Origin: Haloarcula japonica DSM 6131
GTDB lineage: Archaea; Halobacteriota; Halobacteria; Halobacteriales; Haloarculaceae
Reading direction: 5' to 3'
DNA length: 64,000 nt
Assembly: GCF_000336635.1 (NCBI RefSeq)
Contig: NZ_AOLY01000045.1
Location: 1-64,000, forward strand
The notes beneath the pieces are model-generated. The model was given only the letters and a program-made list of their open reading frames with translations, was not told the origin of the DNA and did no database searches. Position numbers and translations under genes: made by a program. Shown in pieces: positions 1 to 64,000 of the stretch. Within the stretch, counting starts at the first letter, position 1. Each line of letters opens with the position of its first letter.

Positions 1-480
1 ATCACAGCGACCGAAGGAACGGACCTCGTCGGGACGGTCGGCAGTGTCGACGTGTGGCCGAACGCCATCAACGTCATCCCCGAAACGGTGGAGTTCACGC
101 TCGACTTCCGCTCGTACGACGATGCCGTGGTCGACGCGGCTGTCGAACAAATCAGGGAAGAGGTTGCCCACGCGGCCGAGCGCGAAGGCCTTGAATACGA
201 GATAGAGGAAATAATGCGGGTCGACGCAGACCCGTTCGATCAGAACTGTATCGACACGGTTGTCGAGGCCGCCGAGACGGTCGGCTGTGAGTACACACGG
301 CTGGTCAGCGGCGCAGGCCACGACGCGAACTACCTCAACAAGATAGCCCCGACGAGCATGATTTTCGTCCCGAGCGTCGACGGGATCAGCCACCGCGAGA
401 GCGAGTTCACCGAGTGGGACGACATCGTCACCGGGACTGCGGTACTGCTGAACGCCGTGCAAGCGAAGGCCGCCGAGTGA
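1..480 (+). CDS. M20-family amidohydrolase (N-carbamoyl amino acid / allantoate amidohydrolase type), C-terminal part
   Basis: The frame is open at the left edge, so only the last 159 residues are present; the GTG at 52 is internal. The end carries hydantoinase/carbamoylase-family features: a GAGHDANYL segment with a metal-binding His-Asp pair and, near the C-terminus, SHRESEFTEWDD with the last metal-ligand histidine. Enzymes of this family hydrolyse N-carbamoyl amino acids, allantoate or ureidoglycolate with two bound metal ions in the cytoplasm. It stands in the same direction as the molybdenum hydroxylase genes 200 bases downstream, which fits ring opening and breakdown of N-heterocycles. 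The exact substrate cannot be told from this fragment. Confidence 0.88.
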   Translation: MTATEGTDLVGTVGSVDVWPNAINVIPETVEFTLDFRSYDDAVVDAAVEQIREEVAHAAEREGLEYEIEEIMRVDADPFDQNCIDTVVEAAETVGCEYTRLVSGAGHDANYLNKIAPTSMIFVPSVDGISHRESEFTEWDDIVTGTAVLLNAVQAKAAE

Positions 481-513
481 CCAGGTCCGTTCGCAGGGAG
501 TAGCTGTCACAGA

Positions 514-529
514 TGTGGCACACGCCACA
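514..529. promoter_or_regulatory. Inverted repeat TGTGGC-4-GCCACA upstream of first hydroxylase operon
   Basis: Perfect 6-base arms TGTGGC and GCCACA are separated by ACAC. The same arm words recur at 13699-13719 (before the PhnD-like gene) and 17757-17772 (before the amidohydrolase). The 14 bases from 512 differ at one position from those at 13712. The site lies about 100 bases before the likely TATA element of the operon, so it could be an operator, or part of the end of the preceding gene. Confidence 0.45.
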
Positions 530-537
530 CATCAACC

Positions 538-554
538 GCTACGTTTGTCGTAGC
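538..554. promoter_or_regulatory. Short inverted repeat GCTACG-5-CGTAGC
   Basis: A perfect 6-base inverted repeat with spacer TTTGT follows the upstream gene. No T-run follows it. It could help end the preceding transcript or bind a regulator of the hydroxylase operon. Confidence 0.3.
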
Positions 555-632
555 TGTGTCAGCCGATTGTCCTGTGGTGGGGCATGCCCGTGACTTTCGC
601 TGGCAACATTGCGACCAGACACCTGTGAAGCA

Positions 633-640
633 TACATATA
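633..640 (+). promoter_or_regulatory. TATA-like element for the first hydroxylase operon
   Basis: The AT-rich stretch TACATATA is the best TATA candidate before the ATG at 690. It would give a start site near 664 and a leader of about 25 bases. Confidence 0.4.
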
Positions 641-689
641 TGAGAGAGTGCTGTACAGTTGTTCACTAAGAGGCGTGTGTGCGTAGCGC

Positions 690-1268
690 ATGCCGAATAC
701 TGGAGGGAACGCTGTGGATATCGAACTCACGATCAATGGCGAGCGGACGACAGTCGAAGCCGGGTCGACAGATGACCTGGCGACGGTATTGAGACAGCAC
801 GGCTACATCGACGTGAAATGTGGCTGCGACGGCGGGACCTGCGGCGCGTCGAAGGTATTCGTCGACGGCGAGGTGCACATGGCCTGCGGGATGGCCGCGA
901 CGGATGCCAACGGGAGTGAGATACAGACCGTTGCGGCGCTCGGGGCACAGGACGACTTGCATCCAGTCCAGCAGGCGTTCGTCGACAACTTCGCCGTCCA
1001 GTGCGGGTTCTGCATTCCGGGAATGGTAATCCAGGCGGTAGCTCTGCTGGATTCGAACCCCGACCCGACCGAGCGAGAGGTTCGGGAGGCGCTAGACGAC
1101 AACGTCTGTCGCTGCACCGGCTATCAGAAGCCGGTCGAAGCCGTTCTGGACGCGGCGGGCCGGATGCAGGGAGAGCAGTCGGTTGCCGCGGACGGCGGCC
1201 AGGCGGTCAGTGCGCCGCTGCGCGGAGCTGAGTCGACCAGTTGCTGTGGAGGTGGCTGCGATGAGTAA
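690..1268 (+). CDS. [2Fe-2S] small subunit of molybdenum hydroxylase (first copy)
   Basis: The 192-residue protein has the CoxS/XdhC-type small-subunit layout: a plant-ferredoxin-like domain (about residues 8-85) and a helical domain with a second cluster (CGFC and CRCTGY). It would pass electrons from the molybdenum site of the large subunit encoded next. The first cluster is odd: the usual C-x4-C-x2-C run reads CDGGTCGAS, so serine replaces the third cysteine, and an extra cysteine sits two residues before the first. The C-terminus has a cysteine-rich tail, CCGGGC. The stop overlaps the ATG of the large subunit by 8 bases. A GTG at 714 is an alternative start. Confidence 0.92.
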   Translation: MPNTGGNAVDIELTINGERTTVEAGSTDDLATVLRQHGYIDVKCGCDGGTCGASKVFVDGEVHMACGMAATDANGSEIQTVAALGAQDDLHPVQQAFVDNFAVQCGFCIPGMVIQAVALLDSNPDPTEREVREALDDNVCRCTGYQKPVEAVLDAAGRMQGEQSVAADGGQAVSAPLRGAESTSCCGGGCDE

Positions 1269-3711
1269 CGACGACGAGACAGCCAAAGCCGACGGCGGCA
1301 CGGCCTCGCAGTCAGAGACTGTCGAAGACAAGCGTTCCGAGGAACACCCGCTCGAATGGGACGAGCCAGAGAACAACAGTAAGGCCCCGGACGAGCGCGA
1401 CAGCGTCTCCCACCGGACGGAGAAGTACGACGACAGAAAGCTCGTGACCGGGCAGGCGAAGTACACCGCCGACTACGAGGAGCGGTATCCCGACCTCGCG
1501 TACGCGGCAGTCGTCCGAAGCGACATCCCACACGGCCGGGTGACCGATATCGACACGAGCGCTGCCGAGGCAATCGACGGCGTCGACGCGGTCCTGACAC
1601 CCGAATCCGACGCAGTGCCGGACACGAAATACACCAGCGCCGGACAGTCCTATCCCGAGCCGAGTCCGTGGGACATGCACGTACTGAACGAGCACGTCCG
1701 CTACATCGGCGACCCGATTGCCGCCGTCGCAGCCGAAGACCGGGCGACGGCGACCGCCGCCGTCGAGGCTATCGAGGTGGCCTACGAGGAGTACGACTAC
1801 GTCACCGACCCGGAGGACGCCTTCGACGAGGACGCGCCGCAGTTGTTCGAGGACAGCGAGGTCGAGAACGAGATCGTCGGCCACGACTACGGCCGGAACC
1901 GGATGGCCCACATCGGGGGCGAACTCGGCGACGTGGATGCAGCGCTCGACGGCGACACCCACGTACACGAAACCGAGTGGGAGACGATCCGCCAGTCCCA
2001 CGCCAACGTCGAGAAACACACCTCACTGGCCTACACAAACGAGGACGACCGCCACGTCCTCATCACCAGTACACAGGTGCCTAACCACACGCGTCGCCAA
2101 CTCGCCCACCTGTTCGACATTCCCATTCGGGACATCCGGGTGACGAAGCCGCGGGTCGGCGGCGGTTTCGGCGGGAAACAGGCGATGGTCGTCGAGCCGA
2201 TTCCGCTCGCGCTGTCGCTTGCGACCGACCGCCCGGTCTTGTACGAAGCCAGCCGCGAAGAGGAGTTCTACGCGATGCGTTCGCGCCATCCGATGAAGGT
2301 CAAAGCGAAGACGGCCGTGACCGCCGATGGTGATATCGAGGCCATTGACCTGTACGCCCTGTCGAACACCGGCGCGTACGGCAGCCACGGCATGACCGTC
2401 GCGGGCAACGTCGGCAGCAAGCCGATGCCGCTGTACTCGAAAGTTCCCAACGCCCGCTTCGAGGCCGATATCGTCCATACGAACACGCCCCAGACCGGGG
2501 CGATGCGGGGCTACGGCGCGCCACAGGGCACGCTCGCGCTGGAAGGCCATCTCGACGAGGTCGCCCGTGACATCGGTCTCGACCCTATCGAGTTCCGACG
2601 GCGACATCACATGGAGGTCGGCGACCTCGACGAGATCGCGGGGATGATGGGCGGCGAGGGAGCGAACCGTCGTATCCGCTCGTGTGGCCTCGACGAGTGC
2701 ATCGAGCGCGGAAAGGACGCTATCGGCTACGATGACCTCGAACAGCCCGACGAAGACCACCTGCACCGCGGCATCGGGATGGCGCTGTCCGCACAGGGGA
2801 CCGGCGTCGCAGGCGACGAACTCGGGGCCGCTCAGATAATGATGAACGAGGACGGGAGCTTCCACCTGCAGGTCGGTGGCGTCGACATCGGAACGGGGGC
2901 TGACACGGCGTTCCTCCAGATCGCCGCCGAGGTACTGGGCTGTGACGAGGACGACATAATCGTCAAATCCTCCGATACGGACGTGACGCCGTTCGACTAC
3001 GGCGCGTACGCCTCCTCGACGACCTACATCAGCGGGATGGCCGTCAAGAAGGCCGCAGAGGGCGCGAAAGCGCGGATTCTCGACTGGGGAGCGAAACTGC
3101 TCGACGAACCAGTCGAAGAACTGGAAACCGGCGACGGAACGGTGTACAGCGAGGGCAGCGGCGATTCGGTCACGCTGGAAGACATCGGCTACGAGGCCGC
3201 GTACGGCGACGACGAGCGCGAGCACATCTTGGGGAAGGGCACCCATTGTACCGAGGAGAGTCCCCCGCCGTTCGCCGCGCAGTTCGCCGACGTGACGGTC
3301 GACGAGACCACCGGCGAGTTCGAGGTACACAAGCTGGTCGTCGCGGTCGACTGCGGCGTCGTCATCAACCCCGGTATGGCCGAGGGCCAGATCGAGGGCG
3401 CGAACCACATGAGCTACGAGATGGCTGTCAGCGAGGGGATCACGCTGGATGACGAGGGACGGGCAGAGATAGCTGATTTCGACGAGTACGGACTGCCGTC
3501 GGCGACCGAGACGCCACCCATCGAGTCGATTCTGGTCGAGACCCACGAACCGACCGGTCCCTTCGGCGCGAAATCGGTCGCCGAAGTCCCGACCAACACG
3601 GTCCCGCCGGCACTGTCAAATGCCGTCCGGGACGCCGTCGGCGTCCGTATCCGGGAGATGCCGATTACCGCCGAGAAAATCAAGGCGAAGGTTGACGAGC
3701 GCAAGGACTGA
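1261..3711 (+). CDS. Molybdopterin-binding large subunit of xanthine dehydrogenase/CO dehydrogenase-family hydroxylase (first copy)
   Basis: The 816-residue catalytic subunit starts at the ATG inside the end of the small-subunit gene; the frame is open further upstream but that overlaps the neighbour. After an acidic leader of about 55 residues come the hammerhead domain and two cofactor-binding domains. Visible motifs are GGGFGGKQ near residue 300, MRGYGAPQG near 415, and GAKSVAEVPT, whose Glu775 matches the catalytic base of the family. Where xanthine oxidoreductases usually have KE in the first motif, this protein has KQ, so xanthine need not be the substrate. Neighbouring selD, yqeB and yqeC suggest a labile selenium ligand on molybdenum. 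Confidence 0.92.
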   Translation: MSNDDETAKADGGTASQSETVEDKRSEEHPLEWDEPENNSKAPDERDSVSHRTEKYDDRKLVTGQAKYTADYEERYPDLAYAAVVRSDIPHGRVTDIDTSAAEAIDGVDAVLTPESDAVPDTKYTSAGQSYPEPSPWDMHVLNEHVRYIGDPIAAVAAEDRATATAAVEAIEVAYEEYDYVTDPEDAFDEDAPQLFEDSEVENEIVGHDYGRNRMAHIGGELGDVDAALDGDTHVHETEWETIRQSHANVEKHTSLAYTNEDDRHVLITSTQVPNHTRRQLAHLFDIPIRDIRVTKPRVGGGFGGKQAMVVEPIPLALSLATDRPVLYEASREEEFYAMRSRHPMKVKAKTAVTADGDIEAIDLYALSNTGAYGSHGMTVAGNVGSKPMPLYSKVPNARFEADIVHTNTPQTGAMRGYGAPQGTLALEGHLDEVARDIGLDPIEFRRRHHMEVGDLDEIAGMMGGEGANRRIRSCGLDECIERGKDAIGYDDLEQPDEDHLHRGIGMALSAQGTGVAGDELGAAQIMMNEDGSFHLQVGGVDIGTGADTAFLQIAAEVLGCDEDDIIVKSSDTDVTPFDYGAYASSTTYISGMAVKKAAEGAKARILDWGAKLLDEPVEELETGDGTVYSEGSGDSVTLEDIGYEAAYGDDEREHILGKGTHCTEESPPPFAAQFADVTVDETTGEFEVHKLVVAVDCGVVINPGMAEGQIEGANHMSYEMAVSEGITLDDEGRAEIADFDEYGLPSATETPPIESILVETHEPTGPFGAKSVAEVPTNTVPPALSNAVRDAVGVRIREMPITAEKIKAKVDERKD

Positions 3712-3732
3712 GAAAGTCCTTCAGTTCGGTCG

Positions 3733-3738
3733 TTTTTT
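3733..3738 (+). terminator. T-run after first hydroxylase operon
   Basis: Six consecutive T residues occur 21 bases after the stop of the large subunit. Short T-runs of this kind act as intrinsic termination signals in archaea. Confidence 0.5.
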
Positions 3739-3871
3739 GTCCGCAGTTGAGACTACCGAAGCCACCTGTTGATTTATTTGTTCAAAAGTATGAACTACAG
3801 TAGCTGGTCGGTACAACCAGTATGTTCAGTATAACAGTATGTTTAATATACTCAGTACCTAACACTTGGGT

Positions 3872-4240
3872 ATGCCAATCAGCGCGGACCGGTTCGAGGA
3901 TATCCCGGACGACGGCGACACGCCCTCTCCGGAGACAAACGCAGGAGCGATTCTCGCGTTCCTCCGTGACAACCCCGAGAAGGCGTTTACCCGGAGCGAA
4001 ATCGCTGCTGAAACCGGTGTGAAGAAAGGCTCTGTCGGCCCAACACTCGTCCGACTGCGTGAACGGGGACGAGTCGACCACCGTGGGAACTACTGGCGCA
4101 TCAGTGATCACGAGGCAAGCGTCAATACCGCCACGGCCCACGCCACTGCCGCCATCGTCGCACGTGAGGCTGACGGTGAGACACCGTCCTACGAAGACTG
4201 GCAGGAGCACGCGGTCGACCCGCGTGACACCGATGAGTAA
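3872..4240 (+). CDS. Winged-helix DNA-binding protein, possible antitoxin/regulator of the following MazF-like gene
   Basis: This acidic protein of 122 residues has a MarR-like winged helix at about residues 25-78, with a recognition helix in KKGSVGPTLVRLRERG and a wing in GRVDHRGNYWRI. The ATG at 3872 is preferred over an in-frame TTG six bases earlier. Its stop overlaps the start of the next gene (ATGAGTAA, 8 bases), so the two are translationally coupled. The pair sits alone between two hydroxylase operons. It resembles a haloarchaeal toxin-antitoxin arrangement, but the protein could also regulate the hydroxylase genes. AT-rich sequence before it (3780-3865) offers a promoter. Confidence 0.75.
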   Translation: MPISADRFEDIPDDGDTPSPETNAGAILAFLRDNPEKAFTRSEIAAETGVKKGSVGPTLVRLRERGRVDHRGNYWRISDHEASVNTATAHATAAIVAREADGETPSYEDWQEHAVDPRDTDE

Positions 4241-4592
4241 CGGTCGGTACAGTTCCGGCGACGTGTTCTGGGCCCCGGACCCGTACAACCGGGGAAACAA
4301 TCCCCGCCCGTGGCTGGTCCTTACTGCAGACGCACTGCCGTTCAGCGGTGAGGAGTACATCTGTGCCGGACTGACACTCAGTGACCTCCAGGATAACATC
4401 GCTATCGGAGACAGTTGGATAGCCGGTGGCAACCCGGACAGAGAATCGTACTGTTCGCCCTGGGTACTCGCCACGGTCAAACACGATGCGGTAGCGAATC
4501 CACAGGGGCGGGTGGCCCCGGAGTTCACAGCTACGGTGACGAGACGAAGTTCCGAGTACATTACCGGCGACACCGACCGCGAGTCAGCCTGA
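4233..4592 (+). CDS. PemK/MazF-like protein, putative toxin
   Basis: The 119-residue product begins with GDVFWAPDP, followed by RPWLVLTAD and, later, WVLATVKHD and GRV. This is the order of conserved strands in the MazF/PemK fold, whose members are mostly mRNA-cutting endoribonucleases. The start is the ATG overlapping the end of the winged-helix gene; a longer reading into that gene is possible but unlikely. Toxin activity is inferred from fold and pairing; other haloarchaeal members may have lost it. The pair interrupts the hydroxylase locus and could be a later insertion. Confidence 0.65.
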   Translation: MSNGRYSSGDVFWAPDPYNRGNNPRPWLVLTADALPFSGEEYICAGLTLSDLQDNIAIGDSWIAGGNPDRESYCSPWVLATVKHDAVANPQGRVAPEFTATVTRRSSEYITGDTDRESA

Positions 4593-4624
4593 CCGACTCA
4601 GTCAGCTGAAGGACAGATAGAAGA

Positions 4625-4637
4625 CACACGGTGTTTG
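4625..4637 (+). promoter_or_regulatory. CACACGG-type motif before second hydroxylase operon
   Basis: CACACGGTGTTTG resembles the CACACGGAGTGTTT stretch before the DsrE gene (7808). A TATA-like CTATTTAC lies about 35 bases downstream, at 4670-4677. Confidence 0.3.
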
Positions 4638-4716
4638 TCGCGGTTTGTGACGGCACTCACCCGCGATAGCTATTTACCGTTCTGTTCGTCACGTGCCTGA
4701 CATAGCCAGCGAGCTG

Positions 4717-5295
4717 ATGAGCCATATGGAAATCGAACTGGAAATAAACGGTGTGGAACAGACGGTCGAAGCGTCGAAGTCCGATTCGCTTCTCGACGTC
4801 CTTCGACGGAACGGGTACACCGGCGCGAAGCGGGGGTGTGACACCGGCGCGTGCGGCTTCTGTACGGTACATGTCGACGGCGAGCCAGTGAAATCCTGCG
4901 TCAAACCAGTGACGAAAGCACGGGACGCATCCGTCGAAACAATCGAAGGTCTGGGCACACAGAACGACCTGCATCCGGTGCAACAGGCATTCGTCGACAA
5001 CACCGCGCTGCAGTGTGGGTTTTGTATTCCGGGGATGATTATGCGCTCGACGGCGCTACTGGTGGAGAATCCGGACCCGAGCGAACAGGAGGTCCGAGAA
5101 GCCCTGTCGGACAACCTCTGTCGGTGTACCGGTTACAAGAAAATCGTCGAAGCGGTGCTTGATGCCGCCGAGCGGATGGACAGCGGGACAGCGGTCGCCG
5201 CCGACGGTGGACAAACAGTCGATAGCGACGGTGGGGCCGCCACTGTAACCGAGTGTTCACGCACCGACTGCGGCTGCATGGAGGGCGATCAGTGA
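4717..5295 (+). CDS. [2Fe-2S] small subunit of molybdenum hydroxylase (second copy)
   Basis: The 192-residue paralogue of the gene at 690 has both clusters intact: GCDTGACGFC plus a distal cysteine for the plant-type cluster, and CGFC with CRCTGY for the helical one. It would shuttle electrons from the adjacent large subunit. The C-terminus again has an unusual cysteine-rich tail (CSRTDCGC). The ATG at 4717 was chosen; GTG at 4693 and ATG at 4726 are in frame. The gene ends in a 4-base overlap with the GTG of the large subunit. No FAD-binding middle subunit is encoded nearby. Confidence 0.92.
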   Translation: MSHMEIELEINGVEQTVEASKSDSLLDVLRRNGYTGAKRGCDTGACGFCTVHVDGEPVKSCVKPVTKARDASVETIEGLGTQNDLHPVQQAFVDNTALQCGFCIPGMIMRSTALLVENPDPSEQEVREALSDNLCRCTGYKKIVEAVLDAAERMDSGTAVAADGGQTVDSDGGAATVTECSRTDCGCMEGDQ

Positions 5296-7772
5296 GCGAT
5301 TCCGACCGGGTACGGGAGATGGACAGACGGCCCGACAGTACAGAGATAGATGAAGCGGACCCAGCCGAAGCCGACGAGGAGTCAGCGACGGGCGCGGCAC
5401 GCGAACCCGACCGGAAACCCGTATCCGAGCGCGACGCCATTACCGTGGACGAGGAGAAAGACGACGCACGGAAAATCGTGACCGGGCAAGCCCGCTACAC
5501 GGCGGATTACCGTGACCGGTTTCCGGACCTCGCCCACGGAAGGGTCGTTCGCAGCGATATCGCCCACGGCTACGTCGAATCGGTCGACACGAGCGCAGCC
5601 GAGGTGATGGATGGCGTCGACGCCGTCATCACGCCGTTCGACGACGTGGTTCCGGACAAACTGTACTCCAGTTCAGGCCAGTCTTACCCCGAGCCGAGCC
5701 CGTGGGATCTGAAGGTGTTGCGCGAACACGTCCGCTTCGTCGGTGACCCGGTCGCCGCTGTCGCAGCCGACGACGCGGAGACAGCCGACCGTGCTGCACG
5801 GAAAGTCGAGGTCAAGTACCGGGAACTCGACGCTGTGTTTGATCCCGAGGAGGCCTTCGACGAGGACGCGCCACAACTGTTCGAGGCTGATGACGTAGAA
5901 AACAAGCAGTCAGGCGCAGACTACAGCCGAAACCTCGAATCACACTTCGAGGGGGAACTCGGTGACGTGGACGCGGAATTTGAACAGGCGAGCGACGACG
6001 AGGAGCGACACGTCATCCAGACGGAGTGGGAAACGCCGTACCAGTCCCACTGCGTCCCGGAACCACACACGACCATCGCCTACACCGACGAGGACGACCG
6101 TCACACGTTCATCACGGCGACGCAGGTCCCCTTTCACACCCGCCGCCAGATAGCGCACCTGTTCGACGTGCCCATCCGCGACGTGCGGGTGAAGAAACCG
6201 CGAATCGGCGCTGGGTTCGGGTCGAAACAGGAGATGGCAATCGAGCCGATAACGTTCGCACTGCATCTGGCGGCCGACCGGCCGGTCAAACTGGAGATGA
6301 GCCGCCAGGAAGAGTTCACCGCGCTTCGCTTTCGCCACCCGATGCGGATGCAGATGCAGACCGTAGTGACGGACGACGGCGACATCGAGGCGATGGACCT
6401 CTACACGCTGTCGAACTCGGGGGCCTACGGCACCCACGGCATGACCGTCGCGAACAACGTCGGAACGAAGCCGCTCCCGCTCTACCCCCGCGTCCCGAAC
6501 GTCCGCTTTTCGGGAGATGTGGTACACACGAATCTCCCGATGGGGGCGGCCATGCGGGGGTACGGCGCACCACAGGGACATTTCGCCGTTGAAGCACACA
6601 TGGACGAGGTTGCCCGCCGCCTCGACCTCGACCCAATCGAGTTCCGCCTGCAGAACGCGGTCCGCGAGGGCGATCTCGACCGGAGCGTCGCGATTCTGAA
6701 AGACGGTGACCGGTTCACCCGGACGATTCGCTCGTGTGGCATCCGCGAATGCGTCGAACGCGGGAAAGAAGCCATCGGCTACGACGACCCCGAACAGCCC
6801 GATAAAGACCACCGCAAGCGCGGGGTCGGAATGGCGCTCATTGCCCAGGGAAGTGGTGTCGCGGGGAAGGAACTCGGCGCGGCACAGGTACAGATGAACG
6901 AGGACGGGAGCTTCCACCTACAGGTCGGCGGCGTCGACACCGGGACGGGCGCGGACACGATGTTCTCCCAGATCGCCGCCGAGGTGCTGGGCTGCACTCC
7001 CGAAGATATCGTCGTCATCGCCGCCGACACCGATCTGACGCCGTTCGACTACGGCGCATACGCCTCCTCGACAACGTACATCAGCGGTCGCGCGGTAAAG
7101 AAGGCCGCCGAGGATGCCAAAGAGCGGCTACTGGAGTGGGGGTCAAAACTGCTCGACGAACCGCCGGAAGCGCTCGACACCGGCGACGGCGACGTGTACA
7201 GCGAGCGGACCGGCAACTGTGTATCGCTGGAGGAAATCGGCTATGAGGCCACGTACGGCGACGACAAGCGCGAACACATCCTCGGGGACGGCAACCACTC
7301 GACCGACGAGAGCCCGCCGCCCTACGGCGCGCAGTTCGTCGACGTGACTGTCGATACGGAGACCGGCGAGTACGAACTCAACAAGCTGGTGTTTGCGGCC
7401 GACTGCGGCGTCGCGATAAATCCCGCGCTGGTCGAAGGCCAGATAGAGGGCGGCGAGCACATGAGCCTCGAATACGCCACGAGCGGCGACCTCACCTTCG
7501 ATGAGGACGGGAACCCGGAGGTCCTGGGCTTTCGCCAGTACGGGATGCCGCGGACGACGGACCACCCCGAAATGGAGACAATTCTGGTCGAAACACACGA
7601 ACCCACGGGTCCGTTCGGCGCGAAGTCTATCGCGGAACTTCCGACGAACGGCGTGCCGCCGGCGCTCTCGAACGCCATCCGCGACGCCGTCGGCGTTCGG
7701 CTGACCGAGTTGCCGTTCACCGCGGAGGACCTGAAGACGGCACTTGACGAGCAGTCTGCTGACGAAGGATAG
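5292..7772 (+). CDS. Molybdopterin-binding large subunit of molybdenum hydroxylase (second copy)
   Basis: This 826-residue protein closely parallels the one at 1261, so the two operons are a duplication that has diverged. It has an acidic leader, GAGFGSKQ near residue 306, MRGYGAPQG near 421, and GAKSIAELPT with the probable catalytic Glu782. As in the first copy, glutamine follows the lysine where xanthine oxidoreductases usually have glutamate. The GTG start overlaps the small-subunit stop by 4 bases; an ATG at 5319 is an alternative. It probably oxidises an N-heterocycle or aldehyde, with electrons leaving through the small subunit. Confidence 0.92.
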   Translation: MSDSDRVREMDRRPDSTEIDEADPAEADEESATGAAREPDRKPVSERDAITVDEEKDDARKIVTGQARYTADYRDRFPDLAHGRVVRSDIAHGYVESVDTSAAEVMDGVDAVITPFDDVVPDKLYSSSGQSYPEPSPWDLKVLREHVRFVGDPVAAVAADDAETADRAARKVEVKYRELDAVFDPEEAFDEDAPQLFEADDVENKQSGADYSRNLESHFEGELGDVDAEFEQASDDEERHVIQTEWETPYQSHCVPEPHTTIAYTDEDDRHTFITATQVPFHTRRQIAHLFDVPIRDVRVKKPRIGAGFGSKQEMAIEPITFALHLAADRPVKLEMSRQEEFTALRFRHPMRMQMQTVVTDDGDIEAMDLYTLSNSGAYGTHGMTVANNVGTKPLPLYPRVPNVRFSGDVVHTNLPMGAAMRGYGAPQGHFAVEAHMDEVARRLDLDPIEFRLQNAVREGDLDRSVAILKDGDRFTRTIRSCGIRECVERGKEAIGYDDPEQPDKDHRKRGVGMALIAQGSGVAGKELGAAQVQMNEDGSFHLQVGGVDTGTGADTMFSQIAAEVLGCTPEDIVVIAADTDLTPFDYGAYASSTTYISGRAVKKAAEDAKERLLEWGSKLLDEPPEALDTGDGDVYSERTGNCVSLEEIGYEATYGDDKREHILGDGNHSTDESPPPYGAQFVDVTVDTETGEYELNKLVFAADCGVAINPALVEGQIEGGEHMSLEYATSGDLTFDEDGNPEVLGFRQYGMPRTTDHPEMETILVETHEPTGPFGAKSIAELPTNGVPPALSNAIRDAVGVRLTELPFTAEDLKTALDEQSADEG

Positions 7773-7807
7773 GTTTGTTTCGGGCAGTTTTGTCCCGGTT
7801 AATATCA

Positions 7808-7818
7808 CACACGGAGTG
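7808..7818 (+). promoter_or_regulatory. CACACGGAGTG motif before the DsrE gene
   Basis: This 11-base word occurs again, on the minus strand, at 17772-17782 before the amidohydrolase. Here it lies 23 bases before the TATA-like element and starts a larger imperfect inverted repeat ending in TCCGTTGTGT. Confidence 0.4.
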
Positions 7819-7840
7819 TTTTTCCGTTGTGTCGAGCAAA

Positions 7841-7848
7841 CTATTAAG
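7841..7848 (+). promoter_or_regulatory. TATA element for dsrEFH operon
   Basis: CTATTAAG is centred 29 bases before the ATG at 7874, the spacing expected for a leaderless haloarchaeal transcript. Confidence 0.55.
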
Positions 7849-7873
7849 AGCTGTTCGGGAAAATCCCGACAGT

Positions 7874-8245
7874 ATGGCGTACATCGGGTTTCTGCTGACA
7901 GGCGGTCCCTTCGACAGCGAACGGTGGCGTACCGCCTACGAGCTGGGACGGGCGGCGCTGGATCAGGGCCACGAGGTGAGCTACTTCCACTACCTCGATG
8001 GCGCGCTCGTCCCCGTTGCGGACCAGACCCTACCCGGCTGTTCGGACAGCGGGCTGTACGACGAGATGCCGACCGAGAAGTTCCAGGAACTCATCGCGGA
8101 CGGGGCAGAAGTCATCTGCTGTGGGCTCTGTGTCGACGCACGCGGGATCGACGCATCAGCCGACTACCCCGAAGGCGTCGAAGTCGGGCTGCTCCCGGAC
8201 CTTGCGGACATCATCGGCGAGGCCGACCGGGTGGTCTCGCTATGA
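7874..8245 (+). CDS. DsrE/TusD-like chalcogen-relay protein
   Basis: The 123-residue protein has the DsrE fold pattern: IGFLLTGGPFDSERWRTA at the N-terminus and EVICCGLCVDARGI with the cysteines expected at the persulfide-carrying site. In sulfur metabolism DsrE works with DsrF and DsrH, receiving sulfur from TusA. The three genes follow one another here with minimal gaps (4-base overlap with the next) and a TusA-like gene lies at 11469. Placement in the selenium/molybdenum locus suggests transfer of sulfur or selenium to the molybdenum cofactor. That role is inference. Confidence 0.82.
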   Translation: MAYIGFLLTGGPFDSERWRTAYELGRAALDQGHEVSYFHYLDGALVPVADQTLPGCSDSGLYDEMPTEKFQELIADGAEVICCGLCVDARGIDASADYPEGVEVGLLPDLADIIGEADRVVSL

Positions 8246-8595
8246 AACGAGATGTCGTCGTACTGCTCACCCGCGCGCCGTACGGCCGAGTCCACATCCC
8301 AGAGGGGCTGCGAGCGGCCCGTGGCATCGCGGCCGGTTTCGACATGCACGACGTGACCGTGATATTCACCCAAGACGGCGTGTACGGCGCTCGGGAGGCC
8401 GTCGACCGCGAGGCACTCAATATGACCGGGCACGTCGCCGACCTTGAGGAACAGGACGGACAGATGGTCGCGGACGAGGCGGCGATGGCCGAGCGCGGCG
8501 TTGACGAGACCGAAATCGCCGACGACGTGATGGTCTGGTCGGACGACCGCGTCACCGCCCGCATCCGCAACGCCGATAAGACACTGGATTTCTGA
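8242..8595 (+). CDS. DsrF/TusC-like relay subunit
   Basis: This 117-residue protein of the DsrE superfamily begins KRDVVVLLTRAPYGR and carries the FTQDGVYGAREAVD motif shared by DsrF and DsrH types. The ATG overlaps the preceding stop by 4 bases and the next gene starts 2 bases after its stop, so the three are one operon. By analogy it would form a complex with the DsrE- and DsrH-like neighbours. No cysteine is visible in it, so it is probably structural rather than a carrier. Confidence 0.78.
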   Translation: MKRDVVVLLTRAPYGRVHIPEGLRAARGIAAGFDMHDVTVIFTQDGVYGAREAVDREALNMTGHVADLEEQDGQMVADEAAMAERGVDETEIADDVMVWSDDRVTARIRNADKTLDF

Positions 8596-8597
8596 CA

Positions 8598-8843
8598 ATG
8601 CTGTATCTCATCGACAAACCGATGGCAGAAATCGGACTGCGTACTGCCGCCGGGGACCCCGAGGCACACGTCGTCCTGATTCAGGACGGCGTCTACCTCA
8701 CACCGGATATCGACGCACCCGTCTCAGCAGTCGCGAGAGACGTGGACGTGCGTGGTGTCTCGCTACCGCCGGATATCGACCGGATATCCTACCACGACGT
8801 GGTCGAAACCATCGTCGAGCAGGAGGTCAGGAGCTTCGTATGA
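8598..8843 (+). CDS. DsrH/TusB-like relay subunit
   Basis: The small 81-residue protein begins LYLIDKPMAEIGLR and has VVLIQDGVYL, the typical DsrH/TusB strand and loop. DsrH proteins usually carry one cysteine near the C-terminus; none is present here, which is a notable difference. The stop overlaps the start of the XdhC-YqeB gene by 4 bases, linking the relay set with cofactor maturation in one operon. Confidence 0.75.
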   Translation: MLYLIDKPMAEIGLRTAAGDPEAHVVLIQDGVYLTPDIDAPVSAVARDVDVRGVSLPPDIDRISYHDVVETIVEQEVRSFV

Positions 8844-10420
8844 GCCTGTTCGAACGACTCGACGAACTGGCTGCCCAGGGAGAGCCGGCGGCGCTCCTGA
8901 CTATCGTCCGCAAGGACGGTAGTGCGCCGCGGGACGTAGGAGACAAAATGGTCGTCACAAGCGACGAGGAGCATGGAACTATTGGCGGTGGCACGGTCGA
9001 GCATCTCGCCGTACAGGACGCCCGGTCGGTGCTCGCCGGGGCTGACGACCCCGGCGTCCGGACGTACGAACTCGAACGCGGCGGCAACACGGGCATGGTC
9101 TGTGGCGGCGAAATGGACGTGTTCATCGACCGCGTTCGCGGGCAAGCACGACTCTACATCGCCGGGGGCGGCCACATCAGCGTCGAGCTGGCCCCGCTGG
9201 CGGAGCGGCTGGGCTACGCCGTCACCGTGGTCGACGACCGCGAAGCATACGCCGACCCGGCGAAGTTCCCCGACGAGACGGACGTGATTCACGGTGACTA
9301 CGGCGATGTGCTCAGTGATTTGGAGATGGGAACCGAGACTGCCGTGGCCGTCGCAACGCGAAGCGGGACGTTCGACCAAGACGCTGTCGCTGCGGCGCTA
9401 GACGGCGAGGCTGGCTACGTCGGACTCGTCGCCAGCGAGACGAAAGCCGACCATGTCCTCGACTCACTCGCCAAATCAGGCTATGGGCATCGGGAACTCA
9501 GCCGAGTCCGGACGCCCGTCGGGCTCGACCTCGGCGGGAGCGGGCCGGCCGTCGTCGCGCTCTCGATTCTGTCCGAGGTCACCATGGACCGTCACGACGC
9601 CACCGGTGAGCGGGCGACACGGCTGGACCTCGATGACTTGGTCATCGTCCGCGGCGGCGGCGACCTCGGAAGCGGCGTTGTCTATCGCCTCCAGCAGGCC
9701 GACTTCCCAGTCATCGTCACCGAAGTAGAACAGCCAACAGTGGTCCGGCGGGCAGTCGCTTTCGGGTCTTCACTGTACGAAGACGAGGTGACGGTCGAGG
9801 GAGTCACGGGCCGAGCAGCAGCGGACATCGACGAGGCGCTCGAACTACTCGCCGACGATGTCGTTCCGGTACTCGTCGACCCAGAGGCAGCTGTTGCTGA
9901 CGACCTCGACGCCGCGATCCTCGTCGACGCGATCATGGCGAAGGGGGCGTTCGACACCGGCACGCGCCGGGGGGACGCCGACGTAGTAGTCGGGATGGGG
10001 CCCGGTTTCGAGGCCGGCGAAGACGTGGACGCTGTCGTCGAGACTGACCGCGGGCACGAGCTCGGCCGCGTTCTCTACGAGGGGGCAGCGAGCGAGTACG
10101 ACGGCGAACCCGGCGAGCGTCGCGGCTACACCCACGAGCGGGTGCTTCGTGCCCCGGCCGATGGTGAGTGGACACCGACAGTCGCCATCGGCGATAGTGT
10201 CACAGCCGGCGACGTTGTCGGCACTGTCGGCGACCAGCCGGTCGAAACCGAGATAGACGGGCTGGTTCGCGGCCTAGTTCACGGCGGCCTCGGTGTCAGC
10301 GAGGGTACCAAACTCGGCGATGTCGACCCCCGTGGTGAGTCTGTCGACCCAACGAAGATCTCCGACAAAGCGCTGTGTCTCGGCGGTGGCGTGCTGGAGG
10401 CAGTACTCCGGCTGCGGTAG
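8840..10420 (+). CDS. XdhC-YqeB fusion, molybdenum hydroxylase maturation protein
   Basis: This 526-residue protein joins two families. Residues 1 to about 250 match XdhC/CoxI proteins, which bind sulfurated molybdenum cofactor and insert it into hydroxylases; visible are GSAPRDVGDKM, GTIGGGTVEH, GNTGMVCGGEMDV and a Rossmann-like LYIAGGGHISVELAPLAERL. Residues from about 258 match the YqeB family of selenium-dependent molybdenum hydroxylase systems: VIVRGGGDLGSGVVYRL, TEVEQPTVVRRAVAF and VTVEGVTGRA. The two are often separate genes, so the fusion suggests they act at one step. It is last in the dsrEFH operon and ends 17 bases before selD, which converges from the other strand. Confidence 0.88.
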   Translation: MSLFERLDELAAQGEPAALLTIVRKDGSAPRDVGDKMVVTSDEEHGTIGGGTVEHLAVQDARSVLAGADDPGVRTYELERGGNTGMVCGGEMDVFIDRVRGQARLYIAGGGHISVELAPLAERLGYAVTVVDDREAYADPAKFPDETDVIHGDYGDVLSDLEMGTETAVAVATRSGTFDQDAVAAALDGEAGYVGLVASETKADHVLDSLAKSGYGHRELSRVRTPVGLDLGGSGPAVVALSILSEVTMDRHDATGERATRLDLDDLVIVRGGGDLGSGVVYRLQQADFPVIVTEVEQPTVVRRAVAFGSSLYEDEVTVEGVTGRAAADIDEALELLADDVVPVLVDPEAAVADDLDAAILVDAIMAKGAFDTGTRRGDADVVVGMGPGFEAGEDVDAVVETDRGHELGRVLYEGAASEYDGEPGERRGYTHERVLRAPADGEWTPTVAIGDSVTAGDVVGTVGDQPVETEIDGLVRGLVHGGLGVSEGTKLGDVDPRGESVDPTKISDKALCLGGGVLEAVLRLR

Positions 10421-10437
10421 AAGGCTCCTAATCGACG

Positions 10438-11466
10438 TTAGCGGCTGACTTCTTCAATAGTCGGGTCCACAAGCGAGACGCCGCGTCCGGCCGTAACACG
10501 GCCGACAGCTCGATAGAACACGTCGGCGTCGTCGAGCGCCGATTCGACGGCGTCAGTCGCAGTCGGTGGGACGGAGACGAACAGGCCGCCGCTGGTCTCC
10601 GCGCTCTCACCCACAGTCAGCCCGTATCCGAATAGTGCCGAGAGGGCGGGTGTTCCTGCGATGACCGGGAGGTGTGTCAGTTCGATACCGACGGTCGAGC
10701 GGTCGGCCACCACGCGGCTCTGTCCGACGAGGCCGAAGCCGGTAATGTCGGTCGCCGCGGTCGCGTATTCGCGACAAGCGAGCGCAGCGTCCCGGTTCGG
10801 GGTCGTCATCCACTCGATGGCATCCGACTCGATTTGGTCGAGTGGGCGGTCAGTAGCATCGGTGACCGTCTCGACGAACTGGTCGTCGGTCACGCGGGTC
10901 GCACCCATAGCCGGCTGTGTCCCGAGCGGTTTGGTCAGGTAGAGCCGGTCGCCAGGGCTGGCACCCTGCGAGGTGAGCAGAGCTTCGGGGCGTGCTATCG
11001 CTGAGATAGCTCCTCCGGCGAACGGCCACGGGCTCATGATGGTGTGGCCACCGGCGATAACGCCGTCCATTGCGTCCAGCGCGTCGGCCATGCCGGCGAG
11101 AATCGGCGCTGCGCTCTCGGTTAGTTCTCGTGGTAGGCCGAGGACGACCAGACAGTCAACGTTCTCGACCGCGCCCGTGGCGAACGCATCGCTGGCGGCG
11201 TTACAGGCGGCGATACGGCCGAAATCGTACGGATCGTCGACGATGGGCGTGAAGAAATCCACCGTCGAAACCAGCGCGAGGTCGTCGGTAAGTTTTCGCC
11301 CAGCGGCGTCCTCGCCGATGCCGAACAGCAACGCGTCGTTCTCACCGGTGAGGCCGGCGTCAGCGAGCAGCGAATCGAGGTCGCTCTGACCGACTTTGCA
11401 GGAACAGCCGTGGAGTTCCGTGTACTCCGTCAGGCGCGTCGTTTCGTCGTCACCGTCGGTTCCCAC
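10438..11466 (-). CDS. selD: Selenophosphate synthetase (selenide, water dikinase)
   Basis: The 342-residue protein has the SelD/PurM-like fold. Near the N-terminus, HGCSCKVGQ holds the catalytic Cys and Lys; further on come GIGEDAAG, VSTVDFFTPIVDDPY and VIAGGHTI, and TDITGFGLVGQ in the C-terminal half. It makes selenophosphate from selenide and ATP. The GTG at 11466 is chosen because it starts just after the TusA-like stop; the longer frame would run into that gene. No selA, selB or tRNA 2-selenouridine synthase gene is visible here, in line with the known orphan SelD of Haloarcula and a role in supplying selenium to the hydroxylases. Confidence 0.93.
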   Translation of the reverse strand: MGTDGDDETTRLTEYTELHGCSCKVGQSDLDSLLADAGLTGENDALLFGIGEDAAGRKLTDDLALVSTVDFFTPIVDDPYDFGRIAACNAASDAFATGAVENVDCLVVLGLPRELTESAAPILAGMADALDAMDGVIAGGHTIMSPWPFAGGAISAIARPEALLTSQGASPGDRLYLTKPLGTQPAMGATRVTDDQFVETVTDATDRPLDQIESDAIEWMTTPNRDAALACREYATAATDITGFGLVGQSRVVADRSTVGIELTHLPVIAGTPALSALFGYGLTVGESAETSGGLFVSVPPTATDAVESALDDADVFYRAVGRVTAGRGVSLVDPTIEEVSR

Positions 11467-11468
11467 AC

Positions 11469-11717
11469 TCAGGCCTCCGATAGCGACGCCATCTCGGTCA
11501 CCCGGAGTTCGAGTTCGAACTCGCCGGACTCGCCAGCGGTCTCCGCGGTCGTCACATCGATGCCGTGGGTCGTACACATCCGACGGAGGTTCTCCTCGGC
11601 CGGTGGGTAATCACCACGGACGACGAGCGTCTCGCCGGTGTCGAGGTCAGAAAGCGCCTGGCGGACAATGAGCGCCGGCCGGGGACAGATTTCACCACGA
11701 ACGTCTACGCGGGCCAT
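11469..11717 (-). CDS. TusA/SirA-like sulfur (selenium) carrier
   Basis: This 82-residue protein carries the TusA signature VRGEICPRPALIVRQAL, with CPxP supplying the persulfide cysteine. TusA-like proteins (YedF in selenium loci) carry activated sulfur or selenium to partners. It is the first gene of a two-gene minus-strand operon with selD, which starts 2 bases after its stop. Together with DsrEFH on the other strand it completes a relay set. Confidence 0.87.
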   Translation of the reverse strand: MARVDVRGEICPRPALIVRQALSDLDTGETLVVRGDYPPAEENLRRMCTTHGIDVTTAETAGESGEFELELRVTEMASLSEA

Positions 11718-11740
11718 ACCGGTACGTGTGTCACTAGGTC

Positions 11741-11749
11741 ACAAAAACG
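11741..11749 (-). promoter_or_regulatory. TATA element for tusA-like/selD operon
   Basis: On the minus strand this reads CGTTTTTGT, centred 28 bases before the ATG at 11717. It fits a leaderless transcript. Confidence 0.5.
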
Positions 11750-11781
11750 CTATCGCCGCCACACGTCGTTGTCCCGGCAAG

Positions 11782-11789
11782 CTATTTTT
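11782..11789 (+). promoter_or_regulatory. TATA element for yqeC
   Basis: CTATTTTT is centred 27 bases before the ATG at 11812. The 94-base gap holds back-to-back promoters for the selD and yqeC operons. Confidence 0.55.
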
Positions 11790-11811
11790 GTGCGTCCTGT
11801 GGAGCGACCGT

Positions 11812-12597
11812 ATGCATCTGGCTGCTGCGCTGGACTTAGGTTCCAGCGCTGCTATCGCCTTTGTCGGGGCCGGCGGGAAGAAAACCGCGATGGGACAGCT
11901 GACGGGCGAAGGAACCGACGAGGGGTACGACGTGGGCTACACGACGACGACAGCGATGCCGCCACCGCCCCACCTGCCCCTGACGCTCACAGGCCCAGAA
12001 GAGTGGCGAACCGACCTCGAAGCACATGACCCGCCGATTGCCCTCGCTCGCGAGGAGGTAGCCGATCCGGCGCGAGTCGACCGGAAGGTTCGCGGGTTCG
12101 AGGCGAGTGTGGTGGACCAGCTATCCGAGGCCGGACTGTTCGACTGGCTGCTCGTCAAGGCTGACGGGGCACGCAGACGGGAGTTCAAAGCGCCTGGCGA
12201 TGGGGAACCAGTCGTCCCGAGTACCGCGACCCACGTCGTCCCGGTCGCTTCGGTCGCCGCCGTCAGTGAAGTGCTGACGACGGACGTGGTTCATCGACCG
12301 GAGCGGGTAACGGATATCACCGACATCGATATTGGCGACACGATCACCGCGGCGGCTGTCGGAACAGTGCTCACACATCCCGACGGTGGCCTCCGAAACG
12401 CGCCAGCCGAGGCCTCTGTGATACCGTTAGTCAACAAAGCGGATACCGAACCACAGCGTCGTATCGCTACAGACGTACTCGCACACGCACTTTCACAGAC
12501 AGAGCGGTGTTCTCGGGGCGTCATTACGTCGTTCGAGTCAGATGTCTGTGAAGTGGTCTCAGCGGCGGATATAAAGGAGGAAGGGCGCGATGACTGA
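11812..12597 (+). CDS. yqeC: YqeC-type selenium cofactor biosynthesis protein
   Basis: The 261-residue product fits the YqeC family, a marker of selenium-dependent molybdenum hydroxylase loci. It has a P-loop-like GAGGKKT at residues 19-25, KADGARRREFKAP near 120 and VNKAD near 210. YqeC is thought to help make or insert the labile selenium cofactor; the chemistry is not settled. The ATG at 11812 follows a TATA element at the leaderless distance. It is followed by the MocA-type gene with a 42-base gap, probably in one transcript. Confidence 0.87.
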   Translation: MHLAAALDLGSSAAIAFVGAGGKKTAMGQLTGEGTDEGYDVGYTTTTAMPPPPHLPLTLTGPEEWRTDLEAHDPPIALAREEVADPARVDRKVRGFEASVVDQLSEAGLFDWLLVKADGARRREFKAPGDGEPVVPSTATHVVPVASVAAVSEVLTTDVVHRPERVTDITDIDIGDTITAAAVGTVLTHPDGGLRNAPAEASVIPLVNKADTEPQRRIATDVLAHALSQTERCSRGVITSFESDVCEVVSAADIKEEGRDD

Positions 12598-12639
12598 ATC
12601 CGGGGAAACAACTGGTATTGTTACGAGACGAGGGCAATC

Positions 12640-13257
12640 ATGAACAGCCAGCACCGGAGTAGAGTCGGCGGCGTCATCCTCGCCGCTGGGAGGAGCGCAC
12701 GGTACGAGTCGGGTAACAAACTGCTGGCGACTATCGACGGGGAGGCGGTCGTCCGACAGGTGGCCGAAACCGCCTGTGAGTCATCGCTATCGGACGTTGT
12801 CGCTGTCCTCGGATACGAAAACGTGGCCGTGGCTGAGGCGCTGGACGGCCTATCTCTTTCGTTTCGCCATAACGACGATTACGCGGCCGGCCAGAGTACG
12901 TCAGTTCGACACGGCGTCGAGTTCGCCCATTCGGCCGACTGGGACGCCACCCTGTTCCTGCTTGGCGATATGCCGTTCGTACGCGCCGAAACCGTCGAGG
13001 AGCTTCTCGAAACGTACCGGACAGGAACGGCAACTATTGTCGTTCCTGAGTACGAGGCGACGCGGGGAAATCCGGTGCTTTTCGACAGGTGCCACTTCGA
13101 TGCACTCGCCTCGGTCTCCGGCGACCGCGGCGGGCGAGAGATTATCGAGACCGCCGAGAAAACAGCGTTCGTTGAAGTTGGGGACCCTGGAGTCCACTGG
13201 GATATCGACACCGAGGCTAACCTCGCCGAATTCGCGGACCGCCGCGACGGCCTGTGA
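12640..13257 (+). CDS. mocA: MocA-type molybdenum cofactor nucleotidyltransferase
   Basis: This 205-residue protein of the MobA/MocA-like NTP-transferase family has the nucleotide-binding start GGVILAAGRSARY (residues 10-22), a lysine in NKLLA, and GDMPF at 109-113. MocA attaches CMP to molybdopterin, giving the cytosine dinucleotide cofactor used by many hydroxylases of this family; a MobA-like GTP preference cannot be excluded from sequence alone. Its place between yqeC and ridA fits cofactor supply to the two hydroxylases. Confidence 0.87.
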   Translation: MNSQHRSRVGGVILAAGRSARYESGNKLLATIDGEAVVRQVAETACESSLSDVVAVLGYENVAVAEALDGLSLSFRHNDDYAAGQSTSVRHGVEFAHSADWDATLFLLGDMPFVRAETVEELLETYRTGTATIVVPEYEATRGNPVLFDRCHFDALASVSGDRGGREIIETAEKTAFVEVGDPGVHWDIDTEANLAEFADRRDGL

Positions 13258-13264
13258 ATTTAAG
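13257..13264 (+). promoter_or_regulatory. TATA element for ridA
   Basis: AATTTAAG overlaps the stop of the mocA-like gene and is centred 29 bases before the ridA start. ridA therefore probably has its own leaderless promoter. Confidence 0.5.
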
Positions 13265-13289
13265 ATGGTGATGGTGGAACATTCGACTG

Positions 13290-13670
13290 ATGAAACGGAC
13301 CATCAGCACGACCGATGCCCCCGATGCGGTCGGCGCGTACAGTCAGGCAACGACAGACGGATCGCTCGTGTTCACCGCGGGCCAGATTCCGATGACGTCC
13401 GACGGCGATCTGCTGGACGACGAACCGATAGCGACGCAGGCGGAACAGGCGCTATCGAACGTCGAAGCGGTACTGGCAGCCGAGGGACTGGAGATGAGTG
13501 ACGTGCTGAAGGTGACCGTCTTTCTCGACGATATCGGCGATTTCGAGGCTATGAACGATACGTATGCCAGCTTCTTCGACGAAGCGCCACCGGCCCGAAG
13601 CGCAGTCGAGGTCGCAAATCTGCCAAAGGGTGTCGGCGTCGAAATCGAAGCTATCGCGACGAGCGATTGA
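13290..13670 (+). CDS. ridA: RidA-family enamine/imine deaminase
   Basis: The 126-residue RidA/YjgF protein shows AVGAYSQAT near the N-terminus, FTAGQIP, the VTVFLDD strand and PARSAVEVANLPKGVGVEIEA with the family arginine at the trimer interface. RidA proteins hydrolyse reactive enamines and imines; members also occur in pyrimidine and purine breakdown clusters. Its position between cofactor genes and the ABC importer suggests removal of reactive intermediates of N-heterocycle catabolism, but general housekeeping is possible. Confidence 0.9.
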   Translation: MKRTISTTDAPDAVGAYSQATTDGSLVFTAGQIPMTSDGDLLDDEPIATQAEQALSNVEAVLAAEGLEMSDVLKVTVFLDDIGDFEAMNDTYASFFDEAPPARSAVEVANLPKGVGVEIEAIATSD

Positions 13671-13698
13671 GACAGACAGACACGCACTGCTGTTGTGG

Positions 13699-13719
13699 GC
13701 CACATAGCCGGGATGTGGC
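13699..13719. promoter_or_regulatory. Palindrome GCCACAT-7-ATGTGGC before phnD-like gene
   Basis: Perfect 7-base arms are spaced by 7 bases and end just before an AACTTTCAAG TATA-like element (13726-13735), which lies 30 bases before the ATG at 13760. Bound protein would touch or block the basal promoter. The arms match those at 514-529 and 17757-17772. Confidence 0.55.
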
Positions 13720-13759
13720 GCACGCAACTTTCAAGACCGGCGACTCGCATCACAGCGTC

Positions 13760-14635
13760 ATGCGACCCACGAGGCGTGAATTTCTGGGTACAGCGGCAGC
13801 GCTTTCGCTGTCGGGCTGTCTCGGAGGGACGGCGGCACCGACGCTGACGGTCGGCGTCGTGCCCGACGTGGACCCGGATACCGCCATCGAACAGAACACC
13901 GAACTCGCGACGTATCTGGCGACAGAACTCGACGTCGAGACCGAGTTACGTACAGCGGCTGACTACGCCGGGATGGTCCAGGCAATGGGGGCGGGACAGG
14001 TCGACATCGCCTACTACGGCGGTGTGTCGTACATTCTGGCCCATCGTCGAGCGGATGCAAAGCCAGTCGTCGTCGGGTCACGGAACGGACAGACGGAGTG
14101 GCACTCCGCGTTCATCGCCCCGTCAGACAGTGACCTGACAGAGATGACGGACATGGTCGAAGCCGCAAGCGAGACCGAACTGGTGTTCGGCGACCCGCTC
14201 TCGACCAGCGGAACCGTGATGCCGACGTACCACCTGCAGACGGAGTACAATCTACATACCCACGCGTTCGAACAGGTCACACACGTCGGTGCCCACGACG
14301 CAACGGCGGAGACAGTCGGTCAGACCAACGGTGTCGTCGGGGCGCTGAACGCCCGCATCTATGACAGACTACTCGCAGACGACGCCGTTGAAGGGGTGCG
14401 AGAGCTATGGCGGACTCCCGGTTTCCCGGATTACCCGTGGGCCGTCGCCCCGTCGCTGGAGGCGACGACGGCGGACGCTGTTCAGACGGCGTTTACGACC
14501 CTCGACTCGAAAGGGCGAACGGATATTCTCGACCAGCAGGCCGTCGACCAGTACGTCGAGGTGAGCCACGACGCGTTCACATCGCTGGAAACGGCCGTCG
14601 AGATGGCTGGCATCGAACAGGGAGACGACGGGTGA
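13760..14635 (+). CDS. phnD: PhnD-family substrate-binding lipoprotein of ABC importer
   Basis: This 291-residue extracellular binding protein starts with a Tat lipoprotein signal: RRE at residues 5-7 and SLSGC with Cys20 as the lipid-anchoring residue. The rest matches the PhnD/SsuA/transferrin-like fold: [31 protein letters not shown] and [17 protein letters not shown]. PhnD-type proteins bind phosphonate, phosphite or related oxyanions. With no C-P lyase genes in this locus, a selenium, sulfur or other oxyanion or an organic ligand is as likely. The start codon at 13760 fits the TATA element and signal peptide. Confidence 0.88.
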
Positions 14636-15453
14636 AAAACGAGCACGCAGCGCGTCCAGAGGGGAAACAGACAGGCCACGGGCTCCTTTTCGATGGTGTC
14701 ACCAAGGGGTTCGGCGGGAAAGTTGCGGTGCGGGATGTCTCGCTCAGCCTGAATGCCGGTGAACGGGTCGCCGTCATCGGGCCCTCAGGAGCCGGCAAGA
14801 CCACGCTTCTCAGGCTGGCAGCCGGCGCATTACGGCCCGATGCAGGAGCGGTGACGTTCAACGGGAGCAGTGTTACGGGTTCGACCACGACGCTTGCGTA
14901 TCAGGGAGAGACGCTCGTGGACCGGCGGACGGCACTGTCGAACGTCCTCACTGGGCGCATCGGAGCCCTGTCCTGGCTCCGTGGCTTCATCGAGCCACTG
15001 CTTCCCCGGCACCCAGAGCCAGCCCTCGAACGACTCGGTGCCGTCGGGCTGGTCGAACGGGCCGATGTCCCCGTGAAATCGTTGAGCGCTGGCGAACGCC
15101 AGCGGGTCGCCTTCGCACGGGCCCTCATGCAGGATACCGCGGTCGTGTTGGCCGACGAGCCGACAGCGAATCTTGACCCCAGCTCCCGCCGGAACGTTAT
15201 CGACGTGCTCGACGCCGCCCTCAACGGGGAGCTGCTGATCACCGTCCTCCACGACGTTGACCTGGCACTGAAGCACTTCGACCGGATCGTCGGCATGGCT
15301 GACGGCCTGGTCAGGTTCGATACGCCCGCGCCGGCGGTGACCGACGATCAACTGGATTCCCTCTTTGCAGCGGGCGCATCCACGCCCGATACCGACGCCG
15401 AGGGAACAGGGACGGAGAAAGAGAGTGAGGCTCCGGTTCCGCGGTATGTCTGA
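14632..15453 (+). CDS. phnC: PhnC-type ABC transporter ATP-binding protein
   Basis: This 273-residue ATPase has Walker [10 protein letters not shown] (residues 50-58), the signature [15 protein letters not shown] and Walker B VVLADEP followed by TANLDP. It powers the importer formed with the neighbouring binding and permease proteins. The GTG at 14632 overlaps the phnD-like stop by 4 bases, and its own stop overlaps the permease start by 8 bases, so the three are coupled. The 30 or so C-terminal residues after the core are acidic and likely disordered. Confidence 0.9.
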
Positions 15454-16324
15454 GAGATATGGCGGTTCAGACGCTACCCAGCGTGCTTCCTCCGGACCAT
15501 CGAAACGCCAACTCACGACACTACTCGGCGGCTGTGTCATCCTGGCGGCCGCGGCGTGGATCGCCGAAGTAGACCCGCTGGCCCTGTTCACCGCTGGAGC
15601 GCGCGAGCAGATGGTCGCGTTCGTCGCCGAGGGCGTGCCGCCGGAGACTGGCCGTGAATACCTGCTGGGACGAAGCCTTCGTGAGGGCCTGCTGTGGGCT
15701 GTCGTCGAAACCCTGGCCATCAGCGTTGTCGGAACCACGCTCGCCGTCGCGCTCGCCGTCCCACTCGGTCTGACCAGTGCCGCCACCGTCACCCACCGCG
15801 GCCCGCTGTACAGGAACGCCTCAGCCGGCCGTATCGCCGTCGGACGCGGGCTCTATCACACCAGCCGAACCGTGCTCAGCTTCCTGCGCTCCGTTCCCGG
15901 CATCGTCTGGGGGTTCCTGTTCGTTACCGCTATCGGCCTCGGCCCGTTTGCGGGTGTGCTCGCGCTGGCGGTTCACAACGCCGGTGTCTTGGGAAAGCTG
16001 TACGCCGACTTCCTTGAAGACACGGACCCGATGACGATAGAGGCGGTTGCCGGGAGCGGCGCGACACGTCTGCAGGCAGTCTGTCACGGGATGGTCCCGC
16101 AGGTGACGCCTACAATCGCCTCGTACACGCTGTACCGCTGGGAGTGTACTATTCGGTCGGCCGCCATTTTCGGGTTCGTGGGTGCGGGCGGCGTCGGGTA
16201 CTATCTCGTCATCACCATTCAGCGGTTGCAGTACGGGAAACTCTCGACAGCTATCCTCGCCGTGTTTGCGCTGGTCGTCACGAGCGACTGGCTCGGCTCT
16301 CGGTTGCGGACGCGGCTCGGCTGA
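15446..16324 (+). CDS. phnE: PhnE-type ABC transporter permease
   Basis: The 292-residue membrane protein has about six predicted helices and the binding-protein-dependent permease EAA loop ([13 protein letters not shown], about residues 195-207), which docks on the ATPase. It follows the ATPase with an 8-base overlap. In PhnE fashion it starts with a long cytoplasmic end, one helix, a periplasmic loop and then the conserved permease core. The substrate is set by the binding protein and is unknown. It converges with the amidohydrolase; 26 bases separate them. Confidence 0.88.
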
Positions 16325-16350
16325 CCATCGGGCGAGAAACGACAGGTCCG

Positions 16351-17685
16351 TCAGGGCTTTTGTTCCTGTGCGGACTTGCGCGCATCTTCGAGGTCCATCT
16401 CCAGCCCCATCGTCGAGGCCCGAGAGCGGACGGCGTCGGCGTCGATAGTGGTTACCTCGCCGTGTTCCATGAGGACGTTCCCATCAACCATCGTGAAGCG
16501 GACGTCGTCGCCGTGGGCCGCAAACACCAAATGGGAGAGCACGTCGTGCAGCGGCGTCGCCCGCGTGCGGTCCGTATCGAGGCCGACGATGTCAGCGCGC
16601 CACCCCTCCCGAATCGCGCCGAGTTTCTCGAAACCGGCGGCTTTCGCGCCGTTGCGCGTCGCCATCTCGAAGATTTCGGCCGCCGGCGTCACCGTCGGGT
16701 CCAGCTGGTCGACCTTCTGGAGAAGGCTCGCCTGTCGCATCTCGGTGAAGGCGTCGAGGGTGTTGTTACAGGGCGGTCCGTCGTTGCCGATAGCGACGTT
16801 GATGCCGCGGTCGCGGTAGTCCCAGATCGGTGCGATACCGCTGGCGAGTTTCATGTTCGAGGACGGGCAGTGGGTGACGTGGGTCCCCGTCTCTGCGAGG
16901 ACTTCGCGCTCGCTCTCGTCGGTCCAGACGCAGTGGGCGAGGACGACATCCTCGCCGGTGAGACCCACCTCGTCGAGCCAGTGGATGTTTCGCATGCCGG
17001 TGTCTTCTTTCACCGTCTCGATTTCGCTCTGGTTCTCACTGGCGTGGGTGTGGATGCGGACGCCGTCGTATTTGTCCGCGAGTTCGCGCGCCCCCCGGAG
17101 GCAGGCTTCACTACAGGAGACGGCAAACCGGGGCGTGACAGCGTACCGGATCCGGTCGTTGTAGGCACCGTGATACTGTTGAATCAGCCGCTCGGACTCG
17201 TCCAGTGCGGCCTGCGTGTCCTCCAGCAAGCCGTCCGGCGAGCGCTGGTCCATCAGCACCTTCCCGAGCACGCCGCGGATGCCGATCTCGCCCGCCGCTT
17301 CGAAGGCGCGGTCCGCGTGTGCGACCGAGAGGTGGTCGATACAGGTCGTCGTCCCGCTTTCGATCATCTCCAGATAGCCCAGTTTCGCCGCGACCTCCAT
17401 CTCTTCGGCGGTCAATGAGGCTTCCATCGGCAGAATGTAGTCGAATAGCCAATCGAGCAATTCCGTGTCGTCGGCGATACCACGGCCGAGACTCTGTACG
17501 GAATGGATATGGCCGCCGACGAGTCCCGGCAACAGCACGTCGTAGGACTGGTGTTCGTGATCGGCATACTGCGCTTCGAGATCGGCCCGGGAACCCACAG
17601 CCTCGATACGGTCCCCGGAGACGACGACCGCCCCGTCCTGCAGGACGGTCTCAGAAGCCGCAACGACAGTCCCAGTGAGTAGCAT
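16351..17685 (-). CDS. Amidohydrolase-family deaminase (SsnA / guanine deaminase / atrazine hydrolase type)
   Basis: The 444-residue TIM-barrel hydrolase has metal ligands in GGHIHSVQ (His59, His61), a later THASENQSE, HCVWTDESE, HCPSSNMKL and GNDGPPCNN with the catalytic aspartate. This subgroup includes guanine and S-adenosylhomocysteine deaminases, atrazine-type hydrolases and SsnA, a protein that recurs in selenium-dependent hydroxylase loci. Deamination of a purine or pterin-like ring would yield a hydroxylase substrate. A TATA element and a shared palindrome lie upstream, supporting co-regulation with the rest of the locus. Confidence 0.87.
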   Translation of the reverse strand: MLLTGTVVAASETVLQDGAVVVSGDRIEAVGSRADLEAQYADHEHQSYDVLLPGLVGGHIHSVQSLGRGIADDTELLDWLFDYILPMEASLTAEEMEVAAKLGYLEMIESGTTTCIDHLSVAHADRAFEAAGEIGIRGVLGKVLMDQRSPDGLLEDTQAALDESERLIQQYHGAYNDRIRYAVTPRFAVSCSEACLRGARELADKYDGVRIHTHASENQSEIETVKEDTGMRNIHWLDEVGLTGEDVVLAHCVWTDESEREVLAETGTHVTHCPSSNMKLASGIAPIWDYRDRGINVAIGNDGPPCNNTLDAFTEMRQASLLQKVDQLDPTVTPAAEIFEMATRNGAKAAGFEKLGAIREGWRADIVGLDTDRTRATPLHDVLSHLVFAAHGDDVRFTMVDGNVLMEHGEVTTIDADAVRSRASTMGLEMDLEDARKSAQEQKP

Positions 17686-17705
17686 ACGTCCTGCAAGACG
17701 GTCTC

Positions 17706-17715
17706 TACATAAAGA
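17706..17715 (-). promoter_or_regulatory. TATA element for amidohydrolase gene
   Basis: On the minus strand this reads TCTTTATGTA, centred 26 bases before the ATG at 17685. Confidence 0.55.
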
Positions 17716-17756
17716 AGGTCCTCATATCGGGACGGCCACGGAGTGCAAACAATCCG

Positions 17757-17772
17757 GCCACAGACGTGTGGC
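17757..17772. promoter_or_regulatory. Palindrome GCCACA-4-TGTGGC before amidohydrolase, with adjoining half-site
   Basis: Perfect 6-base arms flank GACG. Another TGTGGC follows at 17779-17784, and the 11-base word CACACGGAGTG (minus strand, 17772-17782) joins the two. The cluster lies about 45-70 bases before the TATA element. Confidence 0.5.
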
Positions 17773-17804
17773 ACTCCGTGTGGCGCGTGTGCTTCGCAGT
17801 AGCC

Positions 17805-18002
17805 TCATCCTTGCAAACTGTTCCGAGTCCGTTTTTCACGGGTGATGTATCTGGTGAGTCGTGTTTGGGTACGAAACGAATCCACGCCGGCAAGTCGCTG
17901 AACGAGACGAGTGTTTGTCTCGTACTTCTCAGTAAACAGTTCGGGGTACTCCGAGAGTAGCCTGTCGCCGATGTCGATTATCTCCTGGGGGTCGGCCTGC
18001 AT
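17805..18002 (-). CDS. Small ribosomal protein eS17-like paralogue
   Basis: This 65-residue protein resembles archaeal eS17 (S17e) along its length: a helix ending RLLSEYPELF, then KYETNTRLVQRLAGVDSF and the family ending RLTRYITRE, which in normal eS17 reads close to RNRIAGYVTRK. It is more acidic and diverged at several basic positions. The ATG at 18002 gives the expected length; a GTG at 18017 is possible. Standard eS17 is a single-copy small-subunit protein; this looks like a second, altered copy that might be a specialised ribosomal protein or have a non-ribosomal job. Confidence 0.7.
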   Translation of the reverse strand: MQADPQEIIDIGDRLLSEYPELFTEKYETNTRLVQRLAGVDSFRTQTRLTRYITREKRTRNSLQG

Positions 18003-18061
18003 GGGTGTGAGAATCACAGAGTATGGCTGTTAATTGCTTTGCTCACAGAAATACCACGTTT

Positions 18062-18127
18062 GGCTCGTGCTGTTGGCCGGCTCTCTTGGGAGAGGTTTGC
18101 GAGCCCCCGGGTGGCGAAAGACGCCAC
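18062..18127 (-). other. Structured region between NadE-like and eS17-like genes
   Basis: Three stems are visible: GGCTCG/CGAGCC (18062-18067 with 18100-18105) enclosing CTCTC-TTGG-GAGAG (18081-18094), followed by GTGGCG-AAAGA-CGCCAC (18111-18127). The region lies in the same direction between two minus-strand genes. It could be the terminator of the NadE-like gene, the leader of the eS17-like gene, or a small RNA. Confidence 0.4.
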
Positions 18128-18135
18128 AGACAGTG

Positions 18136-18984
18136 TCAGTTATCCATCGATGGCTTTGGTGGCGTGTGTCGCTTGTGACGCGTACTGGCACACCACTGAA
18201 CCGTACGCTCAACGACAGATTCGCCAACACCGACTTTTTCCGCTACCGCCGACGCGGAATAGCCTCTATCAATCGCGAAGTGGAGGATGCTGTCGAGGTC
18301 TTGTTGGTCTATGCCCAGTTCCGCCACATCGGTTGCACCGGTGTGCGCCACTGGATGTGGGTGCTGGTCGAGGAGGTCAGATGGGACCGCAAGTGCATCA
18401 GCCAGGGCCTCGATCTCAGTTCTATAGAGGTCGCCAAAAAGTGACAGGTCAACACCGTTCTCGCCGTGTTTCGCAACGGAGCCCAGCAGCCGGTCAGTTC
18501 TAGACACCGTCCCGACGACGAGTTCGTTCCTGGTGTTTGCGACGTAGTACTTACACGCCATCCGGAAGCGTTCGCGGGCGTTTTGCATCGCCACGAGGTC
18601 GTCGGTCGGTTCACCGGTCTCACCGACGACTCGCTGGAACGCCGTGAGTACTGGCTGCAGGTGGAGTCGGTGACAGTCGATGTCAAGTAGCGACGCAACG
18701 GTTTCAGCCGTCCGAGCAGGCCCCTCGTCGCTTAGCTGTACCGGCATCACCAGTCCAGTCACGTAGTCGGCCCCGATGCCGTCGACAGCCAGTGCCGCCG
18801 CAACTGTCGATTCGATGCTTCCGTCGAGCTGAACGACCAGTCCATTAGCCTCCGCCTCCATGATCTTGTTCTCCAGGAACACCGGAAGGATTCCCTGTAT
18901 CCGTCTGGTCGCTGCCTTCGACGTCGCCAATCCGTGTTCCTCACGCGGGAGTTTGAGCGTGTGAGGGTGCGTCGCTTTACTCAC
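18136..18984 (-). CDS. NAD synthetase-like protein with degenerate P-loop
   Basis: The 282-residue protein aligns with NadE over its length: a GTVSRTDRLLGSVAKHGE stretch, GVDLSLFGDLYRTEIEALA, and a C-terminal end like the usual HKR-xx-PP. The ATP-pyrophosphatase motif, normally SGGIDS, reads LDGSIES (residues 53-59) and so has lost key glycine and aspartate positions; the GTGN-x-SE stretch is also altered. It therefore probably does not make NAD by the normal route. It may be a regulatory or binding paralogue; a genuine nadE should exist elsewhere in the genome. Confidence 0.78.
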   Translation of the reverse strand: MSKATHPHTLKLPREEHGLATSKAATRRIQGILPVFLENKIMEAEANGLVVQLDGSIESTVAAALAVDGIGADYVTGLVMPVQLSDEGPARTAETVASLLDIDCHRLHLQPVLTAFQRVVGETGEPTDDLVAMQNARERFRMACKYYVANTRNELVVGTVSRTDRLLGSVAKHGENGVDLSLFGDLYRTEIEALADALAVPSDLLDQHPHPVAHTGATDVAELGIDQQDLDSILHFAIDRGYSASAVAEKVGVGESVVERTVQWCASTRHKRHTPPKPSMDN

Positions 18985-19258
18985 GAATTCTCCCCTCCCT
19001 CGCTACCCAAGGCACACTCGGAGATGCGACTACCGAAACGCATGCATCCAACCAGCCTAATCATACTATAACGTAGGTCACTGGTGTCGTATAACCGTTG
19101 TCGACAAACGTCATGAGTGTCTGCGGTAGCCTCGATACACCTTATACATTATCCATAGTTATCCAAAATTACATCCGGAGTTCTAGTTAGTCCATCAGCC
19201 ATTTTACAGCAGACCACGTTCACCAGCAATAAGCCAAGACGGTTAGCATCGTGCTTCA

Positions 19259-20083
19259 TCACGTCGTGGGTTTGGTCGTTCCTACGGCCTGCTCGGTGAC
19301 GACAAGTTCCCGGTTGACAAGCCGGTCGACGACCGCACTGCTGTCTAACTGGTCCGGGACAACGTCGTCGTCTGCAGTGTAACGTCTGATTGTGTACGCA
19401 TCCATCGCGTTCCGGTTCTCAGTGACAGCTTCGACGACTTTGATTCGCTCGTCAGTCACGGTGTTGCGATACGTGACGCCAGGGACAATGCTGACAGCCG
19501 GGACATCAGTCGGCCAGTCCCAGCCGAACTGCTTGTGATACTGATCGAACTGCCACACGAGACGGTCGACAGGGGCATCCGTATCGAGAGTGTCGTTAGC
19601 CGCTGCCCGCAGTGTCCGGTCCCAGTAGTCTCTCACGCAGGCTTTGAGATCCGGCTGGAACTGTCCCTCGGTCATCTTCTGTTCGATTGGATACTTCAGT
19701 TCGATAGCGACGATGGCCTGGCTGTCGAGATGCGTTAGACACTGCTGGCACTCCATCTCAAACACGGAGCAACTAAGCGGTTGCTCGACCGTGAGGTGGA
19801 CGAGTTCGTTCCCGCAGTTCGGACACCACAGGAACAACACGTCGTCGTGGCTACCAGTCAGTTCCGCCAGCACAGTCAGATCGTCGAACATCTTGTCGAT
19901 GTCGGTGTCCTGTGACTGAACGGACTCGCCGGTCGCGGTATTGGAGGTGTCGTCCGAGTATTTCGCGAGTTTCCGGTCTTTGAGTAGTGTTTTGATAACC
20001 GAATCGTACGAAGAATGTGACTCCGCGTCCCGTATGTCCCTCAGTTTGTTTTTTGTCCAGTCTTTCACCCGAATGGTCGCCAT
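19259..20083 (-). CDS. RHH-like DNA-binding protein with zinc-finger domain, function unknown
   Basis: The 274-residue protein begins TIRVKDWTKNKLRDIRDAE, a ribbon-helix-helix-like start common in haloarchaeal DNA-binding proteins. A zinc-ribbon candidate follows with CPNC (87-90) and CQQC (112-115). The rest (about 125-274) is not recognised; near the end a helical stretch VVDRLVNRELV could be a second winged helix. It lies 150 bases downstream of the SMC-related gene in the same direction, with its own AT-rich promoter region at 20084-20150. A regulatory role is inferred only from the domains. Confidence 0.7.
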   Translation of the reverse strand: MATIRVKDWTKNKLRDIRDAESHSSYDSVIKTLLKDRKLAKYSDDTSNTATGESVQSQDTDIDKMFDDLTVLAELTGSHDDVLFLWCPNCGNELVHLTVEQPLSCSVFEMECQQCLTHLDSQAIVAIELKYPIEQKMTEGQFQPDLKACVRDYWDRTLRAAANDTLDTDAPVDRLVWQFDQYHKQFGWDWPTDVPAVSIVPGVTYRNTVTDERIKVVEAVTENRNAMDAYTIRRYTADDDVVPDQLDSSAVVDRLVNRELVVTEQAVGTTKPTT

Positions 20084-20233
20084 TTGGTTTGTTATACTTC
20101 CAATAGCTAATAGTATCTTTGTTTAATCGTCCTAAAATTGAACTTACACCTAGAGCCTCTGTTCGCAGACAACAGAGGTCTGCATCAGGCAAAGGTGTCG
20201 TCGGCAGTAATGGGGCTCCGGTTTGAGTTGGGG

Positions 20234-22024
20234 TCAGTCAGCCGAGGCTTCTTTCTCGTTCGCAACAGTCCACCGGGTTGGGTCGATCTCGCGTCCGTCG
20301 AACGCCGTGTATTCCGGGTACGCAGTAAACACCAGATACTCCGTTCCATGCTGCAGGTACTCGATCAGGGTGTGGAGATTATCGTCGTCAAGGCCGCCCA
20401 GGCCGTCGACGAGCAAGAGCGGGACAGCGTCGCCAACATCGAACGACTGGCGGCCGGCCAGCGCTGCCACAAAGCCGATGAGTTCGAGTTCCCCTTCGCT
20501 GAGGGCATCTAAGCTCGCTTCCCGACCGTCGCGGGCGACCACAATATCGAAGTCAGCGGTGAGTCGAGCCGTTTCGAACCCCGTCCCGAATCGGGAGAGG
20601 ATGTCCTGCATCGCGGTGTCGAACGCCTCCCGTGCCTCACGCTTGATTCGGTCTTTCCGGTTTCGGAGTTCCGCGAGGTCGTCACGGACGGATTCGAGGT
20701 CGGTTTCGAGGGTATCGACGCGGGCCGCTCTCGTTTCGAGTTGTGCCAGTTCATCGGCGGTGTCTTCGAGTTCAGCTTCGCGGTACTTGATCTCACTTTC
20801 GACATCCGACAGCTCCGCCACGGCCGCATCAACGCGGTCGGAAAGTTGTTCCACGTCCGTCTGGGCCTGTTCGAGCCTGTTTCTAGCTGCGTCGAGGCTC
20901 TGTTTCCGGTCAGCCAGCGTCGCCTCCAGCTCAGTGATGTCTTCCTCTAGATCGGCCTTACGCCGGCGAGCCTGACTGATTTCCTCGCGCTGTGTTTCCA
21001 ATTCCTCGACGGTATCCCGGTAGGTTTCCTTCTGAGCCCGAAGTGTCGTGAGTTCGCTGCCGAGTGCGCCCAGTTGGTCGGCCAAATCTGTTCGTGTCGT
21101 CTCACTGCCGCAGGTCCAACAGGCAACGGTGTCTCCATCGATATCACGCTCGACTTCGGTAAGCAAGTCAAGTCGGTCCTCGCTGAGTACCATCTCAGTG
21201 GCCGAGTACACGGACTGGAGTACCTCTGCGTCCCGCTCCACCTGCGAGAGCGTCTCTCGTGCCTCTGAGAGTTTGTCTTCAACATCATCGTACTCCGGGA
21301 TTTCGAGAGCATCGAGAGCGTCTTGACGTTCCGAGAGACGCTGTTCCGTCCGTTCAATACTTTGCTCAAGTCGTTCGACGCGGTTTTTCGCCTGGTTCTG
21401 TTCAGTCCGTGCTTGGCTGAGTTGCCGGCGGACCGACTCAGAACTGTCGTCGCTTCCTGCCTCACTGTCGATAGTCTCGCGTTTGGCCCGCAGGTCTTCG
21501 ATCTCGTTTTCCAGCCGTGTCACTTTCTCTTGTACGCTGGGGATCCGCTTTTTCGCCTCACGCGCCTGCGTGAGTTCCGTTTCGATCTGTTCTCGCTCCC
21601 GCTGTAACGTCTCGATCTGTGAGTCGATGTTCTGGAAGTCGAGCGGCCGCAACAATACGTTCTCAAGATTCTCTCCCGTCCTGACAGCGCGACGGACTTC
21701 GTTCCGCTCGTCCAAACACGCGAACAGTTCAGCGCGGATCACGTCGTACTCGTCATTAAGATACGGCTCACCGTGTCGGACCACGGTACCGTTCTCACGG
21801 GTGAGCGTCACGTCGCAGGCATCAGTTGGCGTTTCGAGATGCACCGCACCGCTGTCTGCCCCTTCTGTCAGTTCAGTAGAGGTGCCAAGGGCCGTCTTGA
21901 TGGATTCGATGAAGCTCGATTTCCCTTGCCAGTTCGAACCACGGACGACGTTCAGTCCCGGCTCTATCGTCGCTGTTCCGTCAATTATACCTGCGATTCG
22001 TTCGATTTCGATGTTCCAGCTCAT
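20234..22024 (-). CDS. Archaea-specific SMC-related / Rad50-like ATPase
   Basis: This 596-residue protein has Walker A GSNWQGKSS (29-37), a long coiled coil from about 150 to 500 interrupted by a zinc-hook motif CWTC (302-305), a signature-like LSEGELELIGF and Walker B LLLVDG near 540 followed by GLDD. This is the layout of Rad50/SMC ATPases in a short archaeal form. Such proteins occur next to rdfA in haloarchaea, where RdfA affects rod shape. The ATG at 22024 overlaps the rdfA stop by 4 bases, making a coupled pair. DNA structuring or a signalling role in cell shape is inferred. Confidence 0.87.
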   Translation of the reverse strand: MSWNIEIERIAGIIDGTATIEPGLNVVRGSNWQGKSSFIESIKTALGTSTELTEGADSGAVHLETPTDACDVTLTRENGTVVRHGEPYLNDEYDVIRAELFACLDERNEVRRAVRTGENLENVLLRPLDFQNIDSQIETLQREREQIETELTQAREAKKRIPSVQEKVTRLENEIEDLRAKRETIDSEAGSDDSSESVRRQLSQARTEQNQAKNRVERLEQSIERTEQRLSERQDALDALEIPEYDDVEDKLSEARETLSQVERDAEVLQSVYSATEMVLSEDRLDLLTEVERDIDGDTVACWTCGSETTRTDLADQLGALGSELTTLRAQKETYRDTVEELETQREEISQARRRKADLEEDITELEATLADRKQSLDAARNRLEQAQTDVEQLSDRVDAAVAELSDVESEIKYREAELEDTADELAQLETRAARVDTLETDLESVRDDLAELRNRKDRIKREAREAFDTAMQDILSRFGTGFETARLTADFDIVVARDGREASLDALSEGELELIGFVAALAGRQSFDVGDAVPLLLVDGLGGLDDDNLHTLIEYLQHGTEYLVFTAYPEYTAFDGREIDPTRWTVANEKEASAD

Positions 22025-22668
22025 GAGTTGTGTGCTGACAGATCCGCGCTCCGATGTTGCTTGCAGACGTACCCACGCTCGAGTGCGACAGCGAACGGAA
22101 CGCGGGTTGGACAGTCTGGGCATCCGAGTTGTATCTGAGCCTCGATCTCCGCGGTGTCACCGCCGTCGAGATCACCTTTCTTCGCGAGCGAGGACAGTGC
22201 CGTTTCGGCCTTCCGTTCGACGACCGTTTTGGCCGTTGCTACGCTCTCCTGTTCCCAGTTAGTTGTCGCCTTTCTGGGCTCTTTTTGACCGTCTAAACAG
22301 TCGTTGAGGTGCGTTCGCATCGTTCCCCACGACACCATATCGTCGTGAAGCGATGCTCCCGGGATACCCGTAGCTTGCAGTCGCTCGATGAGTTCGTCCC
22401 GTCGTAAATCGTCGTCTCCACGCAACGTCTCGTAGTCACTGTTTATACGGGTATCAAGCGATTCACGACCGTGTTCGGTGTAAACCTGTTTGAGGAGTCG
22501 TTTGTTGAACCACGCTGTCAACGACCGATACCCCATTTCGGTTCGGTCATCAGCGCCCGTCCAGCGTGCGAGTAGGCCATCGTCAAGGGAGTCGTAGACT
22601 GGGTCTGCCGATGCCAACCCGTACTTGTCGATAACCGCGTCTACTTTGCAACCGGAGTCAGCAGCCAT
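22021..22668 (-). CDS. rdfA: Rod-determining factor RdfA homologue
   Basis: The 215-residue protein fits haloarchaeal RdfA: it begins GCKVDAVIDKYGL, has a helical middle with SLTAWFNKRLLKQVY, and ends with a probable zinc site (CPDC followed by CKQH). In Haloferax volcanii RdfA is needed for the change from disk- to rod-shaped cells, and the gene stands before an SMC-like gene, as here. Multiple RdfA/SMC pairs occur in haloarchaeal genomes, so this copy may be a paralogue with a different trigger. Confidence 0.8.
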   Translation of the reverse strand: MAADSGCKVDAVIDKYGLASADPVYDSLDDGLLARWTGADDRTEMGYRSLTAWFNKRLLKQVYTEHGRESLDTRINSDYETLRGDDDLRRDELIERLQATGIPGASLHDDMVSWGTMRTHLNDCLDGQKEPRKATTNWEQESVATAKTVVERKAETALSSLAKKGDLDGGDTAEIEAQIQLGCPDCPTRVPFAVALERGYVCKQHRSADLSAHNS

Positions 22669-23182
22669 TGTTCAGTTGTTCCGGCCTGCTCAGTAATAGT
22701 TTTTGACGGTCAGTGTACACATAGTGTAGATATGTCTTGCGATAAATATACACCCTTAGCGTGTGCTTTTGTAATAGACTACCAGGGTTGAACAGAGGGT
22801 GTATTTGTAAAATAGTGCTACTATCATATTTACGTGATTTTGTGAATCACCACTGTAATCTGATGTTTCGAACACACTATTATACTATAATCATACACAG
22901 AACTAAATTCGATTTTTTCAGTTGCCTCTCTACAATGTGTGTTTCAGCAACGATCTGCTTGTGGAATAGTATAAATAGAGAGTGTGCTTCAAAATATACA
23001 AATTTTCTATGTATGTAACTTCCCAAGAAAATAGAGAAATCCACTAGCGCGGAGGGCACAGTATCCGTATGCATTCTAAAATATGAGCTATCTACTAATT
23101 TGGGGGCAGACCGAATTCCACGTCAGAGACGGTTACTGCTAACAGACGTGGAACCATGGCAGCATTGTAACCAAGTCAAACG
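22669..23182. other. AT-rich intergenic stretch
   Basis: About 510 bases are much richer in A+T than the genes either side. Open frames here have non-haloarchaeal codon use and I see no gene or RNA. Confidence 0.5.
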
Positions 23183-23189
23183 TTTATAC
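23183..23189 (+). promoter_or_regulatory. TATA element for the large regulator gene
   Basis: TTTATAC is centred 28 bases before the ATG at 23214, fitting a leaderless transcript. Confidence 0.6.
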
Positions 23190-23213
23190 GGACTGTCGCG
23201 TAAGTAGTGTAGT

Positions 23214-26200
23214 ATGCGGAAGTTGGCCGGTGAGACTGGACCGGCACCAACGGATAGTGGAACGGCAGCCTCGAAAATTAAGGTTCTGTTAGTCGATGAC
23301 TACGGAGAATTTCGACAGACCACGGCGGAACTGCTGGAACACGAGAACAACCGTATCGAGGTCATCGAGGCCGCAAACGTCGAGGATGCGCTCAGCTACT
23401 TCGATTCCGAGTCGATTGACTGTATCGTCAGTGACTACGAGATGCCCGAAGCCGACGGGATTGAATTCGTAGAGACGGTGCGACAGTCCAACGGTGACCT
23501 CCCATTCATCCTGTTGACAGGCCAAGGAAGCGAAAAACTCGCCAGTGAAGCGGTTTCAGCCGGTGTCACCGATTACTTCGTCAAAGGTGGCGGGCCAGAG
23601 CAGTACGCAGTGCTCACAAACAGGATCGAGAACGCAGTGGAATCACACCGATTCCGCCGAGAAACAGCGCGGCTCTCGCGGATTAATTCACTATTCAGGG
23701 AAATAAATCGCCAAGTGTTGAGGGCGTCAACAGCCGATGAGATCAAAGAGGCTGTCTGTGAAATTCTGACTAGTTCGGATGCCTACCAGTTCGCTTGGAT
23801 CGGCGAAAAAGACGAAGCAGGTGATATCGTCCCAACCGCGGGTGGTGGCGATGCACTCGAATACGTTGAAGCGATGATCTCCCGCCATGGCCACTCAGTT
23901 TTCGATGACGGGCCGCTCGGCCATGCGATCGAAACCGGCGAGCAGCAAGTAGCGTCAGATATCCGGACTGAATCGTCTGTCCAGCCCTGGCACGAACTCG
24001 CATCGGAGTACGGGTTCCGGTCGATGATCGTTCTCCCGATCCAGTACACGGGATCAGTACAGAGTGTGATTTCGATATACGCGGACACGCCTTTCGCGTT
24101 TGACGAGGCGGAGCAGACAGTACTGACAGAGCTTGCGGAGATTGTCGCCGATGGCCTCCATTCAACCGCAACGCGTGCCGAACTCGAAATGCGGGAAGAA
24201 GTCCTACGAACAATCACCGAAGTGTTCACAGCGCGGGACGGGGCACTACGGGAACAGATAGCGGACCTCATGCAAGTCGGTCGCAGCGTGCTCGGAACCG
24301 AGTATGCGACACTCTCTCGCGTCAACGGGATGGAATACGATTTCGAAGTGCTCCAGACACCTGACGAAACGATTTTTTCAGGCGGAACGGTTCCGTTGTC
24401 GGAAACCCCCTGTGCGAAAGCTATCGCGAACAAGGAGACGGTCGTGCTGACAGACGTCGATGCCGAATGTGGCGAAGCTGACCGAGAGCATATATGGGAT
24501 GACGAAGTCAATCGGTATCTCGGAACGCCACTGACTGTGGGTGGTAGCATATACGGGACGCTCTGTTTCTATGGGTCGGGGACGGGCAGGGCAAAGTTCT
24601 CAGACTGGGACGTGACACTCGTAGACCTTCTGAGCAAGTGGATAGGAAACGAACTACAGACACAGCGGGCTGAGATGGGTTTTACACAGTTGTACGAAAC
24701 GGCGACAGATCTCTTGGGTGTGACTTCAGAGGAGGAAGCCGCCCAAATTGTCGTCTCGCGGACCCGTGATATCATCGGTCTCCCTGAGGTCGTGCTGTAC
24801 GCGTTCGACAGCGATACGAACACCTTTCGCCCGCTTTCGGCCACAGAGGGTGAGGAGCAGCAAGCTATCCCAGCAGACGGTGATAGCTTCGTGAGTTCGG
24901 CCTTTTTCACCGAGGAAACTATCGTTTTCGACGGAAACTCGGCCTCGAAAGCAGGCGAGGACGCGATGAATGACGGAAAGGCCGTGTTTGTCCCGCTGGG
25001 TGACCATGGAGTGCTTCGAGCGGGCGACACGATCGGCGGCGAGTTCGACACCCAGACCCGTCGAATTACCGAACTACTCGGGGCGACGATTCGAACGGCG
25101 TTCGATAGGCTGACCTACGAGACGGAACTCGAAGACAGGCAGCGTGACCTGGAGCAACAGACGGTTCAGCTTGAGCAGATGAATCGGTTGACAGAGCTGA
25201 GTCAGAAAATTCACGAGCGAGTGCTCAGGGCAGACAGTCGCTCAGAGATAGAGCAAGCAGTATGTGACCAGTTGGTCGCATCCGACATCTGTTCGTTTGC
25301 GTGGATCGGGGAATACGAATCCGATACCGACCGAGTCACACCACGGACGTGGGCAGGAACCGACCGTGGCTTTCTGGAGGAATCCCGCACGCCCTCCAAT
25401 GAGACACCACCTCCACCAGCAGTCCAGACAGCCCGGACTAACGAACAGACGCTGAATAACAACATCGCGGACGGGCTCAGGGGGAGAGGGTGGCAACGGC
25501 GGCTACTGGAACGGGGGTTCCAGTCAGTCATCAGCATTCCACTCAGCTATCAGCAACTCTCCTACGGCATCCTGACTGTGTACGCGAAAACGCCGGACGT
25601 TTTCGATCTGCCGACACAGTCAGTACTCGAAGAGGTGAGTGAAACGGTCGGATACGCCATCAACAGCATTGAAACGAAGCAGGGGCTCGTCGCGGATCGG
25701 GCTGTCGAACTCCAGCTAGAAGCAACGGAATCCGACGATATCATTCATCGGATCGCGGGCGTCGTTGATACAGAAATCACGTTTGAGGGTATCGTCCCAC
25801 AGGGGGATACCAGTTGTATCGTGTTTTTCAGCACTGACGCTTCACCAGATGACCTACAAGCGTGTTTGGACACCCTCCCCCGGATCGAGCGATTAGAGTG
25901 TTTAACTGACACAGAAGACACGAGCTTGTTCGAAGCAACAGTATCGGGTACACAGCTCGCACTGACAGTCGCCGAACAAGGAGGCGCCCCACAATTAATC
26001 CAATCTAACGGTAAGACTCTGGAGATTCAGCTCGAGGTCCCACAGACGGTCGACATTCGGCAACTCATAGCTGAATTACGGCGTTCATGTCCGGATATCG
26101 AACTCGTGGGCCGCCACAAGCGGGAACGTGGTGTCCAAACTCGTGAGTCATTCCACTCAGAATTAACAGCACAGCTAACCCCCCGCCAATTCGAGGTCCT

Positions 26201-26378
26201 GCTTGCAGCCTTTTATAGCGGATTCTATCAATCGCCCCGTGACAAGACCGGTCAAGAGATCGCCGATACGCTCGATATTTCACAGCCGACGTTCAGCCAC
26301 CACCTTCGGGTAGCTATCCGGAAGCTCCTAGAACAGTTGTTTAGCGAAGGGGGAACGACCCAGCATCTAGATAGATAG
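23214..26378 (+). CDS. Response regulator with GAF domains and bacterio-opsin-activator-type HTH
   Basis: This 1054-residue one-protein signalling chain starts with a receiver domain (about 22-140): Asp28-Asp29, the phosphate-accepting Asp74 in VSDYEMP, and Lys in YFVKGGG. Four GAF-like sensor domains follow (about 155-320, 325-480, 490-640 and 660-840), then a Bat-type domain and a C-terminal HTH_10 beginning LTPRQFEVLLAAFYSGFY near residue 1000. HTH_10 proteins are transcription regulators in haloarchaea. No kinase is encoded beside it, so its phosphate donor must lie elsewhere. Its targets are unknown; the small HalOD1 gene follows. Confidence 0.88.
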   Translation: MRKLAGETGPAPTDSGTAASKIKVLLVDDYGEFRQTTAELLEHENNRIEVIEAANVEDALSYFDSESIDCIVSDYEMPEADGIEFVETVRQSNGDLPFILLTGQGSEKLASEAVSAGVTDYFVKGGGPEQYAVLTNRIENAVESHRFRRETARLSRINSLFREINRQVLRASTADEIKEAVCEILTSSDAYQFAWIGEKDEAGDIVPTAGGGDALEYVEAMISRHGHSVFDDGPLGHAIETGEQQVASDIRTESSVQPWHELASEYGFRSMIVLPIQYTGSVQSVISIYADTPFAFDEAEQTVLTELAEIVADGLHSTATRAELEMREEVLRTITEVFTARDGALREQIADLMQVGRSVLGTEYATLSRVNGMEYDFEVLQTPDETIFSGGTVPLSETPCAKAIANKETVVLTDVDAECGEADREHIWDDEVNRYLGTPLTVGGSIYGTLCFYGSGTGRAKFSDWDVTLVDLLSKWIGNELQTQRAEMGFTQLYETATDLLGVTSEEEAAQIVVSRTRDIIGLPEVVLYAFDSDTNTFRPLSATEGEEQQAIPADGDSFVSSAFFTEETIVFDGNSASKAGEDAMNDGKAVFVPLGDHGVLRAGDTIGGEFDTQTRRITELLGATIRTAFDRLTYETELEDRQRDLEQQTVQLEQMNRLTELSQKIHERVLRADSRSEIEQAVCDQLVASDICSFAWIGEYESDTDRVTPRTWAGTDRGFLEESRTPSNETPPPPAVQTARTNEQTLNNNIADGLRGRGWQRRLLERGFQSVISIPLSYQQLSYGILTVYAKTPDVFDLPTQSVLEEVSETVGYAINSIETKQGLVADRAVELQLEATESDDIIHRIAGVVDTEITFEGIVPQGDTSCIVFFSTDASPDDLQACLDTLPRIERLECLTDTEDTSLFEATVSGTQLALTVAEQGGAPQLIQSNGKTLEIQLEVPQTVDIRQLIAELRRSCPDIELVGRHKRERGVQTRESFHSELTAQLTPRQFEVLLAAFYSGFYQSPRDKTGQEIADTLDISQPTFSHHLRVAIRKLLEQLFSEGGTTQHLDR

Positions 26379-26448
26379 CATCTATCATCTGAGTTTGCTA
26401 GTCTGATAGAGTATATGCTGATACGGGAGTGTGTTCATACATAGAACA

Positions 26449-26712
26449 ATGAGTCTGGAGTGGAACGAGACAGAAACTGTCTTTTGGGCAAACCAGTACG
26501 AATCACCGAGTGAAGCGATTGTGACCGCTATAGCGGCCAAAGAATCCGTAACGGAAACCAGTCTTCCACCGTTGTACAACCAGATCGACCCGGATGCCCT
26601 CGATACACTTGTTGCAGGGCAGACCAACGACGACATCCAGATTAGTTTTACATACAGTGGGTACACCGTTCGGGTTCGAGACAGCGAGACCATCGAGATC
26701 ACGCCGACGTAA
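26449..26712 (+). CDS. HalOD1 output-domain protein
   Basis: This 87-residue acidic protein consists of a single HalOD1-type domain, with SPSEAIVTAIAAKE near the start and PPLYNQIDPDALDTL in the middle, the most typical stretch of the family. HalOD1 domains are found in haloarchaea alone or at the ends of signalling proteins and are thought to be outputs. It follows the large response regulator with a 70-base gap and could be part of that pathway. The ATG at 26449 is preferred to an upstream in-frame start at 26431. Confidence 0.8.
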   Translation: MSLEWNETETVFWANQYESPSEAIVTAIAAKESVTETSLPPLYNQIDPDALDTLVAGQTNDDIQISFTYSGYTVRVRDSETIEITPT

Positions 26713-26745
26713 CCGGCTAAAACCTTCCTACTAGTTGTTAAGTGA

Positions 26746-26976
26746 GTGGATAACGAGGAGCCTCTGGTAAGAGAGCATGCCGTGGAGAAGATGCAGGAGA
26801 GCAATACTGAAGCCGTAGAGGGAGATGAGCGAATTTGTAGAGCGATCATCGAACAATCAGGCGCTCAACCCGATCAGTTGACAATATTTTCTGCTACAGA
26901 TCAAAATAACTCAAATATGTCAGCGTGGATAACAGCCACAGAGGATTCTTTTGTCTATCTATCATTGGTCCGGTAG
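26746..26976 (+). CDS. Small DUF7511-like protein
   Basis: This 76-residue acidic protein starts at GTG 26746. Its ending WITATEDSFVYLSLVR resembles the conserved end of small haloarchaeal DUF7511-type proteins, which are often encoded near HalOD1 genes. Function is unknown. It sits 33 bases after the HalOD1 gene and may be co-transcribed. An ATG at 26791 would give a shorter form. Confidence 0.6.
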   Translation: MDNEEPLVREHAVEKMQESNTEAVEGDERICRAIIEQSGAQPDQLTIFSATDQNNSNMSAWITATEDSFVYLSLVR

Positions 26977-27584
26977 AATTCTGTCAGTCGTACATCGTCA
27001 GCCCGATCACAATAGGCCTATATCTCACACAGATGAGTTCAGACTACCCATCGGATTACGATCACGTCTGCAGAGGTGGTTCTAGGCCGTCACCACTAGA
27101 TCGCTTGTCAGCGACTTAGTGAATCAAGGAACAGAGGCAATACCGCAGAATCACGATGTATTATTAATAGGATGTTATGTAGTTTGTGTCTATCCTCATT
27201 GGTATTCGATAGCGTAGTACTAATATATGTATCTATAATAATACGAAAAGGTTCGGAGTTTCACAGTAATGAAATAGAGGCTTGTGCCGAGCCGAACAAT
27301 AACACACTGTACTGCGTTTTCACATGCAAGTTCATTTTTATTTATTGCAGATCGTTGTGATTGAGTCATGTAGTACGCCAAATGATTCCGGATATCACAA
27401 ACTGAAGGATTATATACAGACTGTGGTCAGTCAGCGAAGAACGGGAATACGGTGTACAGGACAAGTAGCTATTTCTTACTCAGGAATTAGAAGGTAACGG
27501 GGGTGTAACAAAACGGTACCCCGGGTTTCGTGTATATATGTGGCTCTCGCGGCCTGAACACAAACCAATGCAGCAATCGGGGTC
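26977..27584. other. AT-rich intergenic stretch
   Basis: About 600 bases hold no recognisable gene. Short TATA-like runs near 27408 and 27530 could serve the following gene. Confidence 0.45.
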
Positions 27585-28139
27585 ATGAGCGAACCGATGG
27601 TAGAGGAAGAACCAGAGCTCTCACGCGACCAAATGTTCGACATCCTCAGCAGCTCGAGGCGTCGATATACGCTTTACTATCTACGCCAGCAAAAGGAGCC
27701 GGTCCAGCTAACCGACTTAGCTGAGGAGTTGGCTGCGTGGGAGAACGACACAACCGTTGAAGAACTCTCCTCGCAGGCGCGAAAGCGGGTGTACGTCTCG
27801 CTGTATCAGACCCATGCCCCGAAGCTTCAAGAAGCAGGGCTAATAACGTACGACGCCGATACGGGTGAGATAGCTCTTCGAGAGGATGCTCCAGAGGTTG
27901 AACCATTCATCAGCAATGGTGATGGTGATTCTAAATGGTATCAGTACTATGGGGCCGTAGCCCTGTTGAACGCCATTTTACTCCTCGCAGCAATTGTCGG
28001 TGTGCCGCCACTCAGTGCGATCAGTCCGTTGGTTATCGGACTAGTCGTCATTAGTTCATTTCTCGTGCTTTCTATTGCTCACGCGGTCTCTAGACGGCGG
28101 GGAAAAAATGACAAGACGTTTGATATCAGCGAGCCGTGA
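27585..28139 (+). CDS. Membrane-anchored winged-helix protein (DUF7344 type)
   Basis: The 184-residue protein has an N-terminal winged helix (DQMFDILSSSRRRYTLYYL, then RKRVYVSLYQTHAPKL) and two transmembrane helices at about residues 123-165, with the WYQYYGAV junction typical of this haloarchaeal group. Such proteins are probably membrane-tethered regulators. A clear paralogue lies at 59964, so the two bracket the surface-glycan island. The ATG at 27585 gives the best start; in-frame ATG codons follow at 27597 and 27633. Confidence 0.8.
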   Translation: MSEPMVEEEPELSRDQMFDILSSSRRRYTLYYLRQQKEPVQLTDLAEELAAWENDTTVEELSSQARKRVYVSLYQTHAPKLQEAGLITYDADTGEIALREDAPEVEPFISNGDGDSKWYQYYGAVALLNAILLLAAIVGVPPLSAISPLVIGLVVISSFLVLSIAHAVSRRRGKNDKTFDISEP

Positions 28140-28181
28140 GCTGAACTCTGTGCTGACTGAAAACACCCCCCAAAGGTAATG

Positions 28182-28301
28182 TTACTCTTCGTCGTCAGCG
28201 GCACAGTCCGGCAGTAACTGATCGGGCGACCGTTTGTACATCGGGGTGCTCGCGAATTCCGAAATCCGTTCCATTTCGCTGTCGGAGATATGTTCCGGCA
28301 T
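28182..28301 (-). CDS. Very small acidic protein, unknown function
   Basis: This 39-residue frame reads MPEHISDSEMERISEF at its start and ends in a run of acidic residues after YKRSPDQLLPD. Codon choice (GAC, GAA, CGG, TCG, CCG) and acidity are typical of haloarchaeal coding sequence, unlike the AT-rich surroundings. It converges with the membrane regulator. I recognise no domain; it may be one of the many conserved haloarchaeal microproteins. Confidence 0.55.
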   Translation of the reverse strand: MPEHISDSEMERISEFASTPMYKRSPDQLLPDCAADDEE

Positions 28302-28701
28302 ACACCGCTACGTGTAACTGTTACAGTTTAGTAATTGAGTTCATATTTGAGGTAGTCGGCTTCTTCTAAGCGCTTGCCAGTTGTCGATATTCGAAGTATA
28401 CTAGTGTTGAGCGTTCGGAATTTTGTCGTAAAACCCTTTCAGATGTTGCGACTATCGGAAGTACTCACCCAGATATCGGCTATAGGAGTGTTTATCAGGA
28501 CTCCGAATGCAACCGTACTATCCGGTTCTCAGTCACGAATTCTGGCATGCAGTTGCGCTGTGTCTGCTGGACATCAATGACTTTCTAGTGGCCTGGTTTT
28601 AATTTATGAGTGTTTAGCAGTGTATCAACAATTAGTCAGGAGAATCAGCGAAGCCTTAGCAAAAGATTAGAGTCCACGTCATAGCTAAAAAGTCAAGATC
28701 G
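28302..28701. other. Intergenic stretch without recognised gene
   Basis: About 400 bases contain only short frames with poor codon use. A TATA-like AT-rich run near 28655-28668 might serve the structured element that follows. Confidence 0.4.
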
Positions 28702-28862
28702 AGTGAGCCGGAAAAGACGGTGTGACCGAAGCCGCTCCGGCTCACTGTCAAAGTGGAGAGAGCGATCCGAGTCGACAGCGACTATACAGGGCACGAGCGT
28801 CCCTGAGGGGGGTGGTAAGGATTGGGCCGGTGTTGTGGGTGTCGGGTAACTGCCCTCTCCAC
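28702..28862. ncRNA. Candidate structured RNA, family unknown
   Basis: Two stem-loop domains are visible. The first is a perfect 10-base inverted repeat AGTGAGCCGG/CCGGCTCACT (28702-28711 and 28737-28746) with an inner CGGT-GTG-ACCG stem (28718-28728). The second is closed by GTGGAGAG/CTCTCCAC (28753-28760 and 28855-28862) and holds hairpins AGTCG-ACAG-CGACT (28770-28783) and AGGG...CCCT (28788-28804). There is no coding frame and GC is higher than the flanks. A T5 run on the minus strand beyond 28702 could be a terminator; A-rich loops favour the plus strand. It is not tRNA, RNase P or SRP RNA as far as I can tell. Confidence 0.5.
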
Positions 28863-29384
28863 CAGTATCTTATTTGCAGGGGTGTATTGTTATAGTCGTG
28901 TTATTCCGGCATAGCGGTGCTTACCACTCCAAAGTTACGTGGGACCAGCTGTAGCTGAGCCTTTTACTCAAGTGATAAATGCGGGTTAAAGTACGTAGTG
29001 GCACCTTTTGAGAGAGACATTTTCGCTTTAGAACTTCGAACGTTAGGATCACGGCAAAAGGGAGTAACGGGTGATATATAATATGGGTTTCAGATACAGG
29101 AGAGATGTTGATACAAAAATCTCCGAATGAACTTGATCCGATAGTAAATCCTGTGGCTGTACCCGGTTCGTTTGCTCCCCCACCACAACGCAGTGACATC
29201 ACCCAGTGTAGTTCTATTGAGCGTCAGAGTAATTTTATCCTACTACCGTAGATGAGTCTGTTTTCACCGTATTGTTGGGTTAGAGGTTGCAGGATAGATT
29301 GGTAAGTAAATAGATGCTAAATGGTGCATAGATACTGTATATAAGGACGCAATCTTTAATATAGTAATTACACCTTTCCGAGAT
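28863..29384. other. AT-rich intergenic stretch
   Basis: About 520 bases show no convincing gene; a 93-codon minus frame (28921-29202) has poor codon use. CTTTAATATAG at 29354-29364 is a TATA candidate for the next small gene. Confidence 0.4.
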
Positions 29385-29534
29385 ATGCTCGATGTAAGCG
29401 CGGTAGAGAGGCAGTTTAAAGATTGTCTTAATCTAAGATTAGAGCTATGGCGCCGTGGGCAGAATGCGCGGTTTACACACAACCGGTTGAGTTTGTCAAG
29501 ACCGGGACGTTTGAATGGAGTGACGGCTGAATGA
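29385..29534 (+). CDS. Small basic protein coupled to following gene, unknown function
   Basis: This 49-residue frame starts MLDVSAVERQFKDCLNLRL and continues ELWRRGQNARFTHNRL. Its stop overlaps the ATG of the next gene in an ATGA junction, the coupling typical of operons, and a TATA-like run lies about 25 bases before its start. Unlike most proteins in this window it is rich in arginine. No family is recognised. The overlap and promoter spacing are the main support. Confidence 0.45.
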   Translation: MLDVSAVERQFKDCLNLRLELWRRGQNARFTHNRLSLSRPGRLNGVTAE

Positions 29535-29731
29535 TATCCTCAGAGGAGTGGGAAGACGTACCGACAGATCCAGACTGGGAATCGGACCTAGGCTACGAAA
29601 TGGAAGAACTAACTGTTGTCAAGTCTTCTACCGATTCACAGTTGATATTTTTACCGGAGCATGAGTCACAACTCGGTGAAGAAGAGTTCATCGTTATTCA
29701 CTCGGATTCACTTCGAGATCTACGCCGATAG
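29531..29731 (+). CDS. Small acidic protein, unknown function
   Basis: This 66-residue acidic protein begins MISSEEWEDVPTDPDWESD and contains YEMEELTVVKS, ending SDSLRDLRR. The composition is typical of haloarchaeal cytoplasmic microproteins, and the tryptophan-rich start looks conserved in style. Its ATG overlaps the stop of the preceding 49-residue frame by 4 bases. No function can be assigned. Confidence 0.65.
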   Translation: MISSEEWEDVPTDPDWESDLGYEMEELTVVKSSTDSQLIFLPEHESQLGEEEFIVIHSDSLRDLRR

Positions 29732-30142
29732 CTGAACAAAGACTATACAGCGTGGGGACCGGCTTTGGCGTTGGATGCTTCTTACATCTGCCACAGGATG
29801 CGGTATATGGGGTATAACATATGGGTCCTCCCCCGTGTACAGGGTTTTCTGCCCGTCCACTTAGGGCCATCTGTACGTCTGGTTCTTAACTCGTGAACAT
29901 ACAACTCTATTTCGAACTGTACCATGAGTTGATGGTGGGTCACAATACAATTTGGTTCATTGGCTTCGAACCTCTGTTAGTCCATTTTTATATTTATGAC
30001 TCACCGACGGAGTTCCCGTTTAGATATTGTGCGCCGACAGTACCACACACGGTGGCTGCCGCTGTAAGCAGATTCAAAGCATCTTCCAATAGTACGCGTA
30101 GTAGTGACATAACAAAACAGGAAGGCCATGTATTGATTGGGT
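29732..30142. other. Intergenic stretch without recognised gene
   Basis: About 410 bases contain one open frame (29893-30153) with neither acidic bias nor haloarchaeal codon use. I see nothing else. Confidence 0.4.
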
Positions 30143-30418
30143 ATGTGCGCTAGATGGGTTCGACAGTTTGTGGGGGTCTTCATCGTCTGGCTATCGGCGA
30201 CGTTGGGAGGGATGATATTTATCGGCCGTTGGAACCCGTTATTGTATTACCTTCTCAGCTACGCAGGCTTTCTGTTTGCGGTGGAACTCAGCAATCCAGA
30301 TGGTGTCCGCCCAAAAAATCACAAACGACTACGCTGGGTTTCCATGGGTGGGTTTGTAGTGTTCATTTATGGAGTTATATCGTGGGTACAGGCAGTCATT
30401 GCGACCATGCCAGGGTAG
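30143..30418 (+). CDS. Small multi-pass membrane protein, unknown function
   Basis: The 91-residue product has three hydrophobic stretches likely to span the membrane: about residues 9-28 (VGVFIVWLSATLGGMIFIG), 34-50 (LLYYLLSYAGFLFAVEL) and 67-88 (VSMGGFVVFIYGVISWV). A basic loop RPKNHKRLRW joins the last two. The ATG at 30143 is preferred over TTG 30137. It stands just before the glycosyltransferase island and belongs to no family I know. Confidence 0.6.
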   Translation: MCARWVRQFVGVFIVWLSATLGGMIFIGRWNPLLYYLLSYAGFLFAVELSNPDGVRPKNHKRLRWVSMGGFVVFIYGVISWVQAVIATMPG

Positions 30419-30500
30419 AACAGGAGAATGCGTTACCTACTAATGACAGGATGACTATACTAATGGTTTGAAAGAGAGTTCTACTTCGTAGACAAATTAC

Positions 30501-31307
30501 ATGGGATCGGTCAGTGTTGTTATTGCGACATTGAAGCCGCGTGATGAGATTGAAGCAATAGAGTGCCTCAAAGAGCACGCCTTCGACGACTTTGAGGTTA
30601 TCGTATGTGATGAGAGCCCTGTGACTAGAGCACGAAATGAGGGGATCAGACAAGCCTCAACCGACAAGATCGTATTTCTCGATGATGATTCCCGCCCTCG
30701 TCCAGGATATCTTCAAAAGGCGGATGAACTCCTCGAAACGGAGGCGGCATACGCCGGTCGAACAATCCACCCAGTTGATGATGTGTTTGCTCGCCATTTC
30801 ACCACGCATTACGACTGGGGAGACGATCCTTGCTACGTCAACCACTTCTGGGGATGTAACATGGGCGTTCACAGGGACGTGTTCAAGACGGTCGGTGGAT
30901 GGGACGAACAGATGGGGTGGGGTCACGAGGAAAAGGAACTCGCCAGACGAGTCAGAGCCGAATTTGATATTCGGTACGATCCCGAACTCGTCGTTGACCA
31001 TCCGTACGCGTCGTCGATTACTGAATACTGGAAGAAACAGTATAAGCTCGAAACAAAGAGTCCGTACTACTGGTCAAAATGTAATATCTCGCGAGCAGAG
31101 CAACTCAAGAATATTTTCTGTGGAGCCCTTGATCCGCTTAATTACGTCAGAATAACGCCAGTAGCTACCGTTATTGAAGCGGGCAGTACTATTGCAAAGA
31201 CAGCAGGGCGTATTCGAGGATTCCTTAACCACGCCCACTACGAAGAGGACAAAGGCGAAGTACCGAATATTGATCGACCTTCCGAATCCGCGGAGCCGAC
31301 AGACTAA
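30501..31307 (+). CDS. Glycosyltransferase family 2 protein
   Basis: The 268-residue enzyme has a GT-A fold: SVSVVIATLKPRDE at the N-terminus, VTRARNEGI and the nucleotide-sugar/metal site FLDDDSRPRPGYL (about residues 57-69), then WGCNMGVHRDVFKTVGGWDE and GWGHEEKELARRV, a pattern of galactosyl- or rhamnosyltransferase-like members. It would add a sugar to a surface glycan or lipid carrier at the cytoplasmic face. It is the first glycan gene of the island. The acceptor and sugar cannot be predicted. Confidence 0.88.
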   Translation: MGSVSVVIATLKPRDEIEAIECLKEHAFDDFEVIVCDESPVTRARNEGIRQASTDKIVFLDDDSRPRPGYLQKADELLETEAAYAGRTIHPVDDVFARHFTTHYDWGDDPCYVNHFWGCNMGVHRDVFKTVGGWDEQMGWGHEEKELARRVRAEFDIRYDPELVVDHPYASSITEYWKKQYKLETKSPYYWSKCNISRAEQLKNIFCGALDPLNYVRITPVATVIEAGSTIAKTAGRIRGFLNHAHYEEDKGEVPNIDRPSESAEPTD

Positions 31308-31402
31308 CGTTCCCTGGGTCTCTTCAGTGTTCTGAATTTAGACAAACTAGCAGCTGCTGGCCCAAATATTTCCTTAGAGAGGCGTGAAAGGTTCTGTATT
31401 AG

Positions 31403-31576
31403 TTACTCGCCGAATCCCTGTTCACCATAACCATCTTCGCCGTACCCACGATAGAATATCTCCCGCTTCAAAAGCACTGCAGCTCCGAACGAAAGTCCAG
31501 ACGCAACGAGGGCTAGAATGGTCCGCCGAGTCGCCTGCTCCGACTCCACAGTCCTCGTCTCTTCATCTGAAGACAT
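31403..31576 (-). CDS. Tiny single-span membrane protein with glycine/tyrosine-rich tail
   Basis: This 57-residue frame has an acidic start (MSSDEETRTVESEQ), one transmembrane helix (TILALVASGLSFGAAVLL, residues 19-36), basic residues after it, and the tail YRGYGEDGYGEQGFGE. Codon use is haloarchaeal. A similar GYGMGGYGGTQ tail ends the secreted CBM6-repeat protein at 37031, so the tail may be a shared feature of surface proteins in this island. Function unknown; it is too short for most gene finders. Confidence 0.6.
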   Translation of the reverse strand: MSSDEETRTVESEQATRRTILALVASGLSFGAAVLLKREIFYRGYGEDGYGEQGFGE

Positions 31577-32100
31577 CAGTACAGTGAGATAGTCCCCCTC
31601 GCGACCGCAGCTACACTTTGTCGGCGACGAGTTTGGTCCATCGTTATCAAGAATCCAGCGACGGAGACCGTTTTAGTAAACAGTCCATACCACCAGCATT
31701 GCTGCAGCATATCCTGTGTTGGTCACTATATGCTTCGGACAGAAGCCCAGTTCCTATACAAATAGGAGCATCCCGGAATTAACCGCTAGGTGATTAGCTG
31801 GCTTCATATATTCGATAAAGAAGCGACCGTGGTCAGTTCACGAGTGAACAGATGCTTAGCTGGTGGTCTGGTTGTCCTGGTTAGAATCCACCAAGATCAC
31901 AGTAGTTAAAAGTCATATAATACACTGTGCGTGTTCTAAGACAACACAAGATGGCTGCATACACCCTCTCTGATAGAAGGAGACCAAAGTTTCAGATATA
32001 TTGTCACGGTCGCATTGAGGGACCAACCAGTCAGTGTGGACTGTCTGAGTGAATCGGTACGAGGTTACTACTATTGAGGCTACTATCCCACCTTCCATCG
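31577..32100. other. Intergenic stretch without recognised gene
   Basis: About 520 bases upstream of the oxidoreductase show no credible frame. AT-rich runs near 31910-31920 may be promoter elements. Confidence 0.4.
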
Positions 32101-33237
32101 ATGACTTACACTGTCGCAGTCATTGGGACTGGTGCAGATCCGGACGATCCGGGTACCGACGGGTTCGCAATGGCATATAGACACGCAGGCGCATACAGGC
32201 GGTTAGATTCATGTGAACTTACCGCCTGTGCCGACGTCATCCCGGAAAACGCAAAAAGTTTCGGAGAAAAATGGGATATCCCGGACGGAAACGTCTACAC
32301 GGACACTGAGAAGATGCTCACTGCTGTCGAGCCCGACATTGTCAGTGTCTGCGTTCCGCCCCACATCCACGCACCTGTCGTGATGACGTGTGCGGAAAGC
32401 GGGGTGATGGACGCCATCCACTGCGAAAAGCCGATGGCAACGAGATGGGAAGACTGTCAGAAGATGGCATCAGCCTGTAAGCGGGCCGGCATCCAACTCA
32501 CTTTCAATCATCAACGGCGGTTCGGAAAGCCGTTCCGGGAGGCAAAGTCGCTGCTTGAAAACGGAAAAATAGGCTCGTTAGAGCGAATCGAACTCGGTGG
32601 AAAAAATCTATTTGATTACGGGTCACACCTGTTTGATCTCTGTGGGTACTTCACTGACCAGACGATGTCGAAATGGGTGATGGCTGGGATCGAATACAGC
32701 GAAGAAAACGTGCAGTTTGGGGCCCACAACGAGAATCAGGCCATCGCGCAATGGCGGTATACGAACGGTGTCAACGGCCTCGCATCGACAGGAGACGGTG
32801 GCATTGTCGACTGTCATATGCGGTTGCTGGGCTCAGACGGAGTGATCGAAATCGGTGGCGAGGTTCCGCTACGGGTCCGGACTAGCAAAAGCTGGACAAC
32901 GATCGGCACTGATGGAGAGGACGTACATGGCCCCAACGAAACAATATTCGATGCTGCAAAACAGAAGATAAGCGCTCGAATACCGGGAGTCACTGTAGAA
33001 AATGCGAGACCTGAAACTTATATCGACCGTGCCATAGCGGACACCGTCAACGCACTTATCACAGGCCGTGAGCCTGAACTTTCAGCTGACAACGCACTGC
33101 AGGCAACGGAGCTTATATTCGGCTGTTGGGAGTCCGCTCGACGGTGCGGACGAGTCGATTTCCCGCTGGAGATTGACGACAACCCGCTGGAGTCGATGGT
33201 CGAAAGCGGCCAAGTACTCACTGCAGACAATCAGTAA
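32101..33237 (+). CDS. Gfo/Idh/MocA-family oxidoreductase
   Basis: The 378-residue enzyme has the N-terminal NAD(P)-binding start YTVAVIGTGADPDD, VCVPPHIHAPVV, and the family catalytic segment HCEKPMA with its lysine near residue 113. The C-terminal half forms the beta-sheet domain with FNHQRRFGKP and GSHLFDLCGY. Members oxidise or reduce sugars and nucleotide sugars. In a glycan island it probably makes an unusual sugar (for example a 3-keto or uronic derivative). The ATG at 32101 matches the family start; the frame is open for nine codons upstream. Confidence 0.88.
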   Translation: MTYTVAVIGTGADPDDPGTDGFAMAYRHAGAYRRLDSCELTACADVIPENAKSFGEKWDIPDGNVYTDTEKMLTAVEPDIVSVCVPPHIHAPVVMTCAESGVMDAIHCEKPMATRWEDCQKMASACKRAGIQLTFNHQRRFGKPFREAKSLLENGKIGSLERIELGGKNLFDYGSHLFDLCGYFTDQTMSKWVMAGIEYSEENVQFGAHNENQAIAQWRYTNGVNGLASTGDGGIVDCHMRLLGSDGVIEIGGEVPLRVRTSKSWTTIGTDGEDVHGPNETIFDAAKQKISARIPGVTVENARPETYIDRAIADTVNALITGREPELSADNALQATELIFGCWESARRCGRVDFPLEIDDNPLESMVESGQVLTADNQ

Positions 33238-33474
33238 ATCCCAGTACATTCGAACAGTTACACACTGGTAGGGACTAACATAGTACAGCCTGAGAACTCG
33301 GCTACGCCTCAGTTACCCCGCCCATAACAAACAGATGGTATCCAAAGCTTGTACTAACGGAGAGTCTATGCAGGCACAGCAATACGGAATACTGAGTTGG
33401 AAGGACAAACTGATGTCCGTCAGTCAGCCTGGTGTTGTGGCTCGCCACATTCGTGTCAAGGTGTTTAGAAGAAA

Positions 33475-34980
33475 ATGTTAGATAAACTGAAGCGGTTGAT
33501 AAAGCGACTGCTCCCGGCCAGCGATGATGTCATGGAGCAGGCTGTGAAAAGTGGCGTTTGGGTCGGTGTAATGAACGTCACTGAACGGGGGTTAGAGTTG
33601 CTATTGCTGGTCATCGTTGCTTCACTGTTGTCCCCTCGTGCATTCGGATTGATGGGGATCGCACTGTTAACGCTCTCCTCGCTCAAGAAGTTCTCAGAGT
33701 TGGGGATCAAATCCGCTCTGATACAGGCCGAGGAAGACAACGTCGACGACGAACTCAACACGGCTTGGACAATCGAGACAGCCAGGGGGACCGTAATCGC
33801 CGTGATTCTGTTCCTTGGGGCCCCGTTTATGGCATCGTTGTTCAACGAACCTGCGGCGACCGATCTGTTTCGGGTCATTGCCCTCTCGCCGTTTATTGTT
33901 GGGTTACGAAACCCTGCTGTCGTCTATTTCCAGAAGAGCCTAGACTTCCACAAAGAGTTCGTCTACAGAGTCAGCGGCGCGGTGGCGTACTTTGTCGTCA
34001 CTGTAGGCATAGCTCTGTATGAGCCAACTGTCTATGCACTGGCAATCGGATACATCGCCGGCGATGCAGCCCGATTCCTCGTCTCGTATATCGCAGACGG
34101 ATACCGTCCATGGCCGTCGTTTGACGTCGATGTTGCGAAGAAACGGTACAGTTTCGGGAAGTGGGTCACGGCCAACTCGATCCTATATTTCCTATACAGT
34201 CGAGGGGACGATGCGTTTGTCGGCTGGGCGCTCATGGCAAGTGCATTGGGGTTTTACCAGCTCGCTTACCGGCTCTCGAACGCGCCGGCGACAGAAATCA
34301 CGCAGACAATCTCGAGTGTGACCTTTTCGGCGTATTCGAAAGTGCAGAACGACGTCGAGAAACTACGGTCCGGATACTTCCAGACGCTCAGGATGACCAC
34401 ATTGGCCTCGTTCCCAGCAGCAATGGGTATCGCCGCAATCGCACCCGCGTTCGTCGAGGCGTTTTTTACCCCTGAATGGCAGCCGATGATACCAGTGCTG
34501 CAGTTACTAGCTATCTACGGGCTATTACGTTCGATGGGGGCGACGATGGGACCGGTCTGGAAAGCAGTCGGACGACCCGACTATATCGCTAAACTCTCTG
34601 CTGTGCGTGTAGCCCTCATTGCAATATTCATCTACCCAGCCACGATGATGTATGGCATCGAGGGCACCGCAGCCATCATTACGGGCATCTACATTTTCCC
34701 GATGATGCCGATCGACACCTATCTTATTTCCCGGACTGTCGGGGCGTCTCCAGTTCGGGTCCTCAGAGAGGTCTCGTATCCACTGACGGCGAGTCTTGGG
34801 ATGGCAGCCGCAGTGACCTACGTCCATCAGACTGTGGCACTTAATGCGCCGGTATTGAAGTTTGTCCTGTTAATTCTCGTGGGTATCGGAGTTTATGTAG
34901 CTCTGGCTCTGGCCCTCATGTTTAGTTTCAATTGGGAAGTCAAGCAGAACCTCGAATCGATATTCGACGCGTTGGCGTGA
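33475..34980 (+). CDS. Polysaccharide/oligosaccharide flippase (Wzx/RfbX type)
   Basis: This 501-residue membrane protein has 12-14 predicted helices and the MATE-like Wzx layout: GVWVGVMNVTERGLELLLLV at the first helix, ALIQAEEDNVDDELNTAW, KRYSFGKWVTANSI and LAYRLSNAPATEITQTISSV. Such proteins turn lipid-linked saccharides across the membrane, here probably for S-layer N-glycan or extracellular polysaccharide. A 37-codon frame (33368-33481) overlaps its first codons. It is followed closely by an unknown gene and a phosphatase-fold enzyme. Confidence 0.88.
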   Translation: MLDKLKRLIKRLLPASDDVMEQAVKSGVWVGVMNVTERGLELLLLVIVASLLSPRAFGLMGIALLTLSSLKKFSELGIKSALIQAEEDNVDDELNTAWTIETARGTVIAVILFLGAPFMASLFNEPAATDLFRVIALSPFIVGLRNPAVVYFQKSLDFHKEFVYRVSGAVAYFVVTVGIALYEPTVYALAIGYIAGDAARFLVSYIADGYRPWPSFDVDVAKKRYSFGKWVTANSILYFLYSRGDDAFVGWALMASALGFYQLAYRLSNAPATEITQTISSVTFSAYSKVQNDVEKLRSGYFQTLRMTTLASFPAAMGIAAIAPAFVEAFFTPEWQPMIPVLQLLAIYGLLRSMGATMGPVWKAVGRPDYIAKLSAVRVALIAIFIYPATMMYGIEGTAAIITGIYIFPMMPIDTYLISRTVGASPVRVLREVSYPLTASLGMAAAVTYVHQTVALNAPVLKFVLLILVGIGVYVALALALMFSFNWEVKQNLESIFDALA

Positions 34981-35038
34981 TCAAAATGAGACAGACAATC
35001 CAAATCAATCGACCTGGCGAACAGAGGAGTGGAGCACG

Positions 35039-35542
35039 ATGAAGCGACGAACAGTGCTTGCTGGCGTCGTCCCGTTTTTACAGGGCGGGCGGTGGTTAGA
35101 TCAGTTGCTGCTCGTCAATCAGGGTGAGATAGTACAAAAGCGGTTCGTCGGCATCGCCGGGGGGGAGACGACTGAGATCGCCGTCACTGACGATGACGGA
35201 ACAACCGTTTCATCCGAACACGAGGGACAGCTTGGGCAGTCACCAGCAAAGATATCACCTGAGGTTGCAACCTCGCTACGGGAGACGTACGACTCGATAC
35301 GTTTCCACGTCACAGTAAACCACCACAACGGTAGTCTCAAAGTGTTTAGCCGGACCGGGTCGGTGGAATACCGGATATCAAGAGCGCTCTACAGTGGGAT
35401 TGCGGTGGGCGACCACATTTCGTTTCAAACATCTCTCCTGAACAGCGATACCATCATCTCACTATCGTGTCTGGCAGATCAAAAGGAGTCCCTCCAACGT
35501 CGGTGTCGAGTCGGAGTCGAAGACCCGACCGCAGAACGATAG
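35039..35542 (+). CDS. Protein of unknown function, possibly exported
   Basis: This 167-residue protein begins MKRRTVLAGVVPFLQGGRW, which looks like a short twin-arginine-type signal but lacks a clear cleavage site. The rest is rich in beta strands (KRFVGIAGGETTEIAV, IRFHVTVNHHNGSLKVFS). No family is recognised. It starts 58 bases after the flippase stop and may share its transcript, suggesting a surface role. Confidence 0.6.
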   Translation: MKRRTVLAGVVPFLQGGRWLDQLLLVNQGEIVQKRFVGIAGGETTEIAVTDDDGTTVSSEHEGQLGQSPAKISPEVATSLRETYDSIRFHVTVNHHNGSLKVFSRTGSVEYRISRALYSGIAVGDHISFQTSLLNSDTIISLSCLADQKESLQRRCRVGVEDPTAER

Positions 35543-35811
35543 CAGCGTATAGGAACCAACTCGTAGCAATCTCGGAGGCATGAAACGTTAGGTCTTATAA
35601 ACAGTGAGTCACAGTCTACTCTGGTCTCATTATCACAGTATCGTCATTTTCACAGTATTGCATAATTTTGATTTTGAGGCCTATTAGACCGGTTCGGCAG
35701 TGGATCAAAGCGGTGTGGCCGACTGCCGAATTATCGAAGGGAGTTGGCGGAGAGAACGAATCAGTTTTGCTCGATATAACAATACGTATACCGACAGATG
35801 GTCAATTAAAG

Positions 35812-36726
35812 ATGTACACGCTGGAGTCACTAAAACACGGACTTGACAACCCACACAAAATTTTGCAGGAGGTCAACCGGCTGTACCACAGGCGGTTACG
35901 GACATGGACGTACAACCGAGATGGAATCGATATTTTTGCCAGAGACTGGGATCACCTCCTCATTTTAGATGCCTGCCGATACGACATGTTCGCAGAGCAG
36001 AGTTCGCTCCCGGGCGAACTCGAACCAGTGCAGTCCAGGGCATCAGCCACAAAAGAGTTTCTCAAAGCGAATTTCGACGGACGGGAACTCCTCGACACGG
36101 TGTATGTGACGGGGAGTCCGATGCTTCACAGGCACCGAAGCAAGATAAAGACGCAGTTACACGATGTAATCAACGTCTGGAATGAGGACGGCTGGGACGA
36201 GCAGTACCGAACTGTCCTTCCGAAAACGATGACCGAGGCCGCTATCGAAGCGAAAGAGCGCTACCCCAACAAGCGACTGTTAGTCCATTACCTCCAGCCA
36301 CACTATCCGTTCCTTGGACCGACCGGTCAGGAGCATTTCGATCTCGGCCGACTCGATTTCGAGTGGTACAAGCTTCTTAGCGGCGAGTTAAACGTTTCCG
36401 ACGCTGTTGTCAAGCGGGCGTTTAAGGAGAATCTCGACGTGGTACTTCCCGAGGTTGAGCGACTCTTTGATGAGTTTTCGGGGAAAACGGTGGTCAGCGC
36501 CGACCACGGGCAGGTTATCGGTAAACGTGGGTTACCGATACCGATCCGCGAATACGGCCATCCGCAGGGGATATACTCCGAGGAACTGGTGACGGTTCCC
36601 TGGTTAACGTATGAATCCGGAGACCGGCCCGAAATCATTGCTGAGAATTCCGGTGAATCAGCGACTACAGATCACGACGAAGAAGCCGCTCGCCAGCGGC
36701 TTGAGCATCTTGGCTACGTGAACTGA
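35812..36726 (+). CDS. Short alkaline-phosphatase/sulfatase-fold protein
   Basis: The 304-residue protein has core motifs of the alkaline-phosphatase superfamily: WDHLLILDACRYDMF (metal-binding Asp near 53), a possible Ser/Thr nucleophile in SRASATKEFL, LLVHYLQPHYPFLGP, and SADHGQ followed by EYGHPQG with later ligands. It is shorter than true sulfatases and has no sulfatase C-x-P-x-R motif. The C-terminus QRLEHLGYVN shares an LGY ending with three other members in this island. The ATG at 35812 is chosen because the start YTLESLKHGLDNP fits the family; the frame extends upstream to a TTG at 35668. Confidence 0.78.
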   Translation: MYTLESLKHGLDNPHKILQEVNRLYHRRLRTWTYNRDGIDIFARDWDHLLILDACRYDMFAEQSSLPGELEPVQSRASATKEFLKANFDGRELLDTVYVTGSPMLHRHRSKIKTQLHDVINVWNEDGWDEQYRTVLPKTMTEAAIEAKERYPNKRLLVHYLQPHYPFLGPTGQEHFDLGRLDFEWYKLLSGELNVSDAVVKRAFKENLDVVLPEVERLFDEFSGKTVVSADHGQVIGKRGLPIPIREYGHPQGIYSEELVTVPWLTYESGDRPEIIAENSGESATTDHDEEAARQRLEHLGYVN

Positions 36727-37030
36727 CTAGACTATTCAGGTACCTTTCATCAGTGACGGAATTCAGTAACCGAGACCCCTAGGCGATATTTAGACCAGTA
36801 ACAGAGATAGTCATGCCCAGAGACAGCACAGACAATAGCCTTTGCTTAAATCTCGAAATATACGATAGTCTGATCATACCTATCTGATTCTGATTATTTG
36901 ATCGTCATGTTCATTATTAATTTGCTTTAGCTTTTTGGTATGCAAGAAATGATTGCTTGAGAATCAAACTAGCCTGTTGAGACCCCATTTCGTAACAACG
37001 AATAAAATAGTAAATAGGGATTACCGGAGT
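36727..37030. other. AT-rich promoter region
   Basis: About 300 bases without a gene. AATAAAATAG at 37001-37010 is centred 26 bases before the GTG at 37031 and is the likely TATA element of the next gene. Confidence 0.5.
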
Positions 37031-39187
37031 GTGACCTACAAAGAACAGAATCGCTCGCACGACAGCGACGAGCTGTCGCGAGATGATAAGAACAAGACGG
37101 GAACAACCGTCATAGACCGCCGCACGTGCATGAAAATAGCAGGTGTCGCCGCTGCTTCCCTCGCAGGTTGTACCGGTAAAGTTGGTCCTACTACAGGTGG
37201 ATCGGCAGCAAAATTCGGGTATGGTGGTGAGCCTGCAGTTACGACGCAACTCACTGCGATCGATGTTTCGAAGGTAGCCGAAGACACGAATATGTTGAAT
37301 TCGGTCAGCAGTCTCAGCATTGACTCCCCTCTCTCGACGACACTATCGTCAGGGTCGTCCGATCTCTTTGCATTCAAGCCCGATAGCGAAGACGTAACGA
37401 TCAAATTCATCCCTGATTCTGAGACGGGCGCAACCGCTCTCGGTGTATTCAACCCCGACGGTAAGCTCCTGTCACAAGCATACGCGAGTTCAAATGCACC
37501 GGTGTTTCTCCCAGAATCCCTCTCAACTAGTGGCACACACTATCTGCAAGTCATGGATGTCAGTCGAACCGGTGGCGATTACTCGTTGAACATCTCGACG
37601 GACAGTACGACACAGTCTCAGTCACCGTACGAGGGGACAGTCAAATCGATCCCCGGACGGATTCAGGCGCAAAACTTCGATATCGGCGGCGAAGGCAAGG
37701 CATACCACGATACGTCTGGTGGGAACATCTACGGCTCCGCTATCCGTGATAGTGATGTCGACATCCGGACGACGGAAGACGAGTCCGGAAAGTACAATGT
37801 CGGCTACTTCCAGGCCGGGGAGTGGTTGGAGTACACCATCGATGTTTCCCCCGGGACCTACGATATCAGAGTCCGGGTGGCATCAGCACTCTCGAACGGA
37901 CAGCTTGAACTGTCACTCGGGGACCAAACCCTGGCGACTATCGATGTCCCAAACACCGGCGACTGGACCTCATGGGAGACAGTCACGATAGAAGACATCG
38001 AGATCAATTCCGAGCAGCAAACGACGCTTCGCGTTGAGGCACTGGATTCCGGCGTTGAGTTCAACTGGATCGAGTTCGATAAAATCGAAGTTCAGAAGCC
38101 GTACAACGGGACGCCTGCGGCGATCCCCGGACACATCGAGGCTCAAAACTACGACACCGGCGGCAAGGGGATCGCGTACTCGGATACGACATCCGGAAAC
38201 GAATACGATACCAATTATCGTGACACCGATGTCGACCTCCGAGAGACCCAAGACGACTCCGGAGCGTACAACGTCGGCTACTTCGAGGACGGCGAATGGC
38301 TCGAATACTCAGCTGATGTTTCGCCGGGACAGTACAATCTCAAGGTCCGCGTCGCAACAACACGGGATAATAGGCAACTCCGGTTCTCTCTCGGCGACAA
38401 AGAGTTAGGTACCGTCGACGTGCCCAACACAGGCGGTTGGACGACGTGGGAGACGGCGACGCTGGAGGACGTGACTATCGACGCCGACGGACAGCAAGTC
38501 CTCCGAGTCGAAGCCGTCGGCTCTGGGATCGATTTCAACTGGGCAGAGTTTACCGTCGCCGGTAACCAGCCGCTCAGTGACGTTCCGACACTCCCTGGCC
38601 GGGTTCAGGCACAGAAATACGACCTCGGCGGCAAGGGTGTGTCGTACTACGATACGACCACCGGCAACGAGTACAGTCTCGGCTACCGCGACTCCGACGT
38701 CGATATCCGAGAGACCCAAGACGTCTCCGGCGAGTACAATATCGGTTACTTCGAAGACAGCGAGTGGCTGGAGTATACCGTTGATGTGCCGACCGGAGCG
38801 TACGACATCGACGTCCGTGTCGCGACAACGCGATCCGACCGAAAACTCCAGATTTCGCTTGACGGTGAGCAGATCGGAACAGTCGATGTCCCGAACACGG
38901 GTGGATGGACCACTTGGGAGACGGCAACGCTCTCTGACGTGACGGTCGATTCCGGTGGCGAGCACGTCATCCAAATCAAGGCAGTCGGTTCGGGGATCGA
39001 CTTCAACTGGTTTGAGTTCAGTGAGGCCGATGGGACGGAAACCGAAACCGCGACGCCGACGGAAACAGAAACCGCGACGGAAACAGAAACCGCGACGCCG
39101 ACGGAAACTGAGACGGCGACTGAGTCAGGTACTGACGACTTCGGCAGCGAAGGCTACGGTATGGGTGGGTACGGGGGTACCCAGTAA
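37031..39187 (+). CDS. Secreted lipoprotein with three CBM6-like repeats and Thr/Glu-rich stalk
   Basis: This 718-residue exported protein has a Tat lipoprotein-type signal (DRRTCMKIAGVAAASLAGC), a pre-peptidase-like beta domain, then three repeats of about 140 residues, each with IPG-x-I-x-AQN-x-D, GEWLEYT/S and SGVEFNWIEF-type strands, as in family 6 carbohydrate-binding modules. A TETATP-type low-complexity stalk follows and the tail reads GYGMGGYGGTQ. It probably binds extracellular polysaccharide. The GTG at 37031 is chosen from the TATA spacing. It is directly followed by the beta-helix gene (12-base gap), so the two may work together. Confidence 0.85.
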   Translation: MTYKEQNRSHDSDELSRDDKNKTGTTVIDRRTCMKIAGVAAASLAGCTGKVGPTTGGSAAKFGYGGEPAVTTQLTAIDVSKVAEDTNMLNSVSSLSIDSPLSTTLSSGSSDLFAFKPDSEDVTIKFIPDSETGATALGVFNPDGKLLSQAYASSNAPVFLPESLSTSGTHYLQVMDVSRTGGDYSLNISTDSTTQSQSPYEGTVKSIPGRIQAQNFDIGGEGKAYHDTSGGNIYGSAIRDSDVDIRTTEDESGKYNVGYFQAGEWLEYTIDVSPGTYDIRVRVASALSNGQLELSLGDQTLATIDVPNTGDWTSWETVTIEDIEINSEQQTTLRVEALDSGVEFNWIEFDKIEVQKPYNGTPAAIPGHIEAQNYDTGGKGIAYSDTTSGNEYDTNYRDTDVDLRETQDDSGAYNVGYFEDGEWLEYSADVSPGQYNLKVRVATTRDNRQLRFSLGDKELGTVDVPNTGGWTTWETATLEDVTIDADGQQVLRVEAVGSGIDFNWAEFTVAGNQPLSDVPTLPGRVQAQKYDLGGKGVSYYDTTTGNEYSLGYRDSDVDIRETQDVSGEYNIGYFEDSEWLEYTVDVPTGAYDIDVRVATTRSDRKLQISLDGEQIGTVDVPNTGGWTTWETATLSDVTVDSGGEHVIQIKAVGSGIDFNWFEFSEADGTETETATPTETETATETETATPTETETATESGTDDFGSEGYGMGGYGGTQ
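39045..39122 (+). repeat. Tandem repeat coding for Thr/Glu-rich stalk
   Basis: Near-identical 12-24-base units built on GAAACCGCGACGCCGACG repeat through this stretch and encode TETATPTE-type residues. The tract could vary in length by slippage. Confidence 0.6.
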
Positions 39188-39199
39188 CACAAGATAACA

Positions 39200-40456
39200 A
39201 TGGCAAAACGATACAATACACCCGCAGAGGGCACGCTCGATTGGCACGTACCGCTTAACGAAAATTTCAATAAACTCGACAAAGAGGTCGAGATTCGGGA
39301 TGCAGAATCCAATATAGAACAGTACGAACCGAACGCTGGTTCTAAATTCCTCGCGACGGATACCGGTACAGTGTATCTCGGCGACGGGGACGTCTGGAAT
39401 CCTATCGGGGACATAACACCGTCGTCTACGGGGTCCAAGACCGCCGATGACGGGACGATAATCGCGTCACCTGGAGATGTCCAATCTGCAATCGACGACG
39501 CTGCAAACGGGGCTGAATGGGGTAAAAGGCCAACACAGACAGTCCGGTTAGTTTCAGGCGAAAACTACACTATCTCGGATACAATTAAATTGCGGCGCGG
39601 GGTCAGGCTAGAGTGTAACGGCGCTAGAATCGTCCCGTCCGGCGATTTCAACGTAATCGAGATGTACCGTGAGAGCCAGCTCATTGAACCGCACATTGAC
39701 TCACGGAACCAAGGCTGGAGCTCAACCCAGATTGTCGTCGGTGCTGACGACGCAGCAAAACTCGAAGTCGCCAATCGTGCTTGGGTCCGAGATGCGTACC
39801 TCATGGGCGATAAAGGCGCTGGAACAGGTCTTCAGTTCCGCGGCGGAAGCGGGGGCCCTTGTTCAATGCAGTGGGCAACAGGGACAATTAACGGGTTCAA
39901 GCGTGCAGTAGATCTGTACGCAGCCGGCGGCGATACCAGTGGTCAGGGCGACTGGTCCAACGGCAACCACTTCGAGGGGTCCATCCGAAACTACGAAATT
40001 GGTGTTTCGATGCGTTCGGAAGGGGCAGCCGTTACCGGGAACTCTTTCCGACTACAAGCACAACCGAATCCACGAGTCAGTAAGTGGCTCTGGCATATGG
40101 AAGACGACCCCCGCTCTAGCTCCCAGCGCGGGGATAGCTCTTACGTAAAGAAGGGCAATGCTATGATGGTGAAGTCTTGGGACAATATCAATTACGAGAA
40201 GAATCCGTATTATGACAGCAGTGATCGAAAACCCCCCGTTTGGTACATTGGGAAGGGCAAGCAGTACGCGAACTCGATGTACGCCTTCGGGGGCCTAATG
40301 GGCAACCAGTATATCGTCAATAACGCGGATACGCCCGATAGGAACGGTATCCTCACTGGCCACGGTGGACATGTAACAGGGACTTCGGAATGGAGTCAGC
40401 CACCAACCTACCAACGCAACGACAGCCGGAACTGGCATCACGAATCACGTAACTGA
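39200..40456 (+). CDS. Beta-helix protein with phage-tail-like N-terminus (first copy)
   Basis: The 418-residue protein starts with DWHVPLNENFNKLDKEVEIR and FLATDTGTVYLGDGDVW, a pattern seen in N-terminal parts of phage tail fibres and tailspikes, followed by a right-handed beta-helix-like region (GVRLECNGARIVPSGDFNV, SNGNHFEGSIRNYEIGVSM). No signal peptide or catalytic motif is evident. A close paralogue lies tail-to-tail at 40489-41757. It could be a glycan-binding or depolymerising tailspike-like protein tied to the CBM6 protein upstream. Confidence 0.78.
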   Translation: MAKRYNTPAEGTLDWHVPLNENFNKLDKEVEIRDAESNIEQYEPNAGSKFLATDTGTVYLGDGDVWNPIGDITPSSTGSKTADDGTIIASPGDVQSAIDDAANGAEWGKRPTQTVRLVSGENYTISDTIKLRRGVRLECNGARIVPSGDFNVIEMYRESQLIEPHIDSRNQGWSSTQIVVGADDAAKLEVANRAWVRDAYLMGDKGAGTGLQFRGGSGGPCSMQWATGTINGFKRAVDLYAAGGDTSGQGDWSNGNHFEGSIRNYEIGVSMRSEGAAVTGNSFRLQAQPNPRVSKWLWHMEDDPRSSSQRGDSSYVKKGNAMMVKSWDNINYEKNPYYDSSDRKPPVWYIGKGKQYANSMYAFGGLMGNQYIVNNADTPDRNGILTGHGGHVTGTSEWSQPPTYQRNDSRNWHHESRN

Positions 40457-40488
40457 CAACGAACGCCGTATATCAGAAACACTCGGTT

Positions 40489-41757
40489 TCAGTTATTCTC
40501 AGAATCCGGGTGCCATCTTCTGCTGTTGTTTCGGCTGTATGCAGGATCAAAGCGGAGCTGTGTCGTCCCGGTGACTTCCCCGCCGTGGGCAGTGAAGATT
40601 CCGTTCCGGTCAGGGTTATCAGAGTTGTTGACAATAAATTCGTTTCCAAGCAGTCCGCTAAAGTCATAGAGCGAGTTTCCGTAGCGAGTCCCTTTTCCGA
40701 GGTACCACACAGGGGACCGCCTCTCGCCATTAGAGGCATAGGGATTGTTTTCCTGGTAATTATCGACATCCCAGGGGTATATGAAGAAGGTGTTGCCCTT
40801 CATCAGATAGTTTTCACTGTCCCGGTTGGTTCTAGGGTCGTCCTGCATCCACAGAAGCCACTCACTTCGCTTACTGTTGGCTTGTGCTTGTACCCTAGCT
40901 GTGTTCCCACTGACCGCTGCGCCTTCGGAACGCATACTTATCCCGACGCGATAGTTCCGAATGGATCCCTCGAAGTGGTTGCCGTTGGACCAGTCGCCCT
41001 GACCACTGGTGTCCCCTCCGGCCGCGTAAAACTCCAGTGCGGTATCAAACCCATTAATTACGCCATTAGCCTCTTGCATCGAACAGGGGCCATTCTGGCC
41101 ACGAAACTGAAGGCCCGTTCCCCGTCCCGGCTCCCCAAGCAGATACGCATCCTGCACCAAGGCACGGTTTGATGGTTCTAGCTTATCGGATTCTTCGGTG
41201 CCAATGAGAATCTGAATTGACCCCCAACTTATATTCTGTGTGTCGACATGCGGCCGGATCAGCTCTGTCTCTCTCCGTAGCTCAAACACGTTGAAATCGC
41301 CGGATGGGACGATTCTAGCGCCGTTACACTCCAACCTGACGCCGGGCCTCAGCGTGATAGTATCAGATATATCATAAGTACGCCCGGAGATAAGTCGAAT
41401 CGTTTGTGTAGGTTTCTGACCGAAAGTAGAGTTCGTTGCAGTAGCGTTTATTGCTTCTTGAACCTCACCGGGTGGAGCTATTACTGTTCCATCAGCTGTC
41501 CGAATAAAACCGTCTCGAACAACGTTTACAGAGGCGCGCTGCTGCCAGTTGTCCCCGTCACCGAAATAAACTTGTCCAGTGTCGGTTGCGAGGTACTTCG
41601 CTCCTGGCTTGGGAGTATATTGGCTGCGGTTCTCTTCGGTATCTCGGATTTCGACATCGGCATCTATGCGGGAAAAGTTATCATTCAGTAATGCACCCCA
41701 ATCTTGGGTGCCCCGAGGTGGACGATTATACTCATGGTTCGCTGTGTGTTCATCCAT
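40489..41757 (-). CDS. Beta-helix protein with phage-tail-like N-terminus (second copy)
   Basis: The 422-residue paralogue of the gene at 39200 keeps the same architecture: DWGALLNDNFSRIDADVEIR, YLATDTGQVYFGDGDNW, GVRLECNGARIVPSGDFNV and SNGNHFEGSIRNYRVGISM. The copies converge with 32 bases between stops, so this is an old inverted duplication. The ATG at 41757 is taken; the TTG nine codons upstream is less likely. A TATA-like run lies near 41785-41795 on the minus strand. Function as for the first copy; no enzymatic residues can be named. Confidence 0.78.
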   Translation of the reverse strand: MDEHTANHEYNRPPRGTQDWGALLNDNFSRIDADVEIRDTEENRSQYTPKPGAKYLATDTGQVYFGDGDNWQQRASVNVVRDGFIRTADGTVIAPPGEVQEAINATATNSTFGQKPTQTIRLISGRTYDISDTITLRPGVRLECNGARIVPSGDFNVFELRRETELIRPHVDTQNISWGSIQILIGTEESDKLEPSNRALVQDAYLLGEPGRGTGLQFRGQNGPCSMQEANGVINGFDTALEFYAAGGDTSGQGDWSNGNHFEGSIRNYRVGISMRSEGAAVSGNTARVQAQANSKRSEWLLWMQDDPRTNRDSENYLMKGNTFFIYPWDVDNYQENNPYASNGERRSPVWYLGKGTRYGNSLYDFSGLLGNEFIVNNSDNPDRNGIFTAHGGEVTGTTQLRFDPAYSRNNSRRWHPDSENN

Positions 41758-41830
41758 GATGCTCGTTAAGAAATTGTCCAACAATAAAAATATGAGACGT
41801 TTACTGGGCGTATCCTAAGCCACCCATCGA

Positions 41831-43027
41831 TTAGATGTATCCCATTTCTTCTAGGTGTTCAACTGTGGCGTCGTCGATATCGCGTTCAGTGTTGGCAGCT
41901 TTCCTCGCAAGAATCGAATCAATCTTCGAACGGGCCTCCTGCTTGTCAAACCCTGGTAAGCCGTAGGACTCGTGTCCGGGAGTGAACATCTTGTACGAAT
42001 CGACGATGTTGTTCTTGTACCGAACTTGCTTCCCGAACGGTTTCTGTAATAATAAGACCAAGTAAACTAACGAAGCGGTAATCTGTGATCCTTCAACGAA
42101 TACGTGTCCGCCGTCATCGTCCCAGATGCTCTGGATAGTTCGCTCAAATCCACCGGTTAACTGGATAAGACGCTCAATTGGATCGGCAAGAGTGCCGTAC
42201 CGAATGTGACGGAGGTGATTGTATCCAGTTTCTCGGTCACCACCATCGATGAATCCGTCTGTCTGTCCGATGTCGATATCATGTCTCATTGCGTCTGCGA
42301 TAGTCGGAACCAAATCCACATGGTGAAAGAGATCATCGACGTTTTCGGGCTCAAGATCGGGGTGAATGAACGTCGTCGGGACGTAGACGACTTCAGGTGT
42401 GGCAGCATGTGTGTGCCCGAAGAAGCCGTATTCACCGAGCAGTTCGCCGTGGTCGCTCGTATACACCACTAGGGTGTCATCTGCGAGACCGCGTTCGTCC
42501 AAGACATCAAGAACCCGTTGGAATTCTTCGAAAGAGCGCTCTACACCCTGCTTATAATCAGTTTGTGCTTGTACCGGTTGGGTCGAAATTCTCTCAAAGT
42601 ACTCATCAGCCGTCTCGCTTGCGTACTCGTACTGATCCCACTCGAACCCGTTGTACGGTGCGTGCCCACCAGGACGGCGGACCACATGGACGAACGGTGG
42701 GTTTGCTTCCTCGATAGTCGTTCGCGACGGGGAGTTGAAGATGTCTGCAATGCCGTCGTTCATCCCCCCTTTGGCTCCCATTGACGTCTCGTGTGTATCT
42801 ATGTCGAAGACAGAGCGCACATCGTGTGGCACTGTGTGCTTGAAGCTGTGGATCCCGCTTCGGGGGGGTAGCAGTCCCGTCAGCAGACTCCCGAAAGATG
42901 TTGGGGTGTGAGTCGATGCTGCGATAGTTTTGTGCGTAGGTCCGAAAGAAGACAGGGTGTCTGCTATCGTGTCATATCTGACAGCGTCGTCGACGTAGAT
43001 GAGGACATTCTCGACATCCAAATCCAT
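41831..43027 (-). CDS. Alkaline-phosphatase/sulfatase-fold hydrolase
   Basis: The 398-residue enzyme has VLIYVDDAVRYDTI with metal-binding aspartates, a nucleophile region THTPTSFGSLLTG in which threonine takes the place of the sulfatase cysteine, VVYTSDHGELLGEYGFFGH with later ligands, and the C-terminus VEHLEEMGYI. Threonine there points to a phosphatase, phosphodiesterase or phosphotransferase rather than a formylglycine sulfatase. It may remove or add groups on the surface glycan. The ATG at 43027 fits the family start. Confidence 0.82.
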   Translation of the reverse strand: MDLDVENVLIYVDDAVRYDTIADTLSSFGPTHKTIAASTHTPTSFGSLLTGLLPPRSGIHSFKHTVPHDVRSVFDIDTHETSMGAKGGMNDGIADIFNSPSRTTIEEANPPFVHVVRRPGGHAPYNGFEWDQYEYASETADEYFERISTQPVQAQTDYKQGVERSFEEFQRVLDVLDERGLADDTLVVYTSDHGELLGEYGFFGHTHAATPEVVYVPTTFIHPDLEPENVDDLFHHVDLVPTIADAMRHDIDIGQTDGFIDGGDRETGYNHLRHIRYGTLADPIERLIQLTGGFERTIQSIWDDDGGHVFVEGSQITASLVYLVLLLQKPFGKQVRYKNNIVDSYKMFTPGHESYGLPGFDKQEARSKIDSILARKAANTERDIDDATVEHLEEMGYI

Positions 43028-43163
43028 AGTGACCAATCAGAAGACTATCGGAAGGAAAGTAAGATGCCCATTAATCGAGAAAGTAGTCAGTCATTTAACT
43101 AGTTTAATCGCGAATCTCGACTGCTGGCGATAAAAGCTGCCGATGGATTGTCATAGTCAATTC

Positions 43164-44138
43164 CTACTTGTGTATCGTATTCGTTCTACAGCGATGGAGC
43201 AGTCTGACTATCGTATGTGCCGCCACATATGTAGGTTTCCCGCCACACGCGACGGCCGAGTACACGAGCCTCGATCTGTCAAGAGGCTGGTATCGCAACG
43301 ACTTAAGAAGGTACTTTCTGGCATCGCTGTAGTAACCGTTCTTCAGCGCTTCCTGTCCGAGAGATTCGGTCGTTGCGGCCATGAATGCGCGCTCACATCG
43401 CCACCCGTACTCCGCGGCTAATTCTCTATGTTTCTCAACGAATAATGGGTAGGAGATGTCCCGCTTCTCCTCAAAATTATCGCTGATTCGGGAATCTTCC
43501 GTCACACGACGACGGGTCGTGAGTGGCTCCGACACCGGTTTAAATTCACAGTGACAAGACAGGCGGAGGAGCCAGTCTCGATCCTGCCAGCTCGGAAAGT
43601 CCGTATCAGGGAGGCCGGCTGCTCTGATGACATCACGGCGGACCATAATTGTCGTAAATTCACCGAGAGACCTGCCGCGAAGGATTTGTTCGGTGACTTG
43701 CCCCTCAAGAGAGAATACAACTGTCCGCTCATAGTCGTCATACACGTACTTGGAACCGGTGTAGACAACGCCGACCTCCGGACCTGCCTCACGGAACGCT
43801 TCTACTTGCTTCTCGATTTTCACCGGGTCCCAGTCGTCATCGTCATCGAGGAAAGCGATGTACTCGCCGTTCGATTCGCGTATACCGGTGTTCCGGGCCT
43901 CGTTTGCACCTCTGTTTTCATTGTGTCTGATGATCTCTACGTTTGTATCACTGTGAGTGAAGGAATCGAGAGTGTCCCTCGCCGGAGTCGGTGAGTGATC
44001 ATCGACCACAATCAACTCAATGCGATCATATGTTTGGTTGTGAACGCTCTTAACTGCGTTCCGGAGGTTATCTGGGCGTTTGTACGTCGGAAGGACCACA
44101 CTCACGAGTGGGTCGTTTATATTTCGCGTCCTTGTCAT
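43164..44138 (-). CDS. Glycosyltransferase family 2 protein
   Basis: The 324-residue GT-A enzyme has VSVVLPTYKRPDNLRNAVKS, ELIVVDDHSPTPARDTL, GANEARNTGI and FLDDDDDWDPVKIEKQ with the DxD metal site (about residues 93-101), and SWQDRDWLLRL further on. This is the common form of cytoplasmic GT2 enzymes that extend lipid-linked glycans. A helical C-terminal extension after about residue 230 has no recognised role. It is in the same direction as the flanking phosphatase-fold genes. Confidence 0.9.
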   Translation of the reverse strand: MTRTRNINDPLVSVVLPTYKRPDNLRNAVKSVHNQTYDRIELIVVDDHSPTPARDTLDSFTHSDTNVEIIRHNENRGANEARNTGIRESNGEYIAFLDDDDDWDPVKIEKQVEAFREAGPEVGVVYTGSKYVYDDYERTVVFSLEGQVTEQILRGRSLGEFTTIMVRRDVIRAAGLPDTDFPSWQDRDWLLRLSCHCEFKPVSEPLTTRRRVTEDSRISDNFEEKRDISYPLFVEKHRELAAEYGWRCERAFMAATTESLGQEALKNGYYSDARKYLLKSLRYQPLDRSRLVYSAVACGGKPTYVAAHTIVRLLHRCRTNTIHK

Positions 44139-44229
44139 GGTGTGTTTAGCGAGTTGGTTCGGAAGCGACAGTCGTTATGCAAGGGAGTACAATTAACCCG
44201 TTTCCCGAGAGAGTCGCAGTAGGCGAGTG

Positions 44230-45711
44230 TCACTGGAGATATCCTAGTTCTTCGAGACGGGCCTTACTGTCCGTGCTGATAGTGTCATCGTTCGACGACC
44301 CACGGGAGAGTCGACCAAGTTCGGCTCGAAGTTCCATCCTGAGACGTTCGGAGACCTCGGGATTCATAGACGTTACGTCATCCTGTTCGGCAGGGTCCTC
44401 GTGACGGTTGTACAATTCGGTTTTCTCCGGTGCCTCGATGATCTTCCAGTCCGTAGTCTTGAGTGCCCGAAGCGGACGGTCAAACCGCGTCGCTGCTCGG
44501 TCGAACGATGACACTGATTCCCGGAGCGCATCCATCGACGGTTGTGGGACAAGATACTCAGCGATAGCTCGATCCCGTGTAGGGACAGCCCCGTTTTGTG
44601 GGACTAAGCTATGCGTCGAGACGGCGGGGTCGGTTGGGGCGGCAGCGTCCGCGAGGTCTATAATGGTCGGATACAGGTCACGGACTTCGACAGGCCCGGT
44701 AACATCATCCTCATCAAAGAGCTCTGGATACCGAACGAAGAGTGGAACGTGAACCAACGTCTCGTAGAGGCAGTATTGGTGATCCATTAGCCCGTATTCC
44801 CCGATGTTTTCTCCGTGGTCACCGACCAGAATGACAGCAGTTTCCTCAAGAATATCTAGGTCGATAAGCGTGTCATAGAGCCGTTTCAATTGCGTATCCA
44901 AATAGGCCAGTTCCGCTTTGTACAATGCTTTGAATAATTTGATGTCGGATTTCGTCAGTTCCTGGTCTCCAGCAACATACTGCCACGGGTTTTGATCGAG
45001 GTCCGAGACACGCGATTGATCAATATCATCAGGCAAATACTCGTCAATAAACGAGGCAGGTGGCTCATATGGAAGGTGAGGCTCAATATAGTTTAAGAAA
45101 TAGAAGAACGGACGATCTTTCTGCGCTTCTTCTTTCAACCAGTTAATTGTCCGAGACGTAGTGTGGCGCGCACCGTCGTCCCGACGGCCTGCGAAGAACT
45201 TCGCGTATCCGGTTGTAGCCGCGCCCTTGAGTAAATCTACGGGGCCTTGCCCTTTAAATACACTTAACAGAGAGTCCCCTGTCGCGGTTGTGTTCCGGTC
45301 ACTGATGACACTCGAGAGTTCTGGAGCGTCCCAGAAGAGATCCCATTTCATCGAGAACTCGTCGAAGCCATCATCAAATCCAAATTCCGGGCTTATCCAG
45401 ACGTTTCCGGAGATGCCTGCTGTTCGATACCCCGCGTCGGAGAGTTGGGATGCAAGTGAGCCAGAGTCCGGTTCGAATCGGTGGTTGCCAGCGTGGACCC
45501 CATGTGACGACGTATACTTTCCAGTGAACATCCCAGCATGAGAGGGGAGTGTCCACGGTGCGGTGGCCGTGGCGTCGCTGAACGTAGTCCCTTCATCAGC
45601 TATACGTGACACTGTCGGCATCAATCCGGACTCAAGACCCGGGAGGACGGTTCGTGCCCGCGCCGTATCAAGAACTACGAACAGAACGTTTGGATGAGAT
45701 CTGGCCGTCAT
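44230..45711 (-). CDS. Sulfatase-family (alkaline-phosphatase superfamily) protein
   Basis: This 493-residue enzyme has NVLFVVLDTARARTVLPG at the metal site, PWTLPSHAGMFTGKY with threonine or serine in place of the sulfatase cysteine, FFYFLNYIEPHLPYEPP, LVGDHGENIGEYGLMDHQ and a C-terminal ARLEELGYLQ. It is longer than the other three superfamily members of the island and closest to standard arylsulfatase-like proteins. The lack of cysteine argues against formylglycine unless a serine is converted. It is divergent from the next gene, sharing a 200-base promoter region. The ATG at 45711 is preferred. Confidence 0.84.
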   Translation of the reverse strand: MTARSHPNVLFVVLDTARARTVLPGLESGLMPTVSRIADEGTTFSDATATAPWTLPSHAGMFTGKYTSSHGVHAGNHRFEPDSGSLASQLSDAGYRTAGISGNVWISPEFGFDDGFDEFSMKWDLFWDAPELSSVISDRNTTATGDSLLSVFKGQGPVDLLKGAATTGYAKFFAGRRDDGARHTTSRTINWLKEEAQKDRPFFYFLNYIEPHLPYEPPASFIDEYLPDDIDQSRVSDLDQNPWQYVAGDQELTKSDIKLFKALYKAELAYLDTQLKRLYDTLIDLDILEETAVILVGDHGENIGEYGLMDHQYCLYETLVHVPLFVRYPELFDEDDVTGPVEVRDLYPTIIDLADAAAPTDPAVSTHSLVPQNGAVPTRDRAIAEYLVPQPSMDALRESVSSFDRAATRFDRPLRALKTTDWKIIEAPEKTELYNRHEDPAEQDDVTSMNPEVSERLRMELRAELGRLSRGSSNDDTISTDSKARLEELGYLQ

Positions 45712-45910
45712 TGAAATCCAATGTTTCACCGACAGGTATAGTTATGCGACCCAAAACTGGGCTCATGGTTGCCAGTTCATTCAGAGGGTCTTTATCGAGC
45801 AACGGGCTACGCTGTACTCGGTCATTGAATTAACAGGTGCCAGCACCACGTCAGTAACTGTTGATATACGGAACCATTAACAAAGAATCAATGCCGCATT
45901 CGGGTTTATA

Positions 45911-47329
45911 ATGAGCGAGGAAGCCGCCGATCCACCAAATATTATCTGGATTACTCTGGACAGTATTCGACATGACCACACAACGTTAAATGGCCATACG
46001 CGGCCAACGACACCGAATCTGGAACGAATCGCTCGTAAGACACGTGGTGTCGGGTTTACTAATTGCATTGCCGCTGCGAACTGGTCGTTGCCGTCGGCAG
46101 CGTCGATACATACCGGAGCGTTCCCCGAACGACACCGAACAGGCTACGGGACTAACAAACTCCCACAGAGCGTTGATACCGTCGCTGAGCGGTTGCGTGA
46201 GCAAGGATATCAAACAGTTGGTATTTCGGCAAACCACTACTTCAGCGAGGCCACCGGTCTTGATCGTGGCTTTGACACATTCAAGCAAATCAATCCTAAG
46301 GAATTTCTCAAAGAAGTTAATCCGTTAACTGTGCTCCGTTTTCTTTATAATGTCCGTTCCCACTCTGGTGGGTTTACTGTAGAGAAAACAAAGCACCGGC
46401 CTGACTTCTTCGTCAACGAGATCGTCAAGAAACAGCTATCGTCTCGAGCCGGATCGGAGGAGCCATTCTTCTTATCAGCTCATTACCACGGGGCACACGT
46501 TCCATACTATCCGCCACCGGCATGGAAAGACCGATTCGCTTCAGATCTCATCGAGTCCCCAAAGGCAGCTAGCGAGCGCGCTTTCCGTCACACCACTGAC
46601 CTTCACAAAGGAATCGCAAACGTCAGTGAGTTCAAAGAGCGGGACTGGAACGCGCTGAACGTGATGTACGACACCCTGATAGCGTACTCCGATTCACTTG
46701 TCGGAGATCTCTTCGATCATATGCAGTCGCTCGATCTGGATAACACTGTTTTCGTTGTGACCGCTGACCATGGTGATCTACTCGGTGAGTACGGTCTGCT
46801 TGGCCACAAGTTCGTCCTCCATGACGGGTTAGTGCATGTACCGGCTATCGTACACGGGCTTGATTCTGTAGTGGGCAAGGCTGACGAACTCGTCCAACAC
46901 GTCGACATCATGCGAACGCTCGTCGAATATGTCGGTGGCGATACTACTGGTCTTGATGGCGTGGACCTGCGAACCGGCCACCGGACAGCAGCTCTTAGTC
47001 AACGTGGCGCTGGTATCCAAGAACCAATCTCAGAGATAAAAGGGTATAATCCTTCATTCAACTCCGACCGTCTCCGCGACGCGGCGATCAGTTCACTTCG
47101 GACTCATGATTTCAAATACCAACACAGCGCCAAAGGCAACGCGCTATTCGAACTCCCGGATGAAGAGTCCGACGTCTCGACGAAGTACCCCGGCCGTTTA
47201 GACGAACTTGAAACGGACCTCATGGGTCGACTCGACAGAATCGATACGGAGAAAATAGACGAGGAAAGAGCTGAATTTAGCGACGATGTAAGAGACCACC
47301 TTTCAGATCTGGGTTACGTAGTCGAGTAG
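45911..47329 (+). CDS. Sulfatase-family (alkaline-phosphatase superfamily) protein
   Basis: The 472-residue enzyme has NIIWITLDSIRHDHT with metal ligands, NWSLPSAASIHTGAFP with serine at the nucleophile position, FFLSAHYHGAHVPYYPP, VVTADHGDLLGEYGLLGH and the C-terminal HLSDLGYVVE. Ser-type sulfatases exist but need a radical maturase; a phosphodiesterase-like role is equally open. TTTATA just before the ATG is too close to be its TATA box; the ATTAAC run near 45877 fits better. It is divergent from the 493-residue paralogue. Confidence 0.84.
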   Translation: MSEEAADPPNIIWITLDSIRHDHTTLNGHTRPTTPNLERIARKTRGVGFTNCIAAANWSLPSAASIHTGAFPERHRTGYGTNKLPQSVDTVAERLREQGYQTVGISANHYFSEATGLDRGFDTFKQINPKEFLKEVNPLTVLRFLYNVRSHSGGFTVEKTKHRPDFFVNEIVKKQLSSRAGSEEPFFLSAHYHGAHVPYYPPPAWKDRFASDLIESPKAASERAFRHTTDLHKGIANVSEFKERDWNALNVMYDTLIAYSDSLVGDLFDHMQSLDLDNTVFVVTADHGDLLGEYGLLGHKFVLHDGLVHVPAIVHGLDSVVGKADELVQHVDIMRTLVEYVGGDTTGLDGVDLRTGHRTAALSQRGAGIQEPISEIKGYNPSFNSDRLRDAAISSLRTHDFKYQHSAKGNALFELPDEESDVSTKYPGRLDELETDLMGRLDRIDTEKIDEERAEFSDDVRDHLSDLGYVVE

Positions 47330-47580
47330 CGACGCTAGAGAACGAGTATGCAGAGCGACTACTCGCCGATTCCCCATCAGTACGGGACGCGATTTTCTCA
47401 ACGTGTGTCCTCGGTTTAAACATATTTTGTTACTTGAGGTTTTTCGAATGGGCCAGATTATGATTCTCCGTCCCGGAACGTGAACTTCGGAGTGAAACCG
47501 CGGGCAGATCCTGGTTTTAGCTACATATAGTTACTCTAACCCATGCAGTCTGGTTTACCTTTACGAAGATGGCACTCGCC

Positions 47581-48798
47581 TCACTGGTCGAACAGAGAGC
47601 TGTATAATCGGAGGTACCGATTGACCATCTGTTCAACGGTGAATTGGTCGTGGACACGTTCGTACCCCTGCTTCCCAAAGCGTTCTCTGGTCATTTTGTC
47701 CGTGAATTCCCGCATTGCTGCTGCCATCTGCATCGGTTCGTCAGGTGGAACCAATCGCCCGGTTTCGCCGTCAAGGACAACTTCTCTCACACCGTTGATA
47801 TCAGTAGCGACGACGGGGCATTCGGCGGCCATCGCCTCAAGAATCGTTACCGGCAATCCCTCAAACGCTGATGCTGAGACAAAGACATCTGCGGCTGCGT
47901 AATACCCGTGAATCTCTGGAACACGTCCTGTGATCGTTACAGCGTCAGATAGGCCTGCATCATCAACCTTCGTTCGAAGCGACGATTCGAGCGACCCCCA
48001 TCCGACGATGAGGAGATGTGCAGATGTAGAGTGGTCGACAACGCCTTTCATGGCCTCAATGAGAGTCCGCTGTCCCTTTTGCGGCTCATAGCGGGCAACA
48101 TTGAGATAGAGGGGATCGGAATCTGAGATCCCCCATTCTTCTCTCACAGTGCTACCATCGGTTGAACCCACGGAACTAGCGAATGCATCCACATCGATTC
48201 CATTCGGAATTGTGCTCCACCTGCCTTGGGTGTCTGAGTCGAAGATTCCGCTACTACCGGTAAAGGCCGTCTGGACACCTTTCGAGACGGCAACAGTCCG
48301 AGAATCAAGTGAACGAGTAATTCGTTCTGCGACCCGCTCAATGGGATGGTAGTTAGCAGGGACGTTGTGCTGTGTGCTCACGATATGGTCAACGTCAGAT
48401 ACCGAACCGACAAGTCGTCCGAGTGCCTGCGAATACGGCAGGTGGCAGTGGAGGATATCGAACGAAGCTTGGTGGAAGAATCGAAGCAGACGAGGAATCG
48501 ACCGAGGATCAAACTGGGGGTACTCTCCGACTGCACCGAAATCAACAACGCGGGCACCTGCGTCTTCGAAGTCCTGCCGGAGCGTATCATCGCCACCGAA
48601 AAAGCAGACTGTGCAGTCGAAGTTCTGTTTTTGCGCCCGTTCGACAAGGTTCAGAACAATAGTCGGTGCGCCATCCGGTGCGAGCTTGTTAATAAGGAAG
48701 CAGACGCGTATCGATTCATCCTGGGACCGGTGGTAGCTCTCTCCATATATGTCAGAGTCCGCCGTCCCAGTTTCGCCTAGTATTTCGGAGTCACTCAC
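47581..48798 (-). CDS. Glycosyltransferase family 4 protein
   Basis: The 405-residue GT-B enzyme shows IRVCFLINKLAPDGAPTIV at the N-terminal domain, LHCHLPYSQALGRLV, VAVSKGV, and in the C-terminal domain LYLNVARYEPQKGQRTLIEA, VTITGRVPEI and SAFEGLPVTILEAMAAECPVV with the E-x7-E nucleotide-sugar motif. It transfers a sugar from a nucleotide donor to the growing glycan. GTG 48798 is taken as start; a TTG at 48843 would add 15 residues. Directly upstream lies a decayed fragment of a related gene. Confidence 0.86.
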   Translation of the reverse strand: MSDSEILGETGTADSDIYGESYHRSQDESIRVCFLINKLAPDGAPTIVLNLVERAQKQNFDCTVCFFGGDDTLRQDFEDAGARVVDFGAVGEYPQFDPRSIPRLLRFFHQASFDILHCHLPYSQALGRLVGSVSDVDHIVSTQHNVPANYHPIERVAERITRSLDSRTVAVSKGVQTAFTGSSGIFDSDTQGRWSTIPNGIDVDAFASSVGSTDGSTVREEWGISDSDPLYLNVARYEPQKGQRTLIEAMKGVVDHSTSAHLLIVGWGSLESSLRTKVDDAGLSDAVTITGRVPEIHGYYAAADVFVSASAFEGLPVTILEAMAAECPVVATDINGVREVVLDGETGRLVPPDEPMQMAAAMREFTDKMTRERFGKQGYERVHDQFTVEQMVNRYLRLYSSLFDQ

Positions 48799-49201
48799 TG
48801 CTCGTAAACCTCTCCGAGTTGGAATCTGTCGTCTGCCGCTCAATTAGTTCTCTATCGGTGTGTTGCCGAGAGAACGTAGATGAAACGAGATGATAGAGTG
48901 GCAACGTCCTCTGTCCTACCGTGCCAGAGCGGCCATTCTTCTTTGGACCAACCTCGCTGACTGCGCTACCGTGTGTTCGGGTTTCATGTTCATCAGTGAG
49001 TCCAGAAAGTACTGTACTCGTTAACGCACCCAGGATTCCGAACAACAAAGTCTTGCTGGCGTGTTCTATAATCGATGCGGTTTGTTTTGGTGCGGTTACA
49101 GATTGGCTCGTCTCAGACTGGTCTCGGCTGAGGGCACATATATAGTAAGTCATTCCCCTGACTCCACCAGAAAAGAGGTTCCGAGTGGCGCGTAAACTAT
49201 G
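48791..49201 (-). pseudogene. Decayed N-terminal fragment of a family 4 glycosyltransferase
   Basis: In one frame this region reads SGGVRGMTYYICALSRDQ, close to VGGAPYHIHALSRDQ at the start of the intact enzyme at 51607-52806. Downstream similarity fades quickly and no catalytic domain follows. Codon use is poor. It is best seen as the remains of a duplicated or deleted glycosyltransferase gene. Confidence 0.45.
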
Positions 49202-49204
49202 CAT

Positions 49205-49585
49205 TTGTATGAGTTCATTGAAGACCGATGCTTATTGTTAAGCCTATACTGTCCGGGTTAGGCGGTCTTTAGTTTGATTTGAGAGGAAGATGGGTGGGTT
49301 CTTTATTATCGGTGGCAGGAACCACCCAACTCAGCGGTTGGTTAGAGTGTTTAGGTTTCTATGCTGCATGCAGACGGTGGGGTGCGATATTCAGAAAGTG
49401 TGTGGCAAGTTTTGTACCTGATGAACGGTTGTCGACCTGTACTGAAAGGCCGTCCATGTTTCTTCACGTGGTGGCTAAGTACCGTCGTCGTATTCACCAA
49501 CCACGAACACGGAGACAATTCAGGAGTACCGTGGTTACAACGTAAGAAATCCTCTGTTATACCCACAATGAGCTTTGACGTGTGA
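49205..49585. other. Intergenic stretch, possibly decayed gene
   Basis: About 380 bases between the glycosyltransferase fragment and the membrane protein. No complete gene is visible; open frames on both strands lack haloarchaeal codon bias. Confidence 0.35.
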
Positions 49586-51376
49586 TCAGTTATCCGGCGA
49601 AACCGACCAACCGCTGAACCCACCGTTTGTGTACACTTTGTTCGCAGTCGGGTCGTTGTGGAACCGAGCCAGACTGTCTTCGCCGTATCTGAATAGATAC
49701 TCCTGTTGCTGTTCCGTGAAATAGGGTGCCGTATGTTGCTCCGTATCATATGTTTTCGTCATGACGTAGCTTCGGCCGAACGTATCTGCCGCTGTGACAT
49801 CTGCTCCGAAGTAGCCGAGGTTTCGTGGAATATTGTTGTTGAGGTTAATATCGGCCGGATAGTATCTCGGACTATCTTTACCGACGACGAATGCTTGCAT
49901 CTTGTGCGACGTATCCATTGCATGAATCGGGACCCCCTGCTCGTAGTGGTTTACCATGTATTGCGTCCCGTCGTATTCGGCGTATGTCATGTGCTTATTC
50001 GGTTCGTATGCCGCCCCAGCAGCCAGTACCGCACTCGTGATCATAAGGATCGCTAATACTACCGTAATGCCGGACCGTTGCTCACTAGCGCTGTGCACGA
50101 GTGCGAGGGCAACTAAGACAGCGGCGAACAGTAGCGAGTACCGGTTCGCTCTGATGATTCCCTTTACGATGAGATTTCCGAGCAGAAACGTCCCTGCGAT
50201 GGCGATGCCGGCAGTGAAATGCGTTGTTCCGAGTCCCCAGTCGTACCGTGGACCGCGCCATAAGAACCAGTAAAGAGTCACCAGAGATACTACACCGGCT
50301 ATGGCGAAGTAGATCGTAGTAGACCCGTACAGTGTGACGAATTTCTCCGCGAGTTGTACCGGGGAGAACTCTACAGATCCCGCTTTTTGCAGCTCCTCTG
50401 CCGCGGGTGTCGCCTCGTTCTGAGAGTTAATCACATTTGCAATCGCCTGTTGCGTCTGGCCAAACTTCGTTAGCCACGCGAACAGCAGTGGGAGGAATGC
50501 GACCCCCAATCTCGGACTGAGGGACCGTACATTCGTCAGCGAGAGGCGACCGTACACACCGGAATACACCGCAGTCAGCAATAAAAGCCCCACCATGAAC
50601 AGGGTCGTCATAGGGTGTGAATAGATGATGAATACGCCGATAAGCAAAAATAAGACAACGTACTCGTTGTCGTTGCTCCGCCGGTATAGTTCCGTAAGCG
50701 TCAGCAGTACCGGGACAATCATGAACGAGTTTATCGCTGGGTGGTTCGAGAGATGAAAAGTCGTATAAATAAGGGGTGCTCCCGCAGCCAGTCCCGCTGC
50801 CAGACTTCCGGACTGACCAGAAATGGTTCGGACAAGGACACCGATACCAACAATCTGTACCGTTGTGAACAACAACGCGGTCAAGTACGGAATAGCATCA
50901 AATGGGACGCCCAGCATCGTCATCTGTGCCATCAGTACGTGTTCGCCCGGGTACCAGATGCCTGGAAGCGAACCCGTTGCCAGGATCCCTTTTATGTCGC
51001 CGAAGTGTCGCAACGCGTCGGCTCTTCCCTGTCCGTAGAACCTGTAACCTCGTGCTTTCGGCAGGAAGAAAAACAACGCATAGTTAGCAATGATGAGGCC
51101 AAGGCCGTGTCGCCAGTATCCCGACTCTGTTACCGCCGCAGCGATCAAGGTCAGTATCCCGCCCCCAAGTACAATATAAAAAAGATACCAAAACGACTGA
51201 GGTAGCGCGTCGACGAGCGATGTTTCGTACCCCGTTGCTGGCTGTATCATGAGGAACATACCGCTTTCGAGGACGAGGAACCCTGCCAGAACAATTACCA
51301 GGTACTCCTGTAGATCTCGGTTCGCAAACTGATAGGTGTCAAATAACTTCCTGTCAATATCTGTCTTGTAGCCCAT
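49586..51376 (-). CDS. Large multi-pass membrane protein, possible GT-C glycosyltransferase
   Basis: This 596-residue protein has 11-13 predicted transmembrane helices in its first 450 residues, then an extracytoplasmic domain (about 470-596). It does not carry the WWDYG motif of AglB oligosaccharyltransferases. A large loop after the second helix pair with acidic and aromatic residues (YRFYGQGRADALRHFGD) is reminiscent of GT-C enzymes that use lipid-linked donors. In this island it may transfer or polymerise sugars outside the membrane. The assignment is tentative; the protein could also be a transporter. Confidence 0.65.
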   Translation of the reverse strand: MGYKTDIDRKLFDTYQFANRDLQEYLVIVLAGFLVLESGMFLMIQPATGYETSLVDALPQSFWYLFYIVLGGGILTLIAAAVTESGYWRHGLGLIIANYALFFFLPKARGYRFYGQGRADALRHFGDIKGILATGSLPGIWYPGEHVLMAQMTMLGVPFDAIPYLTALLFTTVQIVGIGVLVRTISGQSGSLAAGLAAGAPLIYTTFHLSNHPAINSFMIVPVLLTLTELYRRSNDNEYVVLFLLIGVFIIYSHPMTTLFMVGLLLLTAVYSGVYGRLSLTNVRSLSPRLGVAFLPLLFAWLTKFGQTQQAIANVINSQNEATPAAEELQKAGSVEFSPVQLAEKFVTLYGSTTIYFAIAGVVSLVTLYWFLWRGPRYDWGLGTTHFTAGIAIAGTFLLGNLIVKGIIRANRYSLLFAAVLVALALVHSASEQRSGITVVLAILMITSAVLAAGAAYEPNKHMTYAEYDGTQYMVNHYEQGVPIHAMDTSHKMQAFVVGKDSPRYYPADINLNNNIPRNLGYFGADVTAADTFGRSYVMTKTYDTEQHTAPYFTEQQQEYLFRYGEDSLARFHNDPTANKVYTNGGFSGWSVSPDN

Positions 51377-51606
51377 ATGTTGCTCTTGTGGATGTTAGTC
51401 GCTATCGGTCTGCCGTTGATCCAATCTTGAAACACTCTTACGCTGTCCCATTATTAAGTAATCAGAAACTAACGGGCCAAGAGCAGGAATCCGCAAACCT
51501 ATGGCTCGAAGAGACTGGTGTTGATGCGCAGTCGATACCGGATAGTGTGCCATCATAGAAATCGCAGATAGCACCCATTCTCGTTAGTATCCATTGAAAC
51601 AGCCTA

Positions 51607-52806
51607 CTATTTTATATTGGTCTCGTCTCGTATCGCCGGAATCTCTGGGCTGGACGGGCCCTTGCGGTCTGTTGCCGGCGGTTCGCTGATCTTAGCAATC
51701 TGTCCCAGTATGTTTGTGGTTTCCCGAACCATGTCTTCCCAATCGTAGCGCGCGGTCACAATCTGGCGCCCGTGCTTACCCAGATCGGACAGCAGTTGTT
51801 TGTCTTCAACCAGATCCGAAACGGCCGTGGCAAGTCCCTCAATGTCACCCACCTCGACAGTTGTACCGGTCTGCTCTACGATTCTCGCAGTCTGTTCGAG
51901 ATTGCTTGAGACAACCGGTGTCTCACACGCTAACGCTTCCAAGACGGTACGGGGAAAGCCCTCGGTCCGGCTGGGCAAGACAAACAGATCAGCCGCTCTG
52001 AAGACAGTTGGCATCTCGCTGTACGGAACACGCCCGAGGAAGGAGACAGCGTCGTCCAACTCCTTTTCAGCAACGGTATTTTCCAGGCTCTCGCGCATCG
52101 GACCGTCGCCACAGAAAAAGAGTTGAGCATCCAGACACCTGTCCTGTATTTCCGCAAGCGATGCTAGCGCATCCTGTGGGCGCTTTCCGTCGACGAGGCG
52201 ACCGACAAAAACAATTGCAGGACCGACGGCCGCATCGATTCTATTATGCTTTGGTCCTGACGGGGAAAACCGATCAGTATCTATACCATTGTTTACTACC
52301 GCGATATCAGTGTTAACACCCATTTCTCGTAGTTTAGACTGTTCAACATCAGTGTAGCAAAACGTCACATCGGCTGAATCGTACGTCCATTTACCCAGCG
52401 TTCGGAGATGTGCGCGCGAGAACCAAAACGGCCCACGCTGAGAGTTTAACCCGTGACACGTCACGGCAAGGGGTATATCTTTCAACCGACAGTAAGCCGC
52501 AGCCACGTTTGTTGAAAAGAACAGGTGAGAGTGGGCGTGAACAACGTCATAGTCTTCGCTGTTTCGTAGAACCCTGGTCGTGTTCGTGAAGAGTTGATTG
52601 CCCAGGGTCTCAACCTTTGGTGGTTGTCGGATGAGCGTGTATCCGTCTCGTTCAACGGTCTCCTGTTCGTCTACGCTGTCCGAAGCAGTCAAAACGGTCA
52701 CATCGTGTCCGTGTGCAGCCTGATCGCGACTGAGAGCGTGTATATGGTATGGTGCACCACCGACCGTTTCAGGGAAGATATCCTGAGCCACCCGAAGAAT
52801 ACGCAT
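51607..52806 (-). CDS. Glycosyltransferase family 4 protein
   Basis: The 399-residue GT-B enzyme begins MRILRVAQDIFPETVGGAP and has VVHAHSHLFFSTNVAAA, VVNNGIDTDRFSP, IVFVGRLVDGKRPQDAL, VSFLGRVPYSEMP and SRTEGFPRTVLEALACETPV with the E-x7-E motif near residue 290. It would use a nucleotide sugar at the cytoplasmic face. Its N-terminus is the template for the decayed fragment at 48791-49201. The last 25 or so residues are polar and probably flexible. Confidence 0.9.
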   Translation of the reverse strand: MRILRVAQDIFPETVGGAPYHIHALSRDQAAHGHDVTVLTASDSVDEQETVERDGYTLIRQPPKVETLGNQLFTNTTRVLRNSEDYDVVHAHSHLFFSTNVAAAYCRLKDIPLAVTCHGLNSQRGPFWFSRAHLRTLGKWTYDSADVTFCYTDVEQSKLREMGVNTDIAVVNNGIDTDRFSPSGPKHNRIDAAVGPAIVFVGRLVDGKRPQDALASLAEIQDRCLDAQLFFCGDGPMRESLENTVAEKELDDAVSFLGRVPYSEMPTVFRAADLFVLPSRTEGFPRTVLEALACETPVVSSNLEQTARIVEQTGTTVEVGDIEGLATAVSDLVEDKQLLSDLGKHGRQIVTARYDWEDMVRETTNILGQIAKISEPPATDRKGPSSPEIPAIRDETNIK

Positions 52807-53153
52807 TTGTTCACCCAGGGTTTGTGGGGTAACTGGTTTAGTTAATAGTCTGATTTTCCAGTAGTGACTCTCTATAACACCGGTTATTACATTTCAGTTG
52901 GTCCTAGAAAATATACCAGGGTTCACGAAAGACCGTATTATAAAAAGTTGGAAGAACTCACAGGAGACCACTCGACGTGGTTTAGTTTTAATTGTGTTTC
53001 AGCGAATACGTAATTGTCCTCGAAACAAAAACGTAACAGCAGACCAGTCATCTAACTCCTGTACAAAGTGACTCTCGTTATATATTACAGATCTGTATCT
53101 CGATGCCCGTAGGGACAGAATAAACAAACGGCTGCACCTACTGTTTTGGACCA
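52807..53153. other. AT-rich divergent promoter region
   Basis: About 350 bases between two divergent glycosyltransferase genes. No gene or RNA is recognised. Confidence 0.4.
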
Positions 53154-54323
53154 ATGGAAACCACTGGGCCGATAGCATTCTATGTACCATCACTAACAGT
53201 TGGCGGGGCAGAGCGTGTCACGGTTTCCGTAGCAAATGGACTCGCCGAACGAGGCTACGAGGTCGATCTAGTAGTCTCGTTCAACGAGGGGGCGTTCCGG
53301 AAAGAAATCAATGAGCAGGTAACTATTGTCGACCTTGATACACCTAAAATACCTGTTGTTGGGATTGGAGCGAGCGTGCCGTGTCTCTCACGATATCTCT
53401 CCGTACGGTCACCAGCCATCATGTTCTCACAGATGACCTACGCCAACGACATCCATCTTGTTTCACAACTAGTAGCGAGATCCGACACAGTGTCAGTCGG
53501 AACCATCCACAATACACTCGGCATGCAGGAAAAGTCAAAAGAGAAGCTCGTTCAGTCGCTTCAACGTCGATTGGCAGGACAGGCTAATCAGTTCGTCGCT
53601 GTATCCGAGGGCGTCGCTGAGAGCGTCGTTGAGTACGTTGGCGTCGACCGGGAGAAAGTATCTGTCTTACACAATCCGATTCCGGTACACGACGTCCAAG
53701 CACAGGCCCAGGAGTCAGTTGACCACCGCTGGCTTGCCTCTCCAGAGCACGAGGTCGTTCTGGGGATCGGACGGCTCGAACGGGCGAAGAATTTCAGTTC
53801 TTTTCTTCGGGCCTTCGCACAGCTCCATGCGAATCGACCGCAGACGAGGGCAATAATTGTCGGAAAAGGCTCGAAACGGAGTGAACTCGAAGACCTTGCA
53901 CGCGAGCTGGATATCGAGGATGTTGTGTCGTTCGCTGGATTCGTCGATAACCCATACGGGTTCATGGGGAGTGCGTCAGTGCTCGCGATGTCATCAATTC
54001 ACGAGGGGCTACCAACAGTCCTTATCGAGGCCCTCGCCTGCGGGTGCCAAGTCGTTTCCACAGACTGTCCAAGCGGGCCCGCAGAGATACTTGATGACGG
54101 CGAATACGGTCGCCTCACACCGGTTGGAGACGATACAGCGCTCGCGGATGCTATCGAAGCGACACTGGAATCCCCGATATCCACAGACAGACTCATTGAA
54201 CGAGCAAACGATTTCGCACCCGATGCCGTGATAGACGAGTACGAGGCGTTCGTTCATCAGTATGTCGAGCCCGAAACCAGAGCACCAATCGCAGCCAACG
54301 CTGATTCACCGGTCGGCTTCTGA
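53154..54323 (+). CDS. Glycosyltransferase family 4 protein
   Basis: The 389-residue GT-B enzyme has PIAFYVPSLTVGGAERVTVS at its start (the GGAER acceptor loop), VAVSEGVAESVVEYVG, VLGIGRLERAKNFSSFLRAF, VSFAGFVDNPYGFMGSASVL and SSIHEGLPTVLIEALACGCQ with the E-x7-E motif, then DCPSGPAEIL. This last stretch is typical of N-acetylgalactosamine or galactose transferases such as PglJ/PglA-type enzymes. It converges with the DUF1616-like gene, 34 bases away. Confidence 0.9.
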   Translation: METTGPIAFYVPSLTVGGAERVTVSVANGLAERGYEVDLVVSFNEGAFRKEINEQVTIVDLDTPKIPVVGIGASVPCLSRYLSVRSPAIMFSQMTYANDIHLVSQLVARSDTVSVGTIHNTLGMQEKSKEKLVQSLQRRLAGQANQFVAVSEGVAESVVEYVGVDREKVSVLHNPIPVHDVQAQAQESVDHRWLASPEHEVVLGIGRLERAKNFSSFLRAFAQLHANRPQTRAIIVGKGSKRSELEDLARELDIEDVVSFAGFVDNPYGFMGSASVLAMSSIHEGLPTVLIEALACGCQVVSTDCPSGPAEILDDGEYGRLTPVGDDTALADAIEATLESPISTDRLIERANDFAPDAVIDEYEAFVHQYVEPETRAPIAANADSPVGF

Positions 54324-54357
54324 ATTGCTAGGGAGAAACTGTCTGTTGTTCAACTTC

Positions 54358-55287
54358 CTAAGTCACATCAATCCAGATATGGGTCTCTCGGTAAGCGTTA
54401 TCCACCGTCGGCTGATCTGGAATCCCATCTCGGTACAGCAAATACGTTAATCGGAGCCGTTCACCCTCAAGAACAGGGGTCACAGTATGACGCTTTTGCC
54501 ATGTGTTGCCGGGAGAAATTGTCTCACTGTACGTATCGAGGCGTGTGCGCTCTGTCGCATCTCCCGTAGGTGCCGTTCGAGTGAGTTGGACGACGACAAC
54601 GTAATTCGTGTGTTGCTGCTCACGGTTCGTGACAGTGAAGTACAGGTCACTGGATTCACCAAGCGCCATCTCTTCCGGATAGCCGTCCGCTTGCAGCGTC
54701 CCGTTGTTCTCGGTCAACAGTCCGAACTCGGAGTACGTTTCCCCGCGTTGGGGCTGTGCAGCGACGAAGGTCACACTGACCAGAGCGACCATGATAGCCA
54801 CCGCAACGATGATTGATCCGAGCTGTACACCGCCATCGTCAGACTGTGTCTCGCTGTTTGACCCCGTATTGAACTGTACTGCTGATTTGCTCGGCTCTGA
54901 CCCTGACGCTTTTCGGCGGTACAGCGCAACGAAAGTCGACAGATACGCCACCGCTGCGAGTGCTGACACGACCGGGACCGATCGAATTGGCCAGTTGGTG
55001 AATTCCAGATTCACCCCGACAATAACCGCCAAACAGATACTCGCGACCACAGCGTACAGTATTCGTTCGAGACCAACCAGTCGATGCTGCTGATACATCG
55101 ATTCTCGGTCGGGAAACAAGGCCGCAATGAGCGCATAGCCAGGAACAAACAGCAGAAACGGTATTGCTACAGCCGCAAGCAACAATCCGTCCACTGGCGA
55201 GACAGTAGCGGCAAGTGCAACGGTTGTAATTACAGTAATCGTAACGAGATCTGCAAGCTCTGTTGACAGACCAGACCACCTACCCAT
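54358..55287 (-). CDS. DUF1616-like membrane protein
   Basis: The 309-residue protein has four N-terminal transmembrane helices with FVPGYALIAALFPDRE, a feature of DUF1616 proteins, then a linker, a fifth helix (about 160-178) and an outside beta-sandwich domain (LYFTVTNREQQHTNYVVVVQ). DUF1616 proteins are common in haloarchaeal and methanogen surface-glycan clusters, where their job is unknown. It is co-directional with the following dolichyl-phosphate-type GT2 gene upstream, supporting a role in glycan assembly. Confidence 0.8.
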   Translation of the reverse strand: MGRWSGLSTELADLVTITVITTVALAATVSPVDGLLLAAVAIPFLLFVPGYALIAALFPDRESMYQQHRLVGLERILYAVVASICLAVIVGVNLEFTNWPIRSVPVVSALAAVAYLSTFVALYRRKASGSEPSKSAVQFNTGSNSETQSDDGGVQLGSIIVAVAIMVALVSVTFVAAQPQRGETYSEFGLLTENNGTLQADGYPEEMALGESSDLYFTVTNREQQHTNYVVVVQLTRTAPTGDATERTRLDTYSETISPGNTWQKRHTVTPVLEGERLRLTYLLYRDGIPDQPTVDNAYRETHIWIDVT

Positions 55288-55438
55288 GATCGATACTACT
55301 ACTCTAGGAGCATAAGTAGCAACAGCATAATTCTAATTTTTCACTATGCGTGCGATGAGAGAAGGATCTCAAATAGTTCACTCATAACTCACTCAGCGCC
55401 GTTCCATACCGGACGAGCACATGACATAAGAAGCTGGG

Positions 55439-56272
55439 TCAGTCGACCCGGAGATGCTTTTGTTTGAGTCGTGATAAAAACCCGGTAAGTAGCAACATTG
55501 AGAGCTTCGGAACGAACGAACTGTATCTGATTCCGCTCGACTCGTCACCGTAAAACGCCTCCATCGGCACGTCCTGAACAGTCAGTCCATTGGCGTCTAG
55601 GTGAATGAGCATGTCGTTAAGGAACCCGTAGTCGTCAAACAGATCGTTCAGTGAGAGTTGTTCGAGTGCTGTCGCAGAAATCGCGGTGTATCCGTTTTGC
55701 GGGTCGCGCATTTGCCAGTGTCCGCTCGCTATCTTTGTCAAGATCGTGAGGAGCGCATTCCCGAAAAACCGCCAGTTAGACATCTGAGCACAGTGGCTTC
55801 GAGATATCAGGCGGTTGCCTTTCGCGTAATCCGCCTCCCCCTCAACGACTGGGTCGAGTATCTCATCGAGTATGTTCGGGTCCATCTGGCCGTCGCCATC
55901 AAGGACTGCAACCGTATCCATGCCACTCATAAGCGCTAGCTCGTATCCAGTTTGTACGGCGGCCCCGCGACCGCCGTTAGTCTGATGACGGACTGGGACG
56001 ACCCGCTTATCGAGAAACGTCTGGCTTTCAGATACCGTTGTCCCGGCGCCGTCGGCGACAACTATTTGTTGTGCGGAATTCCCGGTCTCACCGGCCTGTT
56101 CTACCTCAGTATCCACGTATTCCTTGATTTCGGTCCAGGTGCCATCTGTCGAGCAGTCATCGATAACGAACACCTGATCGACGTACTCCGGAAGTGAGTC
56201 GATGACCTCACCGATGAACCCCTCTTCGTTGTGTGCCGGAACGACGACACCGACAGTTGAGCCTTTATACAC
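55439..56272 (-). CDS. Glycosyltransferase family 2, polyprenyl-phosphate sugar synthase type
   Basis: The 277-residue GT-A enzyme has VGVVVPAHNEEGFIGEVIDS, VFVIDDCSTDGTWTEI, TNGGRGAAVQTGYELAL and VAVLDGDGQMDPNIL with the DxD site (about residues 120-124). The GNRL and MRDPQNGYTAIS segments are typical of dolichyl-phosphate mannose/glucose synthases such as AglD/AglJ-like haloarchaeal enzymes. It probably charges a polyprenyl phosphate with the first or a donor sugar. The longish insertion after DGTWTEI (about 40-75) is unusual. Confidence 0.88.
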   Translation of the reverse strand: MYKGSTVGVVVPAHNEEGFIGEVIDSLPEYVDQVFVIDDCSTDGTWTEIKEYVDTEVEQAGETGNSAQQIVVADGAGTTVSESQTFLDKRVVPVRHQTNGGRGAAVQTGYELALMSGMDTVAVLDGDGQMDPNILDEILDPVVEGEADYAKGNRLISRSHCAQMSNWRFFGNALLTILTKIASGHWQMRDPQNGYTAISATALEQLSLNDLFDDYGFLNDMLIHLDANGLTVQDVPMEAFYGDESSGIRYSSFVPKLSMLLLTGFLSRLKQKHLRVD

Positions 56273-56651
56273 TCTATGTCCCCCCTGTTGGTGAGTGGTC
56301 CCGCTTCGCTTCTAGGGGTCGCACAGCACGGCTGCATTGCTGGAGCGAGCCCGTTACAGTACGCACAGAGTTACCGAGAAGGGAGCTACTCATCTCGGGT
56401 CGGCCCTCATGCCAGACCCACGCGCCAATAGCAACCTCTGATTCAGTGATAGTCATGGTAGGTCGTAGGGCCGCTCACCGGCCACCAATAGGGCCCTCTC
56501 TGTCGCCATGTTGGACAAATCGATCTATTGTTATTCCTTACTTTCCTGGGTTAGCGGTCATATACAGTGAACTGCCGGATCAGTAAATATCTCGTTAGGC
56601 CGATTTCGGAAAGCGCCTGCGTATGGCGATTACTATTGTTAGAGAGAGTAG
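56273..56651. other. Intergenic stretch without firm gene
   Basis: About 380 bases between a glycosyltransferase and a secreted protein. A 60-codon minus frame (56274-56456) is open but of doubtful codon use; I leave it unannotated. Confidence 0.35.
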
Positions 56652-58493
56652 TTATTCGAATTGGTCCTGATACGTCGTCCTAATGTCCGCCTGGCGACTA
56701 GCGGTCAAGTTCTCGTACGACTTCCCGTATGTGTCGATGGCCAGTTCGTCCCAGGACTCGATTCGGTCACCGGAATCAGTCTGGAACTGTGCATCGAAGT
56801 CCGCTTCGACCTTCTGTTGGGTTTCAATTTCTAGTCCTGTGAAATTAAAATTCTCGCCGGCTTTTACATCGGCATCGTACTCTTGCCGGGCGATTTCCTC
56901 ACGCGTCCGTACCTCTGCGGCCGCAAGGCCGTCTGCGAACGGTTGACGTTCGTGAATCTCCCCGACCTGCCGCTTCGTTTCACTGCTGACCTCATCATAG
57001 TAGTATCCGTACTTATCCTGGGTTATTTCATCAAGCGAAGCGCGGTCACCATCAGAGACACTGGTACTTCCGCCGGAACCGCTGGACCCACCGTCTTTTG
57101 CCCATGAGGGTTTGACCGACATAGCTGTTGACGCACGCGCGTCTTTTGAGTAGATGCCATAGACGTACGTTTGCAGGCTCAGTGGTTCTACGGGGTAATC
57201 CGTCGAGTCGGTTACCGTGTATTCAATCTCGAACCGAACGCGAGTCGACTCGCCGGGTGCGAGCGTGACGTTTCTGTCGACTCCATAGGCTTCCGGACGA
57301 TCATCGTCATCGCTGTCGATGCGGTGCTGGATCGATTGAGTTCCAGTGATTTCACCCGTGTTCGTTACGTCCGCGGAGAACACAGCCGTATCACCGACGT
57401 ACAGAACATTCGGTCCATCCAAATCCGACACCTCGAAAAGACTGTCCTGTACCGTCATCGAGACGGTATCTGTGTCATCAGCAGTTTCAAGCGAATAGTT
57501 GTGTGTCCCGCGGCTCAAATTCGTCGTGTTCACTCCAATAGACACGATTGTAGTTTCGTTGACAGCAGATGAAACGGAGCGCGAATAGGTGGTGTTCATG
57601 GAATCACTGCGGAGCGTGACGTTGTCCATCCCGTCCACGTCACCAATGTTCTCGACGACTGCTGAGATATTAGCAGTTTCCCCCCTCGTTACGTTGGCCG
57701 GTGCAGTCGTGTTCTGCACCCGGAACGTCGCCGGTTGCTGGACATGGAGTGTTCCGGTCGTTGTTGTGTTTTCGGTGGCGATCTTGTATTGATATCGACC
57801 AGGTTCCAGATCAGCAGTTCGGACCGTAGCAGTGCTCATCTGGCTCTGGCCGCCCGCAAGTGAGTGGACACTCTCGTTCAGCGTTTCAGAATCGGAGTAC
57901 TGGCCGTTTTGATCCGCATCGACAGCGATTCGCACTGTCTGGACGCCGCGATATGCACCGATATTGGTCAGGTTTGCTCGGATGGAGGCGCTCGTTCCAC
58001 GGACGATTGTAGCGTTTTCAGTGGTATCGGCGAGTACAAACGTAGGCGGGGTAAGAACAGCCACACTCCCAGTTGATTCCGGGGACGATGATTCACCGAC
58101 GGCAACGGCGTACGTGTATTCCCCGGAACTGATTTGCTCAGGCTCGACAGCGAACGTCACGTCCGTCGGTTCTGCAGCCGAAACCTCAACTTGTTTCGTT
58201 GCTACCGTTTCAGAAGGTCGTCCGTCTCTGTTCAATCGTAGCGCTACTTGTTGTGTTGTCGTTTCCGACCCTACATTTGTGATTTGAAGTTGCACACGCA
58301 GCGGCTCATCCGGCCGAATTTCGGTCGGAGATTGCACAGTGCGTATCTCCAGTTCGTCCTCGCCTACAGTGGTCTCCGAATCTGCCGGTCCATCGGCGAA
58401 ACCACCGATCCCAAGCCCCAGCGTAGCGCCTCCAATGAGTAACAGCCCAGCGACGCACCCAATCAGTATTTTTCCGTAGCCTATGGACAACAT
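56652..58493 (-). CDS. Secreted protein with repeated CARDB/NEW3-like beta-sandwich domains
   Basis: The 613-residue protein has an N-terminal signal-anchor (ILIGCVAGLLLIGGATLGLG) and four tandem Ig-like domains of about 95 residues with recurring ITNVGS, LTNIGAYRG, VENIGDVDG and VTNTGEITG strands, characteristic of CARDB-type domains. NxT/NxS sites are frequent, so it is a likely N-glycoprotein. A Ser/Gly linker near residue 470 leads to a charged helical C-terminal domain (about 485-613) with repeated DKYGYYYDEVSSETK- and DTYGKSYENLTASR-type helices. It ends the surface island. Confidence 0.8.
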   Translation of the reverse strand: MLSIGYGKILIGCVAGLLLIGGATLGLGIGGFADGPADSETTVGEDELEIRTVQSPTEIRPDEPLRVQLQITNVGSETTTQQVALRLNRDGRPSETVATKQVEVSAAEPTDVTFAVEPEQISSGEYTYAVAVGESSSPESTGSVAVLTPPTFVLADTTENATIVRGTSASIRANLTNIGAYRGVQTVRIAVDADQNGQYSDSETLNESVHSLAGGQSQMSTATVRTADLEPGRYQYKIATENTTTTGTLHVQQPATFRVQNTTAPANVTRGETANISAVVENIGDVDGMDNVTLRSDSMNTTYSRSVSSAVNETTIVSIGVNTTNLSRGTHNYSLETADDTDTVSMTVQDSLFEVSDLDGPNVLYVGDTAVFSADVTNTGEITGTQSIQHRIDSDDDDRPEAYGVDRNVTLAPGESTRVRFEIEYTVTDSTDYPVEPLSLQTYVYGIYSKDARASTAMSVKPSWAKDGGSSGSGGSTSVSDGDRASLDEITQDKYGYYYDEVSSETKRQVGEIHERQPFADGLAAAEVRTREEIARQEYDADVKAGENFNFTGLEIETQQKVEADFDAQFQTDSGDRIESWDELAIDTYGKSYENLTASRQADIRTTYQDQFE

Positions 58494-58893
58494 GCGTATG
58501 CAGGTATATCACAAATCATTATTGTTACGGCTGCTATACCTAGCGGTAGACATTCTTTGCATTCCATATCGAAGAGCGAATTTCCACAGGGATATCTTGG
58601 AATTTGTAGCATTCCTTTAGTTCCAGACACGTCACCAAAGTGGAGCCTTTAGCCATCGTCGTAGTGAGTCAATACCGTTCGTTTCCGTCTCAGTTAGACG
58701 ACGACTGTTAGCCGCATCTATGGAAAGCACACCGGCTTGTGGTCAGATACCAGAGTTGGTGTAATAGAGTAGCGTGTACGCGAGACATCCATATAAAATT
58801 ATAAGTTCAATTCGAAGTGAAAAATAGGGATAAAGATGGTTCTAAGTCGACGCGGCTGTGCACTCCTATCAGTTCGAGACCGAGATGCGACAG
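58494..58893. other. AT-rich intergenic stretch
   Basis: About 400 bases with no recognised gene between the secreted protein and the small winged-helix regulator. Confidence 0.45.
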
Positions 58894-59175
58894 TTACGCC
58901 ATGTTCTTCCGTTCGATTGTTTCCCAAATATCGACACCCTTCTCGGTGATGTCGTACACGCGGCCTTTCTTCCGATCTTCCGAAACTAATAGGTCGACCA
59001 GTTCCGACTCACGGAGTTCCTGCAGGGCGCGCGAAACGTGAGCAATGCTCATTTCCCTGTCGTCCGCAATTAATGACGGTGTCGCAGGGCCTTCTGACAA
59101 CCGGCGGAGAGTCTCGACTCGATACCGTGAACTGATTACGTAGCTCACTTCGTCCCACTGATCAAAGTCTGCCAT
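58894..59175 (-). CDS. Small winged-helix transcription regulator
   Basis: The 93-residue protein is a complete winged helix: SSRYRVETLRRLSEGPATPS, a recognition helix in MSIAHVSRALQELRESELV, and a wing in KKGRVYDITEKG. It is of the haloarchaeal ArsR/MarR-like type that often controls a neighbouring gene. Its target is not evident: the adjacent gaps are large and gene-poor. It could regulate itself or the secreted protein downstream. Confidence 0.82.
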   Translation of the reverse strand: MADFDQWDEVSYVISSRYRVETLRRLSEGPATPSLIADDREMSIAHVSRALQELRESELVDLLVSEDRKKGRVYDITEKGVDIWETIERKNMA

Positions 59176-59963
59176 CGTATCTATTCGTATGCACGAGTGT
59201 ACCAGCTACCTTCTTTGGACACAAACTCGTGTACAGTGATATTCCATGTGCCTGTGGTTAATTGTTTCGCTCGTGTCTCTTGGTCTCGCTTCGTAGCCAT
59301 ACACGATTCCGGTTGAATACCCTGCATACTGAGTATGTGGTGAGTAATATCGCTCTTCCGCTCAATTCATAAAACGGGATTTCATCTACGTGTTCGGCAA
59401 TCAGGCGACAAACGATCAACAACAGAAACTGTGGAGTTCGTAAGGCTCCGATTCCTGACGACAACCCAGAAGAGCATCTTATCCGGGACTTCGTCTCTGC
59501 AGGAATTCTCTGCATCCAGATAGCTGTTCAATTGACACTGATAAGATTGCGTTACTTGTAGGGCCCATAGATACGGAGGATATACGCTACGATTTATCCT
59601 GTACAATCTCAAGGAATCGAGTAACGTCTGAGGGTAACAGAGGGACGTCTCAGGGCTTTTCACTGGTATTCTATGTATTTTGAGTATCTCAATACACACT
59701 GTGTCAGACTTTTATTATGGACTATCGAAAATCGATTCAAAGAGCACTGTTACACCCAGAATACCCAAACAACTACTGACTACCTCGACAGTAATCAAAG
59801 AGAAATTATCTAATCAATTACATAACAAAGTATTAAGTGGCAAGGTGATGTTGATTTGAAATGCTGGCTGACAGCGTAACGCTCCGTCGATACAGCCGGG
59901 GGGCTGTGTGAGCGCGATTCCAGACGGGTGGACGATGTCGCAGCACACAGGAAGTGGGTAAAT
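59176..59963. other. Long AT-rich gap
   Basis: About 790 bases without a firm gene. A minus frame at 59258-59515 has a patch (HVDEIPFYEL followed by LLTTYSVCRVFNRNRVW) that looks faintly like part of a decayed gene, but no family is recognised and codon use is mixed. Confidence 0.4.
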
Positions 59964-60599
59964 ATGGGAGTCAAAGACACCGCACAAACGAAAGCAGAAC
60001 CGGATAACCAACTAAGCGACGAATCTGTCCCATCGCCAAAAGGGAAAGAAAGCAGTGCGGACCAAGCGGCGTCACAAGAGCAGGACGATTCGAGTGCATC
60101 TTTAGACGTTATTTTTGAGATACTGAAAAACAGCCGCCGCAGAGAAGTCCTCCATTTTCTTCGAGAACGAGGCGAACAGGTCTCCCTTGGAGAGCTCGCA
60201 GAACATGTCGCGGCCATCGAGAACGAGACTACAACTGATGCGTTGACGTCAAGTGAGCGCAAGCGCGTGTACGTCGGACTGTACCAGTGCCATCTCCCAA
60301 AGATGGACGACATCGGTGTCGTCGATTTTAACCAAGACCGGGGCCATATCACCCTTACCGAGAAGGCTGACGACTTCGAGAAGTACCTCAACCGCTCTGA
60401 AGAGGAGGAAGAAGGTCGACAGTGGTATCAGTATTACGTGGCCGTCTCGATGCTCGGTGCGATGGTATTAGCCGCCTCTGTCGCCTTTTCACTTCCCGGG
60501 AGCATGGTTTTAGGTCTGTTCTCCCTAGTAGTGGGTGTTGCAGGCGCATGTTCGGTGTATCACTGGTCAGTTGAGCGGGAAGAGCCGGACAGCGAGTAG
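59964..60599 (+). CDS. Membrane-anchored winged-helix protein (DUF7344 type), second copy
   Basis: The 211-residue paralogue of the protein at 27585 has a longer acidic start, then a winged helix (DVIFEILKNSRRREVLHFL and SERKRVYVGLYQCHLPKM) and two transmembrane helices (about 158-200) following WYQYYVAVS. It is probably a membrane-tethered regulator. The ATG at 59964 is taken, since the frame upstream has no acidic bias. With its paralogue it flanks the glycan island on either side. Confidence 0.8.
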   Translation: MGVKDTAQTKAEPDNQLSDESVPSPKGKESSADQAASQEQDDSSASLDVIFEILKNSRRREVLHFLRERGEQVSLGELAEHVAAIENETTTDALTSSERKRVYVGLYQCHLPKMDDIGVVDFNQDRGHITLTEKADDFEKYLNRSEEEEEGRQWYQYYVAVSMLGAMVLAASVAFSLPGSMVLGLFSLVVGVAGACSVYHWSVEREEPDSE

Positions 60600-60657
60600 C
60601 CCGATAAGAACGGTTTGATTCCACACGCAGTTTTACGCAGTACACGTCACGAGTAGG

Positions 60658-61803
60658 CTATGCAGAGCAATACACTTCGTCGCCGGCAACATATGTTCGT
60701 GCTATCGATGGAACCGGGTCTGGATCAACGATAATAAGATCAGCCCTTGCCCCACACTCCAATCGGCCACGATCGTACAGGCCGGCAGCGGCAGCTGGTG
60801 CAGTAGAGACACGTAACACCCGGTCTTTGAGAGAGTCACCGTTTTCGATGAAAACAGAGCTAAGCAGGGATTGGGGACGGAAGTCACTACAGAGAATGTC
60901 GACAACACCCTCTCTGATTGCCTGAGACGCATCGGGCCCGTCCCACAGACTCCCACCGCGAACTACATTCGGTGCACCCATCGCAACGACCAAGTTTAGC
61001 TCGGTTGCACGCTGCGCAACACGGTGGGAGAGCGGATATTCACTTATGTCTACCCCGATATCAGCGGCGTTGTCCACACTCGAAACGGTTTCATCGTCGT
61101 GTGAGGCGACTGGGATATTGCTATTGCTCGCTAGCTCGGTGATCTCTCGTGCACGCGAAATTAGTTCTATTTGGGAGACACCATTGCGGCGTGTTTCGAG
61201 GGACTGAAGGCTTGACTTTGAGACCCCATCCGGGAGATTATAGCGTTGTGTAAGTGTATTCTCGCCAGCGAACTGGCCCGTTCCTGGAATGTGTGAGACA
61301 AGAGAAACGAGATCACCCCCTGATTGTATTTCTTGCGAGACGGCGTCGACAGCCGTTTTGTTGGTGAGTTCACACCGCATATGGAGTCTGTTGTCGACCC
61401 TGGCGCCGGTTTCGTAGTTGAAAGCCCGAATATGCTCGGCCAAGCGACGGGCTAATTCGATACTCCGGTTATCGTCTGGGACGTCTTCGAACGCAATGGC
61501 ATGAAACTTTGTCGTAACTCCCGCACTGGCATTGGCAATATCACACCGGTCCAGAGCGACAGTCGTGTTGACGCGCTCGCCAGCTCTCGGAAAAAGATGC
61601 CGTTCGATATCATCACCGTGAAGATCAACCAATCCAGGGAGGACATACTTTCCCGTCGCATCAATATCCGGGGAGTCATGAGATTCTGCTTCCACTGAGA
61701 CTATTTTTCCATCCGAGAATACTACTGTCCCGTTCTCAATTTCGCTGGTCGGTGTAACAACAGTTCCTCCCGATATCAGTGTTCGGTTTGCATTGTTTTT
61801 CAT
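60658..61803 (-). CDS. phnM: PhnM-type alpha-D-ribose 1-methylphosphonate 5-triphosphate diphosphatase
   Basis: This 381-residue amidohydrolase-superfamily protein matches PhnM: YVLPGLVDLHGDDIERHLFP with metal ligands, TTKFHAIAFED, LHMRCELTN, HDDETVSS, YPLSHRVAQRA, MGAPNVVRGGS and SDFRPQSLL. In the C-P lyase pathway PhnM removes pyrophosphate from the ribose triphosphate intermediate. No other phn lyase genes (phnG-L) are in this window, so it is isolated here. The importer at 13.8-16.3 kb is of Phn type but far away. ATG 61803 is chosen; the frame extends upstream but into AT-rich sequence. Confidence 0.85.
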   Translation of the reverse strand: MKNNANRTLISGGTVVTPTSEIENGTVVFSDGKIVSVEAESHDSPDIDATGKYVLPGLVDLHGDDIERHLFPRAGERVNTTVALDRCDIANASAGVTTKFHAIAFEDVPDDNRSIELARRLAEHIRAFNYETGARVDNRLHMRCELTNKTAVDAVSQEIQSGGDLVSLVSHIPGTGQFAGENTLTQRYNLPDGVSKSSLQSLETRRNGVSQIELISRAREITELASNSNIPVASHDDETVSSVDNAADIGVDISEYPLSHRVAQRATELNLVVAMGAPNVVRGGSLWDGPDASQAIREGVVDILCSDFRPQSLLSSVFIENGDSLKDRVLRVSTAPAAAAGLYDRGRLECGARADLIIVDPDPVPSIARTYVAGDEVYCSA

Positions 61804-62469
61804 GCGATGTGGCTCCCTGTAGGGTTTACCAATGTGTTTACAATCGACTTCGCCAAAATATGAATATGCGCTTACTACGGCTATGCTACAGTCAAATATA
61901 GAGTACATATTTATATGTAATTGACAGCCCTGGCTGTTGTGCTAACTGAAATAATGGAGAGTTTGTCAATCATCATTTATTAAAGACAGACCTAGGACAC
62001 TCCGACAGTTCTCAGGTTTGAATAGGGTCTTAATCCAGGGAATTTAAACTAGAGTTATGTTCCATATAGTTTATTCAAATGTCAGACTACCCCAATTTGT
62101 AAGTGATGATTATATAATACCTTCATAGAGTGGATAATTTGCAGGTAATTTTGGCGGATTCATATCCATTAGGATACACCTACCCACATAATACCATATT
62201 AACAGTTTGAACGGGAGGTTTGAGCAGTGATTACTTTCTATTTTTTCCATAGTGAGAAAGGGTATAATAGCACCTACTGAGGGAGAGAGCCAGTTGTAAC
62301 AAGATTTCAGCACGGTACAGTGACTGACCCCGGCGACGGCACCCACTCACCAGTAGGTCGGACACGAAAACAACCGAGCCCCAGACACCATCAAGACTCC
62401 GTCGGTAGGAGTTGTAGGAGCATTAATGTGTTACTACCACCGACATGGTGTTTGTCTGTTCAGAAACCG
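61804..62469. other. Long AT-rich gap
   Basis: About 670 bases with no recognised gene between the divergent phnM and xylose dehydrogenase genes. Open frames are short and not of haloarchaeal composition. Confidence 0.45.
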
Positions 62470-62478
62470 AAGTTTTTA
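62470..62478 (+). promoter_or_regulatory. TATA-like element for the xylose dehydrogenase gene
   Basis: GTTTTTAGA is centred about 30 bases before the ATG at 62504. A second AT-rich run, GGTTTAAAAC, follows near 62484 but is too close to the start. Confidence 0.45.
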
Positions 62479-62503
62479 GAGCCAAGGTTTAAAACACAGT
62501 TGT

Positions 62504-63574
62504 ATGAAAGACTGGATTGACACATATGATGAGCGTGACTGGCAAACCACTACGGACGGAACGGTTCGCTATGCGCTGTTAGGACTCGGCTGGTGGACGA
62601 TAGATCTAGCACTCCCCGCAATTCAGGACTCTGATTTAGGTAAAGTCACGACGTTCGTCAGCAGTTCCACGGAAAAAGCGGAACGCCTAGCCAACGAGAA
62701 CGATGTCGATAACGGGATCAGTTACGAGGAGTTCCATGCTGGGAAGGCATCCGACGCGTACGATGCCATCTACATCGGAACGCCGAACGCCTTCCACCTG
62801 GAATATGCCGAGACAGCCGCAGAGTTAGACAAAGCGATCCTGTGTGAGAAACCGATGGAGTCAACAGTTGATCGAGCCCGGGAGATGGTGGATGTCTGTG
62901 AGGACGCCGACGTTCCGCTGATGATTGCCTACCGGATGCAGACCGACCCGGCCGTCAGGCGCGCCAAAGAACTCATCGAGGACGGGTTTATCGGCGAGCC
63001 AGTGTCAGTATACGGAAACAATAGTCAGCCCCTACTTGAGATGAATCCGAACACGGACCAGTGGCGGCTCGATTCGGAACTCTCGGGCTATGGTACGTCA
63101 GTGATGGACTTGGGGATTTACTCGATCAACACGACTCGGTTCTTGCTCGACCGGGAACCACTTGCGGTGCAGTCACAGATGAGTTCCCATGCAGATGCTT
63201 TCGAAGACGTGCCTGATGAACGCTCTGGGGCCCTGCTTGCGCTGGAAGACGGTGTCAAGATGGTCACGACCGACAGCCAGAATGCCCACGACGATACGCA
63301 ACTGAAAATAACGGGGACGGACGGACAGATCGAGCTCCGCCCAGCGTTCCACGGGAAAGCGAAACTCCACCTGTCTCGAAACGAGACCACAGTAACTGTC
63401 GAACACGAGAGCTTTGACGCCGAGGACGAGATGCGAGAGGAGTTCGACTACTTCGCCGACCGTATCCTGACTGATGCTGAAATCGCCCCGGACGGCCGCC
63501 ACGGGCTTCAGGATATGCGGATCATCCGAGCAATTCACGAAGCCGCCGAAAGCGGCGACGTCGTCGAGTTATAA
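62504..63574 (+). CDS. gfo6: D-xylose 1-dehydrogenase (NADP+), Gfo/Idh/MocA family
   Basis: This 356-residue enzyme matches haloarchaeal xylose dehydrogenases from the first residues (MKDWIDTYDERDW). It has the coenzyme-binding LLGLGWWTIDLALPAI, TFVSSSTEKAERLA, the catalytic CEKPME segment (lysine near residue 115) and IAYRMQTDPAVRRAKELIE. It oxidises D-xylose to xylonolactone, the first step of the oxidative pentose pathway leading to 2-oxoglutarate. The other pathway genes are not in the window, as is usual for scattered haloarchaeal pentose genes. Confidence 0.88.
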   Translation: MKDWIDTYDERDWQTTTDGTVRYALLGLGWWTIDLALPAIQDSDLGKVTTFVSSSTEKAERLANENDVDNGISYEEFHAGKASDAYDAIYIGTPNAFHLEYAETAAELDKAILCEKPMESTVDRAREMVDVCEDADVPLMIAYRMQTDPAVRRAKELIEDGFIGEPVSVYGNNSQPLLEMNPNTDQWRLDSELSGYGTSVMDLGIYSINTTRFLLDREPLAVQSQMSSHADAFEDVPDERSGALLALEDGVKMVTTDSQNAHDDTQLKITGTDGQIELRPAFHGKAKLHLSRNETTVTVEHESFDAEDEMREEFDYFADRILTDAEIAPDGRHGLQDMRIIRAIHEAAESGDVVEL

Positions 63575-64000
63575 TTTAATCGATCGGACTGGCCTGCTTC
63601 TACTCCCGCTCGTTGTTCTGAAATTTATCTTTAAGCCGATAAGCTGTCATGTTAACCCGGCTAAGGTTGACGACAGCGCTACCGCGGTCCATGTTCAATA
63701 TAGATGAACAGTACTGCCCCGAATCTTAGTTTGAGCTCCACCATGTCGGGAAGCCAGTGATTAGTGGCAGAGAATGCGCTGGTTATTCAACCGATTGGTT
63801 GGAGTGACTCAGTGGTGAAAGCTCGTTAAACTGGTCTACCCTCAACCGCTGTCGGGTTGCTCTGTGATGATTTATTTGTGAGTCGAATACTTAGGGAGAG
63901 CTGGAAGATCACGAATGGGTGCCTCAGATGAGTGACCCGGCTTCTATTACCCAGATCTGGTTAGTATTCTGACCCGATAGCCAAACTCAGGAATAGCTCG
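63575..64000. other. Right-edge stretch without recognised gene
   Basis: About 425 bases to the end of the window. No frame has haloarchaeal codon bias and no tRNA or repeat is evident. A gene running in from the right cannot be excluded. Confidence 0.4.

What the first reader, a model, noticed from the sequence alone, without database searches (positions are those of the whole stretch)
7874..11717. TusA-like plus DsrE-DsrF-DsrH relay embedded in a selenium/molybdenum locus
DsrEFH is coupled by overlaps to the XdhC-YqeB gene, and a TusA-like gene is coupled to selD. In sulfur oxidisers and in tRNA thiolation, TusA hands sulfur to DsrEFH/TusBCD. Here there is no sulfite reductase or thiouridylase nearby. 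The layout suggests a relay handing activated selenium or sulfur to the molybdenum cofactor, a use I do not know to be described. The DsrF- and DsrH-like proteins lack cysteine, so only DsrE could carry the atom.
Basis: partly seen in the sequence, partly recalled or inferred. Interest (0 to 1): 0.72.

Follow-up and report, generated by a model that had tools for sequence, protein, structure and literature searches.

The report
Haloarchaeal TusA–DsrEFH module for selenium-molybdenum enzymes
In salt-loving archaea, a small set of proteins that elsewhere passes sulfur atoms between proteins always occurs with the genes that put selenium into molybdenum enzymes, which makes it a good candidate for the unknown selenium-handling step; no biochemistry has been done.

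Summary
dsrE-dsrF-dsrH are real genes that overlap xdhC-yqeB, and a tusA-like gene lies 2 nt upstream of selD. Of 391 Halobacteria genomes, 30 carry YqeB. The same 30 carry SelD, this DsrE and this DsrH; the other 361 carry none of them, apart from one decayed dsrE remnant. The block dsrE-F-H-xdhC/yqeB-selD-tusA-yqeC keeps its gene order in all 30 (9 genera), while the adjacent hydroxylase, mocA and transporter genes vary. The genome has no DsrC/TusE, MnmA, SelU or SelB, and no other DsrE-family gene, so the known sulfur-relay uses have no acceptor. DsrF and DsrH have no conserved cysteine. DsrE has an invariant CGLC motif, and the last Cys aligns with TusD-Cys78. "Undescribed" needs qualifying: bacterial YedF is a TusA-DsrE fusion with a CGxC motif, encoded near selD and yqeB, and long proposed to act in selenium metabolism (function unknown, reported absent in archaea). 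The haloarchaeal set looks like a split, three-subunit counterpart. A dedicated chalcogen carrier for SDMH maturation is likely. Whether it carries Se or S, and whether it feeds SelD or the cofactor, is unproven.

The parts
7874..8245 (+). dsrE (123 aa), TusD/YchN/YedF-C-like subunit with C82-C83-G-L-C86
   Evidence: Pfam DsrE 73.7 bits; CGLC in 38/38 distinct haloarchaeal loci; hhalign to YedF C-domain, YchN, TusD
8242..8595 (+). dsrF (117 aa), TusC-like subunit, no conserved Cys; overlaps dsrE by 4 nt
   Evidence: TIGR03010 34.9 bits, below its 94.15 cut-off; PDB 2hy5_B E=7e-7
8598..8843 (+). dsrH (81 aa), TusB-like subunit without Cys
   Evidence: Pfam DsrH 25.0 bits over cut-off 24.4; PDB TM0979 E=4e-7
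8840..10420 (+). xdhC-yqeB fusion (526 aa); overlaps dsrH by 4 nt; C88 (XdhC) and C513 (YqeB) invariant
   Evidence: TIGR03309 370 bits (cut-off 220), Pfam XdhC_C 121 bits
10438..11466 (-). selD (342 aa from GTG 11466) with HGCSCK motif
   Evidence: TIGR00476 272 bits, cut-off 125; both Cys of GCSCK invariant in 30/30
11469..11717 (-). tusA-like (82 aa), CPRP, second invariant Cys48; ends 2 nt before selD
   Evidence: Pfam TusA 61.6 bits; best NCBIfam TIGR03527 (YedF N-half) 35.6 bits, below cut-off
11812..12597 (+). yqeC
   Evidence: TIGR03172 193 bits, cut-off 73
12640..13257 (+). mocA/ygfJ-like nucleotidyltransferase (accessory; found in 24 of 29 other loci)
   Evidence: TIGR03310 147 bits, below cut-off 186
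4693..5295 (+). molybdenum hydroxylase [2Fe-2S] subunit (client context)
   Evidence: Pfam Fer2_2, NCBIfam
5253..7772 (+). molybdenum hydroxylase Mo-binding subunit (client context; listed ORF, true start probably further in)
   Evidence: MoCoBD_1/2, XdhA-like 658 bits
690..3711 (+). second molybdenum hydroxylase pair (690-1268 Fe-S subunit, 1183-3711 Mo subunit as listed ORFs)

Best explanation
TusA plus DsrEFH is a dedicated chalcogen (selenium, possibly sulfur) carrier module for maturation of selenium-dependent molybdenum hydroxylases in haloarchaea. TusA (CPxP Cys11) and DsrE (CGLC, C83/C86) hold the atom as a Cys per-chalcogenide; the DsrF and DsrH subunits, without conserved cysteine, are scaffold of a TusBCD-type complex. 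The dithiol of DsrE allows release as selenide/sulfide or a protected hand-over. The likely clients are SelD on the TusA side and molybdenum cofactor held by XdhC-YqeB on the DsrE side, so the module could stand where NifS4 stands for R. capsulatus XdhC. Shown here: the genes, perfect co-occurrence, conserved order and overlaps, invariant cysteines, absence of the known acceptors. Inferred: complex formation, the atom carried, direction and acceptors.
For: YqeB, SelD, DsrE and DsrH occur in the same 30 of 391 Halobacteria genomes and no others (general DsrH family); positives are scattered (15 of 24 sampled genomes of the window's own genus; 9 of 86 genera), which suggests that the block was gained or lost repeatedly as a unit. 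The core block is conserved in 30/30, including 5 loci without the adjacent upstream hydroxylase and 5 without mocA. In 8 further distinct haloarchaeal loci DsrEFH is present, once moved to a new place in the same locus (L104). A genome without YqeB and SelD (G130) retains only a 34-codon dsrE stub near a hydroxylase gene. DsrE is the best conserved protein of the block outside the genus (83.6% mean identity against 73.0% XdhC-YqeB, 67.7% SelD). CGLC is invariant in 38 distinct loci while neighbouring C82 is not. No DsrC/TusE, MnmA over cut-off, SelU, SelB over cut-off or further DsrE-family gene in the genome. Bacterial SDMH genomes carry YedF, with the same two domains and CGTC, over cut-off in 17/24; 21 of 62 bacterial yqeB loci have it within 10 kb. 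Literature: TusA persulfidates DsrE only, not DsrF or DsrH (PMC13293266); XdhC-bound cofactor receives sulfur before insertion (PMC2997495); tusA-tusD transcripts of Methanococcus maripaludis rise 4.5-4.6 log2 on selenium depletion (PMC11097638); a yqeB deletion and selD mutants give the same purine phenotype in C. difficile (PMC11448449).
Against: No biochemistry. Co-occurrence of genes that sit in one block is not independent evidence for each. Haloarchaea here have only one selenium trait, so a role upstream of SelD and one at the cofactor cannot be separated. YedF tracks SelD across selenium traits in bacteria (PMC5322559, PMC2432076), which favours a general selenium role rather than cofactor insertion. 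7 of 24 bacterial SDMH genomes have no YedF over cut-off, so the function is replaceable or not always needed.
Confidence: 0.62

Rival explanations
1. The module works before SelD: TusA-DsrE captures, reduces or hands over selenide (as might be the case for YedF in bacteria), and its coupling to xdhC-yqeB is only co-regulation.
For: tusA lies 2 nt from selD and stays next to it in all 30 loci; YedF tracks SelD across selenium traits (PMC5322559, PMC2432076); CGxC looks like a redox motif; M. maripaludis, a Sec user, induces tusAD on selenium depletion (PMC11097638).
Against: dsrEFH itself is locked by 4-nt overlaps to xdhC-yqeB, not to selD, in 29/29 loci; bacterial SelD works without DsrEFH.
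Confidence: 0.3
2. It carries sulfur, not selenium: DsrEFH supplies the sulfido ligand (or dithiolene sulfur) of the molybdenum cofactor, and selenium follows by another route.
For: All characterised DsrEFH/TusBCD complexes I know move sulfur (PMC3397948, PMC13293266); TusA supplies sulfur for Moco in E. coli (PMC5372717); XdhC-bound Moco is sulfurated by NifS4 (PMC2997495); no cysteine desulfurase among the window proteins annotated.
Against: Exact match with SelD and YqeB, and no DsrE/DsrH orthologue in 361 haloarchaea without them. Whether those have sulfurated hydroxylases was not tested here.
Confidence: 0.2
3. Ordinary sulfur relay of the TusBCD or dissimilatory Dsr type that happens to be encoded here.
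For: Subunit-by-subunit homology to TusD/TusC/TusB and DsrE/F/H.
Against: No DsrC/TusE acceptor, no MnmA over cut-off in the genome; all three subunits below the TusBCD equivalog cut-offs; present only with SDMH genes.
Confidence: 0.05
4. A passenger: the genes hitch-hike in a mobile block and have a function unrelated to selenium.
For: Some loci are on replicons titled plasmids (CP040679, CP085337).
Against: Hydroxylase, mocA and transporter genes vary in the same block while dsrEFH never drops out; DsrE is the most conserved protein; overlapping reading frames are conserved.
Confidence: 0.05

Closest known systems
YedF (TIGR03527), bacterial selenium-associated TusA-DsrE fusion
   Same: Same two domains, CPxP in the TusA part, CGxC in the DsrE part (hhalign places CGLC on CGTC), encoded within 10 kb of yqeB in 21 of 62 bacterial yqeB loci, same biological setting
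   Different: Here TusA and DsrE are separate genes, DsrE comes with DsrF and DsrH, and scores are far below the YedF cut-off (35.6 and 11.5 against 110 bits); YedF was reported absent in archaea (PMC5322559)
DsrEFH of sulfur oxidisers (2HY5) and E. coli TusBCD (2D1P)
   Same: Three adjacent genes, each subunit most similar to its own counterpart; active Cys of TusD/DsrE aligned with C86
   Different: Second Cys in a CGxC motif, no Cys in DsrH (A. vinosum DsrH-Cys20 is needed in vivo, PMC3397948), no DsrC/TusE in the genome, linked to SDMH genes
DsrEFH type II of cable bacteria (PMC13293266)
   Same: A divergent DsrEFH in which TusA loads only DsrE
   Different: Type II goes with DsrAB and DsrC in sulfate reducers; the haloarchaeal set was not mentioned in the passages I read and its genome has no DsrC
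YchN of E. coli (1JX7)
   Same: CKTC aligns with CGLC over a nearly full-length match
   Different: Single protein, no TusA/SelD/YqeB linkage known to me
SDMH / third selenium trait (YqeB, YqeC, SelD; PMC2276186, PMC2432076)
   Same: The H. marismortui pNG700 locus described there is the same kind of locus; its tusA-like gene was listed as a distant SirA-like
   Different: dsrEFH was not named as part of it (term search of both papers)

Membership tests
SDMH selenium-cofactor system | SelD, YqeB and YqeC over curated cut-offs, near molybdenum hydroxylases | tested here: met
SDMH selenium-cofactor system | SelD not explained by Sec or selenouridine | tested here: met
   SelU no match, SelB only below cut-off
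SDMH selenium-cofactor system | Labile selenium in the hydroxylase | not testable with these tools
   needs 75Se labelling or mass spectrometry
DsrEFH/TusBCD complex family (broad) | Three adjacent genes homologous to D/E, C/F and B/H subunits | tested here: met
DsrEFH/TusBCD complex family (broad) | Active-site Cys at DsrE/TusD-78 | tested here: met
   C86 aligned with the TusD NICVAA cysteine (moderate-probability alignment); invariant in 38 loci
DsrEFH/TusBCD complex family (broad) | alpha2beta2gamma2 hexamer | not testable with these tools
   only single chains could be modelled, with low confidence
Canonical TusBCD (TIGR03012/03010/03011 equivalogs) | Scores over curated cut-offs | tested here: not met
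   21.1/89.25, 34.9/94.15, 25.8/49.2 bits
Canonical DsrEFH of sulfur oxidation | DsrH-Cys20 | tested here: not met
   no Cys column in the alignment of 30 DsrH
Canonical DsrEFH/TusBCD | DsrC/TusE acceptor in the genome | tested here: not met
   PF04358 no match
YedF (TIGR03527) | TusA and DsrE domains in one polypeptide, over 110 bits | tested here: not met
   separate genes; 35.6 and 11.5 bits
YedF (TIGR03527) | CPxP and CGxC motifs | tested here: met
YedF (TIGR03527) | Genomic linkage to SelD | tested here: met
   30/30 haloarchaeal loci

The most novel reading that the evidence does not exclude
TusA-DsrEFH is the missing selenium-insertion relay of the third selenium trait: activated selenium passes as a perselenide over the DsrE CGLC dithiol onto molybdenum cofactor held by XdhC-YqeB. 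To my knowledge this would be the first DsrEFH complex that carries selenium and serves a metal cofactor.
Probability: 0.3. Interest if true: 0.85.

Novelty: new variant of a known kind. Interest (0 to 1): 0.66.

Why it matters
How selenium reaches the molybdenum hydroxylases is the least understood selenium pathway; even whether it comes from selenophosphate is open (PMC11448449). A compact, perfectly co-inherited carrier module with one obvious active site gives named genes and two named cysteines to test. The bacterial counterpart (YedF) was flagged as a selenium gene in 2008 and still had no assigned function in the 2015 survey, and the archaeal form splits its two domains into separate proteins, one tied to selD and the other to xdhC-yqeB, which could show which domain talks to which partner.

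Tried and rejected
AlphaFold of DsrE with 19 orthologues gave a low-confidence model (pLDDT 52); the fold search still ranked DsrE 2hy5_A, YchN and TusD first, but I rest nothing on it beyond family membership. The haloarchaeal DsrE profile did not by itself pick up the YedF DsrE domain in bacterial loci, so the absence of DsrEFH near 62 bacterial yqeB genes has limited sensitivity; the stronger statement is the Pfam DsrH search, 0 of 24 bacterial SDMH genomes with E. coli and Thermotoga controls positive. The Pfam DsrH model is weak on this subfamily (it finds only 11 of the SDMH haloarchaea at E<=0.01, plus one likely chance hit at 18.8 bits in G275), so the A3 profile is the main DsrH evidence. 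Weak DsrE-family hits at 20-32 bits in about 128 other haloarchaea are other family members or parts of longer frames and were not counted. I considered 'ordinary sulfur relay' and rejected it for lack of acceptors. YqeB hits at 19-23 bits were treated as noise. No tree was built to count gains and losses.

Full report
Observation. The stretch 7874-11717 holds dsrE (7874-8245), dsrF (8242-8595), dsrH (8598-8843) and xdhC-yqeB (8840-10420) on the plus strand, and selD and tusA (11469-11717) on the minus strand; yqeC and a mocA-like gene follow. Family searches confirm each name. SelD most likely starts at GTG 11466, 2 nt after the tusA stop codon, not at the longer 11577 start (read). Molybdenum hydroxylase genes lie upstream at 690-7772.

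Co-occurrence. Among 391 Halobacteria genomes, YqeB (TIGR03309) is over its cut-off in 30, with a clear gap (335 bits and up against 23). A DsrE orthologue (64-100% identity, at least 175 bits) is in the same 30, adjacent to YqeB; the best hit elsewhere is a 34-residue stub and then 32 bits. SelD over cut-off is in the same 30, and a DsrH profile hits the same 30 and nothing else. A search with the general Pfam DsrH family gave no credible hit in a genome without SDMH genes. I compared the four handle lists by eye and they are identical. The 30 fall in 9 genera of 5 families, and the sampled genomes of the window's own genus are mixed (15 of 24), which suggests that the set has come and gone repeatedly, as a unit.

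Gene order. In 29 loci taken out of those genomes plus the window, dsrE-dsrF-dsrH-xdhC/yqeB, then selD and tusA on the other strand, then yqeC, are in the same order and orientation; in L085 transporter genes are inserted between tusA and yqeC. The neighbouring hydroxylase is missing next to the block in five loci, and mocA in five. The overlaps dsrE/dsrF and dsrH/xdhC-yqeB are exactly 4 nt in 29 of 29. A separate collection gave 17 haloarchaeal contigs with DsrEFH, 8 of them from genomes not in the first set; in one (L104, Halodesulfurarchaeum) dsrEFH has moved behind yqeC but stays in the locus. Genome G130 lacks YqeB and SelD over cut-off but keeps the first 34 codons of dsrE beside a hydroxylase gene, which looks like a decayed locus.

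Cysteines. In 30 orthologues DsrE C82, C83 and C86 are invariant, DsrH has no Cys, DsrF no conserved one; TusA keeps C11 (CPxP) and C48, SelD its GCSCK motif, XdhC C88, YqeB C513. In two more distant loci C82 is Val or Ser while CGLC stays (L104, L105), so the conserved unit is CGLC. Profile alignment places this CGLC on the CGTC of bacterial YedF and the CKTC of YchN, and C86 on the TusD active-site Cys. DsrF pairs with TusC and DsrH with TusB in the same test. XdhC C88 probably corresponds to the highly conserved XdhC cysteine (Cys82) discussed in PMC2997495; I did not align the two.

Absent partners. The genome's only PF02635 proteins are DsrE and DsrF of this locus. There is no DsrC/TusE, no SelU, no SelB over cut-off and no MnmA over cut-off. 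Known acceptors of DsrEFH/TusBCD are therefore missing, and SDMH maturation is the only established use left for SelD.

Bacterial comparison. 62 bacterial yqeB loci were fetched. None showed DsrE, DsrF or DsrH with the haloarchaeal profiles (limited sensitivity), and 24 of their genomes have no Pfam DsrH. Instead 21 loci carry YedF within 10 kb of yqeB, and 17 of 24 genomes carry YedF over cut-off. YedF was flagged as selenium-related in 2008 and 2015, with function unknown and absence in archaea stated (PMC2276186, PMC2432076, PMC5322559). The most economical reading is that TusA plus DsrEFH is the haloarchaeal counterpart of YedF. Shared descent of the DsrE domains within the DsrE family is likely, but a direct split or fusion is not shown: TusA and DsrE score well below the YedF cut-off.

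Mechanism. TusA-to-DsrE transfer with only DsrE loaded is established for other DsrEFH complexes (PMC13293266, PMC3397948), and XdhC-bound cofactor is sulfurated by NifS4 before insertion in R. capsulatus (PMC2997495). Selenium-responsive expression of a tusA-tusD pair is reported in an archaeon whose authors had no explanation (PMC11097638). Deleting yqeB mimics selD mutants in C. difficile (PMC11448449). Together with the layout this supports a dedicated chalcogen carrier for SDMH maturation. What the carrier holds (Se or S), the direction, and whether DsrE touches XdhC-YqeB are inference.

Novelty and verdict. Not a new family: a divergent DsrEFH with a YedF-like dithiol, in a new setting. 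I found no paper in the held library that describes DsrEFH in the haloarchaeal SDMH locus (term searches only, subscription journals mostly missing). Interest lies in a clean, testable candidate for an open step.

Noticed in passing
window 13667-16324 (+): PhnD/PhnC/PhnE-like ABC transporter; the binding protein scores 166 bits to the putative selenate transporter family TIGR04553 (cut-off 250), fitting the selenate-transport proposal for H. marismortui pNG7234.
   Followed up: partly
window 16351-17685 (-): Amidohydrolase, 708 bits to a 5'-deoxyadenosine deaminase model (cut-off 522), also similar to the selenium-linked SsnA family below cut-off; next to it a NAD synthase (18136-18984). Both are kept in most close relatives.
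   Followed up: no
window 690-7772 (+): Two molybdenum hydroxylase pairs in tandem, each with a [2Fe-2S] and a Mo subunit; whether both receive selenium is unknown.
   Followed up: no
L090 (G130 contig 102) 2367-2468 (-): Decayed dsrE: the first 34 codons at 85% identity, in a genome without SelD or YqeB over cut-off, beside a molybdenum hydroxylase gene (64% identical).
   Followed up: partly
L079, L089, L106, L107: A second tusA-like gene further downstream in the same locus.
   Followed up: no
window 22021-22668 (-): RdfA (rod-determining factor A) homologue, 145 bits.
   Followed up: no
window 23214-26378 (+): 1054-aa response regulator-GAF-BAT-HTH_10 regulator of the bacterioopsin-activator type.
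   Followed up: no
window 30501-62000: Surface polysaccharide region: glycosyltransferases, flippase, three sulfatase-family proteins, carbohydrate-binding modules.
   Followed up: no
literature PMC11097638: M. maripaludis raises tusA-tusD transcripts 4.5-4.6 log2 on selenium depletion; the authors related it to tRNA thiolation. A selenium role in line with YedF would be another reading.
   Followed up: partly
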